Assembly (NCBI RefSeq): GCF_024347315.1
Contig: NZ_AP025460.1
Span: forward strand, 1,488,001-1,552,000
Source: Vibrio atlanticus
GTDB taxonomy: Bacteria > Pseudomonadota > Gammaproteobacteria > Enterobacterales > Vibrionaceae
DNA length: 64,000 nt
Reading direction: 5' to 3'
This document shows positions 1 through 64,000 of the stretch, piece by piece. Every line of letters begins with the position of its first letter. The stretch's first letter is position 1. Below the pieces are notes generated by a model. The model made no database searches and was not told the origin of the DNA. It worked only from the letters and a program-made list of their open reading frames with translations. Both the position numbers and the translations under genes were made by a program.

Positions 1-1014
1 GAGTACGATCATTACTGTAATCAGTTACCAGTGAATTGGCTTGTAACCGATATTGATGTCGATTTTCATGAGTTGAATGGTGGTGTGAACTTTACACAAA
101 AAACATTCTATGAACTTTGGCGATTCTCCGTTTCTGATGTGTTCGACTTATTGAAGAAGCAAGGGATTGATGTAAACCCTGTGAACTCAGAACGAGAAGT
201 AGGAAACTATGTTTTAGTTATCGACGAAATCAACCGCGGCAATATCTCCAAGATATTTGGTGAGCTCATTACGCTTATAGAGCCAAGTAAACGGATGTCG
301 TTTGATAAAAAAGGCGAAGATGAATCACTTAAAATCAAGCTGCCTCATAGTAAACCTCTGTTTTCAGTACCTGATAACTTGTACCTAATCGGCACCATGA
401 ATACCGCTGACCGCTCGTTAGCCATGATGGATACGGCACTGCGCCGTCGTTTCGACTTTGTGGAAATGATGCCAAAGCCCGAGCTTCTGAATGGTGTTGT
501 TGTCAATGGTATTGACCTTGAGCGACTGCTTAAGGTGATCAATGAACGTATCGAGATTTTATACGACCGAGAACACACCCTTGGTCACGCCTTTTTTATG
601 CCTGTCAAAAACAAGCTGGAAGATGAAGAGCAAAAACACTTGGCGTTTTCTGAGTTGGTTTCAGCATTTCAGAATAAGATCATTCCACTTCTAGAAGAAT
701 ACTTTTTTGAAGACTGGGACAAGATCCGTCTAGTGTTAGCCGACAATCAAAAACCAGATGATTTGCAATTCGTTACTAAAAAATCGATGAATCAAAGCAG
801 CCTAAAAGCGCTATTTGGCGACAAACATACGTTGGATCAATTTGGTGAAGACTATCAGCAGTATTCATTAAAAGAGAAAGATAACCAAGTATGGAAAAAC
901 GCTGACGCTTATATTGGTATTTACAACCCTAAAAGCGTGAAAGCAACCCAAACCAGTGATGTTCAGACCGATAGCACTGGATCAGAATCATCAGAAGTTA
1001 ACGATAAAAAATGA
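1..1014 (+). CDS. mcrB: McrB-like AAA+ GTPase subunit of a methyl-dependent restriction system, 5'-truncated by the window
   Basis: This is the motor subunit of a McrBC-type type IV restriction system, which hydrolyses GTP to move along DNA carrying modified cytosines. The frame is open from base 1, so the gene begins upstream; the GTG at 31 is only an internal codon. The visible part has the Walker B region (VIDEINRGNISKIFGEL, about 207-257) and the McrB signature GTMNTADRS followed by ALRRRFDF, the sensor and arginine-finger region. Walker A and the DNA-recognition domain must lie outside the window. The stop overlaps the mcrC start by 4 bp, so the two are translationally coupled. The family is clear from the signature; the methylation target cannot be told. 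Confidence 0.9.
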   Translation, partial: EYDHYCNQLPVNWLVTDIDVDFHELNGGVNFTQKTFYELWRFSVSDVFDLLKKQGIDVNPVNSEREVGNYVLVIDEINRGNISKIFGELITLIEPSKRMSFDKKGEDESLKIKLPHSKPLFSVPDNLYLIGTMNTADRSLAMMDTALRRRFDFVEMMPKPELLNGVVVNGIDLERLLKVINERIEILYDREHTLGHAFFMPVKNKLEDEEQKHLAFSELVSAFQNKIIPLLEEYFFEDWDKIRLVLADNQKPDDLQFVTKKSMNQSSLKALFGDKHTLDQFGEDYQQYSLKEKDNQVWKNADAYIGIYNPKSVKATQTSDVQTDSTGSESSEVNDKK

Positions 1015-2375
1015 CCACTTCCATTGTTTTTGAATTTGGCTACTTAACGTGCGATGAACAAGCCGCGCAAGCAAATGATGACTACACGCTTATTTCAGCC
1101 AATGCGTTTCAATATTTAGAACGGCTCTGTTTAAATGAAAACAAAGGTAATGTAGGGCGTTTTTTAAAGCTGTGCAGCCGTTACGGCGACAAGTTGCTGC
1201 AAGTAAGAAACTACGTGGGCGTATTGTTTACGCCCAATGGTGAACACATTGAAGTATTACCCAAAGTAGCGAAAAAAACAGATAACTCACCAGAGGCCAT
1301 CGACGAGTCGCGAAAACTCTTGCTGATGATGCTCAAACACCTCGGTGAATTTAGGCATATTGCCACTCAGTCGGCTAACGTTGATACCTTGAGAATGCCG
1401 CTGCTTGAAGTGTTTATTCAGCAGTTTTTGCACAGTGTTAACCAATTGGTGAAGCGCGGTTTACGCAGTGACTACGTAAAACAGCAAGACAACTTAGGCT
1501 TTAAAAAAGGCAAGTTATTGGTGGCCAAACAGGTGCGCTATAATTCAGTGAACAAACACAAATTTTATTGTGAGTTTGATGAGTTTTTGCAAGACAGACC
1601 TGCCAATCGGTTAATACGCGCCGCCTTAAAAAAAGTAGCGGCGTACACCCGAAGAAACCAAAGCCAAAGGTTACTTCGAGAGCTGGATTTTGCGTTTGAT
1701 GACATACCCGCAAGTACCAATGTGAAGCAAGATTTTGCGCGTGTAAAACTAGACAGAGGCATGGACTATTACCAGTCACCGCTTGCATGGGCTAGGTTGA
1801 TCCTTGAAGGTTTTTCACCTCTTAGCATGAAAGGTACGGCGAATGCGCAGTCTTTACTTTTCCCTATGGAGTCGGTGTTTGAAAGTTACGTCGCGTCGAT
1901 ATTACGCAGGAACTTAGCTGATGGCGTTACTCTTAGCACGCAAGTTAAGTCTGAATATTTGGTTCACCACAATGGTGATCGTCAGTTCCAACTTCGCCCT
2001 GATTTAGTGCTTACCAAATCAGATAATTTGAAAGTGATTTTAGACACCAAATGGAAGCTTATCAACCTAACCGCTTCTAATTACGGTATATCGCAGTCTG
2101 ACATGTATCAAATGTTTGCCTACGGCCATAAATACCTAGGGGGAGAAGGGGATCTGTTTTTGATTTATCCTGCTCATGATGGTTTTGATAAGGCGGTTGA
2201 GTGCAGCTTTGACTTTGATAAAGAATCGCCACCTAAGCTTAGGTTATGGGTTGTCCCGTTTACTTTAAAATCTGAAAACGAGAATAGTGTTATTTGGCCA
2301 GAAGCATTTAAGTCTACAGCTAATGAGCTTATTGGTTCGCTAGCACAAAGGCTTAAGCATGAGAGCTATGCTTGA
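1011..2375 (+). CDS. mcrC: McrC nuclease subunit of the McrBC restriction system
   Basis: McrC supplies the endonuclease and stimulates the McrB GTPase. The 454-residue length is usual for the larger McrC proteins. The N-terminal half has the family pattern of a beta-rich region (VRNYVGVLFTPNGEHIEVLPK, read around 1206-1268, is typical of McrC). The C-terminal half has a PD-(D/E)xK nuclease core: RPDLVL at about 1999-2016, then ILDTKWK about 10 residues later, giving the D and DxK catalytic residues. The ATG lies in the ATGA overlap with mcrB. A 141-bp gap then separates it from the split acetyltransferase gene, so the restriction operon sits immediately outside the integrated element. Nothing suggests it is broken. 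Confidence 0.9.
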   Translation: MTTSIVFEFGYLTCDEQAAQANDDYTLISANAFQYLERLCLNENKGNVGRFLKLCSRYGDKLLQVRNYVGVLFTPNGEHIEVLPKVAKKTDNSPEAIDESRKLLLMMLKHLGEFRHIATQSANVDTLRMPLLEVFIQQFLHSVNQLVKRGLRSDYVKQQDNLGFKKGKLLVAKQVRYNSVNKHKFYCEFDEFLQDRPANRLIRAALKKVAAYTRRNQSQRLLRELDFAFDDIPASTNVKQDFARVKLDRGMDYYQSPLAWARLILEGFSPLSMKGTANAQSLLFPMESVFESYVASILRRNLADGVTLSTQVKSEYLVHHNGDRQFQLRPDLVLTKSDNLKVILDTKWKLINLTASNYGISQSDMYQMFAYGHKYLGGEGDLFLIYPAHDGFDKAVECSFDFDKESPPKLRLWVVPFTLKSENENSVIWPEAFKSTANELIGSLAQRLKHESYA

Positions 2376-2516
2376 TCATGTTAAGTTAGCGATTTTATTG
2401 GCAGTGTGAATGGTTTATATTTCCATAATATCTATGTGCTAAAGGAAAATGTTGCGCTGGTACAATGCGTTACATAAATGGGCACTTGGTCGAAAGTATA
2501 TGAATTAAGGACAATT

Positions 2517-2885
2517 ATGCCGGATATCTCCCTCCAACTTGAACTTGCCAGCACTGACGATATCCAACAGTTGCAGAGGTCGGCACTCAGCGCATTTGCA
2601 GACGATGTGGAAAAATACGGTGCGTTCCCGCCAAACATAGAATCAACAGAGTGGTTCCAAGCTGAGGTTAGTAAAGGCAACTTTTATAAAGTGCTGTACA
2701 ACAGCGACTATGCTGGGGCAATTTGCGTAGAGTGTGGTGAGCAGAGCAGTATTGAGATCCGATATTTCTACATTGATGTTCAGTATCAAAATAAACATAT
2801 TGGCTCTCAAGCCATGAGCCTTATTGAACACCAGTATTCGCATATCACAAACTGGACTTTGTTCACCCCTTATCAGTGGAATTGA
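2517..2885 (+). pseudogene. GNAT acetyltransferase, 5' fragment (gene split by the integrated element)
   Basis: This is the first part of a GNAT-fold N-acetyltransferase. The ATG at 2517 is preferred because TTAAGGA lies just upstream; an in-frame ATG at 2478 has no such site. The acetyl-CoA-binding core is visible as IEIRYFYIDVQYQNKHIGSQA. The reading frame runs to FTPYQ at 2862-2876 and then hits WN-stop, too early for the family, which needs a last helix and strands. The missing end lies at 15742-15861 in the same frame; joining them at the shared CAG gives a 158-residue protein. The fragment as it stands should be inactive, as the last GNAT strands are absent. Confidence 0.85.
2866..2877. 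repeat. attL core, left end of the integrated element
   Basis: CCCCTTATCAGT here matches CCCCTTAACAGT at 15734-15745 in 11 of 12 positions. On the left of this site lies acetyltransferase coding sequence, and on the right lies non-coding sequence leading to the integrase. The right copy has the reverse arrangement, which is the pattern expected of attL and attR made from a site inside the gene. Confidence 0.8.
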
Positions 2886-2909
2886 CTAATATTCCTCTGT
2901 AGACAGCAG

Positions 2910-2945
2910 TATACAACAATGAATAGCAATACCTTATACAACAAT
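2910..2945. repeat. Direct repeat TATACAACAAT next to attL
   Basis: TATACAACAAT occurs at 2910-2920 and again at 2935-2945, with a looser third copy (TATACAATTAT) near 2995. The copies lie between the attL core and the integrase start. Their place and spacing suit arm-type integrase or excisionase sites, but they could also be promoter-region operators. Confidence 0.35.
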
Positions 2946-3040
2946 AATTTAGATTAATTATGTTTGTTCATGCTCGTTCGCTTTAGTCTATCGATATACA
3001 ATTATTCTGCTACATATCCGCTACACAAAGGAAGAGTGTT

Positions 3041-4249
3041 ATGGCGATTAAGCAGAAAATCACAGCTAATTCAATTAAGAACCTCAAGGTTGAACAGAAG
3101 CGATTGAATGATACTGAAATCAGTGGCTTTCATGCTCGGATCTCTCCTTTAGGTACGATTAAGTATTATCTGTACTTCCGTCTCAACGGGAAGCAGCGAA
3201 ATTATCTCCTTGGTTCTGCTAATGCTTTAACTCCGGCGCAAGCAAGAGACTTAGCTAAAGAGAAAGTGGGTTTAGTTGCAAGTGGTGAAGATGTGCAAGA
3301 GGCCCGATATGAAGCTAAAAGGCAAGAGCAAAGAAGTAGCCTAACCCTAAAAAAATTTCTCGATGAACATTATGAGTCCTACCTAATAGCTATGAACCCT
3401 AAGACGGCTAAGCAGTCGTTTATGTGTATAACAAACAATTTTAAACATCTGGCGAATAAACCCTTAGCAGAGATCACTGCGTGGGATATTCAACAATGGG
3501 TTACTGAACGCAGGAACTTAGGGCGTGCTCCAGCAACGGTTTCGTACGCCTATAATCGCCTGAGAGCGGTTTTCAACCGTGCCGTTGAATGGAATTTTAT
3601 TGATTCACATAATCTGAATAATGTAAAAATAACTAGGGAAGATAATAAGAGAGTTCGTTACCTTTCCTATCAAGAAGAAAAGTCACTATTGGACACTCTA
3701 CATCATCGTAGTGAGCGTCTGAAAAATGATATCAAAAAGCGCTTTGGAGAAAGGGCGTCGACACAGTTTTCTGTACGTTATATCGATTATCTAGAGCCAC
3801 TGGTTTTAATGGCGATGAATACTGGTATGAGGAAAGGTGAATTACTTTCTTTATGTTGGGAGCACGTCAATATGGAGGATCGTTATCTAACGGTACGTTC
3901 TGAAAATGCGAAGTCCAAAAACAAACGAACGATCCCTCTGAATAATACAGTTTTTGACATGCTTAACGTTTGGCGAGAGCAGAATCCAACTACGGAATTT
4001 GTTTTTGTTGTCAATAATAGGCCTTTGGAAACCTATCAATATCAGTGGGAGCAATTATTAAAAGAAGCAGGTATACAACATTTTCGCTTTCATGATTTGC
4101 GCCACCATTTTGCCAGTAAACTTGTTATGGCGGCAGTGGATTTAAACATCGTTCGTGAGCTACTTGGCCATGCTGATTTAAAGATGACCCTTAGGTATGC
4201 GCATTTAGCGCCTGAGCACCAAGCCAATGCGGTCAATTTGATTGGTTAG
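3041..4249 (+). CDS. int: Tyrosine recombinase (P4-type integrase) of the element
   Basis: This enzyme would cut and join attP and attB to integrate the element. At 402 residues it has the usual length. An N-terminal arm-binding domain of the DUF4102 type (residues about 8-90) is followed by a core-binding domain (about 100-190) and the catalytic domain. The catalytic set is complete: R264 in TGMRKGE, a lysine near 293, H351 and R354 in HDLRHH, H377 in LLGH and nucleophile Y386 in TLRYAHL. The start is supported by AAAGGAAG about 8 bp upstream. It is the gene next to attL and reads away from it into the element. It appears intact, so excision may still be possible. Confidence 0.95.
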   Translation: MAIKQKITANSIKNLKVEQKRLNDTEISGFHARISPLGTIKYYLYFRLNGKQRNYLLGSANALTPAQARDLAKEKVGLVASGEDVQEARYEAKRQEQRSSLTLKKFLDEHYESYLIAMNPKTAKQSFMCITNNFKHLANKPLAEITAWDIQQWVTERRNLGRAPATVSYAYNRLRAVFNRAVEWNFIDSHNLNNVKITREDNKRVRYLSYQEEKSLLDTLHHRSERLKNDIKKRFGERASTQFSVRYIDYLEPLVLMAMNTGMRKGELLSLCWEHVNMEDRYLTVRSENAKSKNKRTIPLNNTVFDMLNVWREQNPTTEFVFVVNNRPLETYQYQWEQLLKEAGIQHFRFHDLRHHFASKLVMAAVDLNIVRELLGHADLKMTLRYAHLAPEHQANAVNLIG

Positions 4250-4300
4250 CAGCTGTATCCCGTCTTATTCCCATCTGGATCTTTTACCATGTTGTTATTT

Positions 4301-4510
4301 TCGGTTAGGTAACCCGATGAAACCAATAAACACGGGGCTTTGATGATTTGTTACCGCATGATTTGGTAATGGTTACTTTCGGTTAAGCTTTTATTAACCC
4401 ATTGATTTTATTTATATCGTACCTAACCGAGAAATGACTCCCTTTGAGAGCGCGTTTTTTCATCGTTTAACCTAATAGGTATAACTCTAAACCTAATAGG
4501 TACAACCCTC
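4301..4510. promoter_or_regulatory. Repeat cluster between integrase and the replication operon
   Basis: The 320-bp gap after the integrase has no gene. It holds TACCTAACCGA (4420-4430) and its exact inverse TCGGTTAGGTA (4301-4311). It also has two direct copies, 21 bp apart, of a 20-bp unit that starts ACCTAATAGGT (4470-4489 and 4491-4510). ACCTAATAGGT is itself a palindrome around a central A. This is the pattern of operators or iterons. AlpA, encoded 60 bp downstream, or the Rep protein are the natural candidates to bind here. Confidence 0.5.
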
Positions 4511-4569
4511 TAACACTGCGAATTTATTTCTGCTTAGATGAACTCGAATCGACTAAGAGGAATAAAGAG

Positions 4570-4812
4570 ATGAATTCAGAATTAACCCAAAAACGTGCTT
4601 ACACCGAACAAGAGACTGCGACTTACATTGGTATGAGTCGTTCGTTTTTACGCCAATCAAGAATGGAAGGACATCGAAAGAATCGAACAGACGCCCCACC
4701 TTTTATTAAGATAGGGCGAGCGGTACGCTATCTAAAAGAAGATTTAGACCAGTGGCTAGAGAGTCACAGTAAATGCGAACAACTCTCTCACAGAGGGGGA
4801 TATCATGATTAA
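4570..4812 (+). CDS. AlpA-like helix-turn-helix regulator
   Basis: This is an 80-residue DNA-binding protein of the AlpA/excisionase type (MerR-like winged fold). Its hallmarks are YTEQETATYIGMSRSFLRQ as the recognition helix region, then PPFIKIGRAVRYLKEDLDQWL, the usual wing. AlpA proteins of P4-like elements control integrase expression or help excision. It is the first gene of a run with overlapping ends: its stop overlaps the next start. AAGAGG lies about 10 bp before the ATG. The repeats at 4470-4510 just upstream are a plausible binding site. The family call is secure; whether it acts as activator, repressor or excisionase is not. Confidence 0.85.
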   Translation: MNSELTQKRAYTEQETATYIGMSRSFLRQSRMEGHRKNRTDAPPFIKIGRAVRYLKEDLDQWLESHSKCEQLSHRGGYHD

Positions 4813-5056
4813 TTTGAGCAAAGAACAATTGACCCTTTTGGCTTGGATGAAAAGAGGACATACATTTGAAGTGTGCTCAGATTATTGCCCGAGAAATGGC
4901 GAGGTGATCCCAAAACACCGACTGCCTATTCGCCTCTTTAAAGAGAGTATAGAGAAGCTTTTCCAAGCCGGTTTGATAACTTATGTGAGCAACAAATCTT
5001 ATGGACTTCGTTGGGATGTTTTCTCCTTGACTCAGAAAGGGAGTGAGCGAGTATGA
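4805..5056 (+). CDS. Small winged-helix-like protein of the replication operon
   Basis: This 83-residue protein is not one I can name. The sequence looks like a compact winged-helix: LSKEQLTLLAWMKRGHTFE, then IEKLFQAGLITYVSNKSYGLRWDVFSLTQKG, the helix-plus-beta-wing end seen in many small phage regulators. It overlaps the AlpA-like gene by 8 bp at its start and the Rep gene by 4 bp at its end, so the three are translated together. A role in controlling replication of the element, or as an accessory to Rep, is inferred from position only. Confidence 0.7.
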   Translation: MINLSKEQLTLLAWMKRGHTFEVCSDYCPRNGEVIPKHRLPIRLFKESIEKLFQAGLITYVSNKSYGLRWDVFSLTQKGSERV

Positions 5057-6597
5057 ATGTGTTAGATTTATCGTGCGTTGACCCTGATGACAGAGTTTTT
5101 GTCACTAAAAGGTTAGCATTGTTTCCATTTGAAATTCAGCGGATCTTACTCAATGAGTATTGTCGTCAGCCAACCAAGTTTGAACGAAATACTTATTTGC
5201 GAGTAACGTCGGACACACTCTCGAATCATTTATCTGTCCCGTTGGAGAAAGTGGGACTCAACCTTTCTGAAGAGGAGTTAAGGGTCAAAGCGAAACGCTT
5301 AGCGGCCTCGACGCTTGCATTACGACGCCAACATTTGAATGAATCCGTTTCCCTTGTTTATATTCGTCAGCTAGTCAAGCAACAAGGACTTCCCGTTAAA
5401 GCAGATTTGTATTCACACTCCGGTGAGCTCGCCCGTTACAGTGACCCCAAATGGTGGCTTAGAAAGCTCAGAAAGGCGTTAAGACGTAATATAGAAACTG
5501 TTTTGCACCATCTTAACCAAATCAATAAGAAAACAAGCCTGTATTGCTCCTATCCGACATTAATCGCAAGAAGGAACCAAAGAGCCTATCAGAACGCTTA
5601 TTTAGAAAATACCGTTGCTGTTAATGAGCTAGGGCAACGCTTTTCGTTGCTTGAATTAGCACAAAAGGGTGTCTCTGATCCGAAGATACGTAAAGCTGAA
5701 TTAATGGTTAGAGCAAGGGGATTTGAAGACCTTGCTCAAGAACTTAACCATGTAGCAACTTTTCTAACTCTTACTTGCCCTTCGAAGTATCACCGAAGCT
5801 ATTCAGCTTCGGGTCATGCCAATCCAAAATGGGGAGGCTTTACCCCGCTAGACGGTCACTCTTACTTAAATAAGGTCTGGCAATTAATACGTTCAAAACT
5901 GAATCGTTTAGGGATCCGTTTTTACGGTTTCCGTGTAGCAGAGCCACAACATGACGGCACGCCACATTGGCATTTATTATTGTTTGTGGAGCCGGAATCT
6001 TATCGTCAAATGATAGAGGTAATGCAGGACTATGCGTTACGAGAAGATAGTAAAGAAAAAGGCGCGACTGAGCACCGATTTACTGAAATCAAGATAGATC
6101 CATCAAAGGGCTCCGCTACGGGTTATATCGCTAAGTACATTTCAAAGAACATTGATGGAACTGATCTTGATAAAGGTGTTTACGAAGAAGACCCTCAAGA
6201 CGCGGCCGCCAGAGTTGATGCGTGGGCGGCCTGTTGGGGCATACGTCAATTTCAACAACTGGGAGGCTGTTCTGTGACAGTGTGGCGTGAGTTGAGACGC
6301 CTAAAAGAAAGACAAGGTTTACCGTTACTTGCTCAAGGGATTTTAAAAGCGGCGGACAAAGGTGATTGGAAGCGGTTTACTGAGATGATGGGTGGTGTGT
6401 TCAGTCTGCGTAAGAATCAGGTCTGTAAGCCTTACTACGCTCTTTCTTTTGATTTAACTACTGGAGTAATCAAAAGTAGTTTATATGACGAAAATGAAAT
6501 GGTGAGAGTGTTGAAAGGAGTCATGATTGCGGGGCGTGAAATCATCACGCGAACATTTCAGTGGCGATTGGAATCAACTCCCCGTTATGCTTTTTAA
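5053..6597 (+). CDS. HUH-endonuclease replication initiator (phage GPA / gene A family)
   Basis: This 514-residue protein should nick the element's origin and start rolling-circle type replication, as P2 gpA does. The HUH motif is PHWHLLLF with H305 and H307. The catalytic tyrosine pair is Y358 and Y362 in GYIAKYISKN, spaced as in the two-tyrosine Rep proteins. FLTLTCPSKYH (about 237-247) is the conserved strand before these motifs. The long N-terminal region (1-200) is typical of GPA. Its start overlaps the upstream gene as ATGA. An own replication initiator in an element with no structural genes fits a satellite or an integrative plasmid. No key residue is missing. Confidence 0.9.
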   Translation: MNVLDLSCVDPDDRVFVTKRLALFPFEIQRILLNEYCRQPTKFERNTYLRVTSDTLSNHLSVPLEKVGLNLSEEELRVKAKRLAASTLALRRQHLNESVSLVYIRQLVKQQGLPVKADLYSHSGELARYSDPKWWLRKLRKALRRNIETVLHHLNQINKKTSLYCSYPTLIARRNQRAYQNAYLENTVAVNELGQRFSLLELAQKGVSDPKIRKAELMVRARGFEDLAQELNHVATFLTLTCPSKYHRSYSASGHANPKWGGFTPLDGHSYLNKVWQLIRSKLNRLGIRFYGFRVAEPQHDGTPHWHLLLFVEPESYRQMIEVMQDYALREDSKEKGATEHRFTEIKIDPSKGSATGYIAKYISKNIDGTDLDKGVYEEDPQDAAARVDAWAACWGIRQFQQLGGCSVTVWRELRRLKERQGLPLLAQGILKAADKGDWKRFTEMMGGVFSLRKNQVCKPYYALSFDLTTGVIKSSLYDENEMVRVLKGVMIAGREIITRTFQWRLESTPRYAF

Positions 6598-6739
6598 CTT
6601 GGAGTTCTGTGAATAAGTGTACGCGAGGACTAACGCTTTTCTCTAAATATAAATTATTAATTATTAATTTTAGGCCATTCGATAAAGACTGATACGTTCG
6701 ACACTCTTTGTTTAACATCAGAGGGTAGGCAACAAATTA

Positions 6740-7741
6740 ATGGAAACGAGTAAAGGATTGACGAGAGAGCAAATAAGGTGTTTTCGCCGAGATGGTTATT
6801 TAGGACCATTACCGAGGTTCGCAAATGTCGAATTAATTCAAGATGTTTTAACGGAAGTTAGGGAGATAGCTCAAAGCCCAGAGCCGCATCCCCTGTATGG
6901 TCGTTATTCTGTCCGGGATTGGCATTTAGTATCGACGAAAATTAAAGAGTTGCTCACAGATTCAGCTTTGATCCCAAAGCTACAGACTCTGATTGGAGAC
7001 GATTTAGCTCTTTGGCGCTCAAAAATTTTTCACAAGAAATCTGGAGAAAACGGTACAGGTTGGCACCAAGAGTGGGGAGAATTTGATGGTGAAGAAATTG
7101 GCAATAATAAGCCTAGTTTAAGGCCTAAACATGAAAGGCGGGATCGTTGGTGGAATTTAACTGTTTGGGTAGCCCTTACTGATGTTGAGCTTGATTGCGC
7201 TCCGTTGCGTTTCATTCGTGGTTCACATAAAAAACAATATCCTAAAACCATGGTTCCAATGACGGAATCTGAGTTTTGGCATGATCCATTTATTGACTGT
7301 AAAACAATCGAAGATGTTGTCGAAAGGGCGAATAATCACACACTAGTATTGGACGTTGATACCAGTGGGCTTTTTGAAAATTATCAAATTAGTGGGAAAT
7401 CATTCGAGGATGTTAAAACCTATGTTAGAGCTGAACTTGCAAAATTACCTGCAAAAAAAACATTGGGTGTAGACGAGAGCGAAGAAGATATAGTGACGAT
7501 CCCTATGAAAAAAGGGGAATTTGTTATTTTCACGGAAAGAACCATGCATGGTTCTCTTCCTAATACATCTTCTAATGACCGGTTTGGCATTAATTTTAGA
7601 GTAACGGCAACGGATACGGAAATTTATCCATTTCGATATTTAGGCGACTTTATTGATGGCTCAAACATAGATATCACAAGACATTCGAGCTTACTGCTCT
7701 GTGGTAAGGATCTGTCTAACGCACGTAACAGTTATACGTGA
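6740..7741 (+). CDS. PhyH-family Fe(II)/2-oxoglutarate oxygenase
   Basis: This 333-residue protein belongs to the phytanoyl-CoA dioxygenase family, non-haem iron enzymes that hydroxylate small molecules or carrier-bound amino acids. The iron ligands are H109 and E111 in GWHQEW and H270 in TMHGSLPN; R281 or R287 would bind 2-oxoglutarate. The second ligand is Glu where most members have Asp. An acidic residue there argues against a halogenase, which has Ala or Gly. The end is 16 bp from the SHMT-like gene, and a LysE exporter follows, so the three form an operon. The substrate is unknown; a free or bound amino acid is inferred from the partners. Confidence 0.8.
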   Translation: METSKGLTREQIRCFRRDGYLGPLPRFANVELIQDVLTEVREIAQSPEPHPLYGRYSVRDWHLVSTKIKELLTDSALIPKLQTLIGDDLALWRSKIFHKKSGENGTGWHQEWGEFDGEEIGNNKPSLRPKHERRDRWWNLTVWVALTDVELDCAPLRFIRGSHKKQYPKTMVPMTESEFWHDPFIDCKTIEDVVERANNHTLVLDVDTSGLFENYQISGKSFEDVKTYVRAELAKLPAKKTLGVDESEEDIVTIPMKKGEFVIFTERTMHGSLPNTSSNDRFGINFRVTATDTEIYPFRYLGDFIDGSNIDITRHSSLLLCGKDLSNARNSYT

Positions 7742-7757
7742 GAAGGGAGGTTAGAAA

Positions 7758-7938
7758 GTGATTATCAGCAAACAAATGCATGACATGAATATTCTGAATG
7801 ATGCTTCTGCCTTACTTGGGTGTTCGACTTCTAAAGAGCTCTATCAAAAATTAAGAGCCTTAATAGAGCGACACGAGACTGTGAGAGTGAAGACAGGAAT
7901 AAACCTTGTGGCAGCAGAAGGCCCTATGAGTTTACAAG
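7758..7938 (+). pseudogene. SHMT-like PLP enzyme, 5' fragment (gene cut by the IS)
   Basis: The GTG at 7758 follows a strong GGGAGG by 7 bp and codes for the first 60 residues of a fold-type I PLP enzyme. NLVAAEGPMSLQ corresponds to the NLIASEN region of serine hydroxymethyltransferase. At 7938 the reading frame enters the insertion sequence and runs on as a chance tail to a stop at 8033. Removing the IS and one 9-bp duplicate joins it in frame to 9002-10146, giving a 441-residue protein. As it stands this piece lacks every PLP contact and should have no activity. Confidence 0.85.
7930..7938. repeat. Target site duplication, left copy (GTTTACAAG)
   Basis: GTTTACAAG directly precedes the IS and is repeated at 8993-9001 directly after it. 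The 9-bp length is that of IS903-group elements. An exact duplicate means the insertion is recent enough not to have drifted. Confidence 0.9.
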
Positions 7939-8992
7939 GGCTTTGTTGCGTAATTAAATTTAAAGATAGAACTACCCCGTTTCGCGTATTTCTTAATCAA
8001 TACGACAAGTTTCAGGCATACCTAACCCAGTAAGCTTGTTCAACGCTTTTATCATCGCGTAAGTTTCACCCACCTGGGCATTGTAATTTCTTAAGCTCAG
8101 TTTCCCTCCTAGCAACTGTTTAACTCGATACATCGCTGTTTCTGAGAGTGAACGTTTGTGGTATCCATACCGCTCTTTCCAATACTTATTTGAGCCGTAT
8201 AATTTCTGGCAACCCACGGCGAGATTTCGAGAGTGACCACGCTCCCAGAAGGCTGCCCCTTCTCTTGGGGGAATAAGCGCAATAGCTCCCTTAATCTTAA
8301 TAGCAGCGTGACACGCTCTCGTGTCGTAAGCGCCATCACCAGACACCTCAAGGATACTTCGGCGTGTTTGTTTCAGTAAGTTCGGGAGTACTTCTCCATC
8401 TGTAACCGTCGATAAACTTAGCTCAGCGGCAATGATCTCATGAGTGTTGGTATCGACGGCAATATGAAGCTTTCGCCAGACTCTACGCTTGCCATCCGTC
8501 CCATGTTTTTTGACTTTCCATTCACCTTCGCCATAAACCTTAAGGCCAGTAGCATCAATAGCTAGGTGCTGTATCGCTCCTCTCGTTTTAGTCTTAAATG
8601 AAACCTCAACTTGCTTGGCTCTACGACTGATGCAGGTGTAATGCGGACAACTTAACGGTACATGGGCTAACCTAAATATCGAGTCGATAAATCCTTGCAG
8701 CGCTCTCAATGGCATAGAAAAAACTCGTTTCACCATGAGTGCTGTCGTGATAGCTAAATCACTGAACCGACGCGGCCTCCCGCGCTTATTCTGTTTGCTT
8801 TGCGCCCAGCCGCTTATCGCCTCTTCATCAATCCAAAAGGTCAGAGAGCCACGGTTAATGAGTGATTGATTGTATTGCTTCCAGTTGGTTGTTTTATAAC
8901 GAGGTTTAGGCATAGGGCTACGAGAGGGAGTGAATGTAGCTGATCAGATCGTAGGTTCTGGATTTAGTTCCACTGAATTACGCAACAAAGCC
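7939..8992 (-). mobile_element. IS5-family (IS903-group) insertion sequence, 1054 bp
   Basis: The element has 17-bp perfect terminal inverted repeats, GGCTTTGTTGCGTAATT at 7939-7955 and its inverse at 8976-8992. It has one transposase gene on the minus strand and a 9-bp duplicated target (GTTTACAAG) on both sides. Length, ends and duplication size all match the IS903 group of IS5. It lies inside the SHMT-like gene, which is therefore a pseudogene in this strain. The transposase is full length, so the element may still be mobile. Confidence 0.93.
7993..8913 (-). CDS. IS5-family transposase (IS903 group)
   Basis: This 306-residue DDE transposase moves the IS that encloses it. The N-terminal DNA-binding part (RYKTTNWKQYNQSLINRGSL, residues about 5-24) is the standard opening of this group. 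The catalytic aspartates are in LAIDATGLKVYGEGEW and VSGDGAYDT, and the glutamate in the Y-(2)-R-(3)-E-like block RSLSETAMYRVK. Its length is that of IS903 transposases (about 307). The gene runs against the host operon. It shows no frameshift or internal stop. Confidence 0.95.
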   Translation of the reverse strand: MPKPRYKTTNWKQYNQSLINRGSLTFWIDEEAISGWAQSKQNKRGRPRRFSDLAITTALMVKRVFSMPLRALQGFIDSIFRLAHVPLSCPHYTCISRRAKQVEVSFKTKTRGAIQHLAIDATGLKVYGEGEWKVKKHGTDGKRRVWRKLHIAVDTNTHEIIAAELSLSTVTDGEVLPNLLKQTRRSILEVSGDGAYDTRACHAAIKIKGAIALIPPREGAAFWERGHSRNLAVGCQKLYGSNKYWKERYGYHKRSLSETAMYRVKQLLGGKLSLRNYNAQVGETYAMIKALNKLTGLGMPETCRID

Positions 8993-9001
8993 GTTTACAA
9001 G
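8993..9001. repeat. Target site duplication, right copy (GTTTACAAG)
   Basis: Exact second copy of the 9-bp sequence that flanks the IS on its left. Confidence 0.9.
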
Positions 9002-10146
9002 CTCGGGGACTACTAAGTTGTGACTTGGGGTCTAGAGCCTCAGGCGGTTCTATTGGACGAAATAACCGCTTTTTTACGGGGCTTGATCAAGCTGATGAAA
9101 TAGAGGCACTTTGCATAGTATTACTTAAGGAATTATTTGAATGCAATCATGCAGACCCTAGGCTTTTAGGAGGGCTTCATGCTAATACGGTTGTCTATGC
9201 AGTTCTCAAAAACCATTTCAACGTATCAGATATGTCCACCCTCAATACATTTTATGGTGGTAACTCAAGTAACCATAGTTTAGGCCCCCCGGGGATCTTG
9301 AACTATTCCATTTCAGATCTTCCTGTGGATCCGAATACCCTCGAAATTGACTTAAACGCCTTTGAATACATGGCTAAGTTTAGACAACCGAAATTAGTGA
9401 GTTTAGGATCAGGTCTCAACCTTTTTCCCTTTCCTGTAAAAGAGATAAAAGACATTATTTCTCGTTGGGGAGGGATGTTACTTTTTGATGGCTCACACCA
9501 AGCAGGGTTAATTGCTGGTGGAGTTTATCCAAACCCTCTGTCTTTGGGAGCTGATATCTACACTGCATCGACAGGAAAGACGTTTAGTGGCCCTCAGGGA
9601 GGAGTAATTTGTTGGAATTCGGAAAAGTTTTCTTCTCCAATTAGCACGACTATATTCCCAAAGCTAACTGGTTCACATCAACTTAATCGAATTGCTGCCC
9701 TGACGGTCTCATGCTTAGAATTAAAGGAATATGGCCTTGAATATATGGCTCAAGGGATACTTAATGCAAGGCAACTTGCTAGTAATTTACAGGCGCACGG
9801 GTTGGAGGTGCTCTGTTCTGATGAAGGCTTTACTGAAACTCATCAAGTTGTTGTGAAATGGACTCGAGAAGAAGGTGCGCGTTTAGCATGCTACCGTTTA
9901 GCTGATGTTGGGGTTTTTGCTAATGCAGTCCCACTTCCTGAAGATAGAGAGTTGTTATCTGGGATACGTTTTGGTGCAACAGAAATTACTCGATTAGGGA
10001 TTACACAAAGTCAAATAGTTGTTTTAGCTGAGGTAATCGCAGGCGTTCTACAAGGTAATTACAATTTGAAGGAGGCGCGTAATGTAGTAAGTGAGTTAGC
10101 CTCAACATTTTCTGGCTTTAAATATAGCTTGGAGGGTGGACGATGA
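9002..10146 (+). pseudogene. SHMT-like PLP enzyme, 3' fragment (catalytic part)
   Basis: This holds most of a fold-type I PLP enzyme related to serine hydroxymethyltransferase and L-threonine transaldolases. It has LFDGSHQAGLIAGG (PLP-ring Asp, D223 in the restored numbering) and ASTGKTFSGPQGG with the Schiff-base lysine K253. KTFSGPQ is nearer to the KTFPGPQ of transaldolases than to the KTLRGPR of SHMT, as I recall these families. The first in-frame start left is a TTG at 9025, so the N-terminal 68 residues are lost. Its stop overlaps the LysE start as ATGA. Without the IS, the enzyme would make or break a beta-hydroxy amino acid, an inference from family only. Confidence 0.8.
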
Positions 10147-10781
10147 TTTCAATTACAGAACTGTTTACCTACTTATTTGTTACATTGCTATATGCGTTTA
10201 TGCCCGGTCCTGCAATGCTTTACAGTATTGCTCAAGCTGTGTCAGGAGGGAAGAAAGTAGGAATTATGGCGGCTTTTGGCCTTCATATAGGAGGTTATTT
10301 TCATGTAATTTTAGCTGTATTAGGTTTGTCTTCTGTGCTTTTAGCTAATCCTTCTCTCTATTCTGCCATTCAAAAGCTAGGAGCTCTCTATCTTGTTTGG
10401 TTGGGTTTCCAACGTATCTATCTATCAAAAAAATTACGTATTACTTCTTGCGAAAGCAGTCTTACCTCTCCTAAAAGAACGTTTATTGATAGTGTCATTG
10501 TAGATATTCTGAACCCTAAAGCAGCAATTTTCTATCTTGCTTTTCTCCCACAGTTTGTGAATGAAGCAGGAAGTGTTGCTGTTTGGCTCCAACTGCTTAT
10601 TTTGGGAGTTGTTACGAATTTATTGTTTAGTAGTGCTGATCTGTTAAGTGTTTTGATGGCGAGTCATCTACAGAAAAAGTTTCAAGCAAGAAGTAATTGG
10701 GTTGATTTTTTCTCAAGGTGGTCTGGTAGTATTTTTATACTGTTAGGTGTTATGGTCTTGGTAAACTCCTCGTACAATTAG
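10143..10781 (+). CDS. LysE/RhtB-family amino acid exporter
   Basis: This is a 212-residue inner-membrane efflux protein with about six membrane segments. The family signature PGPAMLYSIAQAVSGGKKVG (about 20-39) and the later DILNPKAAIFYLAFLPQFV are clear. LysE-type carriers export amino acids, homoserine lactones and analogues, driven by the proton gradient. The start overlaps the stop of the SHMT-like gene by 4 bp, so it was built to be made along with that enzyme. This suggests the product or a toxic intermediate is pumped out. With the upstream gene cut by an IS, translation may now be uncoupled or driven by read-out from the IS. Confidence 0.9.
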   Translation: MISITELFTYLFVTLLYAFMPGPAMLYSIAQAVSGGKKVGIMAAFGLHIGGYFHVILAVLGLSSVLLANPSLYSAIQKLGALYLVWLGFQRIYLSKKLRITSCESSLTSPKRTFIDSVIVDILNPKAAIFYLAFLPQFVNEAGSVAVWLQLLILGVVTNLLFSSADLLSVLMASHLQKKFQARSNWVDFFSRWSGSIFILLGVMVLVNSSYN

Positions 10782-10918
10782 GGGAGGGACATACTTCTCG
10801 GATTTTTAATTCAAGTTGAGCTTTATGTTTACGATGCAATGACTTAGGTTAGACGGTAGTGTTACTCGTTACTTAATTCGGAGTTAGCTGCCACTCATGT
10901 TGTGAGGAGGAGTAATAA

Positions 10919-11335
10919 ATGGAATATCCACTTATAGGAGCATGTCAGTGCGGGCAAGTGACCTATGACTTGTATGAAAAACCACTAATGGTCTTTGCTT
11001 GTCACTGTACAGAGTGCCAAAAACTGTCTACCAGCCCATTTAGCATTACAGCAGTTGTCGATGCCGAGAAAATAGAGTTTTCTGGTCAACTGAAAACTTG
11101 GGAACGTTTAGCTGATAGTGGCAATCGTAATTGCGCGATGTTCTGTCCAAATTGTGGAAACAGAATTTACCATTTCAATCCAGATGCACCGCAAACGGTT
11201 AAATTAAAGCTAAAACCAACTGATATGTCGGCAGCTGATATTTTCGAACCTCAAGCACATGTTTGGGTTAGTGAAAAACTAGATTGGTACCAAATACCAA
11301 CTAATGTAAAGGTTTTCCCTGAGCAGCCGGGCTAG
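10919..11335 (+). CDS. GFA-family zinc protein
   Basis: This 138-residue protein belongs to the GFA/CENP-V family, first known from glutathione-dependent formaldehyde-activating enzyme. The zinc sites are visible: CQCGQVTYD near residues 9-17, FACHCTECQKLS near 27-38, and FCPNCGNRIYHFN near 75-87. A strong AGGAGG lies before the ATG. It is 137 bp after the LysE gene and probably has its own or a shared promoter. SHMT-type chemistry can release formaldehyde-level carbon, so a link to the upstream operon is possible but not shown. Most GFA members have no proven substrate. Confidence 0.85.
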   Translation: MEYPLIGACQCGQVTYDLYEKPLMVFACHCTECQKLSTSPFSITAVVDAEKIEFSGQLKTWERLADSGNRNCAMFCPNCGNRIYHFNPDAPQTVKLKLKPTDMSAADIFEPQAHVWVSEKLDWYQIPTNVKVFPEQPG

Positions 11336-11451
11336 CGGTGAGCAAGTGTTTAAGATATTAAAATACTTATTCTAATCTATTGAGGTTTAGGGAGTTTCAT
11401 TGAATTAACTTACTTTTGGCCAGAACTTTCATAGGTTGAATCTTTATCTGT

Positions 11452-11480
11452 GGCACTTTCTAACTCGAAAGTGCCCTTTT
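11452..11480 (+). terminator. Rho-independent terminator after the GFA gene
   Basis: GGCACTTTC (11452-11460) and GAAAGTGCC (11467-11475) form a 9-bp stem with a 6-nt loop, followed by CTTTTG. It closes the cargo operon about 120 bp after the GFA stop. Confidence 0.8.
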
Positions 11481-11550
11481 GTTTCTTAGGTTTGTTTTTT
11501 GTACGACATTCAGTTTAATGTTTGACTTACTTTTCCTTATGGCGAAGCTT

Positions 11551-11686
11551 TAGTTATGTAACTCAATTTGCTCATCTACTACATTTTAGAAGCTAGCTAT
11601 GAATTGCGGCTGATAAAGTCAAAAGCTCACAAGAACTAAAATAGTAGATAGCTGTAGTTTAATGCTCAATTCATAGATAAGTTACT
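11551..11686 (+). other. Structured non-coding stretch in front of the YobI-like ATPase gene
   Basis: Two long dyads interlock here. ATCTACTA with TTTTAG (11574-11589) pairs with CTAAAA plus TAGTAGAT (11636-11649), giving 14 bp around a 2-nt bulge. CTATGAATTG (11597-11606), inside the loop of the first, pairs perfectly with CAATTCATAG (11667-11676) outside it. As RNA this is a pseudoknot or two competing folds; as DNA it may be overlapping operators. No reading frame of note crosses it. It ends about 100 bp before the likely start of the ATPase gene. Confidence 0.45.
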
Positions 11687-11782
11687 GTTGTATAGCATAA
11701 AATCTATGTGATTTTGTGTTGGCTATATGCTATAGATATCATTTGGGATACGATATCAATCATTCATAAAGTGCTGCATCAT

Positions 11783-14700
11783 ATGACAAAACTGATCACT
11801 TCTCTAATACGTCGACTTTCTGATGGACTTAATCGCGTCATCTTGTTGCTCGAAAGAAGACAAAATAGCCCAACTCAACGCTCGAAATTTGTAGATCTTG
11901 CTCCAACAGATGAGGCAGATGAAAAAGGGATATACGCAGAAGCGATAGAGTTCGCAATGAATAGTCCGAAAGTCTTCAATATCGCCATAACAGGCCCCTA
12001 CGGCTCGGGAAAAAGTAGCATAATCCAATCATTTCTTAAAAGATATAAGCGAGATGCACTACAGATATCACTAGCGACTTTTATTTCTGAAACTGATGAA
12101 AAAGGAGTTAGTGCAAACCGTCAGGAGATCGAGAGAAGTATTCTACAACAAATGCTCTATGGTGCTGATGCAAATAAACTTCCATTATCTAGATTTAAGA
12201 GGATACAATCTCCTGATGTAACTTCAATTATTAAATCTCTATTCATCACGCTTGGTATCCTATCGGTTACGTATGTCTTTAATTTTCAAGAAAACATAGT
12301 CAATGGTGATTACTTTACTCCATTTTCTCTTGAAAATTGGTTTAACTTAGGCGTTTTTTCTTTTTCAATCGTATTTGCATGGGTAGTATTACACCATTTT
12401 TATGTCGCGAGTTTTGGTTTATCACTCAAAGGTATTTCACTAAAAGATGTCGAAATAAAACCAGCAAATGATGACGAAACCTCAATATTGAACAGGCACC
12501 TTGATGAGATAATATATTTCTTTCAAAGAACCAATTACGATCTGGTTATTATCGAGGACCTTGACCGATTTAACAATGCTGATATTTTTGTAACCTTACG
12601 TGAAATAAATAGCTTAGTAAATGCCAACTCGGGAGTTAAAAGGCACATTAGGTTTCTCTATGCACTACGAGACGATATGTTCGTCAGCACTGAGCGGACT
12701 AAGTTTTTTGAGTTTATTATACCTGTTATCCCAATCATTAATACATCTAACTCTATAGACATGGTTCTAGCTCAAGGGCAGCGATTATCACTTGATGTAG
12801 GTCTCGATAGACAGTTTCTTCGTGAAGTATCTCGGTATCTAAATGACCTACGATTGATTCAAAATATCTTCAATGAATACAAAATTTATGTAGCTAATTT
12901 AGAAACTGACGGTGAAAACCTTCTCGATACTAATAAGCTCTTAGCAGTTTTGATATACAAAAATGTCTACCCAAAAGACTTTGAGCAACTCCACCGTGGC
13001 TTGGGCACTTTAGCCAAAATACTAGACCTCCGAGACAAGCTAGTTGAAGATGGAGAAAGAAAACATAGAAATGAAATTATGCGACTTGAAAAGACGCTTG
13101 AAGCAGGAGAGCGTCAAGTTCCCGGAGATCTAAAAGAACTACGTAATATATATGCTATGGCTTTATTAGAAAAGCTACCATCCAATACATTATCTATAAA
13201 TGTCAATCAAAACTATGCACAGTTCGTTGAAGTTTTTAATTTATCTTCGAGTGAGAACTTTGATGAGTTTATTGAATCAAAGGTTATTTACTACAAATCT
13301 TCGAATAATAACTACGTACCGTCAATAAATGTGAGTAACCTACAGAATGAAGTAAACTCTATAAAGAGCTATCAACAACGTAGAGAAGAAATAGAGGCTA
13401 AGGCAGAAGAGAACAAAACCAAAATTCTAAGTAAAATTCGCGACTTGCGACCAAAGATTGCTTCAATTCGTACAGCTAAACTCAACGAGTTACTACGTGT
13501 CGACTTTGATCACGAACAAGACTTGTTCGAAGGCTTCGGCGACAACGGGGAACTAGCACGGTTTTTAATACTAGAGGGCTACTTGGATGATACGTACTAT
13601 CAATACACATCACTTTTTCATTCAGGGCGAATGTCTCCAAATGACAATAAGTTTCTTATTCAAATACGTGCATTTATAACGCCTGAACCAGATTTCCTTA
13701 TAGACAATCCACATGAAGTCATAGCTGCGATGAGAAGCGAAGATTTTCAACAAAGCTATGTCTTAAATGTTGTGCTCGTAGATAGCTTTTTGAGCAATCT
13801 GATTCGCTACCAAAGTCAAGTTCAGAAGCTGTTAGATCATGTTATGTCAGATTTTGAACGTTGTGAAGAGTTCCTAGATACCTATTACTCTAGTGGGATT
13901 TACGTTAAGCAACTTCTTACTGAGTTAGCGACTAAGTGGGGTCGCTTGATACCAGCTATGCTCTCAAGTCCCAATAGCAAAGAGCATGTAATGAAACTGA
14001 TATCGAATATACCGACAACAACGCTTAGGTCGCATTCTAGGGATTTCGAAGAATTACCTGTATTTGTGTCAAACAACCTATCTGAAATTTTGTTGAATTT
14101 ACCTGAACTAGAGCCGGAACGTCTCACATGCTTAAACTTTGAAGTCAAAGAGCTTTCGACGATCCATCAGCACTCCGACATAGTTAATGCATTATTCGAG
14201 GAAGGTCTTTTCGCGCTTACGATGGAAAACATAGAGTTCATTTTTGAAGTAATTCTTATCTTTGATGATCGTGAATCTCTATATAAAAACAACTACACAG
14301 CAATACGAGCAACAGAAAACAAAGTCCTGAATCAAAAGATTGAGGAGAACTTTGCTTACTATTTACAAGACATCCTTTTGCCTCTCAAAACTAACACGGA
14401 AGAAGATTCTTCGGCCATTCAAAGTGTTCTTACTCATGATGACCTTGAGCTAAGTGTGCTTAGGGCCTTCATCGAACAGCAGGCAACCAAATTACAGACT
14501 CTAGACCACATCCCAGAAAGGATGTACTGTCCTCTATTCGAATCGAACAAAATACAACCAAGCTGGAAAAATTGCCTTTCTTTCATGGAAAGTCCGGTTT
14601 TTTCAGAAGATGCCCTAACGACATTTCTAGATAGAGATGATGTTCGTACTGTCATTCTGAAGCAACCCATCCCACGTGATGAAGAATCGCAAAGCCTGCG

Positions 14701-15403
14701 CTCATTCATTCTTAAGGCGAACTCGCTTACAAATGCAAGTTATAGCGATTATATTCAGGTTTTACCTAGTATCTATAAAACATTTCCAAGTAGCCTCGAG
14801 CCTGGAAAGATTAGGATATTGATAGATCAGAAGAAAGTTAAGTTCTCAGAAGATAATTTTGATTCAATTTATGAGCACAGAGAGCTACAAATCCATTTTA
14901 TAGCATCTTACATCGATGAATATCTAGCAGAAAATGATGAGTTTTTGCTGAATGATGATTACTTAGAAAGTCTACTCGAAACGGAAATTCCCATTACATC
15001 AAAGTTGAAAGTCATAGAGCAGATGGATTTATCCTCTCTTTTTGACAACCGCTCACGATCTGCTCTAATAGCTAATATAATCGCTGAAAGTGATTCAAAT
15101 CCAAAAAATGTCAATGAAGATTCGGCACGTGATTTAATAATCAACGCCTCGCCTATTGAAACCCAGATATTGATGTTAAACAAATACCATACTCTGGTTT
15201 CAGATGATGACGTTCGTTACATATTGACAAAACTTCCAGATCCATATTGTGAAATAAAAACTGGGTATAGCTCGCCGCGACTGATAGACAACCAACAGAA
15301 TCAAGAGTTAGTTAGATGGCTTGAATCTAGGAGAATTATTTCAACTTGGAAAAAGGATACAATATTTGATAATAAAATTAAGGTGAATCTCTTCAGGCGT
15401 TAA
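11783..15403 (+). CDS. YobI-like P-loop ATPase, very large, membrane-anchored
   Basis: This roughly 1206-residue protein (1231 if the GTG at 11708 is used) has a YobI-type P-loop domain, related in layout to KAP NTPases. Walker A is GPYGSGKSS, with its Lys at residue 102 from the GTG, and Walker B is LVIIEDLDRF near 279-288. Between them lie two membrane segments (about 172-193 and 213-235), the KAP-like arrangement. The last 900 residues are helical with no domain I know. I prefer the ATG at 11783; neither start has a clear ribosome site. Such ATPases are found in phage-defence contexts, so a defence role is plausible as an inference. It is the last gene before attR, where such elements often carry cargo. 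Confidence 0.75.
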   Translation: MTKLITSLIRRLSDGLNRVILLLERRQNSPTQRSKFVDLAPTDEADEKGIYAEAIEFAMNSPKVFNIAITGPYGSGKSSIIQSFLKRYKRDALQISLATFISETDEKGVSANRQEIERSILQQMLYGADANKLPLSRFKRIQSPDVTSIIKSLFITLGILSVTYVFNFQENIVNGDYFTPFSLENWFNLGVFSFSIVFAWVVLHHFYVASFGLSLKGISLKDVEIKPANDDETSILNRHLDEIIYFFQRTNYDLVIIEDLDRFNNADIFVTLREINSLVNANSGVKRHIRFLYALRDDMFVSTERTKFFEFIIPVIPIINTSNSIDMVLAQGQRLSLDVGLDRQFLREVSRYLNDLRLIQNIFNEYKIYVANLETDGENLLDTNKLLAVLIYKNVYPKDFEQLHRGLGTLAKILDLRDKLVEDGERKHRNEIMRLEKTLEAGERQVPGDLKELRNIYAMALLEKLPSNTLSINVNQNYAQFVEVFNLSSSENFDEFIESKVIYYKSSNNNYVPSINVSNLQNEVNSIKSYQQRREEIEAKAEENKTKILSKIRDLRPKIASIRTAKLNELLRVDFDHEQDLFEGFGDNGELARFLILEGYLDDTYYQYTSLFHSGRMSPNDNKFLIQIRAFITPEPDFLIDNPHEVIAAMRSEDFQQSYVLNVVLVDSFLSNLIRYQSQVQKLLDHVMSDFERCEEFLDTYYSSGIYVKQLLTELATKWGRLIPAMLSSPNSKEHVMKLISNIPTTTLRSHSRDFEELPVFVSNNLSEILLNLPELEPERLTCLNFEVKELSTIHQHSDIVNALFEEGLFALTMENIEFIFEVILIFDDRESLYKNNYTAIRATENKVLNQKIEENFAYYLQDILLPLKTNTEEDSSAIQSVLTHDDLELSVLRAFIEQQATKLQTLDHIPERMYCPLFESNKIQPSWKNCLSFMESPVFSEDALTTFLDRDDVRTVILKQPIPRDEESQSLRSFILKANSLTNASYSDYIQVLPSIYKTFPSSLEPGKIRILIDQKKVKFSEDNFDSIYEHRELQIHFIASYIDEYLAENDEFLLNDDYLESLLETEIPITSKLKVIEQMDLSSLFDNRSRSALIANIIAESDSNPKNVNEDSARDLIINASPIETQILMLNKYHTLVSDDDVRYILTKLPDPYCEIKTGYSSPRLIDNQQNQELVRWLESRRIISTWKKDTIFDNKIKVNLFRR

Positions 15404-15733
15404 ATTGATTTTTGAAGCGCATTGGTACGTGCTCTAGGCAATTGTTTGGAGACAGAGTTATAGGCGAGATGTAACAATACTCATGGTTACCTATTATCAT
15501 TTTTGATCTTTTCCATTCACGCTGGACACTAAATCAATGAGTTTCCATACCTGTGCTTACCCATTAATTTCTAATTTAGCAAAGTCACTAATACAGAAAT
15601 GTGGCAGAAACAGTTTGTGGGAAGTTCAAGTCTGTAGAGCCATAAAGCTACATATTTGCTATATAAAATATATTTTTAGATTTGATTTTTTATTAAGCAA
15701 CTGAAATAAAAGTGATATTTAACTTTTTAATTC
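15404..15733. other. Right end of the element, no gene seen
   Basis: About 330 bp of AT-rich sequence lies between the ATPase stop and attR. I find no open frame of weight and no clear hairpin. It may hold right-end integrase or excisionase sites, but nothing there matches the TATACAACAAT repeats of the left end. Confidence 0.5.
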
Positions 15734-15745
15734 CCCCTTAACAGT
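15734..15745. repeat. attR core, right end of the integrated element
   Basis: CCCCTTAACAGT matches the left core at 2866-2877 with one difference. The acetyltransferase frame resumes inside it at CAG 15742-15744. Confidence 0.8.
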
Positions 15746-15861
15746 CATACAGAAACCACCATTTCTACGAAAAGTTAGGCTATATCAAAGTCGGTGAAGT
15801 TCAGCCAGACCAATCAGATGATTTCAAGTTGTTTGAATATTCAAAGAGCCATTTAAGTTGA
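15742..15861 (+). pseudogene. GNAT acetyltransferase, 3' fragment
   Basis: The frame reads Q-SYRNHHFYEKLGYIKVGE and continues to LS-stop at 15861. NHHFYEKLGY is the hallmark of the C-terminal GNAT helix and strand. There is no start codon or ribosome site for it here. It continues the frame broken at 2876, with the shared CAG supplying the same Gln on both sides. It completes the gene found at 2517-2885. Confidence 0.85.
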
Positions 15862-15956
15862 AATAGCGGCATAACAAACGTACACGGCATCTATAACTGA
15901 TGATTGCTGCTCAATTAGATGTTTTGGTATAGGGAAAATTCAGCTAAGGGAATTAG

Positions 15957-16433
15957 ATGAGTGAAAAAGTGAAAGTAGCTCTGAAGTGGCTCAAAGAGCT
16001 CTTGGATGCCGAGGGTGTTGAGTACCAAATTGTCGGAGGGCTAGCTGCAACGATACATGGTGGTAGTCGTGAAATCGCAGACATAGACCTTTATATCCAC
16101 AACTTTGACGCAAACAAGGTTTTGGCTCGCGTATCGCAATTCATATCTAAGCCGTTAATTCACTATGCAGAATACGGTTGGGATCTCGAGTATTTCCAGT
16201 TAGTTTACCAAGACCAAAAAATTGAAATTGGTTTATCTCATAATACGAAGATACAGTCGGCTCTAGATGGGGCTTGGCATCAACTCGAAATCGATTTTTC
16301 AGAGTCAGTCATTAAAAGCTATCTCGGTATCGAATTGCCAGTAATCCCAGTTCATCATTTAGTAGAGTACAAGCGAATATTAGGTAGGGAAGTCGATCTA
16401 ATTGACATACAAGAACTGACGTTAGCCATTTAA
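15957..16433 (+). CDS. Nucleotidyltransferase-fold protein
   Basis: This 158-residue protein has the start of a polymerase-beta-type nucleotidyltransferase: YQIVGGLAATIHGGSREIADIDLYI (about 22-46) holds the GG motif and the DxD metal pair, D40 and D42. VEYKRILGREVDLIDIQEL near the end is common in minimal nucleotidyltransferases related to AbiEii and to resistance enzymes. The start is set by AAGGGAATTAG before the ATG. The next gene follows after about 30 bp and may be co-transcribed. The substrate is unknown; no antitoxin-like partner is seen, so a toxin role is not supported. Confidence 0.6.
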   Translation: MSEKVKVALKWLKELLDAEGVEYQIVGGLAATIHGGSREIADIDLYIHNFDANKVLARVSQFISKPLIHYAEYGWDLEYFQLVYQDQKIEIGLSHNTKIQSALDGAWHQLEIDFSESVIKSYLGIELPVIPVHHLVEYKRILGREVDLIDIQELTLAI

Positions 16434-16462
16434 TCCGAGGTTGTGTGCATAAGGAAATGAGT

Positions 16463-16843
16463 ATGAATTACGATGAGTTTAACCATTTTTGCGGGACATT
16501 TACTGGGACGAGTCATGTCGTTCAATGGGGCAATTCAGATGTCTGGAAGGTGGGTGGTAAAGTCTTTGCCATTGGCGGTTGGAGTGATGGCAAAAAAGCG
16601 GCATTCACTTTTAAGACATCCAACTTAAATTATGATTTTCTCAGTGAATGTGAGGGTTATAAACCGGCTCCGTACTTTGCTAACCGTGGGATGAAATGGA
16701 TACAGCAAGTTGAAACTTCCGGTCAATTAGACGATGACCTAAAGTATTACTTGTCTGAGTCTTATCGTATTGTTGCTAGTGGTTTAAGTAAACGTAAACA
16801 ACGAGAGTTGGGCATAGAACACCTATCTGAACCACGCACGTAA
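16463..16843 (+). CDS. MmcQ/YjbR-family protein
   Basis: This 126-residue protein belongs to the MmcQ/YjbR family, which has a double-wing fold and is thought to bind DNA. DVWKVGGKVFAIGGW (about residues 23-37) and the later APYFANRGMKWIQQ (about 72-85) are typical. AAGGA lies 7 bp before the ATG at 16463; earlier in-frame ATGs at 16445 and 16457 are too near or lack a site. It follows the nucleotidyltransferase gene by 29 bp. After its stop there is a 294-bp gap that holds only a short open remnant ending in a run of acidic codons near 16957. The molecular role of the family is not settled. Confidence 0.85.
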   Translation: MNYDEFNHFCGTFTGTSHVVQWGNSDVWKVGGKVFAIGGWSDGKKAAFTFKTSNLNYDFLSECEGYKPAPYFANRGMKWIQQVETSGQLDDDLKYYLSESYRIVASGLSKRKQRELGIEHLSEPRT

Positions 16844-17137
16844 ATGCTTCAAGGCAGATTTCGCAGTTGACGTAATACTTTTTAATCTTTATCGACAGGC
16901 CAATAGCCCTTTGGAAGATCCTGACGATGAGATTGATCAAGTTGTATTGCAACAGTAAATCATATACAAACGTAGAGGTAGTGCACAGAATCGAAAAAGG
17001 GGATATCGCGATTACGGAATCATTGATCTAGCCGATAGTGAGATAGTGATAAGAGGTCGATAATTCGTTGTCGGACTAAATTAGAACTTTAAATCTAATT
17101 TTTAAGTAGTTGTTATCTCAGGAAGAGTTTTTGTGCT

Positions 17138-18556
17138 ATGCGCCCCTATATTAAATACATCATCCCTATTTTAATTCCTTTCATTATCCTCGTCATGCCG
17201 CTATCAGCGTTTCCATTTGAAGGCCTTACGATTATTCAACAACGCGTTATTGCGATCTTTTTATTAGCGGCATTGTGCTGGGTGTTCGAGCCCATCCCGA
17301 TCTACGCGACGTCTGTTGTTATTATCGTTCTGCAATTATTGATGTTGTCGGATAAAGGGCTGATCTTTTTAAGGTTTGAGCATGGGCAGGAACATTTTGG
17401 TGAGTTGTTAAAATACAGCGACATCATGGCGACATTCGCCAGCCCAATCATCATGCTGTTTTTAGGTGGTTTTTTCTTAGCGATGGCCGCCACTAAGTAT
17501 CGATTAGACGTAAACTTAGCCCGTGTATTATTGAAGCCATTTGGACAAGATCCAAAGTTTGTGATGCTCGGCTTAATGTTGATCACTGGTATCTTTTCGA
17601 TGTTTATGTCTAACACAGCAACAACGGCAATGATGCTCTCTATTTTAACGCCGGTACTGGCTGTGTTTGGACCGAAAGACCCCGGTCGGATAGCGTTTGC
17701 GCTTTGTATCCCTGTTGCCGCTAACATCGGTGGCATTGGTACCCCGATCGGTACCCCGCCGAACGCTATCGCCCTTAAATATTTAGTTGGCGATAACCTC
17801 ATTACGTTCGGTGAATGGATGGCGTTTGGTGTGCCGTTTGTCGTGATTATGATGGCGTTAGCGTGGTTTTTAATAGGCTTTATGTACAAAGCTGACCAAA
17901 AGAAAATCGAGCTAAGCATCAAAGGTAAATTCCTTAAAACGCCCAAAGCCATTGCGGTATACGTCACTTTTGCGCTGACCATCATTCTTTGGTTAATGGG
18001 CTCAAGCCATGGCATGAACTCTTATACCGTCGCTCTGATTCCTGTCGCTGTGTTCTCACTCACAGGGATCATCAATAAAGAAGATCTGAAAAAGATTTCT
18101 TGGGACGTACTGTGGCTTGTATCAGGTGGTATTGCGCTTGGTTTAGCTCTCGATAAAACTGGCTTAGCAAGGCTCGTGGTACACAGCATTCCGTTTGATG
18201 CTTACTCACCCTATGTGGTGTTGTTCGGAGCGGCGTTCTTGTGTTTGGTAATGGCAAACTTTATGTCTCATACCGCAACGGCTAACTTGTTAATGCCAAT
18301 TATGGCTGCATTGGGTTCGTCTATGGCTTCACTCACGCCACTAGGCGGTGAGTTAACGTTAATTCTGGTTGTGACTTTTGCCGCTTCATTAGGTATGTCG
18401 CTGCCAATCAGTACGCCACCGAATGCGTTGGCTCATGCCACGGGTCATGTGCAAAGTAATCAAATGGCCAGAATCGGTATTATTTTGGGTGTGGTTGGTG
18501 TGCTACTGAGTTTTGTTATGGTGTGGCTGCTACATTCAATTGGTCACATAGGATAA
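17138..18556 (+). CDS. SLC13/DASS-family sodium-dicarboxylate symporter
   Basis: This 472-residue inner-membrane protein of about eleven segments should take up di- or tricarboxylates or sulphate with sodium. The paired SNT motifs of the family are present: NTATTAMM with TPIGTPPNAIAL in the first repeat, and SHTATANL with LPISTPPNALAHATG in the second. It is followed after 6 bp by a histidine kinase and then by a receiver, so the transporter and its signalling proteins are one operon. A Ser-Asn-Thr layout in SHTATANL and NTATT fits carboxylate carriers. The exact substrate cannot be read from the sequence. Confidence 0.9.
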   Translation: MRPYIKYIIPILIPFIILVMPLSAFPFEGLTIIQQRVIAIFLLAALCWVFEPIPIYATSVVIIVLQLLMLSDKGLIFLRFEHGQEHFGELLKYSDIMATFASPIIMLFLGGFFLAMAATKYRLDVNLARVLLKPFGQDPKFVMLGLMLITGIFSMFMSNTATTAMMLSILTPVLAVFGPKDPGRIAFALCIPVAANIGGIGTPIGTPPNAIALKYLVGDNLITFGEWMAFGVPFVVIMMALAWFLIGFMYKADQKKIELSIKGKFLKTPKAIAVYVTFALTIILWLMGSSHGMNSYTVALIPVAVFSLTGIINKEDLKKISWDVLWLVSGGIALGLALDKTGLARLVVHSIPFDAYSPYVVLFGAAFLCLVMANFMSHTATANLLMPIMAALGSSMASLTPLGGELTLILVVTFAASLGMSLPISTPPNALAHATGHVQSNQMARIGIILGVVGVLLSFVMVWLLHSIGHIG

Positions 18557-18562
18557 CGATAC

Positions 18563-19936
18563 GTGTATCAACAAAAGCTAGAAGCACTTATCGAGCGTTA
18601 TTTTAATCAGACAGAACGTCGGGTGACGTGCCGTGCCGGTAACACCATTATTGAACAATCAGCGTTAAACACTCGTTTATATTATGTGTTTAGTGGAGAA
18701 CTGGAAGGTTTTTATACCGAAGCGAATACACCGCAAGTGCGAGTGTTTAGCGCGGGTAGTGGGGCTTTTATAGGTGTTCATAGCTTCTTTTCAGGTAATT
18801 GGACAGCATCTTCAACGGTTGTTGCTAAAACCGATGTTGAGTTAGCGTGGATCGACAAAGACACGCCTGCAGAAGATGAACGGAAATTTGGCCCTCTTAC
18901 CGCACAGTTCACACCTGTGATTGTCAATGAGTTGTCGCGTCGTCAACGCCGCGCAACACAAGAAGCGATAGCGAAACAAAAAGCGCTAGAGAAGTTACAT
19001 ACTGCAGAGCAAATGACGACCTTGGGTCAATTGGCTGCAGGGATTGCCCATGAGCTTAACAACGCTATTGGTGTAGTAAATAGTAAATCTGGTCGACTTG
19101 AAACGGTCATCATGGATCTACTTGAAGAAGTGCATCCAGAAGCCAGTCAATTTTTCGATTTTGGGTTAATGCATGGACAGAAAACGTCGTCGTCAGAAGC
19201 ACGAACACGTGGGCGACAATTTGAAAGAAAATATGGTTTAGACAAAAACATTGCTCGCTCTCTTGCAAAGGCGATTCCAATTGACGCTTTATCTACAACA
19301 GAGGCTTTATCTGCAACAGACGTTATTTCAAAACATTGGCTGAAAAACCCAGAAGAAGCGATTCGCTTTTGGCAGATGGGCTGTGATTTACATGATTTAC
19401 GCTTGGCATCTAGACACACCGTTGGCATCGTAAAATCGGTTAAACAACTTGGCAGAATTGATATCGACACCGAAGAAGCGGTTGATATTAACGACTCCAT
19501 TAACCATGCCTTATCGTTGTTACAAAGTGAGTTACGTAGAGTTTCTGTGCGATTGAGCCCTGCGGATTTGCCGACTTTTAAAGGCTCGAAAACAGAGCTC
19601 GTTCAGATTTGGGTCAACATTGTAAAGAATGCTTGCGATGCAATGTCGAATTCAGACGATGCTGCAATAGAAATTCAAACCAGATTAAGTAAGAAAAGAA
19701 TATTAGTTACGATCACGAATAACGGCCCTGAGATAGACGAGGCGACTCGTAGAAAGGTATTTCAGCCCAACTTCACCACTAAAAAGGGTGGTTTATCGTT
19801 TGGGTTGGGCTTGGGTTTATCAATCGTTAAGCGGATTGTGGCGGGTTATGGCGGAAGTATCATTGTGAAAAGTGATGCTTCTAAAACTGTATTTAGAATC
19901 AAGTTACCAGTAGAGGGTGAACATGGAGAAGCTTAA
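18563..19936 (+). CDS. Soluble histidine kinase with N-terminal cNMP-binding-like domain
   Basis: This 457-residue kinase starts at a GTG 6 bp after the transporter stop. Residues about 15-135 form a CRP-like beta-barrel (TRLYYVFSGELEGFY, GAFIGVHSFFSG). The phosphorylated histidine is in LAAGIAHELNNAIG, and the ATP lid is shown by WVNIVKNACDAM and FGLGLGLSIVKRIVAGYGG. There are no membrane segments, so it senses something in the cytoplasm. Between the H-box and the N-box lies a helical spacer of about 180 residues, longer than usual. The receiver gene overlaps its end. The ligand of the barrel is unknown; the arginine phosphate cassette of true cAMP sites is not evident. Confidence 0.85.
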   Translation: MYQQKLEALIERYFNQTERRVTCRAGNTIIEQSALNTRLYYVFSGELEGFYTEANTPQVRVFSAGSGAFIGVHSFFSGNWTASSTVVAKTDVELAWIDKDTPAEDERKFGPLTAQFTPVIVNELSRRQRRATQEAIAKQKALEKLHTAEQMTTLGQLAAGIAHELNNAIGVVNSKSGRLETVIMDLLEEVHPEASQFFDFGLMHGQKTSSSEARTRGRQFERKYGLDKNIARSLAKAIPIDALSTTEALSATDVISKHWLKNPEEAIRFWQMGCDLHDLRLASRHTVGIVKSVKQLGRIDIDTEEAVDINDSINHALSLLQSELRRVSVRLSPADLPTFKGSKTELVQIWVNIVKNACDAMSNSDDAAIEIQTRLSKKRILVTITNNGPEIDEATRRKVFQPNFTTKKGGLSFGLGLGLSIVKRIVAGYGGSIIVKSDASKTVFRIKLPVEGEHGEA

Positions 19937-20396
19937 TTTAATCTGTGTCGATGACCAGAGAGAAGTACTGAGCGCAGTGGTACAAGATTTAGAGCCGCTG
20001 GCGAGTTGGCTGAATATTGAAGATTGTGAATCAGCACAAGAAGTGCTTGATCTCATTGATGAACTTGACGCAGAAGGCGAACACATTACCGTCATCGTGT
20101 CTGATCATGTGATGCCAGGGAAAACGGGTGTGGAGTTACTCACTGAAGTGTTCCATGACAGCCGCTTTCCGAATACAAAGAAAATTCTTCTTACGGGGCA
20201 GGCCACTCACACCGATACCATCAATGCGATTAATGCAGCAGGCATCGACCGTTACTTTGAAAAGCCTTGGCAAGCAAGCACGTTAGTTGAATGTATTCGC
20301 ACTCTTGTCACTGAGTACATATTTGATCAAGGGCTTGATTACACGGACTATCAGAATGAGCTTGACCAGCAGGTTGTATTGAGACGCTTACGTTAG
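19923..20396 (+). CDS. Single-domain response regulator (REC plus short tail)
   Basis: This 157-residue protein has a receiver domain with acidic pair D10-D11, phosphoacceptor D61 in VSDHVMPG, the T in LLTGQ and K in FEKPW. The tail (FDQGLDYTDYQNELDQQ onwards) is short and helical and has no DNA-binding domain. It starts at ATG 19923 behind GAGGGTG; a GTG at 19917 also fits. It overlaps the kinase by 14 bp, so they are partners. Output must act through protein contact, for example on the kinase or the transporter, rather than on a promoter. Confidence 0.85.
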   Translation: MEKLNLICVDDQREVLSAVVQDLEPLASWLNIEDCESAQEVLDLIDELDAEGEHITVIVSDHVMPGKTGVELLTEVFHDSRFPNTKKILLTGQATHTDTINAINAAGIDRYFEKPWQASTLVECIRTLVTEYIFDQGLDYTDYQNELDQQVVLRRLR

Positions 20397-20446
20397 CCAT
20401 TTACGTTAGGTTCTTGCGCTAGTCATCTATGTCAGTCGCTTGAAAT

Positions 20447-20513
20447 TATATGCACCGAAGGACGCTTTCTGAAGGATTTTGTCTTTGAAAGATGTAATCT
20501 TTCGGTGCATATA
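20447..20513. repeat. 13-bp inverted repeat TATATGCACCGAA
   Basis: TATATGCACCGAA (20447-20459) and its exact inverse (20501-20513) enclose 41 bp, itself with a small dyad (GAAAGATG with ATCTTTC). It lies after the receiver gene in a 407-bp stretch that has no gene. It may act as a terminator-like hairpin or be a small repeat element of the genome. There is no T-run. Confidence 0.5.
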
Positions 20514-20581
20514 TTACCTATCTCTTTTAGTCGTTCAGGTTTTAGTACTCAGTTATTAACACACTGGTTGCTGGCTTAAGT

Positions 20582-20629
20582 CTAAAACTCATGCGCTACG
20601 CCAACACCAACAGATGCATTGTATTTTCT
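20582..20629 (-). pseudogene. C-terminal remnant of an outer-membrane beta-barrel protein
   Basis: On the minus strand the frame reads RKYNASVGVGVAHEF-stop. A last strand of alternating residues that ends in Phe is the signal for outer-membrane barrel proteins. A stop codon lies directly upstream in this frame and no longer coding trace is seen, so only the last strand is left. It is short, so chance is possible. Confidence 0.35.
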
Positions 20630-20803
20630 TCACGAACTATTCCCTGAACATGCAGCAGAACTTCGTACGATGCCGCTTTCTCTATATTCAACATTTGAAT
20701 GCAATTTGTGGAATATATCAAAATTAATTAAATTGATAGTAAGTTATTACTTTTCATTATGTTAGGGTTCTTTTCTTAAGGTCAGTGGATTAGGAAGAGG
20801 CTC

Positions 20804-21244
20804 ATGAAAAAGGGATTTGTGATAGCGATATCAATCGGCTTTGTTGTCTTCTTCTTTGTTGGTCGTGAACTCCAGTGGTTCGGGTCCAGTAATTCCGAGT
20901 CGTTTCCTAAACTTCCTGATAGTCCCCAATTTGTTCCTTCTACCGATTTCGACGGTGAGTGGCTAGGCCGCCGTATTAACACCACTGGCAATAATATGTG
21001 TGAACGCACAACCATCACCGGAACCATTCGTGGGGGTAAGGCTACTCTAAGGTTTACCTACAACGGAACACCGTTAGAGGGCTGGGTTACGGAAAGCGGC
21101 GACTTACGTTTATATGCTAAACATCGCCAATGGGATTATCGTTTTTCCGCACATGGCAGTGGCAATAGATTTGATGGTCGTTGGCATTTAACCAATGGCC
21201 CGTGTAAAGGCACTTGGTTTATAGAAAAAGCCAACGACATGTAG
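20804..21244 (+). CDS. Secreted or membrane-anchored protein of unknown function
   Basis: This 146-residue protein has an N-terminal membrane or signal segment (KKGFVIAISIGFVVFFFVG), and the rest should lie outside the cytoplasm. The body is rich in beta strands, Gly and Trp: DGEWLGRRINTTGNNMCERT, then DLRLYAKHRQWDYRF and CKGTWFIEK. Two cysteines, C66 and C139, could form a disulphide. TAGGAAGAGG lies before the ATG. The pattern looks like a small lipocalin-like or one-domain barrel, but I cannot assign a family. It stands alone, with more than 90 bp on each side. Confidence 0.6.
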   Translation: MKKGFVIAISIGFVVFFFVGRELQWFGSSNSESFPKLPDSPQFVPSTDFDGEWLGRRINTTGNNMCERTTITGTIRGGKATLRFTYNGTPLEGWVTESGDLRLYAKHRQWDYRFSAHGSGNRFDGRWHLTNGPCKGTWFIEKANDM

Positions 21245-21334
21245 GGCTATAAACGCATTATATACTTGGAATAACTTAAACAATATCCACGCGCATGTGT
21301 ACGATTTAGTTTAAACGTATAGATAGGGAAACCC

Positions 21335-21547
21335 ATGAGGATTGTGATTTTTATCGCTACAGTGATTTTAGTTAAATCAATTGAAGCAAAGTTTGGGCAC
21401 ACCTATAACATCTTTTCAGATCCACTTGATATCAAGTTAGCCGCTCTTGATTTTGTCTTGTGGGTTTCAGTCTACTTTGGTTTATCTTTTGTTTATGAGA
21501 AGGGCAAAGGCATCCTGACTAAAATGGGTAAAGTTAAGAGTCCTTAA
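21335..21547 (+). CDS. Small membrane protein
   Basis: This 70-residue protein has one or two hydrophobic segments (RIVIFIATVILVKSIEA and LDFVLWVSVYFGLSFVY) and a basic tail. The ATG follows ATAGGGAAACCC. I do not recognise a family. It could be a short inner-membrane protein; no neighbour gives a role. Its reading frame and start signal are good, but nothing else supports it. Confidence 0.5.
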   Translation: MRIVIFIATVILVKSIEAKFGHTYNIFSDPLDIKLAALDFVLWVSVYFGLSFVYEKGKGILTKMGKVKSP

Positions 21548-21633
21548 TGGGAAAACTTGAACCCTATTAAGCGTAACGGAATATTGTTAGTGATTTGAAC
21601 TAAGACCAAGAGACGGTTTGGAGAGGAATAGTT

Positions 21634-22101
21634 ATGAATGGAAAAATTGTTCGATGGGTTGATGAGAGGGGGTTTGGATTCATCAACTCAGATGAATTAA
21701 AGGGCGATATTTTTGTTCATATATCCAAACTTCGAAAGGGTTATCGTTCTCCAAAAGTGGGAGATAGCGTTGAATTTCAACTATCACATAGTTCTTCTAA
21801 ACTCAGCGCTTCGAGTGCTCAGTTAGTTGGTATAGAACCACTCAAATCCAATCCTTTATCACTTATTTTGTCTGCACTTATCGTTGGTCTTATAGGGGCA
21901 GCTTTTTATCTTTTTTTGTTAGAGCCAAAGTTAAATCCGGCATATGAGAGTATGGGTTTTAGCTGCCAAGGAAAAATGTACTGCAGTGAGATGTTATCTT
22001 GTGATGAAGCAAAGTTTTATTTGGCAAACTGTCCCAATGTGAAAATAGATGGTGATCGTGATGGTATTCCTTGCGAGAGTCAGTTCTGCAGTCACTATTG
22101 A
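21634..22101 (+). CDS. Cold-shock domain fused to a membrane segment and an Excalibur domain
   Basis: This 155-residue protein begins with a cold-shock nucleic-acid-binding domain (GKIVRWVDERGFGFIN, DIFVHISKLRKG; residues 1-68). A membrane segment follows (LSLILSALIVGLIGAAFYLF, about 77-96). The end is an Excalibur-like calcium loop with cysteines (MSCDEAKFYL-type block and DGDRDGIPCES). With the first domain inside the cell, the last would be in the periplasm. GAGAGGAATAG precedes the ATG. Cold-shock domains joined to DUF1294 or Excalibur segments occur in Proteobacteria, but their job is not known to me. Confidence 0.75.
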   Translation: MNGKIVRWVDERGFGFINSDELKGDIFVHISKLRKGYRSPKVGDSVEFQLSHSSSKLSASSAQLVGIEPLKSNPLSLILSALIVGLIGAAFYLFLLEPKLNPAYESMGFSCQGKMYCSEMLSCDEAKFYLANCPNVKIDGDRDGIPCESQFCSHY

Positions 22102-22147
22102 TGCCTGTTTACTAGTCATTCAAAATAGACAACTAAAAGGACATTAC

Positions 22148-22654
22148 ATGGAAATCAGAGTAGGGACATTACCTGATATTGCAGGCATCACCGATATCTT
22201 CAACTTTTATATTGAACATACCAATGCGCGCTTTGAAGAAGAGAAGTTGTCGTTGGAAAATCGCCAGCAGTGGTTTTCTCAATTTTCTAGTCAAAGTAAA
22301 TATCAACTTTATGTCGCGACAGAAGGTGATGCGTTATTAGGCTTCGCGTGTTCTCAGCAATACCGGGTTATGTCGGCATTTGAAGATACCGCAGAGGTCA
22401 CTATTTATCTTGCGACAGAAGCTCAAGGTAAAGGCTTAGGCTCTAAGCTTTATTCTCAGCTATTTGCATCGATTAGTGATTATGGTGTTCACCGCGTACT
22501 CTCAGGTGTTGCTTTACCTAATGAGGCTTCAATAGCACTTCATAAACGTTTTGGATTTCGAGAAGTCGGAGTGTTCAATGAATATGCGAAGAAAAACGGT
22601 CAATACATCAGTTCAATGTGGTTAGAGAAGGCGTTAACCAAGGAACCAGATTGA
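22148..22654 (+). CDS. GNAT acetyltransferase of the phosphinothricin/methionine-sulfoximine type
   Basis: This 168-residue protein looks like the PAT/MnaT branch of GNAT enzymes, which acetylate methionine sulfoximine, phosphinothricin or similar amines. It has an opening IRVGTLPDIAGITDIFNFYIE, the acetyl-CoA loop LATEAQGKGLGSKLY, and LPNEASIALHKRFGFREVG, a typical family end. The start at 22148 follows AAAAGGACATTAC; an earlier frame start at 22049 would overlap the previous gene heavily. A second GNAT gene lies 85 bp downstream. Confidence 0.8.
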   Translation: MEIRVGTLPDIAGITDIFNFYIEHTNARFEEEKLSLENRQQWFSQFSSQSKYQLYVATEGDALLGFACSQQYRVMSAFEDTAEVTIYLATEAQGKGLGSKLYSQLFASISDYGVHRVLSGVALPNEASIALHKRFGFREVGVFNEYAKKNGQYISSMWLEKALTKEPD

Positions 22655-22739
22655 TTAGGATGGTTTAAACACGATGCAATACTCTTGGTACTTAAATTAC
22701 GTATTGCTCAATGTTTGATTTAGAAACAAAGGACACAAT

Positions 22740-23153
22740 ATGGAAGTAAGGTTAGTCAAAGGTTCCGATCCTAAGTTCGCTGAATCGATCACTAAAACGA
22801 ATATGGCGAGTTACTACCAAGCTCGTGGCATCGCTTGGGGTCATAGTCAGTTTTTACGCAGCTGGGATGAACTGGATAACTATGAAGTTTATGTAGGGGA
22901 TAGCCGTATTGGTGTTATCCGCTTCAGTTACAACTGTGATACAACGTTTCTTAGGGACTTGCAGATATTAGCTGAATATCAAGATAGAGGCTTTGGTTCT
23001 AAGTGTCTCGATTTAGCTATTGAACATGCGAACAATCAATCATCGGCTCAGTTAGTGTTGCGAGTGTTCAGTGAGAACCCCGCTATTAAGCTTTATCAAT
23101 CAAAAGGTTTTACTCAGTTGTCTGAAGTGAAAGGACTGTTGAAATGGAACTGA
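22740..23153 (+). CDS. GNAT N-acetyltransferase
   Basis: This is a 137-residue acetyltransferase with the usual acetyl-CoA motif DLQILAEYQDRGFGSKCLDLA (Q/R-x-x-G-x-G/A) and the end NPAIKLYQSKGFTQL. AAAGGACACAAT before ATG sets the start. It overlaps the TPR frame but not its true start at 23168, so the two are about 14 bp apart and likely transcribed together. The substrate is not readable from the sequence. Confidence 0.8.
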   Translation: MEVRLVKGSDPKFAESITKTNMASYYQARGIAWGHSQFLRSWDELDNYEVYVGDSRIGVIRFSYNCDTTFLRDLQILAEYQDRGFGSKCLDLAIEHANNQSSAQLVLRVFSENPAIKLYQSKGFTQLSEVKGLLKWN

Positions 23154-23167
23154 TTTTAGGAAGAACT

Positions 23168-23650
23168 ATGGACACCATTATCAAACAAGCAATCGAATTG
23201 CGAAAAGAAGAGAAGTACCAAGAGTCACGTGATTTGTTGGCAACGCTACTCACTGATGAAAATTATGCCGCGAAAGCGCACTTGCAGATCGCGTGGTCTT
23301 ACGATAATCAAGGTAAAGAGCGACAGGCGATTGAGCACTATGTGCTATCTCTGTCTGGCGTGCTTTCTTCAGTAGAGCGTTTTGATGCGCTGTTCGGTTT
23401 GGCGAGTACTTATCGAAGCCTTGGTCTTTATGCAGAGGCTTTAGGCTATTTCGAACAGACTATGGCTGAGTATCCTGACTCGATAGAGGTGAAACCTTTC
23501 TACGCAATGTGTTTGTACAATTTGGGTCGCCATAAAGAGGCGACGTCGCTGTTACTTGAGCTTTTGGTATCTACGACTAATAGCGATGCGATTAAAGAGT
23601 ACCAACGCGCGATCTCTTTATATGCTCAAGACTTAGATAAAACCTGGTAA
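23168..23650 (+). CDS. TPR-repeat protein
   Basis: This 160-residue helical protein has about three TPR-like repeats, for example AKAHLQIAWSYDNQGKERQAIEHY (split here: AKAHLQIAWSYD, then NQGKERQAIEHY), FDALFGLASTYRSLGLYAEAL and KPFYAMCLYNLGRHKEATSLL. Such repeats bind protein partners. The ATG at 23168 follows AGGAAG. It is the last gene of a run ending in a strong bidirectional terminator. Similar short TPR proteins occur beside acetyltransferases in other bacteria, but no definite role is known to me. Confidence 0.75.
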   Translation: MDTIIKQAIELRKEEKYQESRDLLATLLTDENYAAKAHLQIAWSYDNQGKERQAIEHYVLSLSGVLSSVERFDALFGLASTYRSLGLYAEALGYFEQTMAEYPDSIEVKPFYAMCLYNLGRHKEATSLLLELLVSTTNSDAIKEYQRAISLYAQDLDKTW

Positions 23651-23686
23651 GCCGCTGCTTATAAAGATCATGTACTAATATAGAAA

Positions 23687-23717
23687 AAGCCTAAGTATTA
23701 ATAGGATACTTAGGCTT
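23687..23717. terminator. Bidirectional terminator between the TPR gene and mesD
   Basis: AAGCCTAAGTAT (23687-23698) and ATACTTAGGCTT (23706-23717) form a 12-bp perfect stem with a 7-nt loop. The A-run before it serves the minus-strand gene, and the stem serves both converging genes. Confidence 0.85.
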
Positions 23718-23749
23718 CAAGAATTCGGTTTTAGTTTGAGTTTAAACCG

Positions 23750-24778
23750 TTACTCTGAAAGTTCTTTACGAACGATCTCTGCGCCAGCGCTTAGCGCATT
23801 GAGCTTAGCTGAGGCAATTTCACGAGGAAGGGGAGCCATGCCGCAGTTGGTGCACGGGTAGAGCTTATCGGCATCAACATACTTCAGTGTTTCTCGTAGA
23901 GTGTCGGCAACTTCTTCCGGCGTTTCAATTGAATTGGTTGCAACATCGATAGCACCGACCATCACTTTCTTACCTCGAACGAGCTCAAGCAATTCAACCG
24001 GCACATGAGAGTTATGACACTCTAATGAGATGATATCGATATTTGACTGCTGAAGCTTAGGAAATACCTCTTCGTATTGGCGCCACTCGGTACCTAGTGT
24101 CTTTTTCCAATCCGTATTTGCTTTGATGCCGTAGCCATAACAAATATGGACTGCAGTTTCACACTTAAGCCCTTCAATGGCTCTTTCTAAACAAGCAATA
24201 CCCCAATCGTTCACGTCATCAAAAAATACGTTAAACGCAGGCTCATCGAACTGAATAATATCAACACCAGCAGCTTCTAACTCTTTTGCTTCTTCGTTAA
24301 GGATTTTTGCAAACTCCCATGCTAGCTTTTCACGGCTTTGGTAATGCGCGTCGTAAAGCGTATCTATCATGGTCATTGGCCCCGGTAGAGCCCACTTAAT
24401 TGGTTGATCCGTTTGCTGGCGTAAGAACTTAGCATCTTCGACAAAAACCGATTTTTGACGAGAAACGGGGCCAACAACTGTTGGTACACTCGCATCGTAA
24501 CGGTCGCGAATTTTAACGGTTTCACGCTTCTCAAAATCCACGCCATTCAGGTGTTCAATGAAGGTTGTTACAAAGTGCTGACGTGTCTGTTCGCCGTCAC
24601 TCACAATATCAATACCGGCTTGTTGCTGGTCTTGAAGAGAGACACGTAGCGCGTCTTGTTTGCCGTCGGTTAATTCGTCGCCTTCCAGTTTCCATGGGGA
24701 CCAAAGTGTCTCTGGCTGTGCAAGCCAAGATGGCTTAGGTAAGCTGCCTGCGGTTGAAGTCGGTAATAATGTTTTCAT
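23750..24778 (-). CDS. mesD: Folate-independent methionine synthase MesD (core-MetE family)
   Basis: This 342-residue enzyme has only the C-terminal catalytic half of cobalamin-independent methionine synthase. The zinc ligands are present: His and Cys in VHICYGYG, Glu in SLECHN and Cys in YPCTNCGMAP. It opens with STAGSLPKP and has QFDEPAFNVF, as in MetE. It lacks the folate-binding N-terminal half, so the methyl donor is not methyl-tetrahydrofolate. Its partner mesX (DUF1852) lies 45 bp upstream on the same strand, which places it in the MesD family described by comparative genomics and fitness data. The methyl donor is not known, and oxygen is thought to be needed. Confidence 0.85.
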   Translation of the reverse strand: MKTLLPTSTAGSLPKPSWLAQPETLWSPWKLEGDELTDGKQDALRVSLQDQQQAGIDIVSDGEQTRQHFVTTFIEHLNGVDFEKRETVKIRDRYDASVPTVVGPVSRQKSVFVEDAKFLRQQTDQPIKWALPGPMTMIDTLYDAHYQSREKLAWEFAKILNEEAKELEAAGVDIIQFDEPAFNVFFDDVNDWGIACLERAIEGLKCETAVHICYGYGIKANTDWKKTLGTEWRQYEEVFPKLQQSNIDIISLECHNSHVPVELLELVRGKKVMVGAIDVATNSIETPEEVADTLRETLKYVDADKLYPCTNCGMAPLPREIASAKLNALSAGAEIVRKELSE

Positions 24779-24823
24779 ATAAATACTGCCTATCCTTGGT
24801 GATTTAAGAGCGTAATTGCTCGA

Positions 24824-25801
24824 TTAAAGCGCGTAGTTGGCAGACCAGTTCTCTAGAACTGACTGGTATGGCTTAATGAAAGTCTCTTCTGCGAATTTAC
24901 CTTGTTCGATAGCTAATTTGCTTCGTTCTTCTCGGTCATACACGATTTGAGTTAGCGAGTGGTCCAAGTTTTTCAAGTTTGGTTGGTAGCAGTTGCCCGC
25001 AACTGCATTCGCGTTGTAAATCTCAGGACGGTAGATTTTTTGGAATGTACCCATGGTGCTGATGGTGCTGATAAGCTCTAGGTTTGAGTAATCGTTCAGT
25101 AGATCACCAAAGAAATAGAAAGCTAGAGGTGCAACACTGTTTGGCGGCATGAAGTAACGAACCTGTAAGCCCATCTTCTTGAAATATTGTTCAGTTAAAG
25201 AAGACTCATTCGGTTGGTATTCAAAACCTAATACTGGGTGTTGGTTTTCAGTGCGGTAATAGGTTTTATTATCTGACACGCTTAAGCAAATAACAGGTGG
25301 CTTATTAAAGTTCTTTTTGTAAGCGTCAGAGTTAACGAAATATTTAAAAAGCTTGCCGTGTAAATCACCAAAATCTTCTGGAATGCTGAATTTATCTTGG
25401 CCTTTATTATGATCCAATAGACGTACGCTAAAGTCATAATCTCGAACATAAGAAGAGAAGTTATTTCCGATAATGCCTTCAATACGCTCGTTGGTTTTAC
25501 GGTCCAGAATATTGGTTTTCAGTACTTCAATGGAAGGGAATGCTTCGCCGTTGCTTTCAATGTCCATATCAACAGAAATGATTTCAAGCTCTACAGAGTA
25601 ACGGTCGCCCTTTGGGTTGTCCCAGTGTGCTAATGCGTTGAAACTGTTGTCAATCATCTGCAGTGCATTGCGCAAGTTTGCTTGGCGGCTGTCACCACGC
25701 GCCAAGTTAGCGAAGTTGGTGGTGATACGTGTGCTGTCCGCAGGTTGATAGTTCTCGTCGAGGCTAATGCTCTTAATTGTAAAATTAAATTCTGTATTCA
25801 T
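24824..25801 (-). CDS. mesX: MesX, DUF1852 partner of MesD
   Basis: This 325-residue protein belongs to the DUF1852 family, which is found next to MesD and needed for it in growth without methionine. The sequence gives no clear enzyme motif; it is a mixed alpha/beta protein with conserved blocks such as FPSIEVLKTNILDRKTNERIEG (read in parts) and NQHPVLGFEYQP. I put the start at the ATG at 25801 (MNTEFNFTIK); a TTG at 25819 is possible. A putative role as an oxygenase that makes the methyl donor was proposed for the family, and I treat it as unproven. No MetJ box was seen upstream. Confidence 0.8.
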   Translation of the reverse strand: MNTEFNFTIKSISLDENYQPADSTRITTNFANLARGDSRQANLRNALQMIDNSFNALAHWDNPKGDRYSVELEIISVDMDIESNGEAFPSIEVLKTNILDRKTNERIEGIIGNNFSSYVRDYDFSVRLLDHNKGQDKFSIPEDFGDLHGKLFKYFVNSDAYKKNFNKPPVICLSVSDNKTYYRTENQHPVLGFEYQPNESSLTEQYFKKMGLQVRYFMPPNSVAPLAFYFFGDLLNDYSNLELISTISTMGTFQKIYRPEIYNANAVAGNCYQPNLKNLDHSLTQIVYDREERSKLAIEQGKFAEETFIKPYQSVLENWSANYAL

Positions 25802-25912
25802 GTTGATCTGATATCCCAATCTGTTGTCTGACTTTCGCGGTCTTTAGAATTAAAATTGCTTTTATTTTTGCTTGTGACCGGATTAATAGTTGAAGGCAAT
25901 ACTGTATGAAAA

Positions 25913-25927
25913 TTAATACGGTATTAA
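25913..25927. promoter_or_regulatory. 15-bp palindrome TTAATACGGTATTAA upstream of mesX
   Basis: TTAATACGGTATTAA is a palindrome apart from its central base and lies about 110 bp upstream of the mesX start. It could be a repressor or activator site for the mesXD operon or the divergent TauE gene. No known consensus fits it. Confidence 0.35.
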
Positions 25928-26119
25928 GTTAATCGCTTGGTATTTTTATACTTGGTTCGATAAATGATTAACAATGGTATTCCTTCACATTCAACATGAG
26001 GAATATTCATGATCTATTATGTTTGAAAATATTAGGTGGTGTCAGTTATATTAATTGGCTTGATGGAAATATAACCACATTAATAGTGCGTTATTTAAGA
26101 CAATTAATTTAATTAAGAG

Positions 26120-26938
26120 ATGGACGAAATGAGTGAGTTGCTGTTGTTGATTTTATACTGTGCATTATTAGGCAGTGGTGTTGGGTTTCTAGCTGGTTTG
26201 TTAGGGATTGGCGGAGGGCTGCTCATTGTGCCTGTGTTAAGTAGCATTTTACTTTATTTAGAAGTTCTACCGTCCGATCAAGTTGTTGTCGCTGCGATTG
26301 CAACCTCGCTGGCGTCGATACTGTTTACTTCCACTTCTTCTGCGCTTGCTCACCATAAGAATGGAAACGTGCCTTGGGATTTGGCACCTTGGATCATGTT
26401 GGGTGTTGCTCTGGGTGCATTGATTAGTGGCTTTATGGCGGCTCTTTTACCGGAAAAAGTTGTTCGTATTGTGTTTGCCGTAAGTGTGGTTCTTATTGCG
26501 ATCAAGATGTTCTTAAGCAGCAAAAATGACGCGCCTAAAGAACGAAAGCTACCGAACAAGGGCGTACTAACGGTTCTTACAACTATTACGGGCGGCTTGT
26601 CAGCCATGATAGGCATTGGTGGTGGGGCATTGCTGGTTCCGCTATTGACGTTCTTCTCTGTCGATATGAAAAAGGCGATTGGTTGTGCGTCGGCTTGTGG
26701 CATTGTCATCGCGTTGTTTGGCTCGATAGGTTACATCAGTTCAGGCAGCAGCCACTTTGCGCTAACCGACGGTTTTGCTGGCTTTGTTTATTTGCCTGCG
26801 CTGCTAGGCATCGTGTGCACATCTTGGTTTACAGCTCCGCTAGGCGCAAAAGCAACTAACCATTTACCGGTTCCAACGATTAAGAAGATCTTCTCAGTAC
26901 TGTTGGTGGTTATCGCAACCAGCATGGTTGCTCGTTAA
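26120..26938 (+). CDS. TauE/SafE-family sulfite or sulfonate permease-like protein
   Basis: This 272-residue membrane protein has about eight segments. The repeated glycine signature GLLGIGGGLLIVPVL in the first half and MIGIGGGALLVPLL in the second mark the TauE/SafE family, whose members move sulfite, sulfoacetate or related organosulfur anions. It starts at ATG 26120, or at 26129 if the GGACGAA site is used. It lies divergently from mesXD, and sulfur transport beside methionine synthesis may be more than chance, but the substrate is not shown. It is 250 bp away from the next gene. Confidence 0.85.
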   Translation: MDEMSELLLLILYCALLGSGVGFLAGLLGIGGGLLIVPVLSSILLYLEVLPSDQVVVAAIATSLASILFTSTSSALAHHKNGNVPWDLAPWIMLGVALGALISGFMAALLPEKVVRIVFAVSVVLIAIKMFLSSKNDAPKERKLPNKGVLTVLTTITGGLSAMIGIGGGALLVPLLTFFSVDMKKAIGCASACGIVIALFGSIGYISSGSSHFALTDGFAGFVYLPALLGIVCTSWFTAPLGAKATNHLPVPTIKKIFSVLLVVIATSMVAR

Positions 26939-27144
26939 TTAAAGAATTCAGTAACCTGTAACTGATTCAGTTTCTTTATTCATTAGACATTTAGGTGCGA
27001 AAAAATGCATGTAAATGTCTAATTGCGATCTGAGCCCTCCAATAATATGAGCCACTCCTTTTAATGCACCATAGTTCATAATAAGATTGTTCGCGTTTAA
27101 TAAATATTCAAATGTGGTCAAATACTTATCTAAAGGAGCGAGCG

Positions 27145-27540
27145 ATGGCACGAGAAATTTCATTTAAGGGCAACGGCCCACGTTGGAACGTGGCTCTATC
27201 AATGACAATAAGTTACGTGATCGCATCTTTAGCTATCAACTTATTTTATCAGACTGAGCTCCAGTTTTTCCCTTTCGTTACTTCTATCTTAATCATGATC
27301 ACTGTCTATGCTTTGGTCTCCAAGTTCACCCGAAGACATTTATCTTTAGTCGGTGAAGAGATACATCTACATGACGTTAAAGCGAACTTAGCGATCAAAA
27401 ACTCTGTCTTTTCTCGTCAGTATATTCAAGTTAAATCACTGACTAAAAATGGCTATTACAAAGTGAATGTTCACAAAGGACAGGTTGATAAATCTGATTG
27501 GGAAATGCTGTTAAGCAAGGCCACACAGCAAAACGTTTAA
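27145..27540 (+). CDS. Small two-segment membrane protein
   Basis: This 131-residue protein has two hydrophobic segments (WNVALSMTISYVIASLAINLF and FFPFVTSILIMITVYALVS; about 14-34 and 41-60) and a soluble end of about 65 residues. AAAGGAGCGAGCG just before the ATG at 27145 fixes the start. The C-terminal part (EIHLHDVKANLAIKNSVFS) resembles a PH-like or bPH_2-type domain of small membrane proteins, but that is a weak resemblance. No neighbour points to a role. Confidence 0.65.
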   Translation: MAREISFKGNGPRWNVALSMTISYVIASLAINLFYQTELQFFPFVTSILIMITVYALVSKFTRRHLSLVGEEIHLHDVKANLAIKNSVFSRQYIQVKSLTKNGYYKVNVHKGQVDKSDWEMLLSKATQQNV

Positions 27541-27683
27541 CGCTAACTCTTCATGGAATCCATTAATGTCAGGGTGTTTTATCAACATTATTATCTTGAT
27601 AAAACATTGTTATTTAACCCAATTCACTGCTATAGCTAAATGTATCTTATTTGATTCAACGGAATGCTATCAATGAGTGATTT

Positions 27684-28688
27684 ATGGATCCTTTAACGCA
27701 GGGCGTGTTAGGCGCTTCTTTGTCACAATCGGCAAGCAAAAAACAACATTTGGTTGTTGCTGGGGTATTAGGGCTGCTTTCTGGATTGGCACCAGATCTA
27801 GATGCACTGATTAAGTCTCAAAGTGACCCTTTGTTGGCGTTGGAATTTCATCGACAATTTACCCATTCACTCTTCTTTATCCCCATTGGCAGTTTGATAT
27901 GTGCCTTGGTTCTGCATCACCTGATTGCAAAAAGGCGTGGGCTTTCTTTCAAACAAAGCTGGCTGTTTTGCGCTCTGGGCTATGGCACTCATGCACTGTT
28001 AGACGCTTGTACCACTTATGGCACGCAGTTACTTTGGCCTTTGACTAATGCGCGTTTTGCTTGGAATACCATATCAATCATCGATCCTGTTTATACGCTG
28101 CCCATCTTAGTTTTGCTTGTGTTTGCAACATGGAAACGAGCACCTTGGCTAGCACGTGTTGCGTTTGCTTGGGCTCTAATTTATCCAACATTAGGGATGA
28201 TACAAAGAGATAGGGCTGAGGCGATTGGGTGGCAATTAGCGGAACAAAGACAACATACGCCGATTCGATTAGAGGCAAAACCGAGCTTTGCTAATATCTT
28301 GGTTTGGAAAGTGGTGTACGAAACAGAGGCTCATTATCATGTAGACGCAGTGCGGGTTGGCACATCGGTAAACGTATATCCAGGAGAGTCGATCGCTAAG
28401 CTGAATGTTAGCAGGGACTTACCTTGGCTTGACCCTAATTCACAACAAGCAAAAGATATTGAACGCTTCCGCTGGTTCTCTAATGGTTATATTGCTCAGG
28501 ACCCAACGGACGAGTTGCGTATTATCGACGTCCGATACTCAATTGTACCGAATCAAATGAAAGCACTTTGGAGTATCAAGTTATCAAAATCTGTTGATGC
28601 CAATTCGCATATAAAATACGAAACTCATCGAGACAACACCCCAGAGTCGAGACAGATCTTCTTCGATATGCTCATTGGCGATAAATGA
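27684..28688 (+). CDS. YdjM-family inner-membrane metal-dependent hydrolase-like protein
   Basis: This 334-residue membrane protein belongs to the YdjM/DUF457 family. MDPLTQGVLGASLSQSAS opens it, GLAPDLDALIK gives conserved metal-ligand aspartates and EFHRQFTHSLFF the conserved HRxxTHS block, followed by YGTHALLDACTTYGTQLLWP. About four to five membrane segments lie in the first 190 residues; the C-terminal 140 residues are soluble and beta-rich. In E. coli ydjM is a LexA target; no SOS box is visible here. The activity of the family is poorly known. Confidence 0.85.
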   Translation: MDPLTQGVLGASLSQSASKKQHLVVAGVLGLLSGLAPDLDALIKSQSDPLLALEFHRQFTHSLFFIPIGSLICALVLHHLIAKRRGLSFKQSWLFCALGYGTHALLDACTTYGTQLLWPLTNARFAWNTISIIDPVYTLPILVLLVFATWKRAPWLARVAFAWALIYPTLGMIQRDRAEAIGWQLAEQRQHTPIRLEAKPSFANILVWKVVYETEAHYHVDAVRVGTSVNVYPGESIAKLNVSRDLPWLDPNSQQAKDIERFRWFSNGYIAQDPTDELRIIDVRYSIVPNQMKALWSIKLSKSVDANSHIKYETHRDNTPESRQIFFDMLIGDK

Positions 28689-28704
28689 TCTAGTTCTAAA
28701 CAGT

Positions 28705-28740
28705 AAAAAGGCTGAGTCAGATAACCTGCTCAGCCTTTTT
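28705..28740 (+). terminator. Rho-independent terminator after the YdjM-like gene
   Basis: AAAAAGGCTGAG (28705-28716) pairs with CTCAGCCTTTTT (28729-28740) in a 12-bp stem with a T-run. The same sequence family recurs at 30584-30616. Confidence 0.85.
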
Positions 28741-29071
28741 TATTCGTTTGTTTAACTGGTCGATGTTGCATTGATCTGCACCATCAATACTGGACGCTAC
28801 GTTAAGCGACTTTCCATACCTTTAGTTATCTCTGAATTGTTAATTTAGGGGAAGTTGTAGCTCATTTATGCCCCAAAGTTTCTCAGCCCCGTCAAATCGA
28901 CATCCTTGAATGATCTAGAATAAACCTAATTAATCTAATCCATGTGCTTTAGAAATTATGCGTAGGTTTTCCAATGAGGTTGAAGCTAGAGCTGCTTTTT
29001 TTATGCTTGCCTTCTCCCCTTTTTGTTGTACTTTGATTATCAATAACTCGTTTATTAAACAGGGAAGAGAT

Positions 29072-29374
29072 ATGAGTGAATCATTTTTTCAAAAAAAAGC
29101 TTTCAGTCCAGTATGTGTTGGGGCATCTTTTGCTGATACATTCCCCCCATTTCCTGACGGAACAATATTTATTAATCTTAAAAAGGAAAAAAGCCGATGG
29201 TTAATTGTAGATGATGGAGAACTGCAATCTTTCGATGGTAAATTATCAAAAAAGCCAATGGAGGCTATTCAGTTTCTGAATAAATTAAGTACCGAAGGAA
29301 AAGGATGGGCGACTTGCAAAGATATTGAAGTTATTTTCACTAGTGTGGAAAAAATTAGGATTACGGAGATCTAA
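29072..29374 (+). CDS. Small protein of unknown function upstream of a lipoprotein
   Basis: This 100-residue protein starts at the ATG at 29072, 8 bp after GGGAAGAG; the frame is open back to 28958 but has no ribosome site there. Features are a Lys-rich middle (NLKKEKSRWLIVDDGELQSFDG) and short strands, with no signal peptide. Its stop shares a base with the start of the lipoprotein gene, so the pair is coupled. It has no family I know. Upstream, 28741-29071 holds no gene or other feature I can name. Confidence 0.5.
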   Translation: MSESFFQKKAFSPVCVGASFADTFPPFPDGTIFINLKKEKSRWLIVDDGELQSFDGKLSKKPMEAIQFLNKLSTEGKGWATCKDIEVIFTSVEKIRITEI

Positions 29375-29643
29375 TGTTGTTTCGATTTATCTTTTTTTTA
29401 TTGCCTTTGTTGTTGGCTGGCTGTGTTCTCACTCCAAAATCTGCTGAAAACATGACTACCGCCAAGCTATGTTCAGAGGCTGCTTATGACGCGAATAGAG
29501 ACGTTGCGTTTGCAGAGTTAGAGCGTCGAGGTGTAACTTTTAGTAATAATGAGCAATGCAAAATCATTTATGTTACTAAAATGCAATCATTTTCAGGGCA
29601 ACAGCAAGCTGGTGCAATGCTCTTACTTGGCTCTCAATTATGA
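29374..29643 (+). CDS. Small lipoprotein
   Basis: This 89-residue protein has a lipoprotein signal peptide: MLFRFIFFLLPLLLAGC, with lipobox LLAGC and Cys17 as the lipidated residue. The following residue is Val, which is compatible with sorting to the outer membrane. The mature part is short with two further cysteines and an end in which helix is likely (QSFSGQQQAGAMLLLGS). It is translated directly after the previous gene. A specific role is not seen. Confidence 0.65.
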   Translation: MLFRFIFFLLPLLLAGCVLTPKSAENMTTAKLCSEAAYDANRDVAFAELERRGVTFSNNEQCKIIYVTKMQSFSGQQQAGAMLLLGSQL

Positions 29644-29804
29644 TTACTATTTGTCTAATTTAACGTCACTTAATACGCCCTGACCTCAACGCTAAATATT
29701 TGCGTCATTTGAAGGCTTATTAGTTCATATCTTTTGTCGAAGTAGAACTCAAAAACACACTGATATCTCTACCGATGGGCTTGTAAATTTCATGGGGTTT
29801 CAGA

Positions 29805-30263
29805 TTAGTTAGTTGTTTGGCGATCTTTTAGGATGACGTTTAATGCATCAGTAGCTAATTCAGCATCACGTAATTGTCTTGTTCTAAAAATATGCTTTAA
29901 TACTCTGCCATTCAGATCAGTTAATGATACTACGTACCATTGTTTAAATTTTCGCTTCCAACTTAATAACTTTACTTCTTCTATTTGATTGTAGTAAACG
30001 CGTTCACCAACATTTCTTGTTGTTGTATTACCAAAACTTGTACCAGTACCTACTGACTTTGACACAGTACCGAAGTCCCAACCGATATAATGTTCAGTCA
30101 TAACAAAGTAATCTGGTTTCCAATTACGGTGCTGTGTCATAACCATCTGCTCTACAACTATATATGCCTGTTCTAATGACATATCTTTTGGTTGATAAGC
30201 CATTGGTACTGTTCCGCACCCTGATAAAGTCGCCACTAATAGTAAACTCAATAGGTAACGCAT
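29805..30263 (-). CDS. Lipoprotein of unknown function
   Basis: This 152-residue protein has a signal peptide with lipobox LSGC (MRYLLSLLLVATLSGCG) and Cys16 as the lipidated residue. The mature domain reads like a PH-like or DUF4124-type beta-rich domain: ERVYYNQIEEVKLLSWKRKF (about 87-106), then FKQWYVVSLTDLNGRVLKHIF. GAGTACAACAATG gives the start. It stands alone; the nearest plus-strand gene ends 160 bp away. No firm family assignment. Confidence 0.65.
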   Translation of the reverse strand: MRYLLSLLLVATLSGCGTVPMAYQPKDMSLEQAYIVVEQMVMTQHRNWKPDYFVMTEHYIGWDFGTVSKSVGTGTSFGNTTTRNVGERVYYNQIEEVKLLSWKRKFKQWYVVSLTDLNGRVLKHIFRTRQLRDAELATDALNVILKDRQTTN

Positions 30264-30583
30264 TGTTGTACTCCAAGTGTATTTGATTGAGGCATTCTCA
30301 TATCTTTAATTATGCCATCTTTCAAACGCTTATAAAGTGGTTTAAGTAATAGTGAGCTTAGTGAATTGGACATTTAGCCACAGGATTGGAGTGAGTAAGT
30401 AAAGTTGGGAGTTTAGACTCTTTTCATCAATAGAGGCTATCCGAAGTCTCATCTTCCGTTGAAAACCGAAACACGTCTTTGTCCAATTCCGTGCTAGCAG
30501 GTACCAGGATATTCCGTGATTGTTAAGTTCGATGAAGGGATAAAGCCTTCAAATCAACCTAAGTATGTTTTGAAAATGTGATT

Positions 30584-30616
30584 AAAAAGGCTGAGTCAGT
30601 AATCTGCTCAGCCTTT
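30584..30616 (-). terminator. Terminator of the M32 carboxypeptidase gene
   Basis: AAAAAGGCTGAG and CTCAGCCTTT (30584-30595 and 30607-30616) form the stem; on the minus strand a T-run follows. The remaining 30264-30583 shows no gene. Confidence 0.8.
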
Positions 30617-30648
30617 AATTCATTCGTTGTTCTATACAGCCTATTCCA

Positions 30649-32121
30649 TTAAAGGTAACGGCTTCTTAAATGGTCTTTGAAGAATTGAGCATTCAAGGTT
30701 TCACCCGTTGCGCCTTTCACCAAATCATCGGTACTCAGCAGGCTGCCCTTGCTCCAAATGTTTGACTCTAACCAAGTGAAGATAGGTGATAGGTCACCAC
30801 TTTCAATCACAGAATTCACATCCACCGTTTTCTTCATTGAAGCCATGAACTGAGCTGCGTACATCGCACCTAATGTGTAAGATGGGAAGTAGCCGAATGC
30901 GCCGTCTGTCCAGTGAATGTCTTGCATACAACCATTAGTGAAGTTGCCTTGAGTGCTTAAACCAAGGTAAGACTGCATCTTAGTGTTCCAAAGTTCAGGG
31001 ACATCGGTGTGTTTGATCTTGCCGTTAATCAAGTCACGTTCAATTTCGTAACGTAAGATAACGTGTGCAGGGTAGGTCAGCTCATCGGCATCGACACGGA
31101 TGAAGTCTTTCTTCACGCGTGTGTAGATCTTTTGGAAGCTCTCTTTTTCAAACTCTGAGCCTGAGAATTGCTGACCAGCTAAGTTTGCTAAGTGTCCAAT
31201 GAACGGGTCGCTGCGGCCAACTTGCATCTCGAAGAACAGAGACTGAGATTCGTGGATACCCATAGAGCGAGCTTCACCGGCTGGTTGGCCTGCTAGGTGT
31301 TTAGGTAAGCCTTGTTCGTAACGCGCGTGCCCTGTTTCATGCACTATACCCATTAAGCTTTGAACGAATTCCGCTTCGTCGTAGCGGGTTGTGATACGCA
31401 CGTCTGAAGGCACGCCGCCACAGAATGGGTGAACACTTTCATCCAATCGGCCGTGTTCAAAATCGAACTGAAGCAGCTTCATGACTTCTAAACCAAGTGC
31501 TTTCTGTTTCTCGGTCGAATAGATGCCAGATGGCGCATTAAATTGCTCGCTCGATTGTTTTTCGATGACTTCATCAATCAGGTTTGGCAGCCATGTCTTA
31601 ACGTCGGCAAACAAGACATCAAGTGAAGCAGAGCTGGTGCCTGGTTCATAGATATCAAGCATGGCATCATAAGGTGTTAGGTTCGCCGCATCGGCGCGGA
31701 TTTGCGCTTCTTCACGAGACAGTTCAACCACTTCACGCCAGTTCTTTTCGAATCCAACCCAGTCGTTGTTACCACGTTGGCTGCGCCATGCATGTTCACA
31801 CTTTGAGCCAGCTAGAGATTTGGCTTCAACCAGCTTTTCTGGGAGTAGATTGGCTTGTTGCCATTGGCGTTTAATTTCACGCAGAGATGATTGTTGTTCG
31901 CTATTTAGCGCTTCGTTTTCAGCGTCTGCAATCCAATCTCCAAGTTGTGGTTGCGTCATCAACCCGTGAATATGAACCGAAAGCTCGGCCATCGCTTCAC
32001 TACGCGCTTGGTTACCACCGGCAGGCATCATTGAAGCTTGGTCCCAACCACAAATAGAGGCTAGATGTTGAAAGCGTGAACATTTTTGAGAGTGCTCGAC
32101 TAGTTTTTTGAATGCGCTCAT
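30649..32121 (-). CDS. Thermostable-type M32 metallocarboxypeptidase
   Basis: This 490-residue enzyme removes C-terminal amino acids. The M32 family signature HETGHARYEQGLP holds the HEXXH zinc site; the third ligand and the IRxDADE-like block (VDADELTYPAHVILRYEIE, part of it) follow. The start at 32121 (MSAFKKLVEHSQ) has TTAAGAG upstream and gives the usual family length; a start at 32184 would add 21 residues without homology. It acts in the cytoplasm. A terminator closes it and the LysE gene runs away on the other strand. Nothing appears broken. Confidence 0.93.
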   Translation of the reverse strand: MSAFKKLVEHSQKCSRFQHLASICGWDQASMMPAGGNQARSEAMAELSVHIHGLMTQPQLGDWIADAENEALNSEQQSSLREIKRQWQQANLLPEKLVEAKSLAGSKCEHAWRSQRGNNDWVGFEKNWREVVELSREEAQIRADAANLTPYDAMLDIYEPGTSSASLDVLFADVKTWLPNLIDEVIEKQSSEQFNAPSGIYSTEKQKALGLEVMKLLQFDFEHGRLDESVHPFCGGVPSDVRITTRYDEAEFVQSLMGIVHETGHARYEQGLPKHLAGQPAGEARSMGIHESQSLFFEMQVGRSDPFIGHLANLAGQQFSGSEFEKESFQKIYTRVKKDFIRVDADELTYPAHVILRYEIERDLINGKIKHTDVPELWNTKMQSYLGLSTQGNFTNGCMQDIHWTDGAFGYFPSYTLGAMYAAQFMASMKKTVDVNSVIESGDLSPIFTWLESNIWSKGSLLSTDDLVKGATGETLNAQFFKDHLRSRYL

Positions 32122-32425
32122 TTGACTACTCTTAATTTGGTTTCTGTAAATGATCCTTAGGACTGCGTCAGCGTTAAGGTTCATCTCTCATGTACTTTGA
32201 TTAGGGCTCTACTTTTAAAAGACGCTGAACTTCGGAGTCGAAGATATAGCGAGAAAAGCATGAGGCGGTACGATGCCTTGAATTTACTATTTCTTAACAA
32301 ATTAAACTGTTCTATTGTGCACAAAATCAGTGAGTTGTATAGCGGGTGGCAATTGTTGCTTGCGAATTGTTCAGATACACGGTATTGATGATAGATCGCT
32401 GAACAACAATGACAATGACAATGAT

Positions 32426-33061
32426 ATGGATATTTTGAACTTTGAGGCATTTCTAATTGCCATCACTATTTTAACGCTAACGCCGGGCTTAGATACGGCT
32501 TTGGTGATTCGCAATACGAGCCGCTCGGGCTTATCTGACGGCGTGATGACCAGCTTTGGTATTTGTAGCGGCCTCTATGTACACGCGTTTTTCTCTGCTG
32601 TGGGTATTTCTGCAATCCTCGCCCAGTCAGCTGAACTCTTTCAAGCCGTTAAGATGGTGGGTGCGGTTTACCTGATCTGGCTTGGCTTAAGCAGTTTACG
32701 AGCTTTGATGAAAAACGGTGGCGGTTTGAAGGTGGGTGAACAAGCTCATCAAGCCTACAGTGCCAAACGTTCTTTGCGTGAAGGTTTCTTATCTAATGTG
32801 CTGAACCCAAAAACGGCAGTTTTCTATTTGGCCTTTTTACCTCAGTTCGTCAACCCTGAAGGTTCGCCTTTATTGCAATCTATGTTGATGGCTTCGGTAC
32901 ACTTTATGATTGCGATGGTGTGGCAATGCGGTTTGGCAGGGGCTCTTAATTCTGCTAAAAACTTGCTTAAGAATGCGAGTTTTATGAAGTGGATGGAAGG
33001 CGTGACTGGCATGGTGCTGGTGGGGCTGGGTGTGAAGCTTTTAATGGAAGAACCTAGCTAA
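32426..33061 (+). CDS. LysE/RhtB-family amino acid exporter
   Basis: This 211-residue efflux protein has about six segments and the family blocks LTPGLDTALVIRNTSRSG (about 17-34) and LSNVLNPKTAVFYLAFLPQFV. The start at 32426 lies in a run of ACAATG units (three copies upstream), and no clear ribosome site is seen. It shares its type with the element-borne gene at 10143-10781 but the two proteins differ widely. The substrate is unknown. A terminator follows 60 bp downstream. Confidence 0.85.
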   Translation: MDILNFEAFLIAITILTLTPGLDTALVIRNTSRSGLSDGVMTSFGICSGLYVHAFFSAVGISAILAQSAELFQAVKMVGAVYLIWLGLSSLRALMKNGGGLKVGEQAHQAYSAKRSLREGFLSNVLNPKTAVFYLAFLPQFVNPEGSPLLQSMLMASVHFMIAMVWQCGLAGALNSAKNLLKNASFMKWMEGVTGMVLVGLGVKLLMEEPS

Positions 33062-33122
33062 GTCATAGTGACTTAGTTTATTGGAATCTAAATCACTGGC
33101 ACATAGCCATTAGTTTTACAAT

Positions 33123-33152
33123 AAAACGCCCGCACATCATTGCGGGCGTTTT
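33123..33152. terminator. Bidirectional terminator between LysE and AGCS genes
   Basis: AAAACGCCCGCA (33123-33134) and TGCGGGCGTTTT (33141-33152) give a 12-bp perfect stem with a 6-nt loop, symmetrical for both converging genes. Confidence 0.85.
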
Positions 33153-33169
33153 TGATCGCTCAATTCTTA

Positions 33170-34540
33170 TTATGCTTTAACTGCTTCGCAATCCTTTGAG
33201 GAAGTTAACGGTTTGAAGAATAGCTTGGTTTCTTCGATAACAACATGGCGCAGTAAGATAAGCCCAATTAGGTTCGGAATTGCCATTAGGCCGTTCACGA
33301 TATCCGCCATTATCCAGATCATGTCGAGCTTTAAGAATGCACCAGAAGCAACCAAGGCGATGAAGATAATCTTGTAAGGCAATACTGCTTTGGTACCCAG
33401 CAAGAAAACAACACAGCGCTCACCGTAGTAGTTCCAACCTAAAATTGTTGTAAACGCAAAGAAGATTAAGCCAACAGAAACCAACATAGGGCCAAGGGTG
33501 TCTGCATTCAAACCAACAGCGAACGCGTGAGTGGTCATCGCAGCGCCAGAAAGGTCCGTCTGCCAAGCGCCTGTTAAGATAAGTGCCAGACCTGTCATCG
33601 TACAGATGATGATGGTATCGAAGAAGGTGCCTGTCATAGAGACAAGCCCTTGTTTCACACATGAGTCTGTTTTAGCCGCGGCGGCTGCCATTGGTGCGCT
33701 ACCTAGGCCAGACTCGTTCGAGAACACGCCACGAGCGATACCTGACTGGATAGCAAGCATGATGCTCGCACCAAAGAAACCACCGGTTGCTGCTGTATTA
33801 GTAAACGCAGAGGTAACAACAAGGGTAATGGCATTCAGTAGTTGGTCTGCATTTGAAATAAGAACGCTTAAACACGCGACGACGTACATCACCGCCATCG
33901 TAGGAACGACTTTCCCTGCTACTTTAGCGATAGATTGAATACCACCAAGGGTTACAACTGCCACCAATATCGTAAGAACGACAGCAGACATCTCACGAGA
34001 AGCACCGAATGAAATTTGAGTTGCGTCTAAGATAGCGTTGACTTGTGGGAAGGTACCAATACCGAAGCAGGCAACACCTAACGCGAAGACAGCGAACATT
34101 ACCGCTAAGATTCTTGAGCCAACACCGTATTGCAGGTAGTACATTGGGCCGCCAACCATTTCGCCATTGCTATCGGTTCTACGGTATTTAACAGCAAGTA
34201 GACATTCTGCGTATTTGGTCGCCATACCAAATACAGCGGCAAGCCACATCCAGAATAGGGCGCCAGGACCACCGATCTTGATTGCGGTCGCTACGCCTAC
34301 AATATTGCCTGTACCAATCGTTGCGGAAAGCGCTGTACACAAAGCGGCGAAGCTTGATACGTCACCCGTACCGGATTTGTCTTTGCTGAACACCATTTTT
34401 AGCGCGGTTGGGAGGTGTCTAAACTGGAGTAAGCCTAAGCGAAAAGTAAAATAGATACCTGTACCCACTAGCAGAATAAGTAGTGGTGGTCCCCAAACGA
34501 ATTGGTTGATGGTTTGTAGTGTAGCTTGTAGGTGGTTCAT
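33170..34540 (-). CDS. AGCS-family sodium:alanine/glycine symporter under glycine riboswitch control
   Basis: This 456-residue inner-membrane carrier takes up alanine or glycine with sodium. The AGCS signature GTGNIVGVATAIKIGGPGALFW (in parts) is at about 75-95, and MVGGPMYYLQYG and GIARGVFSNESGLGSAP follow, all conserved. A tandem glycine riboswitch lies just upstream in the 34663-34925 leader, so glycine should raise expression. That makes glycine a likely substrate or signal. It is similar in layout to the V. cholerae arrangement. A second AGCS gene at 36655 lacks such a leader. Confidence 0.95.
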   Translation of the reverse strand: MNHLQATLQTINQFVWGPPLLILLVGTGIYFTFRLGLLQFRHLPTALKMVFSKDKSGTGDVSSFAALCTALSATIGTGNIVGVATAIKIGGPGALFWMWLAAVFGMATKYAECLLAVKYRRTDSNGEMVGGPMYYLQYGVGSRILAVMFAVFALGVACFGIGTFPQVNAILDATQISFGASREMSAVVLTILVAVVTLGGIQSIAKVAGKVVPTMAVMYVVACLSVLISNADQLLNAITLVVTSAFTNTAATGGFFGASIMLAIQSGIARGVFSNESGLGSAPMAAAAAKTDSCVKQGLVSMTGTFFDTIIICTMTGLALILTGAWQTDLSGAAMTTHAFAVGLNADTLGPMLVSVGLIFFAFTTILGWNYYGERCVVFLLGTKAVLPYKIIFIALVASGAFLKLDMIWIMADIVNGLMAIPNLIGLILLRHVVIEETKLFFKPLTSSKDCEAVKA

Positions 34541-34662
34541 AGATTCCCCTTAATAAATATAAAATTTAAGGAGAAGAGGGAAGGCAGTGCAGATCACAGG
34601 GATCGGGAGCACTACTTAATACATACGGATTTCTAGATAGAATTCTTTTGTTAATTAAGGCT

Positions 34663-34925
34663 GTTGCTTTCCACTCCTCTGTCCTTTTGCCTGAGAGTTT
34701 CACTTAGCGAATCACTTACAGATAAGTAACGGGCACTAAGCTTGCTCCTTCGGCGACCGCTTGCTACAAAAAAAGTAGTACGGTTCTCTCCAGAGGTTCC
34801 TCCAACGACAGTCCTCACTTTTCTGGATTTCTCCAGCATAAAGCGCCTGAAAGATTTACTTCTTCGGCGGGTTTATCTAACTAAATGTTAATATTTAGTT
34901 AAAAACCACTCTCCTGCAGTCTTCA
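34663..34925 (-). ncRNA. Tandem glycine riboswitch
   Basis: On the minus strand two glycine aptamers follow each other. The first has GCCGAAGAAG then CTTTCAGGCG, near 34842-34876. The second has GGAGAGAACC, GCCGAAGGAGCAAG, then CTCTCAGGCAAAAGGACAG, the classical core, from about 34800 down to 34663. A short linker and a leader hairpin join them. It precedes the AGCS gene by about 120 bp. In Vibrio, such tandem riboswitches turn expression on when glycine binds. The 62-codon frame here is a by-product of the RNA. Confidence 0.9.
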
Positions 34926-35104
34926 TCGGAACAATTACCTAAATAATTAGGTAATCTGTAGGCGTATCCTAGATCATATAAAATGTGATGTCAGCTACAA
35001 AATATCTGTTTGCTCAAATGTTGTTCAACTAAATGATCAAACAACGAGTCTCTGACGTAACTTGCTTATTTAAATGGTATAAAATAGAGAAACAAGGAGG
35101 AGTT

Positions 35105-35263
35105 ATGACTCGATTAATAGCGATTGTTTTTTTATTGGCTTTGGCATTTGTGCTGTTTCGTTACCGGACAAACGAAAAACTGCAAAAATGGGTAGTGATA
35201 GTTATCGTTAGCAGCTTCCTTTTGTATACTGCCAGCCTGATGATTTCGGAGTTAACTCGTTAA
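35105..35263 (+). CDS. Very small two-segment membrane protein
   Basis: This 52-residue protein starts at ATG 35105, 6 bp after a strong AAGGAGGAG. It has two hydrophobic segments, RLIAIVFLLALAFVLF and WVVIVIVSSFLLYTASLMI, with a short basic loop between them. The good ribosome site is why I accept it despite its size. It has no known function. It runs away from the riboswitch on the other strand. Confidence 0.6.
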   Translation: MTRLIAIVFLLALAFVLFRYRTNEKLQKWVVIVIVSSFLLYTASLMISELTR

Positions 35264-35345
35264 GTCTGTCTGTGAGCAGATAGGATAAACGTGTTAGCAA
35301 AGCTCAAGTGCTTCTGGCTTGGGCAATAGGTTTAACTGAGCTTAA

Positions 35346-35402
35346 AGTATCAGTATCAGTATCAGTATCAGTATCAGTATCAGTATCAGTATCAGTATCA
35401 GT
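35346..35402 (+). repeat. Hexanucleotide tandem repeat (CAGTAT) upstream of a coiled-coil protein gene
   Basis: About 9.5 perfect copies of CAGTAT run from 35346 to 35402 and end 40 bp before the GTG start at 35443. A uniform tract like this is prone to slipped-strand mispairing. It lies outside the reading frame, so changes would alter promoter or leader spacing rather than the frame. Confidence 0.95.
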
Positions 35403-35442
35403 GACCGTGTAACGTTAAACAAATTTTTGGGAGTACCCGCTA

Positions 35443-36177
35443 GTGAACCAGCAATCTGGACAAGGCGAACAAGATGAAGTGGTTGTTATTGAGGAACGCG
35501 ATAAACGTAGTCAGCTCTATATCGGCATTGCTGCGGTTATCGGTTTGGCGTTAGGAGGCTTAATCGGATCTACAGTCACGGCTTCGAAGTGGGAATCTAC
35601 TTATCAGGTACTAGAAACTCGTTATCAAGAACTGCGTGATAGTAAAACTCAGTTGGTGACATCAGTTGAAGAGAATGTGGCAAAAGTTGATACCGAAATT
35701 GATGCGAAAGTAGAAGCTGCTCTAGTGAAACAGGCAGAAGAGCATCAAAAAGAACTCCAAGATTTAGCGAAACAATCTGCAGTTTTAGAGAAAGCAAACT
35801 ACTCGTTAGAGCAGCAGTTAAACGAACAGAAGCAAACGTTAGAACAAACTCAACAAAATAATCAAAAGTTGAGCCGTCAAGCTGATATGCAGTCGACCCT
35901 TTTTGAACGTTCGCGTGAGCTTTTCCGCAAAGAATTACAGATATCTCAAGAGCTTGAAAAACTCGAGAAAGAAAGAGATGACATTGAACAGAATCTTGGT
36001 TCTTTGAAGAAAGCGTGTGATGTTTTCTTAGATGGTACGTCATGGGATACAAAATCTGACGCCTGTGAGAAACAGGATAATGCCAATTCCCGCTTAAGTG
36101 ACATCAGACAAATGATTGAAGTTCACACCATGGATATCAAGCAAATTAAAACGCTAACTGAAGAGATGGGTCTATAA
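35443..36177 (+). CDS. Membrane-anchored coiled-coil protein
   Basis: This 244-residue protein has a cytoplasmic acidic start, one membrane segment (LYIGIAAVIGLALGGLIGSTV; about 25-45) and a long coiled coil from about 55 to 200 rich in Gln, Glu and Lys. Two cysteines lie near the end. The GTG start follows TTGGGAG, about 10 bp upstream, and the CAGTAT repeat lies 40 bp ahead. It might be a structural or partner-recruiting protein of the envelope. Similar proteins in Vibrio are often named as chromosome-partition proteins because of the coil, which I do not follow. Confidence 0.7.
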   Translation: MNQQSGQGEQDEVVVIEERDKRSQLYIGIAAVIGLALGGLIGSTVTASKWESTYQVLETRYQELRDSKTQLVTSVEENVAKVDTEIDAKVEAALVKQAEEHQKELQDLAKQSAVLEKANYSLEQQLNEQKQTLEQTQQNNQKLSRQADMQSTLFERSRELFRKELQISQELEKLEKERDDIEQNLGSLKKACDVFLDGTSWDTKSDACEKQDNANSRLSDIRQMIEVHTMDIKQIKTLTEEMGL

Positions 36178-36226
36178 GCTGAGCGCTTAATATATCTATA
36201 TCACGACTGCTTGCAGTAAGAATTTG

Positions 36227-36258
36227 AACGCCCACATCGCACACGTGATGTGGGCGTT
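36227..36258 (+). terminator. Terminator after the coiled-coil protein gene
   Basis: AACGCCCACATC (36227-36238) and GATGTGGGCGTT (36247-36258) pair in a 12-bp stem, followed by TTGCG; the T-run is short. Confidence 0.75.
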
Positions 36259-36306
36259 TTGCGTTGTACTCAATTTTTCGAGAGTAAGTACATAAAAACG
36301 GGTCTG

Positions 36307-36468
36307 ATACCAATCACAGTAAGTAAGTGATCAAGCATAGCGTAGGAAAAAAGCTTGAGAACAAGGCGGAATTTTTCGATAAGTAGTTATTCTACAATCA
36401 AAAATTCTAACGAAGTTATCGAGGTTTTTAACAAGCTAGGGTGGCCAGTTATTTACTACGATTGGTAT
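36307..36468. repeat. MITE-like repeat of 162 bp with inverted ends
   Basis: The ends are near-perfect inverses: ATACCAATCACAGTAAGTAA at the left and the inverse of ATACCAATCGTAGTAAATAA at the right (17 of 20 match). No gene lies inside. The sequence lies between two terminators in an intergenic region. It has the form of a non-autonomous transposable repeat. Confidence 0.6.
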
Positions 36469-36526
36469 GATATTAGGCTGAGTCGTCAAAGCTTATAGGC
36501 GTACCGCTGATTTTCTCTTCAGACAT

Positions 36527-36563
36527 AAAAAATCCCTACAAGCAGAGCCTGTAGGGATTTTTT
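36527..36563 (-). terminator. Terminator of the second AGCS gene
   Basis: AAAAAATCCCTACA (36527-36540) and TGTAGGGATTTTTT (36550-36563) form a 14-bp stem with T-runs on both strands. It lies about 90 bp downstream of the gene on the minus strand. Confidence 0.85.
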
Positions 36564-36654
36564 AAGTTGCAGTACTGTTCTCGCTTTCTCAAGCAAAGGG
36601 TCTTACAAAAATTTTTAGAACAGTGTTATTCGACAATAAATTATTGACGAGTCA

Positions 36655-38196
36655 CTATTTTTCGTAAGTTTTGATTTCGCCAGATTTAACTCGAGCAACA
36701 AATGATTGCAGTTCTTTCTTCACAACTGGCATCAAGAAGTACAGACCAAGAATGTTGAAGATAGACATGGCAAAGATAGCTGCGTCAGAGAAGTCGATTA
36801 CCGCGCCAAACTGAATCGTCGCACCGATAACAACAAACACACAAAACATCACTTTAAAAATCAGTTCCGTTGTTTTGCCTTCACCAAATAGGTAAGTCCA
36901 CGCTTTAAGACCGTAGTACGACCAAGAGATCATGGTAGAAAACGCGAACATGATTACCGCTAGAGCGAGTGTGTATTTGAACACTTCTGCCGTTTCAGTA
37001 AACGATGCAGCAGTAAGCGTTACACCCGTTAAGCCAGAACCATCGAATGGACCTGTATTTAGACCAGCGATAGTGATAACCAAGGCTGTCATTGTACAAA
37101 TGATGACTGTATCAACGAACGGTTCTAATAGTGATACTAGACCTTCAGTGATTGGCTCTTTTGTTTTAACCGCTGAGTGAGCGATAGCTGCTGAACCTAC
37201 ACCTGCTTCGTTTGAGAACGTTGCACGTTTTAGACCTTGGATTAAGGCACCAATGAATCCACCAACCACACCTTCGCCAGTAAACGCACCTGTAAAGATT
37301 GCACTGAACGCAGGACCCACTTGATCAAGATTAGAACCGATAACAATCAGAGCCATACCGATATACAGAGCAGCCATCCAAGGAACAACTTTTTCCGTTA
37401 CCGATGCGATAGAAGGCATACCACCAACAATCACAGAGAAAACTAAAGCGGCGAGTACAAGGCCTGTGATGACACCGTATTCACTTGGTACATCGAATGC
37501 GTAAGTTAACATGGCATGTGCTTGGTTAGCTTGGAACATGTTACCGCCGCCCAATGCGCCTAAAATACACATTAATGCAAAACCAATAGCAAGGGCTTTA
37601 CCTAGTCCACCCAACCCTCTTTCACCAAGACCTTGGCTTAGGTAGTACATTGGACCACCGGAAACCACACCTGAAGGTAGGATAGTTCGATATTTCACAC
37701 CTAAGGTACACTCACAGAACTTAGACGCCATACCCAGAAGACCACACAAGATCATCCAGAATGTTGCACCAGGACCACCAATTGCGAGTGCAGCACCCAC
37801 ACCGGCAATATTACCAAGCCCAACAGTTCCAGAAAGCGCGGTTGTTAACGCTTGAAAGTGAGAAACTTCCCCTTCGTGTTTGGAGTTAGGGTCTGTGTAC
37901 TTACCTTTAATAATGTCTATGGCCATCCCGACACGTTTAAATTGAACAAAGCCAAAGTAAACAGTAAAGATGATCGCAGCGAGCAGTAACCAGCCAACAA
38001 TAATTGGGAAGTTTGCTTCACCTACCGGTACGCTTTTAAATATCAGTCCAACGAACCAACCTGTATATTCGTTGAAAAAACCATCAACACTTTGACTTAA
38101 GTTACTGATAGCTTGATTAAATGATCCTTCTTCTGCAAATGCACTGGAACTAAATAATAATATAAACCCCAAAAATAATTCACGTATGTTTTTCAT
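36655..38196 (-). CDS. AGCS-family sodium:alanine symporter with N-terminal extension
   Basis: This 513-residue carrier has the AGCS blocks GLGNIAGVGAALAIGGPGATFW (in parts, about 125-147), VVSGGPMYYLSQGLG and LKRATFSNEAGVGSAAIAH. It is about 55 residues longer than the first AGCS gene because of an N-terminal stretch that reads like a signal peptide (FLGFILLFSSSAFAEEG) followed by a soluble part. The presence of such a start is known in some Vibrio members. It is not preceded by a riboswitch. The substrate is probably alanine or glycine. Confidence 0.92.
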   Translation of the reverse strand: MKNIRELFLGFILLFSSSAFAEEGSFNQAISNLSQSVDGFFNEYTGWFVGLIFKSVPVGEANFPIIVGWLLLAAIIFTVYFGFVQFKRVGMAIDIIKGKYTDPNSKHEGEVSHFQALTTALSGTVGLGNIAGVGAALAIGGPGATFWMILCGLLGMASKFCECTLGVKYRTILPSGVVSGGPMYYLSQGLGERGLGGLGKALAIGFALMCILGALGGGNMFQANQAHAMLTYAFDVPSEYGVITGLVLAALVFSVIVGGMPSIASVTEKVVPWMAALYIGMALIVIGSNLDQVGPAFSAIFTGAFTGEGVVGGFIGALIQGLKRATFSNEAGVGSAAIAHSAVKTKEPITEGLVSLLEPFVDTVIICTMTALVITIAGLNTGPFDGSGLTGVTLTAASFTETAEVFKYTLALAVIMFAFSTMISWSYYGLKAWTYLFGEGKTTELIFKVMFCVFVVIGATIQFGAVIDFSDAAIFAMSIFNILGLYFLMPVVKKELQSFVARVKSGEIKTYEK

Positions 38197-38706
38197 GGTT
38201 TTCCCTGTCTTTTTATTAAATTATGTTTGTTACTGTTGTGTTTTTTCTATTTGATTTTTTACATTTCAGCGACTTATTTATTGCAATTCGACGGCAACAT
38301 AAACGGCTGTAGCTAGGTCGAAAAATGAAATAAATATGAGTACTGATCTTGCTTTATATGGATATCCTTTTGGTATGTGCACCAATTAGACTATGGCATT
38401 CGGCCTGCCAAGTCCTACTGATAATCCTATACACAAAAATAATACCATCAAAGATTTTTTTACAATAAATTTACAATTGTTCGGGTTTTGTCATTGTTTG
38501 GGAATAAGCAGGTGTTTTTTAGGTTGGAAAAGGCATATGCAGTGGCTGTTATAGCATGAACTAAGGTGAATGATAGTGGAGGTGTTTAAACAATTGATAA
38601 CTGAAGATGTAATCAAGCTAAAGGACATTAAAAAAGCCCTTTATCAGAGCTTTGTTAATGGTTTCGATGAGCGTGAGGTTCAGTGATTGACGAATAGAGA
38701 CTAGAT
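38197..38706. other. Gap of 510 bp with a possible 38-residue ORF
   Basis: There is no known gene here. The one frame of note runs 38570-38686 on the plus strand, from ATG behind CTAAGGTGA: MIVEVFKQLITEDVIKLKDI, then 18 residues more. It may be a short protein, a remnant or chance. The left part holds the promoter region of the AGCS gene, with AT-rich tracts. Confidence 0.35.
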
Positions 38707-39861
38707 TTAAACAGAGCCAATGATACGTTTACTCGATTTGTGGTAAAGCTTAAGTGCGAGTAACGAGCCCCATAGAGCGACTTGTATCCATAGCAATGTC
38801 CATTGAGACGCTACTTCTTGCCAAGATGCACCCATCTGATTGAGCGCTAAAAAACCTTGGATAGCGGGTGTGCTTGGGAATAACTGTGACAGCAGTACTA
38901 ACCATTCAGGCATCATTTCAACAGGCCAGATAAAACCTGAAGAGAAGATCAGCGGCATTGAACTGATTAACACCACAACCGTGACTAACTCTCTTCTTGG
39001 CACTAGCTCACCAATAAAAATCCCGATCAAACAACTGGCCAATAAGAAGGGCAGCAGTAAGGTCAAAATGTTTGTTATGGAGGCAAGTAGGTTAATGCCA
39101 TACATCGAAAAGCTTGCGCCGAAGTAATACATCGACAACAGGTAATAAATGCCAACTAAGGTACAACAGCGAGCAAGCATCAGTTTCGCCGAAGAGGTCT
39201 TACTCCAATAGCCAAACGTAGATTGAGCATTTTGTGTTGCACCGATTAAGCCAGAAGCCATAGCCAAGGTTTGCTGTAGGATCAACACAAACACCGCTGG
39301 AACTACGTAATCGATGTAGCCCATGCGACTATTGAAGGTTGGTTTTAGGTTCAAGCTAAACGCGCTGTAGCCTTTGGCTGCGGATTCTAACGGCACACCT
39401 TCAACTAACAAGTGGCTGACTTTAACTTGCGCAGCTAACGTGCCACCAGCCTTGGCAAGCCCTTCAACAATGGTTCCGTAGACCAAGAAGTAAGATGCAT
39501 CACCGGCGTAAGAAAGCGTCGGGCTCTTACCTAGGAGCAAGTCTTTATAGAAGTTCTCTGGGATGACGAGGAACCCACCAATCTCTTGATTAAGAACAGC
39601 TTGCTTAGCATCGGCGATGGTGGAGTCGCGGCGTACCAAGTCAATTTGAGATGTGGCATCTACCATTCTTTCTAACTGGTAGCTGCTTTGGCTCTTATCC
39701 AAGTTCACAACGGAAGCTTTAAGCTGTTGAGGAACTTGGTTTACGTAAGGCAACGGATACAAGAATGAATAGAAGAACACACCACCAAATACCGTAAGAA
39801 GTACAACAGGGTTGCGCAGTACCGCTAACAGTTCTTGCTTGAGTAGTTGAGTAAAGCTCAT
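38707..39861 (-). CDS. ABC-2-type transporter permease (second of a pair)
   Basis: This 384-residue protein has an N-terminal membrane segment, a periplasmic domain of about 150 residues and five C-terminal segments, the layout of the YhhJ/YbhR type. It opens LKQELLAVLRNPVVLLTVF; FSSGFIWPVEMMPEWL near the end is typical. It overlaps the previous gene by 4 bp and is the last of a four-gene operon. Such permeases form a heterodimer with their neighbour. No ATP-binding subunit lies beside the operon, so the pair must borrow one or work otherwise. The substrate is unknown; drug or lipid export is plausible. Confidence 0.88.
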   Translation of the reverse strand: MSFTQLLKQELLAVLRNPVVLLTVFGGVFFYSFLYPLPYVNQVPQQLKASVVNLDKSQSSYQLERMVDATSQIDLVRRDSTIADAKQAVLNQEIGGFLVIPENFYKDLLLGKSPTLSYAGDASYFLVYGTIVEGLAKAGGTLAAQVKVSHLLVEGVPLESAAKGYSAFSLNLKPTFNSRMGYIDYVVPAVFVLILQQTLAMASGLIGATQNAQSTFGYWSKTSSAKLMLARCCTLVGIYYLLSMYYFGASFSMYGINLLASITNILTLLLPFLLASCLIGIFIGELVPRRELVTVVVLISSMPLIFSSGFIWPVEMMPEWLVLLSQLFPSTPAIQGFLALNQMGASWQEVASQWTLLWIQVALWGSLLALKLYHKSSKRIIGSV

Positions 39862-41150
39862 CGTTTTACTCCTTGTTCTGCTTCGTTTTTAGTTTTATCT
39901 GAGAGTGATGCTTGCATTAGATGTTTCTTAATTAATAACATCACCACGAAAGCAGGAACTGCATACCACAACATCGAGGAGAGGCTGATTAGCGATTGTG
40001 CCGCGGTCACGCCATAACTGGATTGTGCTGTTTGTACTTCGATGTAGTGACTCACGGGCAATAAGCTTCTCCAGATTTGCGCTGCCGTGTTCATGTCGGT
40101 GACTGGGAAAGTAATGCCCATGAACGCAAAGCTTGGCGCTGTAAAGGCGCCAGCGAAACTCATCGCCCTCGCTGGATCAAGCGTTAAGAAGAAAAACAAA
40201 CAACCCATGATGATACAACTGATGACGGTAAGCAGTTGGGCGACGGTCAGTGCCACAAAACTGCCGTTAAACGGCCAGTCTAAGAGGACATAGAACCAAA
40301 AGCTAAACGCGATACCAAACATCAAAAACAAGACAAGGTAGGGCGTTAGTGTTGATGTTAGTGATTTCATCGGGGCGTTGGATAACCAAGCATGAAGACC
40401 ACGAGCTCTAACGTTCGCCGTCAAAACCAATATCGTGCCCACCACAATCATGATCTGCCATAGAGCCGGAATAACCGCAGACACTAAGAACTGAGCATAG
40501 CTGGTGTTCTTGTTAAACAGTGGCGTAATCTGGCTTTGTACCGTTACCGCTTGCCCCAATGCAGATTGTACCGTGGTATCACCGTGTGAAAGCTGTTTAA
40601 CCACTTCGAGTTGCGCGTTGAATGTTCCTTGAGCCTGCAACAGAGCCGAGTTCACCAGTTTGCCAATCAAGATAAATTGACTGTTGTAGAACACAGACAC
40701 TTGCGGATTCAATCCGAGCAGAAGGTCTCGGTCAAAATGCCTTGGTATCACAACATAACCGTAGATATCGCGTTCAATCATCGCTTTCGCCGCTTCACTC
40801 GCCGAGCTGTACTTCTGAGTGACTTGCAGCGTTGGTGACGCATCAACAAGGCGTGTGAACTGCTGCGAAATTTGGCTGTGTTCCAAGTCAACAACCGCAA
40901 CCGGTAAGTCACGAGCGATCCCTTGCGAAAAAATCAGCCAAATACTGGCAGCAAGCAGTAAAGGTATCCAAGTTAGGCAAGACAACAACCATTTGTCTTT
41001 GCGGACAATCGCCCACTGCCTAAGCAAGGTATTCTTCGCTCTATGATGCTCAGTTGATTGCGAGGCTGTAGATTGCGAGCCTTTAGATTGTGAGCTTCTA
41101 GATTGTGAGCCTTTAGATCGCGAGCCTATCGATCGAAAGTTAGCAGACAT
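39858..41150 (-). CDS. ABC-2-type transporter permease with repeat-rich N-terminus
   Basis: This 430-residue protein matches the sister permease in layout: one N-terminal segment (LLSCLTWIPLLLAASIWLIF), a periplasmic domain with QQFTRLVDASPTLQVTQ, then five segments and MGITFPVTDMNTAAQIW. Residues 10-34 are five copies of a 5-residue unit such as SQSKG and SQSTA, coded by 15-bp direct repeats at 41049-41123. They lie on the cytoplasmic side, before the first membrane segment. The repeats are unusual for the family. Function otherwise as for the partner. Confidence 0.88.
   Translation of the reverse strand: MSANFRSIGSRSKGSQSRSSQSKGSQSTASQSTEHHRAKNTLLRQWAIVRKDKWLLSCLTWIPLLLAASIWLIFSQGIARDLPVAVVDLEHSQISQQFTRLVDASPTLQVTQKYSSASEAAKAMIERDIYGYVVIPRHFDRDLLLGLNPQVSVFYNSQFILIGKLVNSALLQAQGTFNAQLEVVKQLSHGDTTVQSALGQAVTVQSQITPLFNKNTSYAQFLVSAVIPALWQIMIVVGTILVLTANVRARGLHAWLSNAPMKSLTSTLTPYLVLFLMFGIAFSFWFYVLLDWPFNGSFVALTVAQLLTVISCIIMGCLFFFLTLDPARAMSFAGAFTAPSFAFMGITFPVTDMNTAAQIWRSLLPVSHYIEVQTAQSSYGVTAAQSLISLSSMLWYAVPAFVVMLLIKKHLMQASLSDKTKNEAEQGVKR
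41049..41123 (-). repeat. Five 15-bp direct repeats within the permease gene
   Basis: Units of 15 bp of the form TTAGATTGTGAGCCT (minus-strand view inverse) give a 5-residue repeat with Ser, Gln, Lys and Gly. The unit length is a multiple of three, so a gain or loss keeps the frame. Confidence 0.75.
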
Positions 41151-41157
41151 ACGTCAC

Positions 41158-42132
41158 CTAAAGCTCAACCACTAGGCTCATGCCCATACGCAGTGTTTCG
41201 TTGGTATCGACAGGGTGCGCTTCTACTTCAAAAGTGCGTAAGTCGAAGCCTTGTGCTGCGTCTGTTGAACGCCAAGTCGCGAAATCACCCATTACGGCAA
41301 TGTGAGTCACTTGGAAAGTTAATGATTTATCCAGAGCTGGTAGGTATGCCTCAAACTGGCTGCCTTTATCGAAATGCTTAAGCATATCTTCACGCACATT
41401 GAGCACGGCCCAAGCATCTTTGGTGTCGATAACAGTGACAACAGGGAAGCCTTGTGGTGCGAGTTCACCGCTGCTCAATAGAACCTGAGAGACTTCGCCA
41501 TTAAACCAGCTGTGGATCTGTGTGTCTTTTGCGTAAGCTTCAACTTCCGCTACTGCGCCAGCTGCCATTAACGCTTTTTGAGCGGCCGCGACTTTGGTTT
41601 CGTCACGCGCACCTTCTCGTGCTAATTGATACATTTGGAACGCAGCGCTTTCAGTGTACTTCGCAGCTTGCCACTGTGTTTTGGCTTCATCGCGTTTTTG
41701 CTCGGCAACCACACCATCGTTGTAAAGGTTATTGACACGTTGATAAGTTTTGTCCATGAGATCGGCTGCTGCTTTTGCCTTCAACCACTGGTCTTTAGCT
41801 GCTTGGATCTGTTGAGTACGCGCACCATTCTCAGCTTGTTTTGCTAATGCGCCCGCAGCTTTTTGACCTGCTTTTGCTTGTTCTAGCTTCGCGTCAATCT
41901 CAGGGCTAAGAAGAGAAAAGATCAATTCGCCTTTTTCAACTGAATCGCCTTTACGCACGAATATTTCATCAATTCTGCCAGGTACTTTCGAGGAGATACT
42001 GTATTGCTGCGCATCGATTTGACCTTGAAGCTTAACAGGCTGAGGTTGATAAGCTTGGTAAAAACTGTATCCGACCCAGCCAATAACGCCGATACCAACT
42101 AAAGATAGAAGAAGGGGCTTAATAGGTTTCAT
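41158..42132 (-). CDS. HlyD-family membrane fusion protein
   Basis: This 324-residue periplasmic adaptor has an N-terminal anchor (KPLLLSLVGIGVIGWVGYSFY), a lipoyl-like half (SSKVPGRIDEIFVRKGDSVEKG), a long alpha-hairpin with Ala and Gln, and the second lipoyl half (IHSWFNGEVSQVLLSSGE). These link the inner-membrane permeases to a TolC-type channel. It lies between the tolC-like gene (3 bp) and the permease (7 bp) on the same strand. Confidence 0.92.
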   Translation of the reverse strand: MKPIKPLLLSLVGIGVIGWVGYSFYQAYQPQPVKLQGQIDAQQYSISSKVPGRIDEIFVRKGDSVEKGELIFSLLSPEIDAKLEQAKAGQKAAGALAKQAENGARTQQIQAAKDQWLKAKAAADLMDKTYQRVNNLYNDGVVAEQKRDEAKTQWQAAKYTESAAFQMYQLAREGARDETKVAAAQKALMAAGAVAEVEAYAKDTQIHSWFNGEVSQVLLSSGELAPQGFPVVTVIDTKDAWAVLNVREDMLKHFDKGSQFEAYLPALDKSLTFQVTHIAVMGDFATWRSTDAAQGFDLRTFEVEAHPVDTNETLRMGMSLVVEL

Positions 42133-42135
42133 GAA

Positions 42136-43581
42136 TTATCCTTTTGACTGGCTATCGGTGTCTGTTTTTGAGTCGAAGTCAGACGGAACAGAAGAGGTTA
42201 AGTAACTCGAGTAAGCATTCATTTCGCTAGTTAGCGCTAATAGCTTGTTCAGAGAGATTAGGTATTTGAATCGCGCAGCAGATTGCTGGGTTTTGATGCT
42301 CGCAAGGTAGAGCTCTGCATCAACCACTTCTAACGAATTAGATAACCCTTGTGTGAAGGCTTTTTTACGGAGTAATAGGTTTTCTTGAGCCAAAGCCAAG
42401 CTTGAGTTCAGGCCTTGAACCTCTTCAATTGCTTGGTTTGCTTCAAGGTAAGTCTTCTGTACCAACACAGTTAAGTCTTGCTTAGCTTGCGACTTCAGGA
42501 ATTGAACCTGTGAGACAGCACTGTGAGCGGCGGCTACTTTGTCTGAACGGCCAGAAGTATCAAGCAGCGGCACATTCACACCAATGCCAACTAACCAATC
42601 GGGTTTCATTTCGCTGGCTAGAGAGTCATCTTCATACAGGCTGTAGTCACCGTAAAGGTATACCTCTGGATAGTATTTACCTTTCTCTGCCTTAATTAAG
42701 CTGCTTGCTTGTTTCTCTTTTGCATCAAGAATCTTAAGGCCGGGATAGGTCATGAGTGTTTGGTCAATGAACACATCCATATGAGGCAGGTTCTTATTGA
42801 TAAACAGTTGCTCTGAAGGTTCTACACTTTGGCTCTGACCAAGGATTTGAGTCAGCGCTAATTGAGCAATCTTAAGATCGTTTTGAGCTTTAGTTCGCTC
42901 GACAACTGCTTTGTCTAGTGAAGCATCCGCTTGCAAGCGTTCTACTCGTGCGATTTGCCCTTGTTGTTCAAGCTTGATGGCGAAATCACGATGCTGAGTT
43001 AAGCCAGCTTCAACGGCTTGACGCGTTTTCACGACGTCTTCCGCTAAGATCACCGAGAAGTAATATTTACTTAAGTCTTCGTAGCGAGCTTGTCTTTCCA
43101 TCAACAGCTGGCTTTGCGCTTCTTCGCTTTTACCTTCAGCTGCATTTTGCGCCGCGGTAATTCGCCCGCCTGTGAAGATAGGCCAAACCGCGCGAATGGA
43201 AGAGCTAAAGATGTCTTGTTCTGTAATCGTTGAGGTAACGCCACCTAATATGGGCTGAAGAATCCCTCCAATAGCCCCCAAATTTGGTACGCCACTCAAA
43301 CTGTTTGAAAACTGTTCACCATTAATCGTCACGTCACTATCAAGGTGCGTGTAGTTAGCCCCTAAGGTGATAGAAGGCAAGTTGAGGCTACTCGTTGAGT
43401 TCTGAAGGTGTTGATAACGTTCAACGTTGGCTTGTTGAGCCGCAAGTGAGTTGTTGTTTTCTTGTAATATTTGCCACGCTTCAGAAAAAGTGAGCGGGGC
43501 AGCATAGCCTGGCGAAGTCATGGTGCCGAGAAGCATACTGGCGATCGCAAGGTATCGAAATTTTGGTTTGGTCATCTGCAT
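42136..43581 (-). CDS. TolC-family outer-membrane efflux protein
   Basis: This 481-residue protein has a signal peptide (FRYLAIASMLLGTMTSPGYAA; cleavage near residue 27) and two outer-membrane efflux repeats (about 32-235 and 255-455) with long coiled helices. LPSITLGANYTHLDSDVT and GKYYPEVYLYGDYSLYEDD are barrel-strand parts. It should be the exit channel of this export system. It is the first gene of the four-gene operon. Its length is usual for the family. Confidence 0.92.
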   Translation of the reverse strand: MQMTKPKFRYLAIASMLLGTMTSPGYAAPLTFSEAWQILQENNNSLAAQQANVERYQHLQNSTSSLNLPSITLGANYTHLDSDVTINGEQFSNSLSGVPNLGAIGGILQPILGGVTSTITEQDIFSSSIRAVWPIFTGGRITAAQNAAEGKSEEAQSQLLMERQARYEDLSKYYFSVILAEDVVKTRQAVEAGLTQHRDFAIKLEQQGQIARVERLQADASLDKAVVERTKAQNDLKIAQLALTQILGQSQSVEPSEQLFINKNLPHMDVFIDQTLMTYPGLKILDAKEKQASSLIKAEKGKYYPEVYLYGDYSLYEDDSLASEMKPDWLVGIGVNVPLLDTSGRSDKVAAAHSAVSQVQFLKSQAKQDLTVLVQKTYLEANQAIEEVQGLNSSLALAQENLLLRKKAFTQGLSNSLEVVDAELYLASIKTQQSAARFKYLISLNKLLALTSEMNAYSSYLTSSVPSDFDSKTDTDSQSKG

Positions 43582-43730
43582 TAAATACCATTTAGAGTAT
43601 TAGCTCTAATGTTAACAGGGTGATAGTCATTTGTCTTGAGATGATTGTCTCACATGCTTAGAAACTCTCATAACTCGTTAAGTTAATGTAATAAAGTACG
43701 TGATGTGGGCTACAAAGATCACTGAAACGA

Positions 43731-43756
43731 AAAGAGCACGACAAAGCGTGCTCTTT
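43731..43756 (-). terminator. Terminator downstream of the 75-residue gene
   Basis: AAAGAGCACG (43731-43740) and CGTGCTCTTT (43747-43756) form a 10-bp stem with a 6-nt loop; the minus strand continues with TTTCG. Confidence 0.75.
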
Positions 43757-43794
43757 AAGTTCAGTATAGAAGTGTTCTTACAAAATGAAGTGGC

Positions 43795-44022
43795 TTATTT
43801 AAAGCTAGGACAATGGTGATCGGCGCGCCACACCAATTGTCTTGAACCTTGCATTGTTTGTAATAAATCTCTACCTGACATTTGCGGGAACGCTAACAAT
43901 ACCTTGAGATCAAGAGGAGAGGTTCCGTCTTTCTCATAGGCTCTTACATGAGTAAAAGTCGATTGTAAGTGTTTGAACAGCATAGTCTTAGTAAGACAAA
44001 TTCCAAAGTTATCGCGTTTCAT
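43795..44022 (-). CDS. Small protein of unknown function
   Basis: This 75-residue protein starts at an ATG 9 bp after AAGGAAA on the minus strand. It has a few Cys and His residues near the end (WRADHHCPSFK) and no membrane segment. No family recognised. A terminator follows 40 bp later, so it is probably a real single gene. It lies upstream of the tolC-like operon on the same strand. Confidence 0.5.
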   Translation of the reverse strand: MKRDNFGICLTKTMLFKHLQSTFTHVRAYEKDGTSPLDLKVLLAFPQMSGRDLLQTMQGSRQLVWRADHHCPSFK

Positions 44023-44638
44023 TGCCTGGTTTCCTTTTCAACAATGTTTATACGTTATGTTTTTTATCCTGTTTCTATTGGACGTTGCCACTGATCGATA
44101 CTTCCTGCTCATCAATGTTTTATTATTGGGCGCTGATTTATCTGTCACCTCTGAGTTGTCTACTGGCCTGTCGCGTAAATAGAGATGTATGAATGAGGTT
44201 AGGTAGGTAACCTGTTTGTTCAACAATCGTAACGACGAGCGTGCAACTTTTAGTTATAGATACGTCCAGTGAGCGAAGGGTTGTTGCCTTTTTGTTAATC
44301 TAAATTTCGATTTAAAGCGCGGTCTGAAAATCATGACTTATGGCTTGGCAACAACGAACTTCTTCATATGCAACTATTATAATTGTATTTATTTTAAACA
44401 ACCTAAAAAACACCTAAAAGCTTAGTGATCTAGCTCAATATTTATTCGTTTATTTTTCTTTTTAGGCTAATTCGTTCTAAAAATGAACGATTAATCGAAG
44501 TGAATAACGTAAAGGGTTATCAATTAACAACCTGCTCAATTATTTAGTTGAGTAGCAGTCACAAATTCACGTACCTAGAAAGGTCATGCGATTAACTTGG
44601 TGTTAACATCATTCGTCTAACACTAGGGACGGTGGAAT
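44023..44638. promoter_or_regulatory. Intergenic region of 616 bp between divergent genes
   Basis: There is no gene here. Notable are a CRP-like half-match AGTGATCTAGCTCAAT near 44424 and an imperfect hairpin CTGCTCAA / TTGAGTAGCAG at 44532-44558, about 80 bp before the kinase gene. Both are possible control sites for the kinase operon, with weak support. Confidence 0.4.
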
Positions 44639-46294
44639 ATGAAATGGAGCAGTATCAGTTTCCGTAAAAGGTTACTGATTATCATGACGGTCACTGGTCT
44701 TGTTGAGCTTTTGATACTCTCAGGTGCTGGTTTTTACTACATCAAACAATCTCAAGAGCAAGAGATGGGTTTGAAAGCGTTAGGTGTTGCTGAATTTCTA
44801 TCTGAATCGCCACTTGTCACCAGCATTATTCAAGGAAATGGAACGTTGGATCCTAATGGCGTTCCCTACGTTCTGCCTGAAGAAACTCAAGTTAAATTTC
44901 GAAACCTTACCCAGCTCATTGGCGCGGCGTTTATCGTTGTGGGAGATGACAAAGGTATCCGCCTGATTCACCCTTATGATGACAGGCTCGGTAAACCAAT
45001 GCGTGGTGGCGATAACCAAAAAGCGTTGGTATTGGGCGAGTCTTATGTGTCGACGGCTAAAGGTTCACTTGGCTTCTCTGTCCGTGGTAAATCTGCGGTA
45101 AAAGACCCCCAAGGTGCCGTTATTGGGGTAGTGTCGGTGGGTTATCTATTGGATTCTTTGCAAGATCGAATTGAACCTTACTTAGCCTTTTTGATTGTGA
45201 TGGCCTTGCTGGTGGTTGCGGTTAATGCTGTGATTTCAAGCTATGTATCTCGTCGTTTTCAGCGTGCTATTTTAGGCTTTGAGCCAGAAGAGATTGGCCG
45301 TTTATACGTAGAACTTGATGTGACTATGAGTACTGTGAAAGAGGGCATTTTAAGTATCGATAAGAACGGTATTTTGCGTTCAATTAATAAGAGTGCCTGC
45401 GATATTTTATCGATAGACAGAGATAAAGCACTCCATCAGCAACGTCTATCAGATGTGTTGGTGGGCAGTGATTTAGAGCAGCTGTTATCAACGGGTGACA
45501 CTGATCATGATGTTGAGCTGTACCTGAACAATAAGCGAATCATTGCTAATCGCAGCCCAATTATAGTGGCTGGTGAGGTGGTTGGGGCGGTATCCAGCTT
45601 CCGATTGCGAGATGAAATCAACGATTTAACAGACCAGCTCTCACAAACCAAAGAGTATGCTGATCTACTGCGTTCGCAAACCCATGAGCATCAAAATAAG
45701 CTAAACACCATTAGTGGCTTGATTCAGATGGGCGAGCTGGACTCTGTTCAACAATTGATTGGTCAAGAAACCGCTCATTACCAGAGCTTAATTGAGTTCT
45801 TAAGAGAGACGGTGAAAGATCCATTGATTGCAGGCATGCTTTTAGGCAAAACAGAGCGAGCTCGAGAGATTGGTTTGGAGCTTAAAGTTGAAGAGGGGTC
45901 AAGGCTTGAGGCATTACCCGCTTGGTTAAACGCAGAGGATGTCGTGACGATTCTTGGCAACCTGATTGATAACGCGTTTGATGCCACCATGATGGCGATT
46001 AAACAAGAAGGGCCAATAGCACCAGCTCGTCGCGTAATCGATGTGTCGATCAGTGATTTTGGCAATGAAATTATCGTAGAAGTAGAAGACAAGGGCTGTG
46101 GTTTGCCGAAAGACTTGGCGACCAAAGCACTCACCGAAAAAGGCGTATCGAGCAAAGCGAAGCAGAACAGAGGTGTTGGTTTGTATCTCATTAAGCAACT
46201 TGCAGATCGTTATCAAGGGCAATTAGAAATGGTTGATAACCCTGATTTTGGGTCACGCATGACGGTGTATTTACCGAAAGAAGAACAACAATAA
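44639..46294 (+). CDS. DcuS/CitA-type sensor histidine kinase
   Basis: This 551-residue membrane kinase has a first segment (about 11-33), a periplasmic Cache-like (PASp) ligand domain (about 36-180, LIGAAFIVVGDDKGIRLIHP and GSLGFSVRGKSAV), a second segment (183-204), a cytoplasmic PAS (about 225-325) and the kinase core. The histidine is in RSQTHEHQNKLNTISGLI, and the ATP site in ILGNLIDNAFDAT and RGVGLYLIKQLAD. It senses C4- or C6-carboxylates by family. The next gene is its response regulator, here broken. A TctABC tricarboxylate system 8 kb away is one possible target. Confidence 0.9.
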   Translation: MKWSSISFRKRLLIIMTVTGLVELLILSGAGFYYIKQSQEQEMGLKALGVAEFLSESPLVTSIIQGNGTLDPNGVPYVLPEETQVKFRNLTQLIGAAFIVVGDDKGIRLIHPYDDRLGKPMRGGDNQKALVLGESYVSTAKGSLGFSVRGKSAVKDPQGAVIGVVSVGYLLDSLQDRIEPYLAFLIVMALLVVAVNAVISSYVSRRFQRAILGFEPEEIGRLYVELDVTMSTVKEGILSIDKNGILRSINKSACDILSIDRDKALHQQRLSDVLVGSDLEQLLSTGDTDHDVELYLNNKRIIANRSPIIVAGEVVGAVSSFRLRDEINDLTDQLSQTKEYADLLRSQTHEHQNKLNTISGLIQMGELDSVQQLIGQETAHYQSLIEFLRETVKDPLIAGMLLGKTERAREIGLELKVEEGSRLEALPAWLNAEDVVTILGNLIDNAFDATMMAIKQEGPIAPARRVIDVSISDFGNEIIVEVEDKGCGLPKDLATKALTEKGVSSKAKQNRGVGLYLIKQLADRYQGQLEMVDNPDFGSRMTVYLPKEEQQ

Positions 46295-46363
46295 TAATTG
46301 AGCACGGAGCGATCGAGTAAAGATCGTAGTGACGGAAAAAGCATGGTTAAAGGAAGAACATAA

Positions 46364-47059
46364 ATGAACGCAATCACGAGAGTCATGGTCATTGAAGATG
46401 ATATTGCGATTGCAGAGCTTCACCATCGTTATTTAGAACAGATGGGAGGCTTTGATGTGGTCGGGATTGCGACCACACAGTCTGAAGCATTAATGCAATT
46501 GGACATCTTAAAGCCTAATTTGGTTTTATTGGATGTGTATCTACCGGACGGATGCGGACTTGATATTTTGAACCACGTTCGTGGCAGTAATCAGGGCTGT
46601 GATGTGATTTTGATTACCGCCGCTCGAGATGTCGACACACTGCAACAGGCGATGCGTGGTGGAGTCGTCGACTACTTACTGAAACCTGTGATGTTTCCTC
46701 GTTTGGAAGCGGCACTGAAAAAGTACCAATCGCAACAACAAGAATTTGAAAGTGTGTCTGATTTGAACCAAGGCTTGGTCGACAAGATGCTGTAAGCCAA
46801 TGCCAAGGCAGACTCTCGAAAGGTTTCTACGTTACCTAAAGGGATCGATGGTGTAACGCTTGATAAAATTAGAGCTATTTTCCAACAAGCCGACATTGCT
46901 GATATTACAGCTGATGAGGCAGGTGAACGTATTGGAGCTAGTCGAACCACCGCTCGACGCTATTTGGAATTCCTTATCACGACTGGCGAGTTAGTGGCTG
47001 ACTTAAATTACGGGTCAGTAGGTCGCCCAGAACGCTGCTACAACAAAGCTAGAAGATAG
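46364..47059 (+). pseudogene. CitB/DcuR-family response regulator with an in-frame stop
   Basis: The first 143 residues form a full receiver: E11-D12-D13, phosphoacceptor D57 in LLDVYLPDG, T in LITAA and K in LLKPVMF. TAA at 46793-46795 ends it; the same frame then continues without break for 87 codons to TAG at 47057. This second part has the family's HTH end: SRTTARRYLEFL and YGSVGRPERCY, as in DcuR and CitB. One base change, most simply TAT or TAC to TAA, explains the stop. The receiver alone would not bind DNA, so the pathway is likely cut unless there is readthrough. A sequencing error is the other explanation. Confidence 0.85.
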
Positions 47060-47303
47060 ATTTAGCGACAACAAGTCACAAAGATAAACGCGATGCTATC
47101 AAATAAATATAAAGCCAGTTGAGTAAGCTGGTTTTGGTTTTTTCTCCCTTTCTTATTGCTCACTCCACCGACCAGATACCGTTCTTTCTTGACTACAATG
47201 TTTGAGAATGCCGATTTGCTTCTTCTTCCAGATAGAACAGCTGACTTATCGATTATAATTTGTTCGAAATCAGTCAATATTTAATCGATTGCTTTCACAG
47301 TGG

Positions 47304-47317
47304 TTGATGTAAATCAA
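47304..47317. promoter_or_regulatory. FNR-type site TTGATGTAAATCAA
   Basis: TTGATGTAAATCAA is a perfect match to the FNR consensus (TTGAT, four bases, ATCAA). It lies about 180 bp upstream of zwf and 245 bp after the response regulator. It points to oxygen control of a nearby promoter, most likely that of zwf. Confidence 0.55.
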
Positions 47318-47390
47318 ATACTCATAGACAATACTGTCCCGAATAGAGGTGATAGCTTTCACCCTCGTTTACCAAACGCATTCTCAAGTG

Positions 47391-47431
47391 TAATAGGCAC
47401 TCGCTATTGATGTAATAGCTAAGACCTATTA
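47391..47431. promoter_or_regulatory. Nested palindrome in the zwf leader
   Basis: TAATAGG (47391-47397), GCTATT (47403-47408), AATAGC (47414-47419) and CCTATTA (47425-47431) form two nested stems, each separated by five unpaired bases. The centre lies 83 bp upstream of the zwf start. It may be a repressor site (HexR type regulators act on zwf in related genera) or an RNA hairpin. Confidence 0.45.
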
Positions 47432-47493
47432 TCTATTTTCGTATGTCGCTGATACCTTTAGCGAATACTAAAAACCTTGTTTTTATAGGAAAG

Positions 47494-48999
47494 ATGATGG
47501 TAATACCTGAAAACAGCAGCATCGTTATTTTTGGTGCGTCGGGAGATCTAACTTACCGCAAGTTAATTCCTGCTTTGTACCACCTGTATGCTAGCAATCA
47601 ACTTCCAGAATCCTTTGCGATTCTTGGAGTGAGCCGTACTGAGTACAGCGACGAGTCTTACCGTGAGAAGCTGAAGAAGTCTCTTCAGGAAATGGAAAAA
47701 ACTGAGCCAGAGACGCTGAATGCATTTATTGAACATCTGCATTATCAAGCGATCAACACTTCAGATGTAGACGATTACGCTCGTCTAGCACAACGTCTGG
47801 ATAAGCTTGAGCAAGACTACCAATTCGAAAACCATAACACATTGTTCTACTTGGCAACCCCGCCAAGCCTTTACGGTGTGATTCCAGCAAACCTTGCTGC
47901 ACATGGCCTAAACGATGAGAAGAACGGCTGGCGTCGTCTGATTATTGAGAAGCCATTTGGTTACGATCTAGCATCAGCTCAAGCGCTGGATGAAGAGATC
48001 CATCATCACTTCCAAGAACACCAGATCTACCGTATCGACCATTACCTTGGTAAAGAAACGGTACAAAACCTTCTAGTGCTTCGTTTCTCAAACGCGATGT
48101 TTGAACCTCTGTGGAACCGTAACTTCATTGAATACGTTGAAATCACAGGTGCTGAGTTCCTTGGCGTTGAAGAGCGTGGCGGATATTACGACGGTTCTGG
48201 CGCAGTTCGTGACATGTTCCAAAACCACCTGCTACAAGTGCTAGCAATGGTTGGTATGGAGCCACCTGCTCAAATCAATGCAGATTCTATTCGTGATGAA
48301 GTGGTCAAAGTACTTCAGTGTCTGAAACCATTAGAAGAAGATGATTTGCGTAAAGACTTAGTATTAGGTCAGTACACAGCATCAGATGTTCGTGGTCAGC
48401 ACTTACTAGGTTACCGTGAAGAGCATGGTGTCGCAGACGACTCTCGTACTGAAACGTACATTGGTCTTAAAGCACACATCAATAACTGGCGCTGGAATGG
48501 TGTTCCTTTCTACGTACGTACGGGTAAACGCTTACCAACACGTGTGACTGAAATCGTGATTCACTTTAAGAGCACGCCACACCCAGTGTTTGGTCAAGAT
48601 GCACCAGAGAACAAGCTGATTATCCGTATCCAACCGGATGAAGGTATTCAGATGAGCTTTGGTTTGAAAGAGCCAGGTGCAGGTTTCAAAGCAAAAGAAG
48701 TGAAAATGAACTTCTCTTACTCTGATCTGCCTGAGACTCAGATGCTAACGGCTTATGAGCGTCTTCTTCTTGACGCACTGAACGGTGATGCGACTCTGTT
48801 TGCACGTACCGATGCAGTAGAAGCATGTTGGAAGTACGTTCAACCGATCTTAGATTTCAAGCAAGACCCTCAAGCACTGTTTGGCTATGCTTGTGGTACT
48901 TGGGGCCCACAAGAAGCCGATGAGCTTCTGCAGCGTGATGGCCGCGCATGGCGTTTCCCATGCAAAAACTTAACAGATACGGATTACTGCGAACTATGA
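47494..48999 (+). CDS. zwf: Glucose-6-phosphate 1-dehydrogenase
   Basis: This 501-residue enzyme oxidises glucose-6-phosphate with NADP to open the oxidative pentose phosphate pathway. The NADP site [19 protein letters not shown] (about 10-28) and the substrate site [13 protein letters not shown] with its catalytic His and Lys are intact. AGGAAAG sits directly before two adjacent ATGs (47494 and 47497). The pgl start overlaps its stop by 4 bp, and gnd follows, so the whole oxidative branch is one operon. Confidence 0.97.
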
Positions 49000-49712
49000 T
49001 CAATCACAAGATCTTTGCAACGCCTGAATTGGTCGTTGAAAACCTAGCAAATGAAATGAAAGCATACAGCGAGCAGGGCAAACCTGTTCACATTTCATTG
49101 TCGGGTGGCAGCACGCCAAAAATGCTTTTCAAGCTTTTAGCTCAAGCGCCATACGCAGAAGGCATTCAATGGAATAACCTCCATTTCTGGTGGGGCGACG
49201 AACGTTGCGTGGCACCAGACGATGCGGAAAGCAACTACGGCGAAGCAAACGCGCTACTTTTCTCGAACGTGAACCTTCCTGCTGAAAACATCCACCGCAT
49301 CCATGGTGAAGATGAGCCAAAAGCAGAAGCAGAGCGTTTCGCGAAAGAAATGGCAGACGTGATTCCAACAGAAAACGGCACGCCTGTTTTCGATTGGATC
49401 CTGCTAGGTGTTGGCGCAGACGGCCACACAGCCTCACTATTCCCGGGTGCAACTCACTACCAAGACGAGAACCTATCTGTATTAGCTTCTCACCCAGAGT
49501 CGGGCCAGATCCGTGTTTCTAAAACAGCGAAAGTTTTAGAAGCAGCAAAACGAATCAGCTACCTAGTACTGGGTGCAGGTAAAGTTGAGATCGTTAAAGA
49601 AATTCATACAACTCCTGCTTCAGAACTGCCTTACCCGGCAGCGAAAATCCAGTCTAAAACTGGTGAGACAGAGTGGTTCCTAGATTCAAATGCAGCAAGT
49701 GCTATCGCATAA
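48996..49712 (+). CDS. pgl: 6-phosphogluconolactonase
   Basis: This 238-residue enzyme hydrolyses 6-phosphogluconolactone to 6-phosphogluconate. It has the family blocks [16 protein letters not shown] (about 32-47), [13 protein letters not shown] and [16 protein letters not shown]. The start overlaps the zwf stop as ATGA. It is of DevB/SOL type, as usual in Vibrio. It is 28 bp from gnd. Confidence 0.95.
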
Positions 49713-49740
49713 GTGCGAATAGCCGCAAGGAGATAAAATA

Positions 49741-51189
49741 ATGAAAGGTGATATCGGTGTAATTGGCCTAGCAGTAATGGGTCAGAACCTTATCCTAAAC
49801 ATGAACGACCACGGCTTCAAAGTTGTGGCTCACAACCGTACTGCTGCGAAAGTAGACGAGTTCCTAGAAGGCCCAGCTAAAGGTACTAACATTGTTGGTG
49901 CTTACTCTCTAGAAGAGCTAGTTGAGAAGCTAGAAGCGCCACGTAAAGTGATGCTTATGGTTCGTGCTGGTGATGTTGTAGATACGTTCATCGACAAGCT
50001 TGTACCACTTCTAGACAAAGGCGACATCATCATTGATGGTGGTAACACTAACTTCCCAGACACTAACCGTCGTGTTGCCGCTCTTCGCGAGAAAGGCATC
50101 CACTTCATCGGTACGGGTGTTTCTGGTGGTGAAGAAGGCGCTCGTTTCGGTCCTTCTATCATGCCAGGCGGTTCTCCTGAAGCTTGGGAAGCGGTTAAGC
50201 CTATCTTCCAAGGTATCTCTGCGAAAACTGACGCGGGTGAGCCTTGTTGTGATTGGGTTGGTAACGACGGTGCTGGTCACTTCGTTAAGATGGTTCACAA
50301 TGGCATCGAATACGGTGACATGCAGCTTATCACTGAAGCATACCAGTTCATGAAAGATGGCCTAGGTATGAACCACGACGAAATGCAGGCTGTATTTGCT
50401 GACTGGAACAAAACTGAGCTAGACAGCTACCTAGTTGAAATCACTGCTGATATCCTTGGTTACAAAGATGAAGACGGTGAAGCGCTAGTTGAGAAGATCC
50501 TAGACACTGCTGGCCAAAAAGGTACGGGCAAATGGACAGGTATTAATGCACTAGACATGGGTATCCCACTGACTCTAATCACTGAGTCTGTATTCTCTCG
50601 TTGCCTGTCTGCACTTAAAGATCAACGTGTTGAAGCTGAGAAACTGTTCGGCAAGACTGTTGCTCCAGTTGAAGGCGACAAGCAAGAGTGGGTTGATGCA
50701 ATCCGTCAGGCTCTACTTGCTTCTAAGATCATCTCTTACGCTCAAGGTTTCATGCTAATGCGTGAAGCGTCGAACGAAAACGGCTGGGATCTAAACTACG
50801 GTAACGTTGCTCTTATGTGGCGTGGCGGTTGTATCATCCGTTCTGCATTCCTAGGCAACATTCGTGATGCTTACGAAGCGAACCCAGAGATCGCTTTCCT
50901 AGGTTCAGATGCATACTTCAAAGGCATCCTAGACAACTGCATGGGCGCTTGGCGTAAAGTTGCAGCTAAGTCTATGGAATCAGGCATCCCAATGCCATGT
51001 ATGACTTCTGCACTAACGTTCCTAGACGGCTACACTACAGCTCGTCTTCCAGCGAACCTTCTACAAGCTCAACGTGACTACTTCGGTGCTCACACTTATG
51101 AGCGTACTGACCGTCCACGTGGTGAGTTCTTCCACACAAACTGGACTGGTACAGGCGGCGACACTGCTTCTACAACTTACGACGTATAA
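49741..51189 (+). CDS. gnd: 6-phosphogluconate dehydrogenase (decarboxylating)
   Basis: This 482-residue enzyme makes ribulose 5-phosphate, CO2 and NADPH. The NADP site GVIGLAVMGQNLILNMNDHG and the substrate block KMVHNGIEYGDMQLI are intact, as is the C-terminal family end with FHTNWTGTGGDT. GCAAGGAG lies 7 bp before the ATG. It is the last gene of the zwf-pgl-gnd operon and ends at a terminator 57 bp downstream. Its codon use is strongly biased, as expected of a highly expressed gene. Confidence 0.97.
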   Translation: MKGDIGVIGLAVMGQNLILNMNDHGFKVVAHNRTAAKVDEFLEGPAKGTNIVGAYSLEELVEKLEAPRKVMLMVRAGDVVDTFIDKLVPLLDKGDIIIDGGNTNFPDTNRRVAALREKGIHFIGTGVSGGEEGARFGPSIMPGGSPEAWEAVKPIFQGISAKTDAGEPCCDWVGNDGAGHFVKMVHNGIEYGDMQLITEAYQFMKDGLGMNHDEMQAVFADWNKTELDSYLVEITADILGYKDEDGEALVEKILDTAGQKGTGKWTGINALDMGIPLTLITESVFSRCLSALKDQRVEAEKLFGKTVAPVEGDKQEWVDAIRQALLASKIISYAQGFMLMREASNENGWDLNYGNVALMWRGGCIIRSAFLGNIRDAYEANPEIAFLGSDAYFKGILDNCMGAWRKVAAKSMESGIPMPCMTSALTFLDGYTTARLPANLLQAQRDYFGAHTYERTDRPRGEFFHTNWTGTGGDTASTTYDV

Positions 51190-51245
51190 TCATTAGTTAG
51201 AATCAGTAAAGAACACGTTTGTTCTTTCAGCTGAAACTAGAAAAC

Positions 51246-51271
51246 AAAAGGATGCCAATTGGCATCCTTTT
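51246..51271 (+). terminator. Terminator of the zwf-pgl-gnd operon
   Basis: AAAAGGATGCC (51246-51256) and GGCATCCTTTT (51261-51271) pair in an 11-bp stem with a 4-nt loop and a T-run. Confidence 0.88.
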
Positions 51272-51315
51272 TTGTTGGCTGTTATCTACCATAAGTCACT
51301 AGAAATTCACTTAGG

Positions 51316-52464
51316 CTAAGCCATCATGGCCTGGGGTTTTACATCGTCGTTGTATTGCTCCCGAATTGCCATAAAGCCGTCTAGGCTCTGTTTAAGCGCC
51401 TCAACACACTCTGGGTCGAACATTGAACCGTTCTGCGCTTCTATGTATTCCATCACTTCATCGAGTGACCACGCGTGCTTATAAGCTCTTTTGCTCATCA
51501 GCGCATCGAATACATCGGCTAATGTCACTATTCGAGCCTCTAGTGGTATCGCTGTGTTACTCAAAGCATCAGGCAATCCAGAGCCATCGAACCGTTCATG
51601 ATGGTGGCGCACAATATTCTTGATGAATTGAATCTCTTCACTGCACATCGAGCTGTGGTGGGAAAGGGCAACCACGTCATCAATCATATCTTCGCCATAC
51701 AAGGTGTGATTGTTCATGATGTTTCTTTCTTCTTCCGAAAAACGCTCAGCACTGAAGAGCACTTTGTCTGGGATTCGGTACTTGCCTATGTCGTGAAACG
51801 GGGCATACAAGCGAATGCGGTGAACGAATTGGTGGGTAATCTCATTGTTACTATGCGAAAGCGTACGTGCGAGCTGTTCGCTGTATTTTCCCATGCGAAT
51901 CAGATGCTCTTTGGTTTCAGGATCACGTGCGTGCCCCATGTTTAGGGCGATGGCTAATGAGGACTGAAAATGTCTCTGGCGTTCGAAGAGTTGCACAAAC
52001 AGGTTCGAAATCGCTTGGGTGAGGTAGGCGATGTCGCTTTGTATTGTCTGCTTAGCAAAAAAGTCAGTGCATGATGCGTTGATGAAAACGAATCCGAGGT
52101 TACTCTCTTGGTAGTGGATTGGAGTGGTATAGCTACTTTGGTGACCAAGCTCGAGTAGATGAGAGATTTGCTTCGTCGGATTCATCAAAGAGAGGTCATC
52201 AACAATTCTTGTTTCCAATGATTCAGCCAGACGACTCAAAGCAGAGTTGGGTTTGATCTCTTGTTCGATGTAGTGATGCTTGGCGTTTTGGCACAGTGAA
52301 TCTGAAACAAAATAGTTGGATGCTTTATTTTCACTGCACAGCACCACGGATAGCCGAGATAATATGGGGTAGTGTTCGCGAGCTAGCTGGAAGAGGTCAT
52401 CGACTATGGCGACGATGTCCTTGTCTTGGGCTGCTGCTCTACTGAAATGGGAGTAGTCAAACAT
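51316..52464 (-). CDS. HD-GYP-type cyclic-di-GMP phosphodiesterase with GAF-like sensor
   Basis: This 382-residue protein has a GAF-like N-terminal part (about 20-155) and an HD-GYP domain (about 175-370). HDIGK holds the catalytic HD, HHERFDGSGLP is the motif that in canonical members is GYP; here the Tyr is Leu (GLP). HD-GYP with such a change can still be active, but the GYP contact is altered. It starts at MFDYSH (52464). It has no membrane segment and stands alone on the minus strand between two plus-strand genes. It may act on c-di-GMP or cGAMP. Confidence 0.85.
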   Translation of the reverse strand: MFDYSHFSRAAAQDKDIVAIVDDLFQLAREHYPILSRLSVVLCSENKASNYFVSDSLCQNAKHHYIEQEIKPNSALSRLAESLETRIVDDLSLMNPTKQISHLLELGHQSSYTTPIHYQESNLGFVFINASCTDFFAKQTIQSDIAYLTQAISNLFVQLFERQRHFQSSLAIALNMGHARDPETKEHLIRMGKYSEQLARTLSHSNNEITHQFVHRIRLYAPFHDIGKYRIPDKVLFSAERFSEEERNIMNNHTLYGEDMIDDVVALSHHSSMCSEEIQFIKNIVRHHHERFDGSGLPDALSNTAIPLEARIVTLADVFDALMSKRAYKHAWSLDEVMEYIEAQNGSMFDPECVEALKQSLDGFMAIREQYNDDVKPQAMMA

Positions 52465-52904
52465 GTGGCAAGCCAACCTTTACTTATAATTATGTCATTG
52501 TTTAATCCGGTCTTTTACCGTTTCGATATTCAATAAAACCATAGCACTGTGTTATTAAAATGTAACACTGCGTACTGAAAAGCTTTAATGTCATCACTAA
52601 ATATATGGCTTTTGCATACGGTTACCATAAGTTTTGTTAAGTTAAACCAGTTTCATAATCTTTAAGAGATAGTTTTGTTCGCAAAATGTCTTAGTCTGTA
52701 TAGCGAGCTAAGGTAGGGTGTTAAGTGACCAATTCGAAATTAATTTCAAAGATAAATAGGATAACGAGTATGCTTTATGCCATCATAAAGGCATAAATAA
52801 GGGCAATGGATGTAATGCCCAAGTGATTGAGCTAGAAATGGTCAGTGATGACGGTGTTCTAGAGTAAATTCAAGGCCTTTAGTTGCCTTGGAAAAGGTAA
52901 TGTT
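52465..52904. other. Intergenic region with two hairpins before the VF530-like gene
   Basis: There is no gene in these 440 bp. TATGCTTTATG / CATAAAGGCATA (52769-52795) and CAAGGC / GCCTTG (52871-52890, ending just before the ribosome site AAAAGG) are small stems. The second could affect translation start. The rest is AT-rich and holds the two divergent promoters. Confidence 0.35.
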
Positions 52905-53318
52905 ATGACTGAAGAAGAAAGAATCGAACTGCAACAAAACAACCCACTGCATGGCTTAAAGCTTGAAACTATGATCAACGAATTAGTGGATCATTACGGT
53001 TGGGAAATTTTGGATGCAGCAATGCGCATGAACTGCTTTAACACTAAGCCGACAGTAGCAAGTGCCGTTAAATACTTGAAGAAAACAGAGTGGGCTCGTG
53101 AGAAAGTAGAGAATTTCTACCTTTACCGTTTCAAGCGCATGCCTAAAGCTTCTGATATCGAATACCAGATGCCTCCGCGTTCACGTACATTCCGTCACGG
53201 GTTAGAACCTCGTGAGCCAATGGAATTAACGGTTGAATCGATTCTAGCATCACAAGCTAAAGCAGCGTCAGCATTTAAAGAGCGTCGTGGCGGCAACGGT
53301 CGTAATTTCCGTCGTTAA
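52905..53318 (+). CDS. VF530-family DNA-binding-like protein (DUF2132)
   Basis: This 137-residue protein belongs to the VF530/DUF2132 family, small alpha-helical proteins first known from Vibrio fischeri. The opening NPLHGLKLETMINELVDHYG and SAVKYLKKTEWAREKVENFYL are the diagnostic blocks, followed by a basic, less ordered end (SAFKERRGGNGRNFRR). The basic tail fits nucleic-acid binding, which was suggested for the family by fold. AAAAGGTAATGTT precedes the ATG. Confidence 0.88.
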   Translation: MTEEERIELQQNNPLHGLKLETMINELVDHYGWEILDAAMRMNCFNTKPTVASAVKYLKKTEWAREKVENFYLYRFKRMPKASDIEYQMPPRSRTFRHGLEPREPMELTVESILASQAKAASAFKERRGGNGRNFRR

Positions 53319-53402
53319 TAGGGCGTCGTTAGTTTTAACGTCTTTATGTAAAGGCGTAAGTTGAGCATCGTTAGATAGACAAAGCCTTGACTGAAAAATA
53401 CA

Positions 53403-53424
53403 AAAGGAGCCTAAGTGCTCCTTT
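53403..53424 (+). terminator. Terminator after the VF530-like gene
   Basis: AAAGGAGC and GCTCCTTT (53403-53410 and 53417-53424) form an 8-bp stem with a 6-nt loop and a T-run; it lies between converging genes. Confidence 0.8.
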
Positions 53425-53453
53425 TTTAATGCGTGTTGCTTTAGTCGTTCGTC

Positions 53454-53645
53454 TTAAGCTTCGCGGTTCTTTCTTTGATTCTTCCAAAGATCAACGACAT
53501 AGACAATAGCGCTGATCAGTAAGAATAGCGCTGACACAGAAAACAGAGCGGGCATTTTTAGAATCCACGCGAATGTGGCAGCGAGAAAAGCGACAAAGCA
53601 AATGAGTCGACTTGATGACATGACATGACCGAGTTTAATGTTCAT
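53454..53645 (-). CDS. Small two-segment membrane protein
   Basis: This 63-residue protein has two hydrophobic segments (LICFVAFLAATFAWIL and FSVSALFLLISAIVYVV) and a basic tail (LWKNQRKNREA). AGGAGGCGTT directly before the ATG supports it. No family is known to me. It lies between the VF530-like gene and a 268-bp gap that holds no gene. Confidence 0.65.
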   Translation of the reverse strand: MNIKLGHVMSSSRLICFVAFLAATFAWILKMPALFSVSALFLLISAIVYVVDLWKNQRKNREA

Positions 53646-53913
53646 AACGCCTCCTAATGAAGTCTCACTTTCGACAGGAGAATTATCCCACCTTTGGCAA
53701 AATAAAGGCTAAAAAATAGTCTAAATTGTTATCAAATTTGCTAATTGAAGGACTCGCCTCACATATTTTAGCTTGGCTATTTTATAGTTCATAAAATAAC
53801 CAGTCGAGGGGCTTTGTCAATTCTTTATACTTAACGATTTGCGTTGTGTTTTGCTAACGAAAACCGTGATTGCTGCATGAAGTAGTTCGAATAAAAGCTA
53901 GTTGGTATAGAAC

Positions 53914-54672
53914 CTAGTTAGCATAGAAGAAGTAAGCGGTAATCAAAAAGCTCGCGATGATCACTGTGGTGCGAACATATTGTTGTGGGATACGACGAGA
54001 AACTTTTGCTGAATAGTAACCACCGACTAATGTCCCAAACAAAACGGCCATGCCTGACGGCCAATCAATCGAACCATTCACAACAAAGAACACGATTGCC
54101 GCGAGTGATGCGCATGCCGATACCAACAATTTGATGCCATTCATCACGTTGATATTGGTATACCCTGCCAGTGCCAAGTAGCTCAATGTCACAATGCCTA
54201 AGCCTGCATTAAAATAACCACCATAAACACACACGATCAAAAGCAATACAGCTGAAAAGAACGCGCCTGCGCTGGTGGCGTGCTTATGTTTAGCTGTTAC
54301 TTTTTTGAGCCATTTGTTGAGAGTGCCACCAAAGGTAAAAAGCAGAGCGGCGAACAGCAATAACCAAGGTACGGATTGAGTAAATAGCGCTTCTGGTGTG
54401 TGTAGTAGTAAAAATGCACCAATGCTGCCGCCAATTATACATAGTCCAACAATGAGCTTGAGTTGTTTGGTACCAGATTGAATTTCGTGGCGTAGAGCGT
54501 AGGCTCCGCTAATGTATCCAGCACACGAAGCAAAGGTATTGGTCGCGTTGGCTGCTATTGGTGGAACGCCTGCAAACAATAGAGCGGGGAAGGTGATGAA
54601 GCTGCCTCCTCCTGCAATTGAGTTGAGCACACCGCCAATCACTCCCGATAAGAATAGAATCAACCAATCCAT
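53914..54672 (-). CDS. TauE/SafE-family permease
   Basis: This 252-residue membrane protein of about seven to eight segments has the family glycine block GVLNSIAGGGSFITFPALLF near its start and GYFNAGLGIVTLSYLALAG in the second half. It may export sulfite or an organic anion. It is of the shorter YfcA type, unlike the gene at 26120. It stands alone, and a terminator for the TctA operon lies downstream of that operon, about 140 bp from this gene's start. Confidence 0.85.
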   Translation of the reverse strand: MDWLILFLSGVIGGVLNSIAGGGSFITFPALLFAGVPPIAANATNTFASCAGYISGAYALRHEIQSGTKQLKLIVGLCIIGGSIGAFLLLHTPEALFTQSVPWLLLFAALLFTFGGTLNKWLKKVTAKHKHATSAGAFFSAVLLLIVCVYGGYFNAGLGIVTLSYLALAGYTNINVMNGIKLLVSACASLAAIVFFVVNGSIDWPSGMAVLFGTLVGGYYSAKVSRRIPQQYVRTTVIIASFLITAYFFYAN

Positions 54673-54813
54673 AGTTTTGAATCCAATGCGTTAAATGACC
54701 GTTTACCTTACTTGATTTCGTTACGAATATCAGTGTCATGTGTGTTGTAAAGGTAGGTTTGTGAGTTTGCTACCATCTTTAACCGTTGGTTCAAATTGAG
54801 CACCTAATTGAAA

Positions 54814-54834
54814 AAAGGAGCCAATGGCTCCTTT
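54814..54834 (-). terminator. Terminator of the tct operon
   Basis: AAAGGAGCC (54814-54822) and GGCTCCTTT (54826-54834) pair around a 3-nt loop; on the minus strand a T-run follows. It lies 30 bp after the tctA stop. Confidence 0.8.
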
Positions 54835-54863
54835 CGTTGAGGTTTCGTTGAATTGGTAGAGTT

Positions 54864-56384
54864 TTACACTTCTACTGGCTTCGATTTAAAGCTTCTAAAT
54901 AGTTTTACTAAGATTGGGCTAGATAGCACCAGCACAGCCAGAATAGTGAAGGTCATCGTGATTGGTCGTTCCCATAGGAAGCTCAGCTCGCCATCACTGA
55001 TCATCAATGCACGTCGTAGGTTCTCTTCCATTAATCCACCAAGGATAAAGCCTAGGAGTAATGGGGCAAGTGGGAAGTTAGCTAACCTCAGCGCAATCGC
55101 AACCATCGCAACAATGAGCATTACAAAAACATCCATCGTGTTGAAAGACACCAAGTACACGCCTGTGATTGAGAAGAAAATAATCATTGGCAGTAGTACC
55201 GTTCTTGGTACCGCTAGCAGTTTAGAGATGTAAGGGATTAAAGGCAGATTCAAGATAACCAGCACGATGTTGCCAAAGTACATCGAGATAATCACCGACC
55301 AGAATACATCTGGGTGCTCAACGAACAAGCGAGGACCGGGTTGGATGCCATAAGCGATGAGTGCACCAAGCATAATTGCTGTAGTACCAGAGCCCGGAAT
55401 ACCGAGTGTCAGTAGCGGAACGAATGAACCACTCGAAGCTGCATTATTTGCTGATTCAGGAGCCACAAGACCACGAATACTGCCTTTACCAAACTCTTTC
55501 TGCTTGTCTTTTGGTGCTAGGCTGCGTTCCATGCCGTAGCTTAAGAAAGCTGCGATAGTCGCGCCAGCACCCGGAAGCACGCCAGTGAAGAAGCCAAGAA
55601 TTGAAGAACGAATCGAAACGGGCGCGACTTCTTTGAACTCTTCTTTGGTCACTTTCATGCTGCCAATATCGGCCATCTTTTGGCTTTCTTCGCCGCTGGT
55701 GTCTTTCTCTGGTTTCAAAATACCCATTAAAGTCTCACCTAAAGCGAATGTTGCCATAGCAAGAAGTAGGAAACTAAAGCCATCCATTAGGTCTGTTAGA
55801 CCAAACGTGAAACGCTCAACACCAACGCCTTTGTCGATACCAACAGTAGATAACATCAAACCAAGAATGGTCATCATCCATGCCTTTATTACCTGACCCG
55901 GGCCTGCAAAAGCCGCTACAGCCGATAGACCTAACAACATCAATGCAAAGTAGTCTGACGACTGGAAGCTCAATGAGACACTTGCTAGAGCCGGTGCTGC
56001 AATCAAAAGCATGATTGCTGACAGAGTACCGCCAGTGAAAGAAGAGTAGGCTGCTAGTGCCAACGCTTTACCTGCTTGGCCTTTTTGTGCCATTGGGTAG
56101 CCGTCGAATGCGGTTACTACCGTTGAAGAACAACCTGGAGCATTGATTAAGATTGATGACGTTGAGCCACCAAATACAGCGCCGTAGTACACACCTGCCA
56201 TTAAGATTAAGCCAGAAGAAGGGTCTAGGCCGTATGTAATCGGGATCATCAACGCGATTGCTGAAATTGGACCTAGCCCCGGGAGCATACCAATGAAGGT
56301 ACCCACGAAGCAGCCCACAATTACCATCATGATGTTCATTGGCATCACAGCGGTAGAAAGTCCTTGTAAAATTCCGTCTAACAT
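54864..56384 (-). CDS. tctA: Tripartite tricarboxylate transporter, large membrane subunit TctA
   Basis: This 506-residue protein has about eleven to twelve segments and forms the channel part of a TTT carrier for citrate or related acids. Family blocks: GTFIGMLPGLGPISAIALMIP (about 28-48), FGGSTSSILINAPG and GIPGSGTTAIMLGAL in the second half. It follows tctB by 10 bp. With tctB and tctC it forms a complete TTT system. The substrate is carboxylate by family; which one is not clear. Confidence 0.95.
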   Translation of the reverse strand: MLDGILQGLSTAVMPMNIMMVIVGCFVGTFIGMLPGLGPISAIALMIPITYGLDPSSGLILMAGVYYGAVFGGSTSSILINAPGCSSTVVTAFDGYPMAQKGQAGKALALAAYSSFTGGTLSAIMLLIAAPALASVSLSFQSSDYFALMLLGLSAVAAFAGPGQVIKAWMMTILGLMLSTVGIDKGVGVERFTFGLTDLMDGFSFLLLAMATFALGETLMGILKPEKDTSGEESQKMADIGSMKVTKEEFKEVAPVSIRSSILGFFTGVLPGAGATIAAFLSYGMERSLAPKDKQKEFGKGSIRGLVAPESANNAASSGSFVPLLTLGIPGSGTTAIMLGALIAYGIQPGPRLFVEHPDVFWSVIISMYFGNIVLVILNLPLIPYISKLLAVPRTVLLPMIIFFSITGVYLVSFNTMDVFVMLIVAMVAIALRLANFPLAPLLLGFILGGLMEENLRRALMISDGELSFLWERPITMTFTILAVLVLSSPILVKLFRSFKSKPVEV

Positions 56385-56394
56385 AATGTTATCC

Positions 56395-56895
56395 CTACCA
56401 AAGAGTGAAGATTAAGCCAGGCTCTAGGTAGATATCTAAGCCTTGAGTTAATAATAAAAAGAACGCGATAACGAAAGGAAATGACGCGCTAAATAAAATA
56501 GATTTACGGCGCTCACCCAATAGGTAAAAGCCAGCAAGCAAGAAGAAGCTAGTTGCTAAAACAAAGCCAAGATAAGTCAGTCCTACACCGTACAAAGCCA
56601 TCAACACTAAAAAGCCAATGAGCAGCTTCCAGTTCAACGGCGTGGTGTCGCATGAAACCTTCTGGTCCGGTTGTCCTGTAACTAGTAGGATCAACGACAG
56701 GCCGATGCCGATAAACGTTAATAGGGTAGGTAAAGTTCTTGCAGTGAAGGGTTCGTACTCGTCACCGGGGAACAAAGGAATTAGCGTGGTTTGGTAGCCA
56801 TAGCACAAGCACGCCAGCATAAAGATCATGGCTCCGATGCGATCCTTTGAAAGCAAAGATTCCTTACTCAGAAATTTGGTTGGTAAGTCCGACAT
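56395..56895 (-). CDS. tctB: Tripartite tricarboxylate transporter, small membrane subunit TctB
   Basis: This 166-residue membrane protein has four segments (the last LFSASFPFVIAFFLLLTQGL) and is the small subunit. The start at 56895 (MSDLPTKF) follows GGAGTTGGAT; a longer frame to 56940 is unlikely. A weak hairpin AGAGGG / CCCTCT at 57111-57130 lies between tctC and tctB and may let tctC be made in excess, as is usual for a binding protein. It is followed by tctA. Confidence 0.88.
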   Translation of the reverse strand: MSDLPTKFLSKESLLSKDRIGAMIFMLACLCYGYQTTLIPLFPGDEYEPFTARTLPTLLTFIGIGLSLILLVTGQPDQKVSCDTTPLNWKLLIGFLVLMALYGVGLTYLGFVLATSFFLLAGFYLLGERRKSILFSASFPFVIAFFLLLTQGLDIYLEPGLIFTLW

Positions 56896-57141
56896 ATCCA
56901 ACTCCATTTGGGGTGGTATAAATAGTAAAAAGCCGTACATGAGCGAGTTAATGAAGAATGTCTGGGATCACTAACCAAAGGTAAGCGAATTACGGTACTG
57001 GTTTATCAGCCACTTGCGTTTACAACGAATCGGCAAGCGTTAGTAATACGTCTACGAATAAACAAAGGAGTTTGAAGTTAACTCATGTACGGCGAAACAA
57101 GGAAAGAGTAAGAGGGCACATAGACCCTCTATGGTTGTTAG

Positions 57142-58113
57142 TTATTTCAAGAAACCAAGATCACGCATTAGGTCGCCCATCTGTTTTTCTTGGTCTTCTA
57201 GGAAGGCGTAAAAATCTTTGTCAGCTTTGTAGTTGTCAATCCAACCGTTACGGTCACGAACCACTTGCCATTCATCGGTCTTGTACATCTTGCCTAGAGC
57301 TACATTCCACTCGTCGATTTTCGCTTGGCTAGTGCCAGGTGCCGCGAAGAAGCCACGCCAGTTAGCAAATACTGTTTCGTTGCCGTACTCAGTTAGTGTT
57401 GGGATGTTTGGTGCCGCATCAAGACGTTTTGGTGCCGTTACTGCCAATACTTTTACTTGGCCTGATTTAGACATTTCTAGCACTTCACCAAGGCCTGTCG
57501 AAAGCAGTTGTGTTTCGCCAGAAAGCAGTGCCGCCATCGCTTTACCGCCAGCATCGTAGGCAATGTAACGTACTTTCTTCGCATCAAAACCTTCGCCTTT
57601 GAACGCTGCCGCCACAACAAGGTGATCCATGCTGCCTCGAGCCGAGCCGCCTGCAATTTTCACTTTACGTGGGTTGCCTTCGAATTCTTTTACTACATCT
57701 TCCCAAGTGTTGTACTTCGAATCCGCAGACGCAACGATTGCGCCATAGTCGGCAATAGTTGCTGCTACAGGAGTTAGGTCGCGGAAAGATTGTGGGAAGA
57801 TCCCCGTTAGTGAACGAACAACGATAGGCGTTGAGTTCACCATTAGCGTGTCTTCTTGACGTTGAGCCGTCTCGATTAGGTGTGCAATGGCTTTACCGCC
57901 ACCACCACCAGACAAGTTTTGGAAAGAGACATTTTCTACGATGTCGGATTTAACTAATACATCACCCGTACCACGAGCCGTCATATCCCAACCGCCACCA
58001 GCGCCGCCAGGGATTAGGAAGTGGATTTTTTCTACGTCAGCAGCAAAAGTGTTAAAAGAAAAGGTTGCTGCGATGATAGAAGCCGCAAGAGTAGGTTTCA
58101 GTGCCTTGAACAT
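57142..58113 (-). CDS. tctC: Tripartite tricarboxylate transporter, periplasmic binding protein TctC
   Basis: This 323-residue secreted binding protein (signal peptide FKALKPTLAASIIAATFSFN, then cleavage near TFAA) has the TctC blocks IHFLIPGGAGGGWDMTARG and LSGGGGGKAIAHL, and IAGGSARGSMDHLV later. It captures the acid and delivers it to TctAB. It is the first gene of the operon, 201 bp before tctB, and diverges from the large sensor gene. A 454-bp gap to that gene holds the promoters. Confidence 0.93.
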   Translation of the reverse strand: MFKALKPTLAASIIAATFSFNTFAADVEKIHFLIPGGAGGGWDMTARGTGDVLVKSDIVENVSFQNLSGGGGGKAIAHLIETAQRQEDTLMVNSTPIVVRSLTGIFPQSFRDLTPVAATIADYGAIVASADSKYNTWEDVVKEFEGNPRKVKIAGGSARGSMDHLVVAAAFKGEGFDAKKVRYIAYDAGGKAMAALLSGETQLLSTGLGEVLEMSKSGQVKVLAVTAPKRLDAAPNIPTLTEYGNETVFANWRGFFAAPGTSQAKIDEWNVALGKMYKTDEWQVVRDRNGWIDNYKADKDFYAFLEDQEKQMGDLMRDLGFLK

Positions 58114-58567
58114 GGTTCACGTTCCTTATGTAGGGGATCTCTTCAATGGAGAGAAACTTATGTTTTATATCCAGCTACTAATTACACGAATAGGGTGTTG
58201 GTTAGCAGATGACTTTAAAGTTAACGATGTGTTAAAGAATTGTCTGTAATGCGGCGATATTGAGAATAAAGAACATTGGGTGAATAAAGTGCATAAAGTT
58301 CACGGGGACGTGGCTCTAGGATTCTTCAAGAAATAATTATTCTCATTTTTTCTTAAGGTTGTGTGAACAATTTGTTTTGACTATTAGCCGTTTTATACTG
58401 TTGGGTATCATTAAAGTAGGTACTTTATTGTGACACAGAGAGAGGGATAGGGAGACGCTCTTGTATATATAGAATAATGTGTTGCTAGGTGGGGTATGCT
58501 ACTGTAATAATATAAATATTGCTGGCATGTTACATTTCTGGGCTAATGGTTATTCAAGGATCGAATA
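58114..58567. promoter_or_regulatory. Divergent promoter region of tctC and the large sensor gene
   Basis: These 454 bp have no gene. The sequence is AT-rich and should hold the promoters of both genes. I saw no clear palindrome, CRP or sigma-54 site. Confidence 0.3.
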
Positions 58568-61500
58568 ATGACAGACAAAAAAGTTTCTTTACGATTTACT
58601 GTTGGAGGAATGTTTTTACTCGCGACATTTCTTACCGCTGTTGTTGCGGTTTCACTGCAATATTACTTCAGTAAAAAAATGGCGACTGAGAATACCTTAT
58701 CCAAGTTGACGATGGTGTCCCAAGAGTTGAGTAACTATATCGGCGCGGTTGATTCTGACGCAGCCAACACCGCGCGTTTACTTGCTTCAGTGAAACGGTC
58801 TATCAGTAACAAAATATCGAAAGAAGAGTCGCGTAGTATTCTTTCTGAAGCCATTAAAGATAACCCTCTCTTTTATAGTATTTACATTGGCTCATCCAAT
58901 GAAAACTTCTTCCAAATTATTAATCTAGAATCTGCCCCTGTCGTTAGAGAGAAAATCGGTGCACAACAAACGGACCGTTGGGTTGTGGTTGAGATTCATA
59001 ATAGAGGGGAGGAGCGCGTCCGTACGACGAAATATTTTGACCAAGAGTTTACGCTAAGAGATTCAACTACAGAGCAGAGCAACTACTTTCCAACAACCAG
59101 GCCTTGGTATGTTTCTGCCAATGTTCAGTCGGTCGAAAAAACTCAGCCATATCTTTTTCAGCATTTACAAATTACCGGGCAAACTTATTCTTTAGCGTTT
59201 GATGCGAAAATCGACTCTGAAGTTCAACATGTGATTGGTATTGATATTGTGTTGTCTTCTTTGGCTAGCAAACTCTCAGGTACGGCGCTTGGCTTAGCAG
59301 AAGATAGTAAGGTTGAGTCTTTCTTATATTCGAAATCGGGTAATATTATTGCGTCTAACCTCAAGGTTAACAATCAGGAATCGGAGTTTGATGTATCAAC
59401 ATTGATGCTATCGTCTGAGCAACAAACCTTGGTTAACGATACCCCTCCGCTGTTAGTGTCTAATCAAAATGATTGGGGGCCGATGGACTTTTCTGTGGCG
59501 GGAAAACCAAACGGTTATGCGATAGACCTTCTCAAAATGATCGGTGAGATGACTGGGATCAGGTTTGAATTTGTGAATGGCTTTTCTTGGGGAGAGCTTG
59601 TCAGTAAGTTTCAAGAAGGAAGCATCGATGGCCTGCAATCGGTTCAAAATTATAAAAATAATGGCATAGATGGCCTATACACGACTCCAATTTATGAATT
59701 GCCATTTTCTGTCGTGACAAGGGTCGGTGCGAAGGTTGTCACTAATTATGCCGAGCTTGAGGGTAAAAAAGTTGCCATTTTATCTGGGTGGTCAATTATT
59801 CCTAAGTTGAGAGAGGACTTTCCGAACATTGATTTAGTTGAATTTGAAAACCTAGAGTCTGCATTTAATTCAATTGAAAGCGAAGAGAACTTTGCTTTCT
59901 TAGAAGCAGAACCCGTGCTCTCGTTTGCATTAGATAGGTTTTTCCAGCCAGGCCTTGTTGTCAATGGGTCTCTAGAAGATCTAAAACAGAACTACTCAAA
60001 TCAATTCCATTTGGTGCTGCAGAGCAAGCATAAACAATTGCTTCCAATCATTGATCAAGCTATCAGCAAGTTAAGTGGTGAACAACTTGATGCCTTAGCG
60101 AAAAAGTGGCTCCATGATACCGGCTTTAATACGAATACGACGGTTCCTTATACTGAACTTTATGATTTGGCTAAGGAAGCAACGGTTGAAGGCAGTATGA
60201 TAAGGGTAGAGTTGAATGGCGAGGTCAAGCATCTCTATTTAAAGAAAATAGACACGGGCGAACACTACTCCGAGTATTTTGCGGTATTGATTCCCGAAAC
60301 TGAAATCTTTAGTACAGTCAATAAACGTCTAGCAACCTCTGTTGGCGTAACGATGTTACTGATGAGTTTGACCTTGCCTATTGCTTGGGTTTTTGGTGCA
60401 CCGATAGTGCGTCCTATTCGTCAATTAGAGGAGGAGACTCATAAGATCAAGATGCGTGATTATGACAGTGTCGAGCTTGTTGAGACTCGAATTAAAGAGG
60501 TATGGGAACTGTCTATTGCGGTGAAAGGTATGGCTGCAGAGATTAAGCGGCATGAACAGACCCAAGAAGCCTTTGTTGAGTCGTTCATTAAACTTATCGC
60601 TCAAGCTATCGATGATAAGTCCGCTTATACGGCTGGGCATTGTAACCGTGTACCAGAACTGGGTTTGATGCTGGCTGATGTGGCTGAAAAATCACAGTCT
60701 GAGCACTTCAAAGACTTTGAGTTTAAAAATGATGACGAACGCCGTGAGTTTAGAATTGCGGCTTGGCTTCATGATTGTGGCAAGATCACGACACCGGAAC
60801 ACATCGTCGATAAAGGTACGAAGTTAGAAGCGAACTACAACCGAATCCACGAGGTGAGAACTCGATTTGAAGTACTTTGGCGTGATGCGGAAATCACCGC
60901 TTTGAGAAAACAACTTGATGGTACGCTATCAAGGCAACTGATAGCCGATGAACTTACGGCAACGAAGCAGCAGCTACAAGATGACTTTGCCTTTATCGCT
61001 ACGTCGAACGTTGGTGGTGAGTTCATGAGTGACGACAAAGTTGCTCGTATTCGTTCGATAGCTGAGACGACTTGGATGCGTAATTTTGATGACCAACTTG
61101 GTCTATCACCGATAGAAGCCTTGAATCGAGAATCGAGTTCAAGCTTGCCAGCGACAGAGCTGCTGTTAAGTGATAAGCCTGAACATATAGTGAAAAGAGA
61201 TAGGCCGTTAGAGTTTGACCCGAAACATCAAATTAAAATGGATGTACCTGAGCACTTATACAACCTAGGCGAAGTCTACAATCTGAGTATTGCACGCGGC
61301 ACGTTGACCGCTGAAGATAGGTTCAAGATAAACGAGCACATGCTTGGCACGATTAAGATGCTTGAGAATCTGCCATTCCCGAAAGAGCTAAGCCGTGTTC
61401 CTCGCTATGCTTCGACGCACCATGAAACACTTAAAGGTACGGGATATCCAAGGAAATTGACTGGTGATGACCTATCAATCCCAGAACGTATTCTGGTGAT

Positions 61501-61741
61501 CTCCGATATTTTTGAGGCGTTAACCGCTGCGGATAGGCCTTATAAGAAAGCGAAGCCGATTAGTGTTGCTGTCGACATCATGTACAAAATGGCATTAGAC
61601 GAGCATCTCGATATCGAGCTGTTTAGATTGTTCTTAACTAGCGGTACTCACCTGCGTTATGCCGAAGAATATCTGAAACCGGAACAAATTGATTTCGTTG
61701 ATATCAATAAATACCTAGAAGTTACTCGTCAGATAGCTTGA
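58568..61741 (+). CDS. Large membrane sensor: Cache, solute-binding, HAMP and HD-GYP domains
   Basis: This 1057-residue protein has a first membrane segment (about 10-34), a dCache-like outer domain (about 40-285, TTRPWYVSANVQS and LAFDAKI), then a type 3 solute-binding domain (about 295-520, PNGYAIDLLKMIGEMTGIRFE). A second membrane segment near 600-620 and a HAMP part (about 622-680) follow. The HD-GYP domain has H735-D736 in WLHDCGK and GTGYP at 957-961. Some 220 residues lie between the two motifs, against about 60-70 usual, so a helical insertion is present. It should break c-di-GMP on sensing a carboxylate or amino acid. The neighbour, tctC, suggests which kind. Confidence 0.85.
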   Translation: MTDKKVSLRFTVGGMFLLATFLTAVVAVSLQYYFSKKMATENTLSKLTMVSQELSNYIGAVDSDAANTARLLASVKRSISNKISKEESRSILSEAIKDNPLFYSIYIGSSNENFFQIINLESAPVVREKIGAQQTDRWVVVEIHNRGEERVRTTKYFDQEFTLRDSTTEQSNYFPTTRPWYVSANVQSVEKTQPYLFQHLQITGQTYSLAFDAKIDSEVQHVIGIDIVLSSLASKLSGTALGLAEDSKVESFLYSKSGNIIASNLKVNNQESEFDVSTLMLSSEQQTLVNDTPPLLVSNQNDWGPMDFSVAGKPNGYAIDLLKMIGEMTGIRFEFVNGFSWGELVSKFQEGSIDGLQSVQNYKNNGIDGLYTTPIYELPFSVVTRVGAKVVTNYAELEGKKVAILSGWSIIPKLREDFPNIDLVEFENLESAFNSIESEENFAFLEAEPVLSFALDRFFQPGLVVNGSLEDLKQNYSNQFHLVLQSKHKQLLPIIDQAISKLSGEQLDALAKKWLHDTGFNTNTTVPYTELYDLAKEATVEGSMIRVELNGEVKHLYLKKIDTGEHYSEYFAVLIPETEIFSTVNKRLATSVGVTMLLMSLTLPIAWVFGAPIVRPIRQLEEETHKIKMRDYDSVELVETRIKEVWELSIAVKGMAAEIKRHEQTQEAFVESFIKLIAQAIDDKSAYTAGHCNRVPELGLMLADVAEKSQSEHFKDFEFKNDDERREFRIAAWLHDCGKITTPEHIVDKGTKLEANYNRIHEVRTRFEVLWRDAEITALRKQLDGTLSRQLIADELTATKQQLQDDFAFIATSNVGGEFMSDDKVARIRSIAETTWMRNFDDQLGLSPIEALNRESSSSLPATELLLSDKPEHIVKRDRPLEFDPKHQIKMDVPEHLYNLGEVYNLSIARGTLTAEDRFKINEHMLGTIKMLENLPFPKELSRVPRYASTHHETLKGTGYPRKLTGDDLSIPERILVISDIFEALTAADRPYKKAKPISVAVDIMYKMALDEHLDIELFRLFLTSGTHLRYAEEYLKPEQIDFVDINKYLEVTRQIA

Positions 61742-61777
61742 TTAAAGGTTGGCTTGTTAGAACGGGTTCGATGAATG

Positions 61778-61801
61778 AAAGGCGCACATGAGTGCGCCTT
61801 T
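61778..61801 (+). terminator. Terminator of the large sensor gene
   Basis: AAAGGCGCAC (61778-61787) and GTGCGCCTTT (61792-61801) form a 10-bp stem with a 4-nt loop and a T-run. Confidence 0.88.
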
Positions 61802-62025
61802 TTTATATCTGTTTATCGGTGAGCAGGTGGATAGACACAGAGGGAGCTGCGATTGACAAGTTTGGCGATAAGTTGTCGACACATCGATTCCAAATAATTT
61901 TAGAGTATGTATCGGGTTGGTGGTTGTTAATCTGTTTGAAGCGATAAATAACAATTAGTTAAGTTGTTTTTAGTGTCCTTTTGGGTGAGTTTTTATCGTC
62001 TATAAAAAATACTACCTTAGTCTAA

Positions 62026-62099
62026 ATTGTCGACAATCTACTTGATTGTCGACAATTCGATCGTGTATTTTATGTTCATGTTATGAAATTGTTGACAGT
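62026..62099. promoter_or_regulatory. Operator array of the GntR regulator
   Basis: ATTGTCGACAAT is found at 62026-62037 and 62045-62056, perfect palindromes 19 bp apart from centre to centre. A looser copy ATTGTTGACAGT lies at 62088-62099, and a GTTGTCGACAC at 61872-61882. The array ends 19 bp before the regulator's GTG, as for autoregulation. GntR/FCD proteins bind palindromes of this size. Confidence 0.75.
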
Positions 62100-62117
62100 T
62101 AGGGTCGGCAATCAGAA

Positions 62118-62852
62118 GTGAGCAGCGTGAATATGAATACTGCGATAAAAGATCTCACCTTAAGTGCAAACACGAAAACACGTGTGAGCGACAAAGAAAA
62201 CACCAAGTCGGAAAATCTGACTGAGTACCTCGTTGAGGCGATTGTTAACGGTGAATTAGCACCGGGCAGTAAGATCTCGGAACCTGAGCTGGCTAAACGC
62301 TTTGAGGTAAGCCGAGGTCCATTACGTGAAGCGATAATGCGTGTTGAAGGGCTTGGCCTAATAGAACGCATTCCACATGTTGGCGCGCGAGTTATTACCT
62401 TTTCGGCAGACAAACTGCTAGAGCTTTACGCCGTGCGAGAGGCATTGGAAGGCATGGCTGCTCGATTAGCGGCGAGACACATCACACAAGAAGAGTTGAT
62501 CGGGCTTGAAGGCTTATTGTCGACACATTCTAAACATATCGATGAAGTCGAAGGCTCTTCTTACTTTCATCAACATGGGGATTTCGATTTCCATTACCGC
62601 ATTATCAAAGCGAGTCGTAACAGCAAACTGATTTCGTTGTTGTGTGATGAGCTTTATCACTTATTACGCATGTACCGCTATCAATCGCCTAGGGCTCAGT
62701 CTCGACCTAAAGAGGCGCTCGATGAACACAAATACATCCTACAAGCAATTCGCAATCGTGATGAAGAGCTAGCAGAAATGCTAATGCGAAGACACATTTC
62801 GGGCAGTCGACTGCTTATAGAGCAACAAATTCAATCCAAAGATCTTGAATAA
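62118..62852 (+). CDS. GntR-family (FCD) transcriptional regulator of the prp operon
   Basis: This 244-residue repressor has a GntR winged-helix N-terminal half (about 40-100, LAKRFEVSRGPLREAIMRVEG, in part) and an FCD ligand domain (about 115-235) with VREALEGMAARLAAR and the metal-site pattern. It is the usual regulator in front of prpB in Vibrio and relatives. The GTG at 62118 or the ATG at 62133 can be the start; neither has a clear ribosome site. Its palindromic sites lie directly upstream. The ligand is thought to be a methylcitrate-cycle acid; here that is inferred from the neighbours. Confidence 0.85.
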   Translation: MSSVNMNTAIKDLTLSANTKTRVSDKENTKSENLTEYLVEAIVNGELAPGSKISEPELAKRFEVSRGPLREAIMRVEGLGLIERIPHVGARVITFSADKLLELYAVREALEGMAARLAARHITQEELIGLEGLLSTHSKHIDEVEGSSYFHQHGDFDFHYRIIKASRNSKLISLLCDELYHLLRMYRYQSPRAQSRPKEALDEHKYILQAIRNRDEELAEMLMRRHISGSRLLIEQQIQSKDLE

Positions 62853-62952
62853 CTGGCGACTGGTATCTGTCAGCGGGTCAGAGCTGGCGATAACCAAAAG
62901 CCGTAAGTCTTAAAGGTTAGCTAGAAATAATCAATTAACAGGGAGCGTCATT

Positions 62953-63849
62953 ATGAAGTTATCAGCAGGAGCTAAGTTCCGACAAGCTGTGCAAGACAAC
63001 AATCCATTGCAGATTGTCGGTACTGTGAATCCGTATTGCGCGATGATGGCAAAGAACTTGGGTCATCAGGCGATTTATTTGTCTGGCGGAGGCATCGCCA
63101 ATGCGTCTTATGGCTTGCCTGATTTAGGTATTACGACATTGAACGATGTATTGGTCGATGTTGAACGTATTACCAATGCGTGTGATTTGCCTTTGCTGGT
63201 GGATATCGACACAGGTTTTGGCGGCGCGTTCAATATTGCGCGTACGATTCGCGCGATGGAGAAGGCGGGCGCAGCTGCGATTCACATGGAAGACCAAGTA
63301 GCTCAGAAACGCTGTGGTCATCGACCAAATAAAGCAATTGTTAGTCAGCAAGAGATGGTCGATAGAGTTAAGGCGGCAACCGATGCCAGAACCGATGACA
63401 GCTTTGTGATTATGGCGCGTACGGATGCATTGGCGGTTGAAGGAATAGACAGTGCGATTGAACGAGCGATTGCGTGTGTTGAAGCGGGTGCGGACATGAT
63501 TTTCCCTGAAGCGATGAATCAACTCGACCAATACGTGAAGTTCTCGGCAGCTTTGAAATCAGCAACGGGTAAGCATGTGCCTATTCTCGCGAACATCACT
63601 GAGTTCGGCCAAACACCACTCTACAACTGTAACGAGTTAGCCCAATCAAGTGTCGACATGGTGCTTTATCCATTGAGTGCGTTCCGTGCGATGAACAAAG
63701 CGGCGGAGAATGTTTACAAGCACTTGTTAGTTGAAGGCAATCAAGAAGCTCTGTTGGATTCAATGCAAACCCGTAAAGAGCTTTACGAGCACCTTAATTA
63801 CCACGACTACGAGAACAAGCTTGATCAGTTGTTTTCAAGTGAAGGGTAA
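62953..63849 (+). CDS. prpB: 2-methylisocitrate lyase
   Basis: This 298-residue enzyme splits 2-methylisocitrate into succinate and pyruvate in propionate breakdown. The family core is present: the active-site motif KRCGH (residues about 121-125), DIDTGFGG for magnesium binding and [19 protein letters not shown] precedes the ATG. It lies 100 bp after the GntR gene, and the next gene starts at 63996, likely prpC, in the same operon. Confidence 0.95.
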
Positions 63850-63995
63850 ACCAGTTTCAATTAATCAAAAATCAACTTAATCCAATAACGTGAAATGGTT
63901 AGTCGCCATATCCAGTAACGATGATAAAGATCATCGGACACATAAACAGGCAGCACCAAAGAGTGCAGGCGGCTAACACAGAAAAGGAGTTCACC

Positions 63996-64000
63996 ATGTC
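63996..64000 (+). CDS. Start of the next gene, cut by the window (probably prpC)
   Basis: ATG at 63996 follows AAAAGGAG by 7 bp. Only five bases are in view. The order in Vibrio prp operons suggests 2-methylcitrate synthase; the sequence itself cannot show it. Confidence 0.5.

Follow-up and report, generated by a model that had tools for sequence, protein, structure and literature searches.

Many integrases use conserved protein genes as dedicated attachment sites. The window analyzed here is a stretch of 64,000 nucleotides of Vibrio atlanticus (contig NZ_AP025460.1, positions 1,488,001 to 1,552,000), and in it a GNAT acetyltransferase gene is split by an element of 12.9 kb, which raises the question of what lineage of integrase brought the element there and why this gene was hit. 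The split gene by itself is a sound but ordinary observation; what makes the locus interesting is the lineage behind the element.

An earlier note, made from the letters of the window, had read the two halves as one gene with a common CAG, had fixed the site and length of the insertion from two 12-bp att cores, and had stated that the element's end does not rebuild the gene; each of these points holds. Once the frames are re-read, the 5' piece (2517..2876, + strand; 120 codons, followed by WN and a stop within the element) and the 3' piece (15742..15861, + strand; 39 codons to the stop, counting the common CAG) lie in one frame, the former with weak Pfam matches to Acetyltransf_1/7 that stay under the cut-offs. 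Both match one uninterrupted gene in two other genomes, G076 and G120, two of the 148 genomes of the genus that were searched, and there the intact 158-residue gene predicted by the note was found. These intact genes are 97–98% identical across the 5' piece, and their frames have 158 residues. The halves could have matched different proteins; instead, separate searches with each piece lead to the same gene, side by side. In both genomes (loci L002 and L003, respectively) the left piece extends to locus base 1860 and the right piece starts at 1858. The two pieces also adjoin in G036, whose gene shows 65% identity across the 5' piece. At E ≤ 1e-3 the 5' piece has matches in 14 of the 148 genomes, the window's own genome counted, and besides its own copy the only close ones (65–98%) are those in G076, G120 and G036; the remaining full-length matches are 25–37% identical, and a further short fragment matches in G076. 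The window's own genome yielded no second GNAT copy. The genes around the split gene are common to G076 and G120, in an order that differs in G076.

The ends of the element are equally legible. The attL core CCCCTTATCAGT (2866..2877, + strand) is of the host type, i.e., identical to the uninterrupted genes, and the attR core CCCCTTAACAGT (15734..15745, + strand) differs from it at one position and has an overlap of the attC type and not of the GNAT type. No other 12-mer on the + strand of positions 2001–17000 comes within one mismatch of the attL core, and the cores delimit a unit of 12,868 bp. The 7-base overlap reads TTAACAG at attR and TTATCAG at attL and in the empty sites; put differently, the core CCCCTTAACAG at attR is a sequence common among attCs, and the GNAT gene instead carries CCCCTTATCAG. 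At the level of the protein, the core position corresponds to the codons for FTPYQ. Further support comes from a repeat that matches the pattern GCTACATATnnGCTAyA twice in the element and, with this pattern, nowhere else in it. Its left copy GCTACATATCCGCTACA (3009..3025, + strand) lies 141 bp after the core CCTTA at 2868, its right copy GCTACATATTTGCTATA (15647..15663, + strand) 89 bp before the right CCTTA at 15736. In relatives, the corresponding repeat GCTACATATnnGCTACA is found at +141 from the left CCTTA in 10 of 10 elements and 89–91 bp before the right CCTTA in 9 of 10 (the pattern gave no match for a right copy in L052), and likewise nowhere else within the elements by the pattern used. 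The paired repeats are probably the arm sites of the integrase, and because they are spaced as in the relatives, they support both ends of the window element independently of the cores. The empty sites, the cores and the presence of a tyrosine integrase and an AlpA-type protein thus uphold site-specific integration.

The element opens with a tyrosine integrase of 402 aa (3041..4249, + strand; Arm-DNA-bind_3 and Phage_integrase, PF00589), followed by an AlpA/excisionase-type helix-turn-helix protein (4570..4812, + strand; HTH_17, PF12728; phrog_66, "excisionase and transcriptional regulator"), a small protein without a Pfam or PHROG match (4805..5056, + strand) and a replication protein of the phage GPA family (5053..6597, + strand; PF05840 at E = 4e-86; phrog_91, "nicking at origin of replication"), which we take to be of the HUH nicking type. 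An alpA match is present in all 20 related loci that were compared (15 in attC, 5 in tRNA genes), and the small protein has homologues in seven of these 20, all of which carry a GPA-type replication gene. Behind this backbone lies cargo, beginning with a PhyH-type 2OG-Fe(II) dioxygenase (6740..7741, + strand; PF05721, with a match to a chlorinating-enzyme family under the cut-off) and a gene for an SHMT-like PLP enzyme (7758..10146, + strand). The latter is apparently split by an IS5-family insertion sequence of 1,054 bp (7939..8992, − strand; transposase NF033579 above the cut-off) that is bounded by the 9-bp repeats GTTTACAAG at 7930–7938 and 8993–9001. The C-terminal part of the SHMT-like gene occupies 9025–10146, the Pfam match starts only after the first 54 positions of the profile, and positions 7758–7938 would be the N-terminal part. 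Then follow a LysE-type exporter (10143..10781, + strand; PF01810), a decayed integron attC (10773..10886, + strand), a GFA-family gene that starts 32 bp past this attC scar (10919..11335, + strand; PF04828) and a large protein of the anti-phage Tmn type (YobI-like/KAP P-loop NTPase) in a frame of 1,231 codons whose start codon is uncertain (11708..15403, + strand). This NTPase matches PF20693 at E = 2e-118 and the PADLOC Tmn model at E = 1.1e-76 over residues 56–1075, which makes an anti-phage function probable. The decayed attC scores 32.5 bits with the attC model R1 (E = 2.4e-6 over 2400–17200) and E = 2e-5 in another run of the attC model; for its bottom strand, 161 of 200 shuffles fold at least as well, in a comparison that had no intact attC as control. 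Pfam scans of the proteins listed above gave no relaxase, type IV secretion, capsid or packaging/terminase families, and thus neither of the gene classes (relaxase or type IV secretion) that define an ICE or IME was present among the scanned proteins. The best reading of this gene content is a satellite-like or mobilizable int-alpA-rep island with a Tmn-like defense gene and a decayed attC.

Where do relatives of its integrase sit? A search of 227 genomes of the genus at E ≤ 1e-100 yielded 31 integrases in 27 genomes, the window's own included, which were classed by reading the DNA before each integrase. Sixteen sit in attC (L017–L024, L159–L164, L169 and, with a broken integrase, G140), all at the same point near the attC 3' end, and twelve in tRNA anticodon loops, i.e., four in tRNA-Arg(CCT) and eight in tRNAs with the anticodon CAT. 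Two are in protein genes, namely the window element in its GNAT gene and a decayed relic in G059, and one (G130:C46, whose integrase lacks its first part) has an unreadable site. A covariance model built from 13 array attCs of five of the same genomes, with no insertion sites among them, places the end of an attC 156–160 bases ahead of the integrase start in each of 17 attC loci (E 3e-13 to 1e-24), i.e., the 16 of the genus and one plasmid copy. The same model gives no attC at this place in any of the 12 tRNA loci, in the window locus or in the G059 relic; in one tRNA locus, L165, an attC lies on the opposite side of the integrase. The plasmid copy, on V. parahaemolyticus plasmid CHN25 P2 (one of two plasmid records with a relative), is an integrase of 67% identity that sits at an attC on the plasmid. 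From a wider contig collection we took the best 80 of at least 530 relatives, and 33 left ends were read by eye. Four Colwelliaceae loci with integrases of 51–52% identity have the integrase after an attC, which the model supports in L094, L099 and L108 (E 1e-6 to 5e-4) and which was recognized by eye in L096. A scan of viral contigs for close relatives of the integrase found none, and phage records hold one relative at E ≤ 1e-40, with 35% identity.

What happens to the target differs between these sites. ARAGORN finds an intact tRNA with the expected anticodon (CCT, CAT or CCG) in 11 of 12 tRNA-type loci (five of the genus, two duplicates of such loci and five from other genera) and no such tRNA in the stretch of L083; this is as expected if the far end of the tRNA-borne elements rebuilds the target. 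Unlike a tRNA, an attC target stays split, and so does the GNAT gene. The right end was mapped in ten attC-borne relatives, with G130 and G207 outside this set and with none found with confidence for the elements of G081, G185, G196 and G177; at each of the ten, element DNA abuts a bare attC 3' end, and the left and right ends carry an identical 9-base core.

The phylogeny of the integrases ties the window element to the attC users. Two trees were built, of 53 and then 50 integrases, both unrooted and with groups named after the first tree had been seen; both leave out L031, L032 and G130:C46 (broken or partial), the plasmid copy and contig records that duplicate genomes of the genus set, and the smaller one also L115, L106 and L110 (internal stops or very long branches). 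The window integrase groups with three attC integrases in a set of four (100/100), inside an attC clade of 16 integrases (100/100) whose nearest outsiders are those in tRNA-Arg(CCT). A tree that unites the 15 attC integrases without that of the window receives a p-AU of 0.015, which is moderate evidence against it, and a single clade of all attC integrases from Vibrio and Colwelliaceae was rejected by the AU test (p 3e-46). From this nesting and these AU tests, the most likely source of the GNAT insertion is an attC user, and two separate origins of attC use are probable, with a single gain followed by later losses as the alternative in an unrooted tree.

How an attC user could end up in a GNAT gene is suggested by the layout of the sites, in which a left arm such as CCCC is followed by 7 bases. 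These bases are TTAACAG, TTAATGC or TTAACGC at most attCs (TTAAGCG in L161), TTAGGAG at tRNA-Arg(CCT) (TTAAGAG in L170), TTATGAG at tRNA-CAT and TTATCAG in the GNAT gene. In the tRNAs the 7 bases form the anticodon loop, with the arms as its stem (ccccTTAGGAGgggg), and the attC 3' end accccTTAACAGggcg much resembles a tRNA anticodon arm, a resemblance that would explain the shift of a tRNA integrase to attC. Since the attR core is of the attC type and both attL and the empty site are one base off, we read the insertion as the product of an attC-type circle that recombined at a near match. In this scheme, the attachment site of the lineage would be the 3' end of an integron attC, and the island's circular form, with an attC-type core (CCCC-TTAACAG), would have recombined with an attC look-alike (CCCC-TTATCAG) within the GNAT gene and split the gene without rebuilding it. 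The look-alike would account for the choice of site. The island may still be able to excise with the help of AlpA, and transfer between cells could proceed in the particles of a helper phage or by way of another helper.

The match between the GNAT site and attC has its limits. The site is one of four places in the genome at one mismatch from CACCCCTTAACAG, and 74 places lie within two mismatches, compared with 52 for a reversed control; the idea that a core match to attC is rare by itself was therefore rejected, as this number is not clearly above chance. The GNAT site also lacks the right arm of attC (GGCGTTA). Nor is the host short of attC targets, an explanation that we had considered and discarded: the stretches fetched from it contain an integron integrase match over the cut-off and ten attC calls, so that a shortage of the usual target is no explanation for the insertion in the GNAT gene.

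The other insertion in a protein gene strengthens the look-alike idea, because the G059 relic likewise lies in an attC-like site of another protein gene. Its integrase is broken, with a first piece 88% identical to that of the attC-borne L161 over 253 residues, and it sits at the attC-like CACTACTTAACAA inside a lipoprotein-like gene, a homologue of which (74% identical, in G176) runs unbroken through the place of insertion. The right end of the relic was not found, and a candidate at L176:19555 is unconfirmed.

We consider it probable that the window element is a satellite-like island of an attC-targeting lineage that inserted at an attC look-alike in the GNAT gene, which was probably hit because it holds this look-alike. 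Alternatively, the integrase may have made the GNAT gene its regular, dedicated site, with its attC ancestry a matter of history. The FTPYQ codons are unchanged in two close relatives (G076 and G120), and the closest attC relatives found are at most 76% identical to the window integrase, as one could expect of such a switch. However, the cores differ by one base, with the attC-type base at attR, and another member of the clade, the G059 relic, hit an unrelated gene. That just one occupied GNAT site is known can be taken in either direction, given that it is the only such insertion among 31 integrases in 227 genomes. On balance, we regard a dedicated GNAT site as rather unlikely.

Two further explanations would remove the look-alike from the account or give it a different origin. 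GNAT genes are common in integron cassettes, and if this one were a cassette, its resemblance to attC would follow from that rather than from chance. It is patchily distributed (close matches in 3 of 147 other genomes), and in G076 a strong attC call (L047:1252-1371) lies some 6 kb away from the intact gene. Yet the sole attC hit outside the element in 2400–17200 has an E of 0.99, which is noise level, the attC calls in L047 and L049 are kilobases from the gene (that in L049 is weak, with E 0.019) and the core lies within coding sequence; with no attC beside the gene in model scans, we rejected the cassette origin as highly improbable. Even less credible is that the island came to lie in the gene without the action of its integrase, through homologous recombination, a transposon or an assembly error. 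Nothing beyond the one IS would speak for this, and that IS is internal and has its own flanking repeats; the core repeat at both ends, the exact agreement with the empty sites and the arm-type repeats, spaced as in the relatives, all argue against it. An insertion by the integrase at an attC look-alike thus stays our preferred reading.

In its build, the window element fits the attC-borne int-alpA islands, with an integrase of the attC clade, alpA and arm repeats at +141 and about −90, and it differs from them in that it does not sit in attC: there is no attC at attL, and the attR core alone is of the attC type. We scanned the cargo of the ten attC-borne islands with mapped right ends, i.e., 56 non-integrase ORFs of at least 120 codons, among which are seven VapE-like and three GPA replication proteins. 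Other matches in this cargo include PtuA-like ATPases of Septu, a KAP NTPase, nuclease domains of the Mrr type and a reverse transcriptase. Among the 25 families listed per library for these ten islands, there are no capsid or packaging families, and DUF3987 is absent among the 25 listed of 38 Pfam families. In the element of G007, five attC calls fall between the replication gene and the right arm repeat; together with the attC in the window element, these indicate that cassettes can end up within such islands.

Several known systems come close to these islands. PICMIs of the Vibrionaceae are described as elements with int, alpA and a replication gene that lack capsid-remodeling genes and in some cases carry defense genes; the prototype lies downstream of fis and has a DUF3987/DUF5906 primase, and the fis site is mandatory in the strict model and optional in a wider one that lists 135 elements (PMC10803314). 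The window element has the PICMI combination of an integrase with AlpA (PF00589 with PF12728 or PF05930), but a PF05840 GPA protein in place of the DUF3987/DUF5906 primase and the GNAT gene in place of the site downstream of fis. The attC-borne islands are close to PICMIs in plan and not in replication gene or site. The main text of that paper does not contain the words superintegron, integron, VapE or tRNA (PMC10803314), but some relatives reported here may be among the 135 elements of the wider model.

PLE1-type islands of Vibrio cholerae, which are satellites of phage ICP1, are described as integrating into VCRs through a large serine recombinase, and a second type of PLE integrase has a protein gene as its site (PMC5481146, PMC8844924, PMC6002521). 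They are, by these accounts, small islands active against a phage that sit in VCRs (attC repeats), much as the attC-borne relatives sit in attC. In contrast to their serine recombinase, the window element has a tyrosine integrase (Phage_integrase/Arm-DNA-bind_3) with tRNA-targeting relatives, and insertion in a VCR or attC is seen in 16 of the 31 integrase loci of the genus and not in the window element itself. For the V. anguillarum prophage Va_90-11-286_p16, the published report gives excision points flanked by two attC sites with a common repeat of 68 bp (PMC9892861); this is a prophage, though, and its authors suggest a role for the integron integrase. Finally, attC is also described as the target of IS1111-attC insertion sequences and group IIC-attC introns (PMC11187229, PMC7923331), the former with a DEDD transposase and guide RNA and the latter by retrotransposition, neither with a tyrosine integrase. 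A family of tyrosine integrases with attC as attachment site was not found among the papers listed in the literature searched, outside which lie supplements, preprints and most subscription papers.

Taken together, these observations allow a joint reading that we hold to be about as probable as not. Defense-carrying satellites would have turned from tRNA anticodon arms to attC, perhaps twice, as the 3' end of attC is similar to an anticodon arm (CCCC-7 nt-GG), and the superintegron would serve them as a landing strip with many copies of the site. The islands would dock in arrays, freeze the split cassette site, take in cassettes (one decayed attC here and five attC calls in G007), carry them off and sometimes land in attC look-alikes of ordinary genes such as the GNAT gene.

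Integron cassette arrays are usually viewed as filled and shuffled by their own integrase. A separate family of tyrosine integrases that docks at attC would provide phage-defense islands with many landing places in Vibrio, and two systems of genetic traffic, satellites and integrons, would become linked. The family is also a worked example of a change of target by an integrase, in which the 7-base stretch aligned with the tRNA anticodon loop in relatives is aligned with the spacer of the attC 3' end here.

The GNAT acetyltransferase gene that is split by the island is directly preceded by McrB/McrC-type restriction genes (window 31-2375), and in G076, one of the genomes with an uninterrupted version of this gene, the DNA match upstream of it begins only within mcrC at window base 1808. 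About 15 kb away from its intact GNAT gene, G076 also has a 57-bp stretch with 98% identity to the gene that lies within an unrelated reading frame (L046:10013-10069). Elsewhere in the window, a glycine riboswitch (Rfam RF00504) is found on the minus strand at 34669-34803.

Among the cargo genes of the element, an SHMT-like gene (window 7758-10146) apparently has an insertion of an IS5-family element, which is bordered on both sides by 9-bp repeats and divides the gene in two. Together with a PhyH oxygenase and a LysE exporter, this gene looks like part of a decayed cluster for amino-acid modification and export, a putative function suggested by two family matches in the cargo region, i.e., to chlorinating enzymes and to fluorothreonine transaldolase, that both fall below the cut-off.

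In our alignment of 15 integrases, one loop (columns about 225-247) is 5 to 18 residues shorter in the nine rows of the attC clade, including the integrase of the window, than in most of the six rows from relatives in tRNA genes. The related attC-borne island of another genome of the genus, G007, contains five attC calls (L053:6964-9547), which lie between the replication gene of the island and the arm-type repeat at its right end, probably an integrase arm site. A further genome, G000, carries three copies of a 2.35-kb unit that are 98-99% identical (L078; G000:C2:1214001-1234000) and start where an attC call ends (8775, 11566, and 14480). Each copy has a match to a XerC/D-like integrase, of which related copies are present elsewhere in the same genome, and these units are possibly another attC-linked mobile unit.
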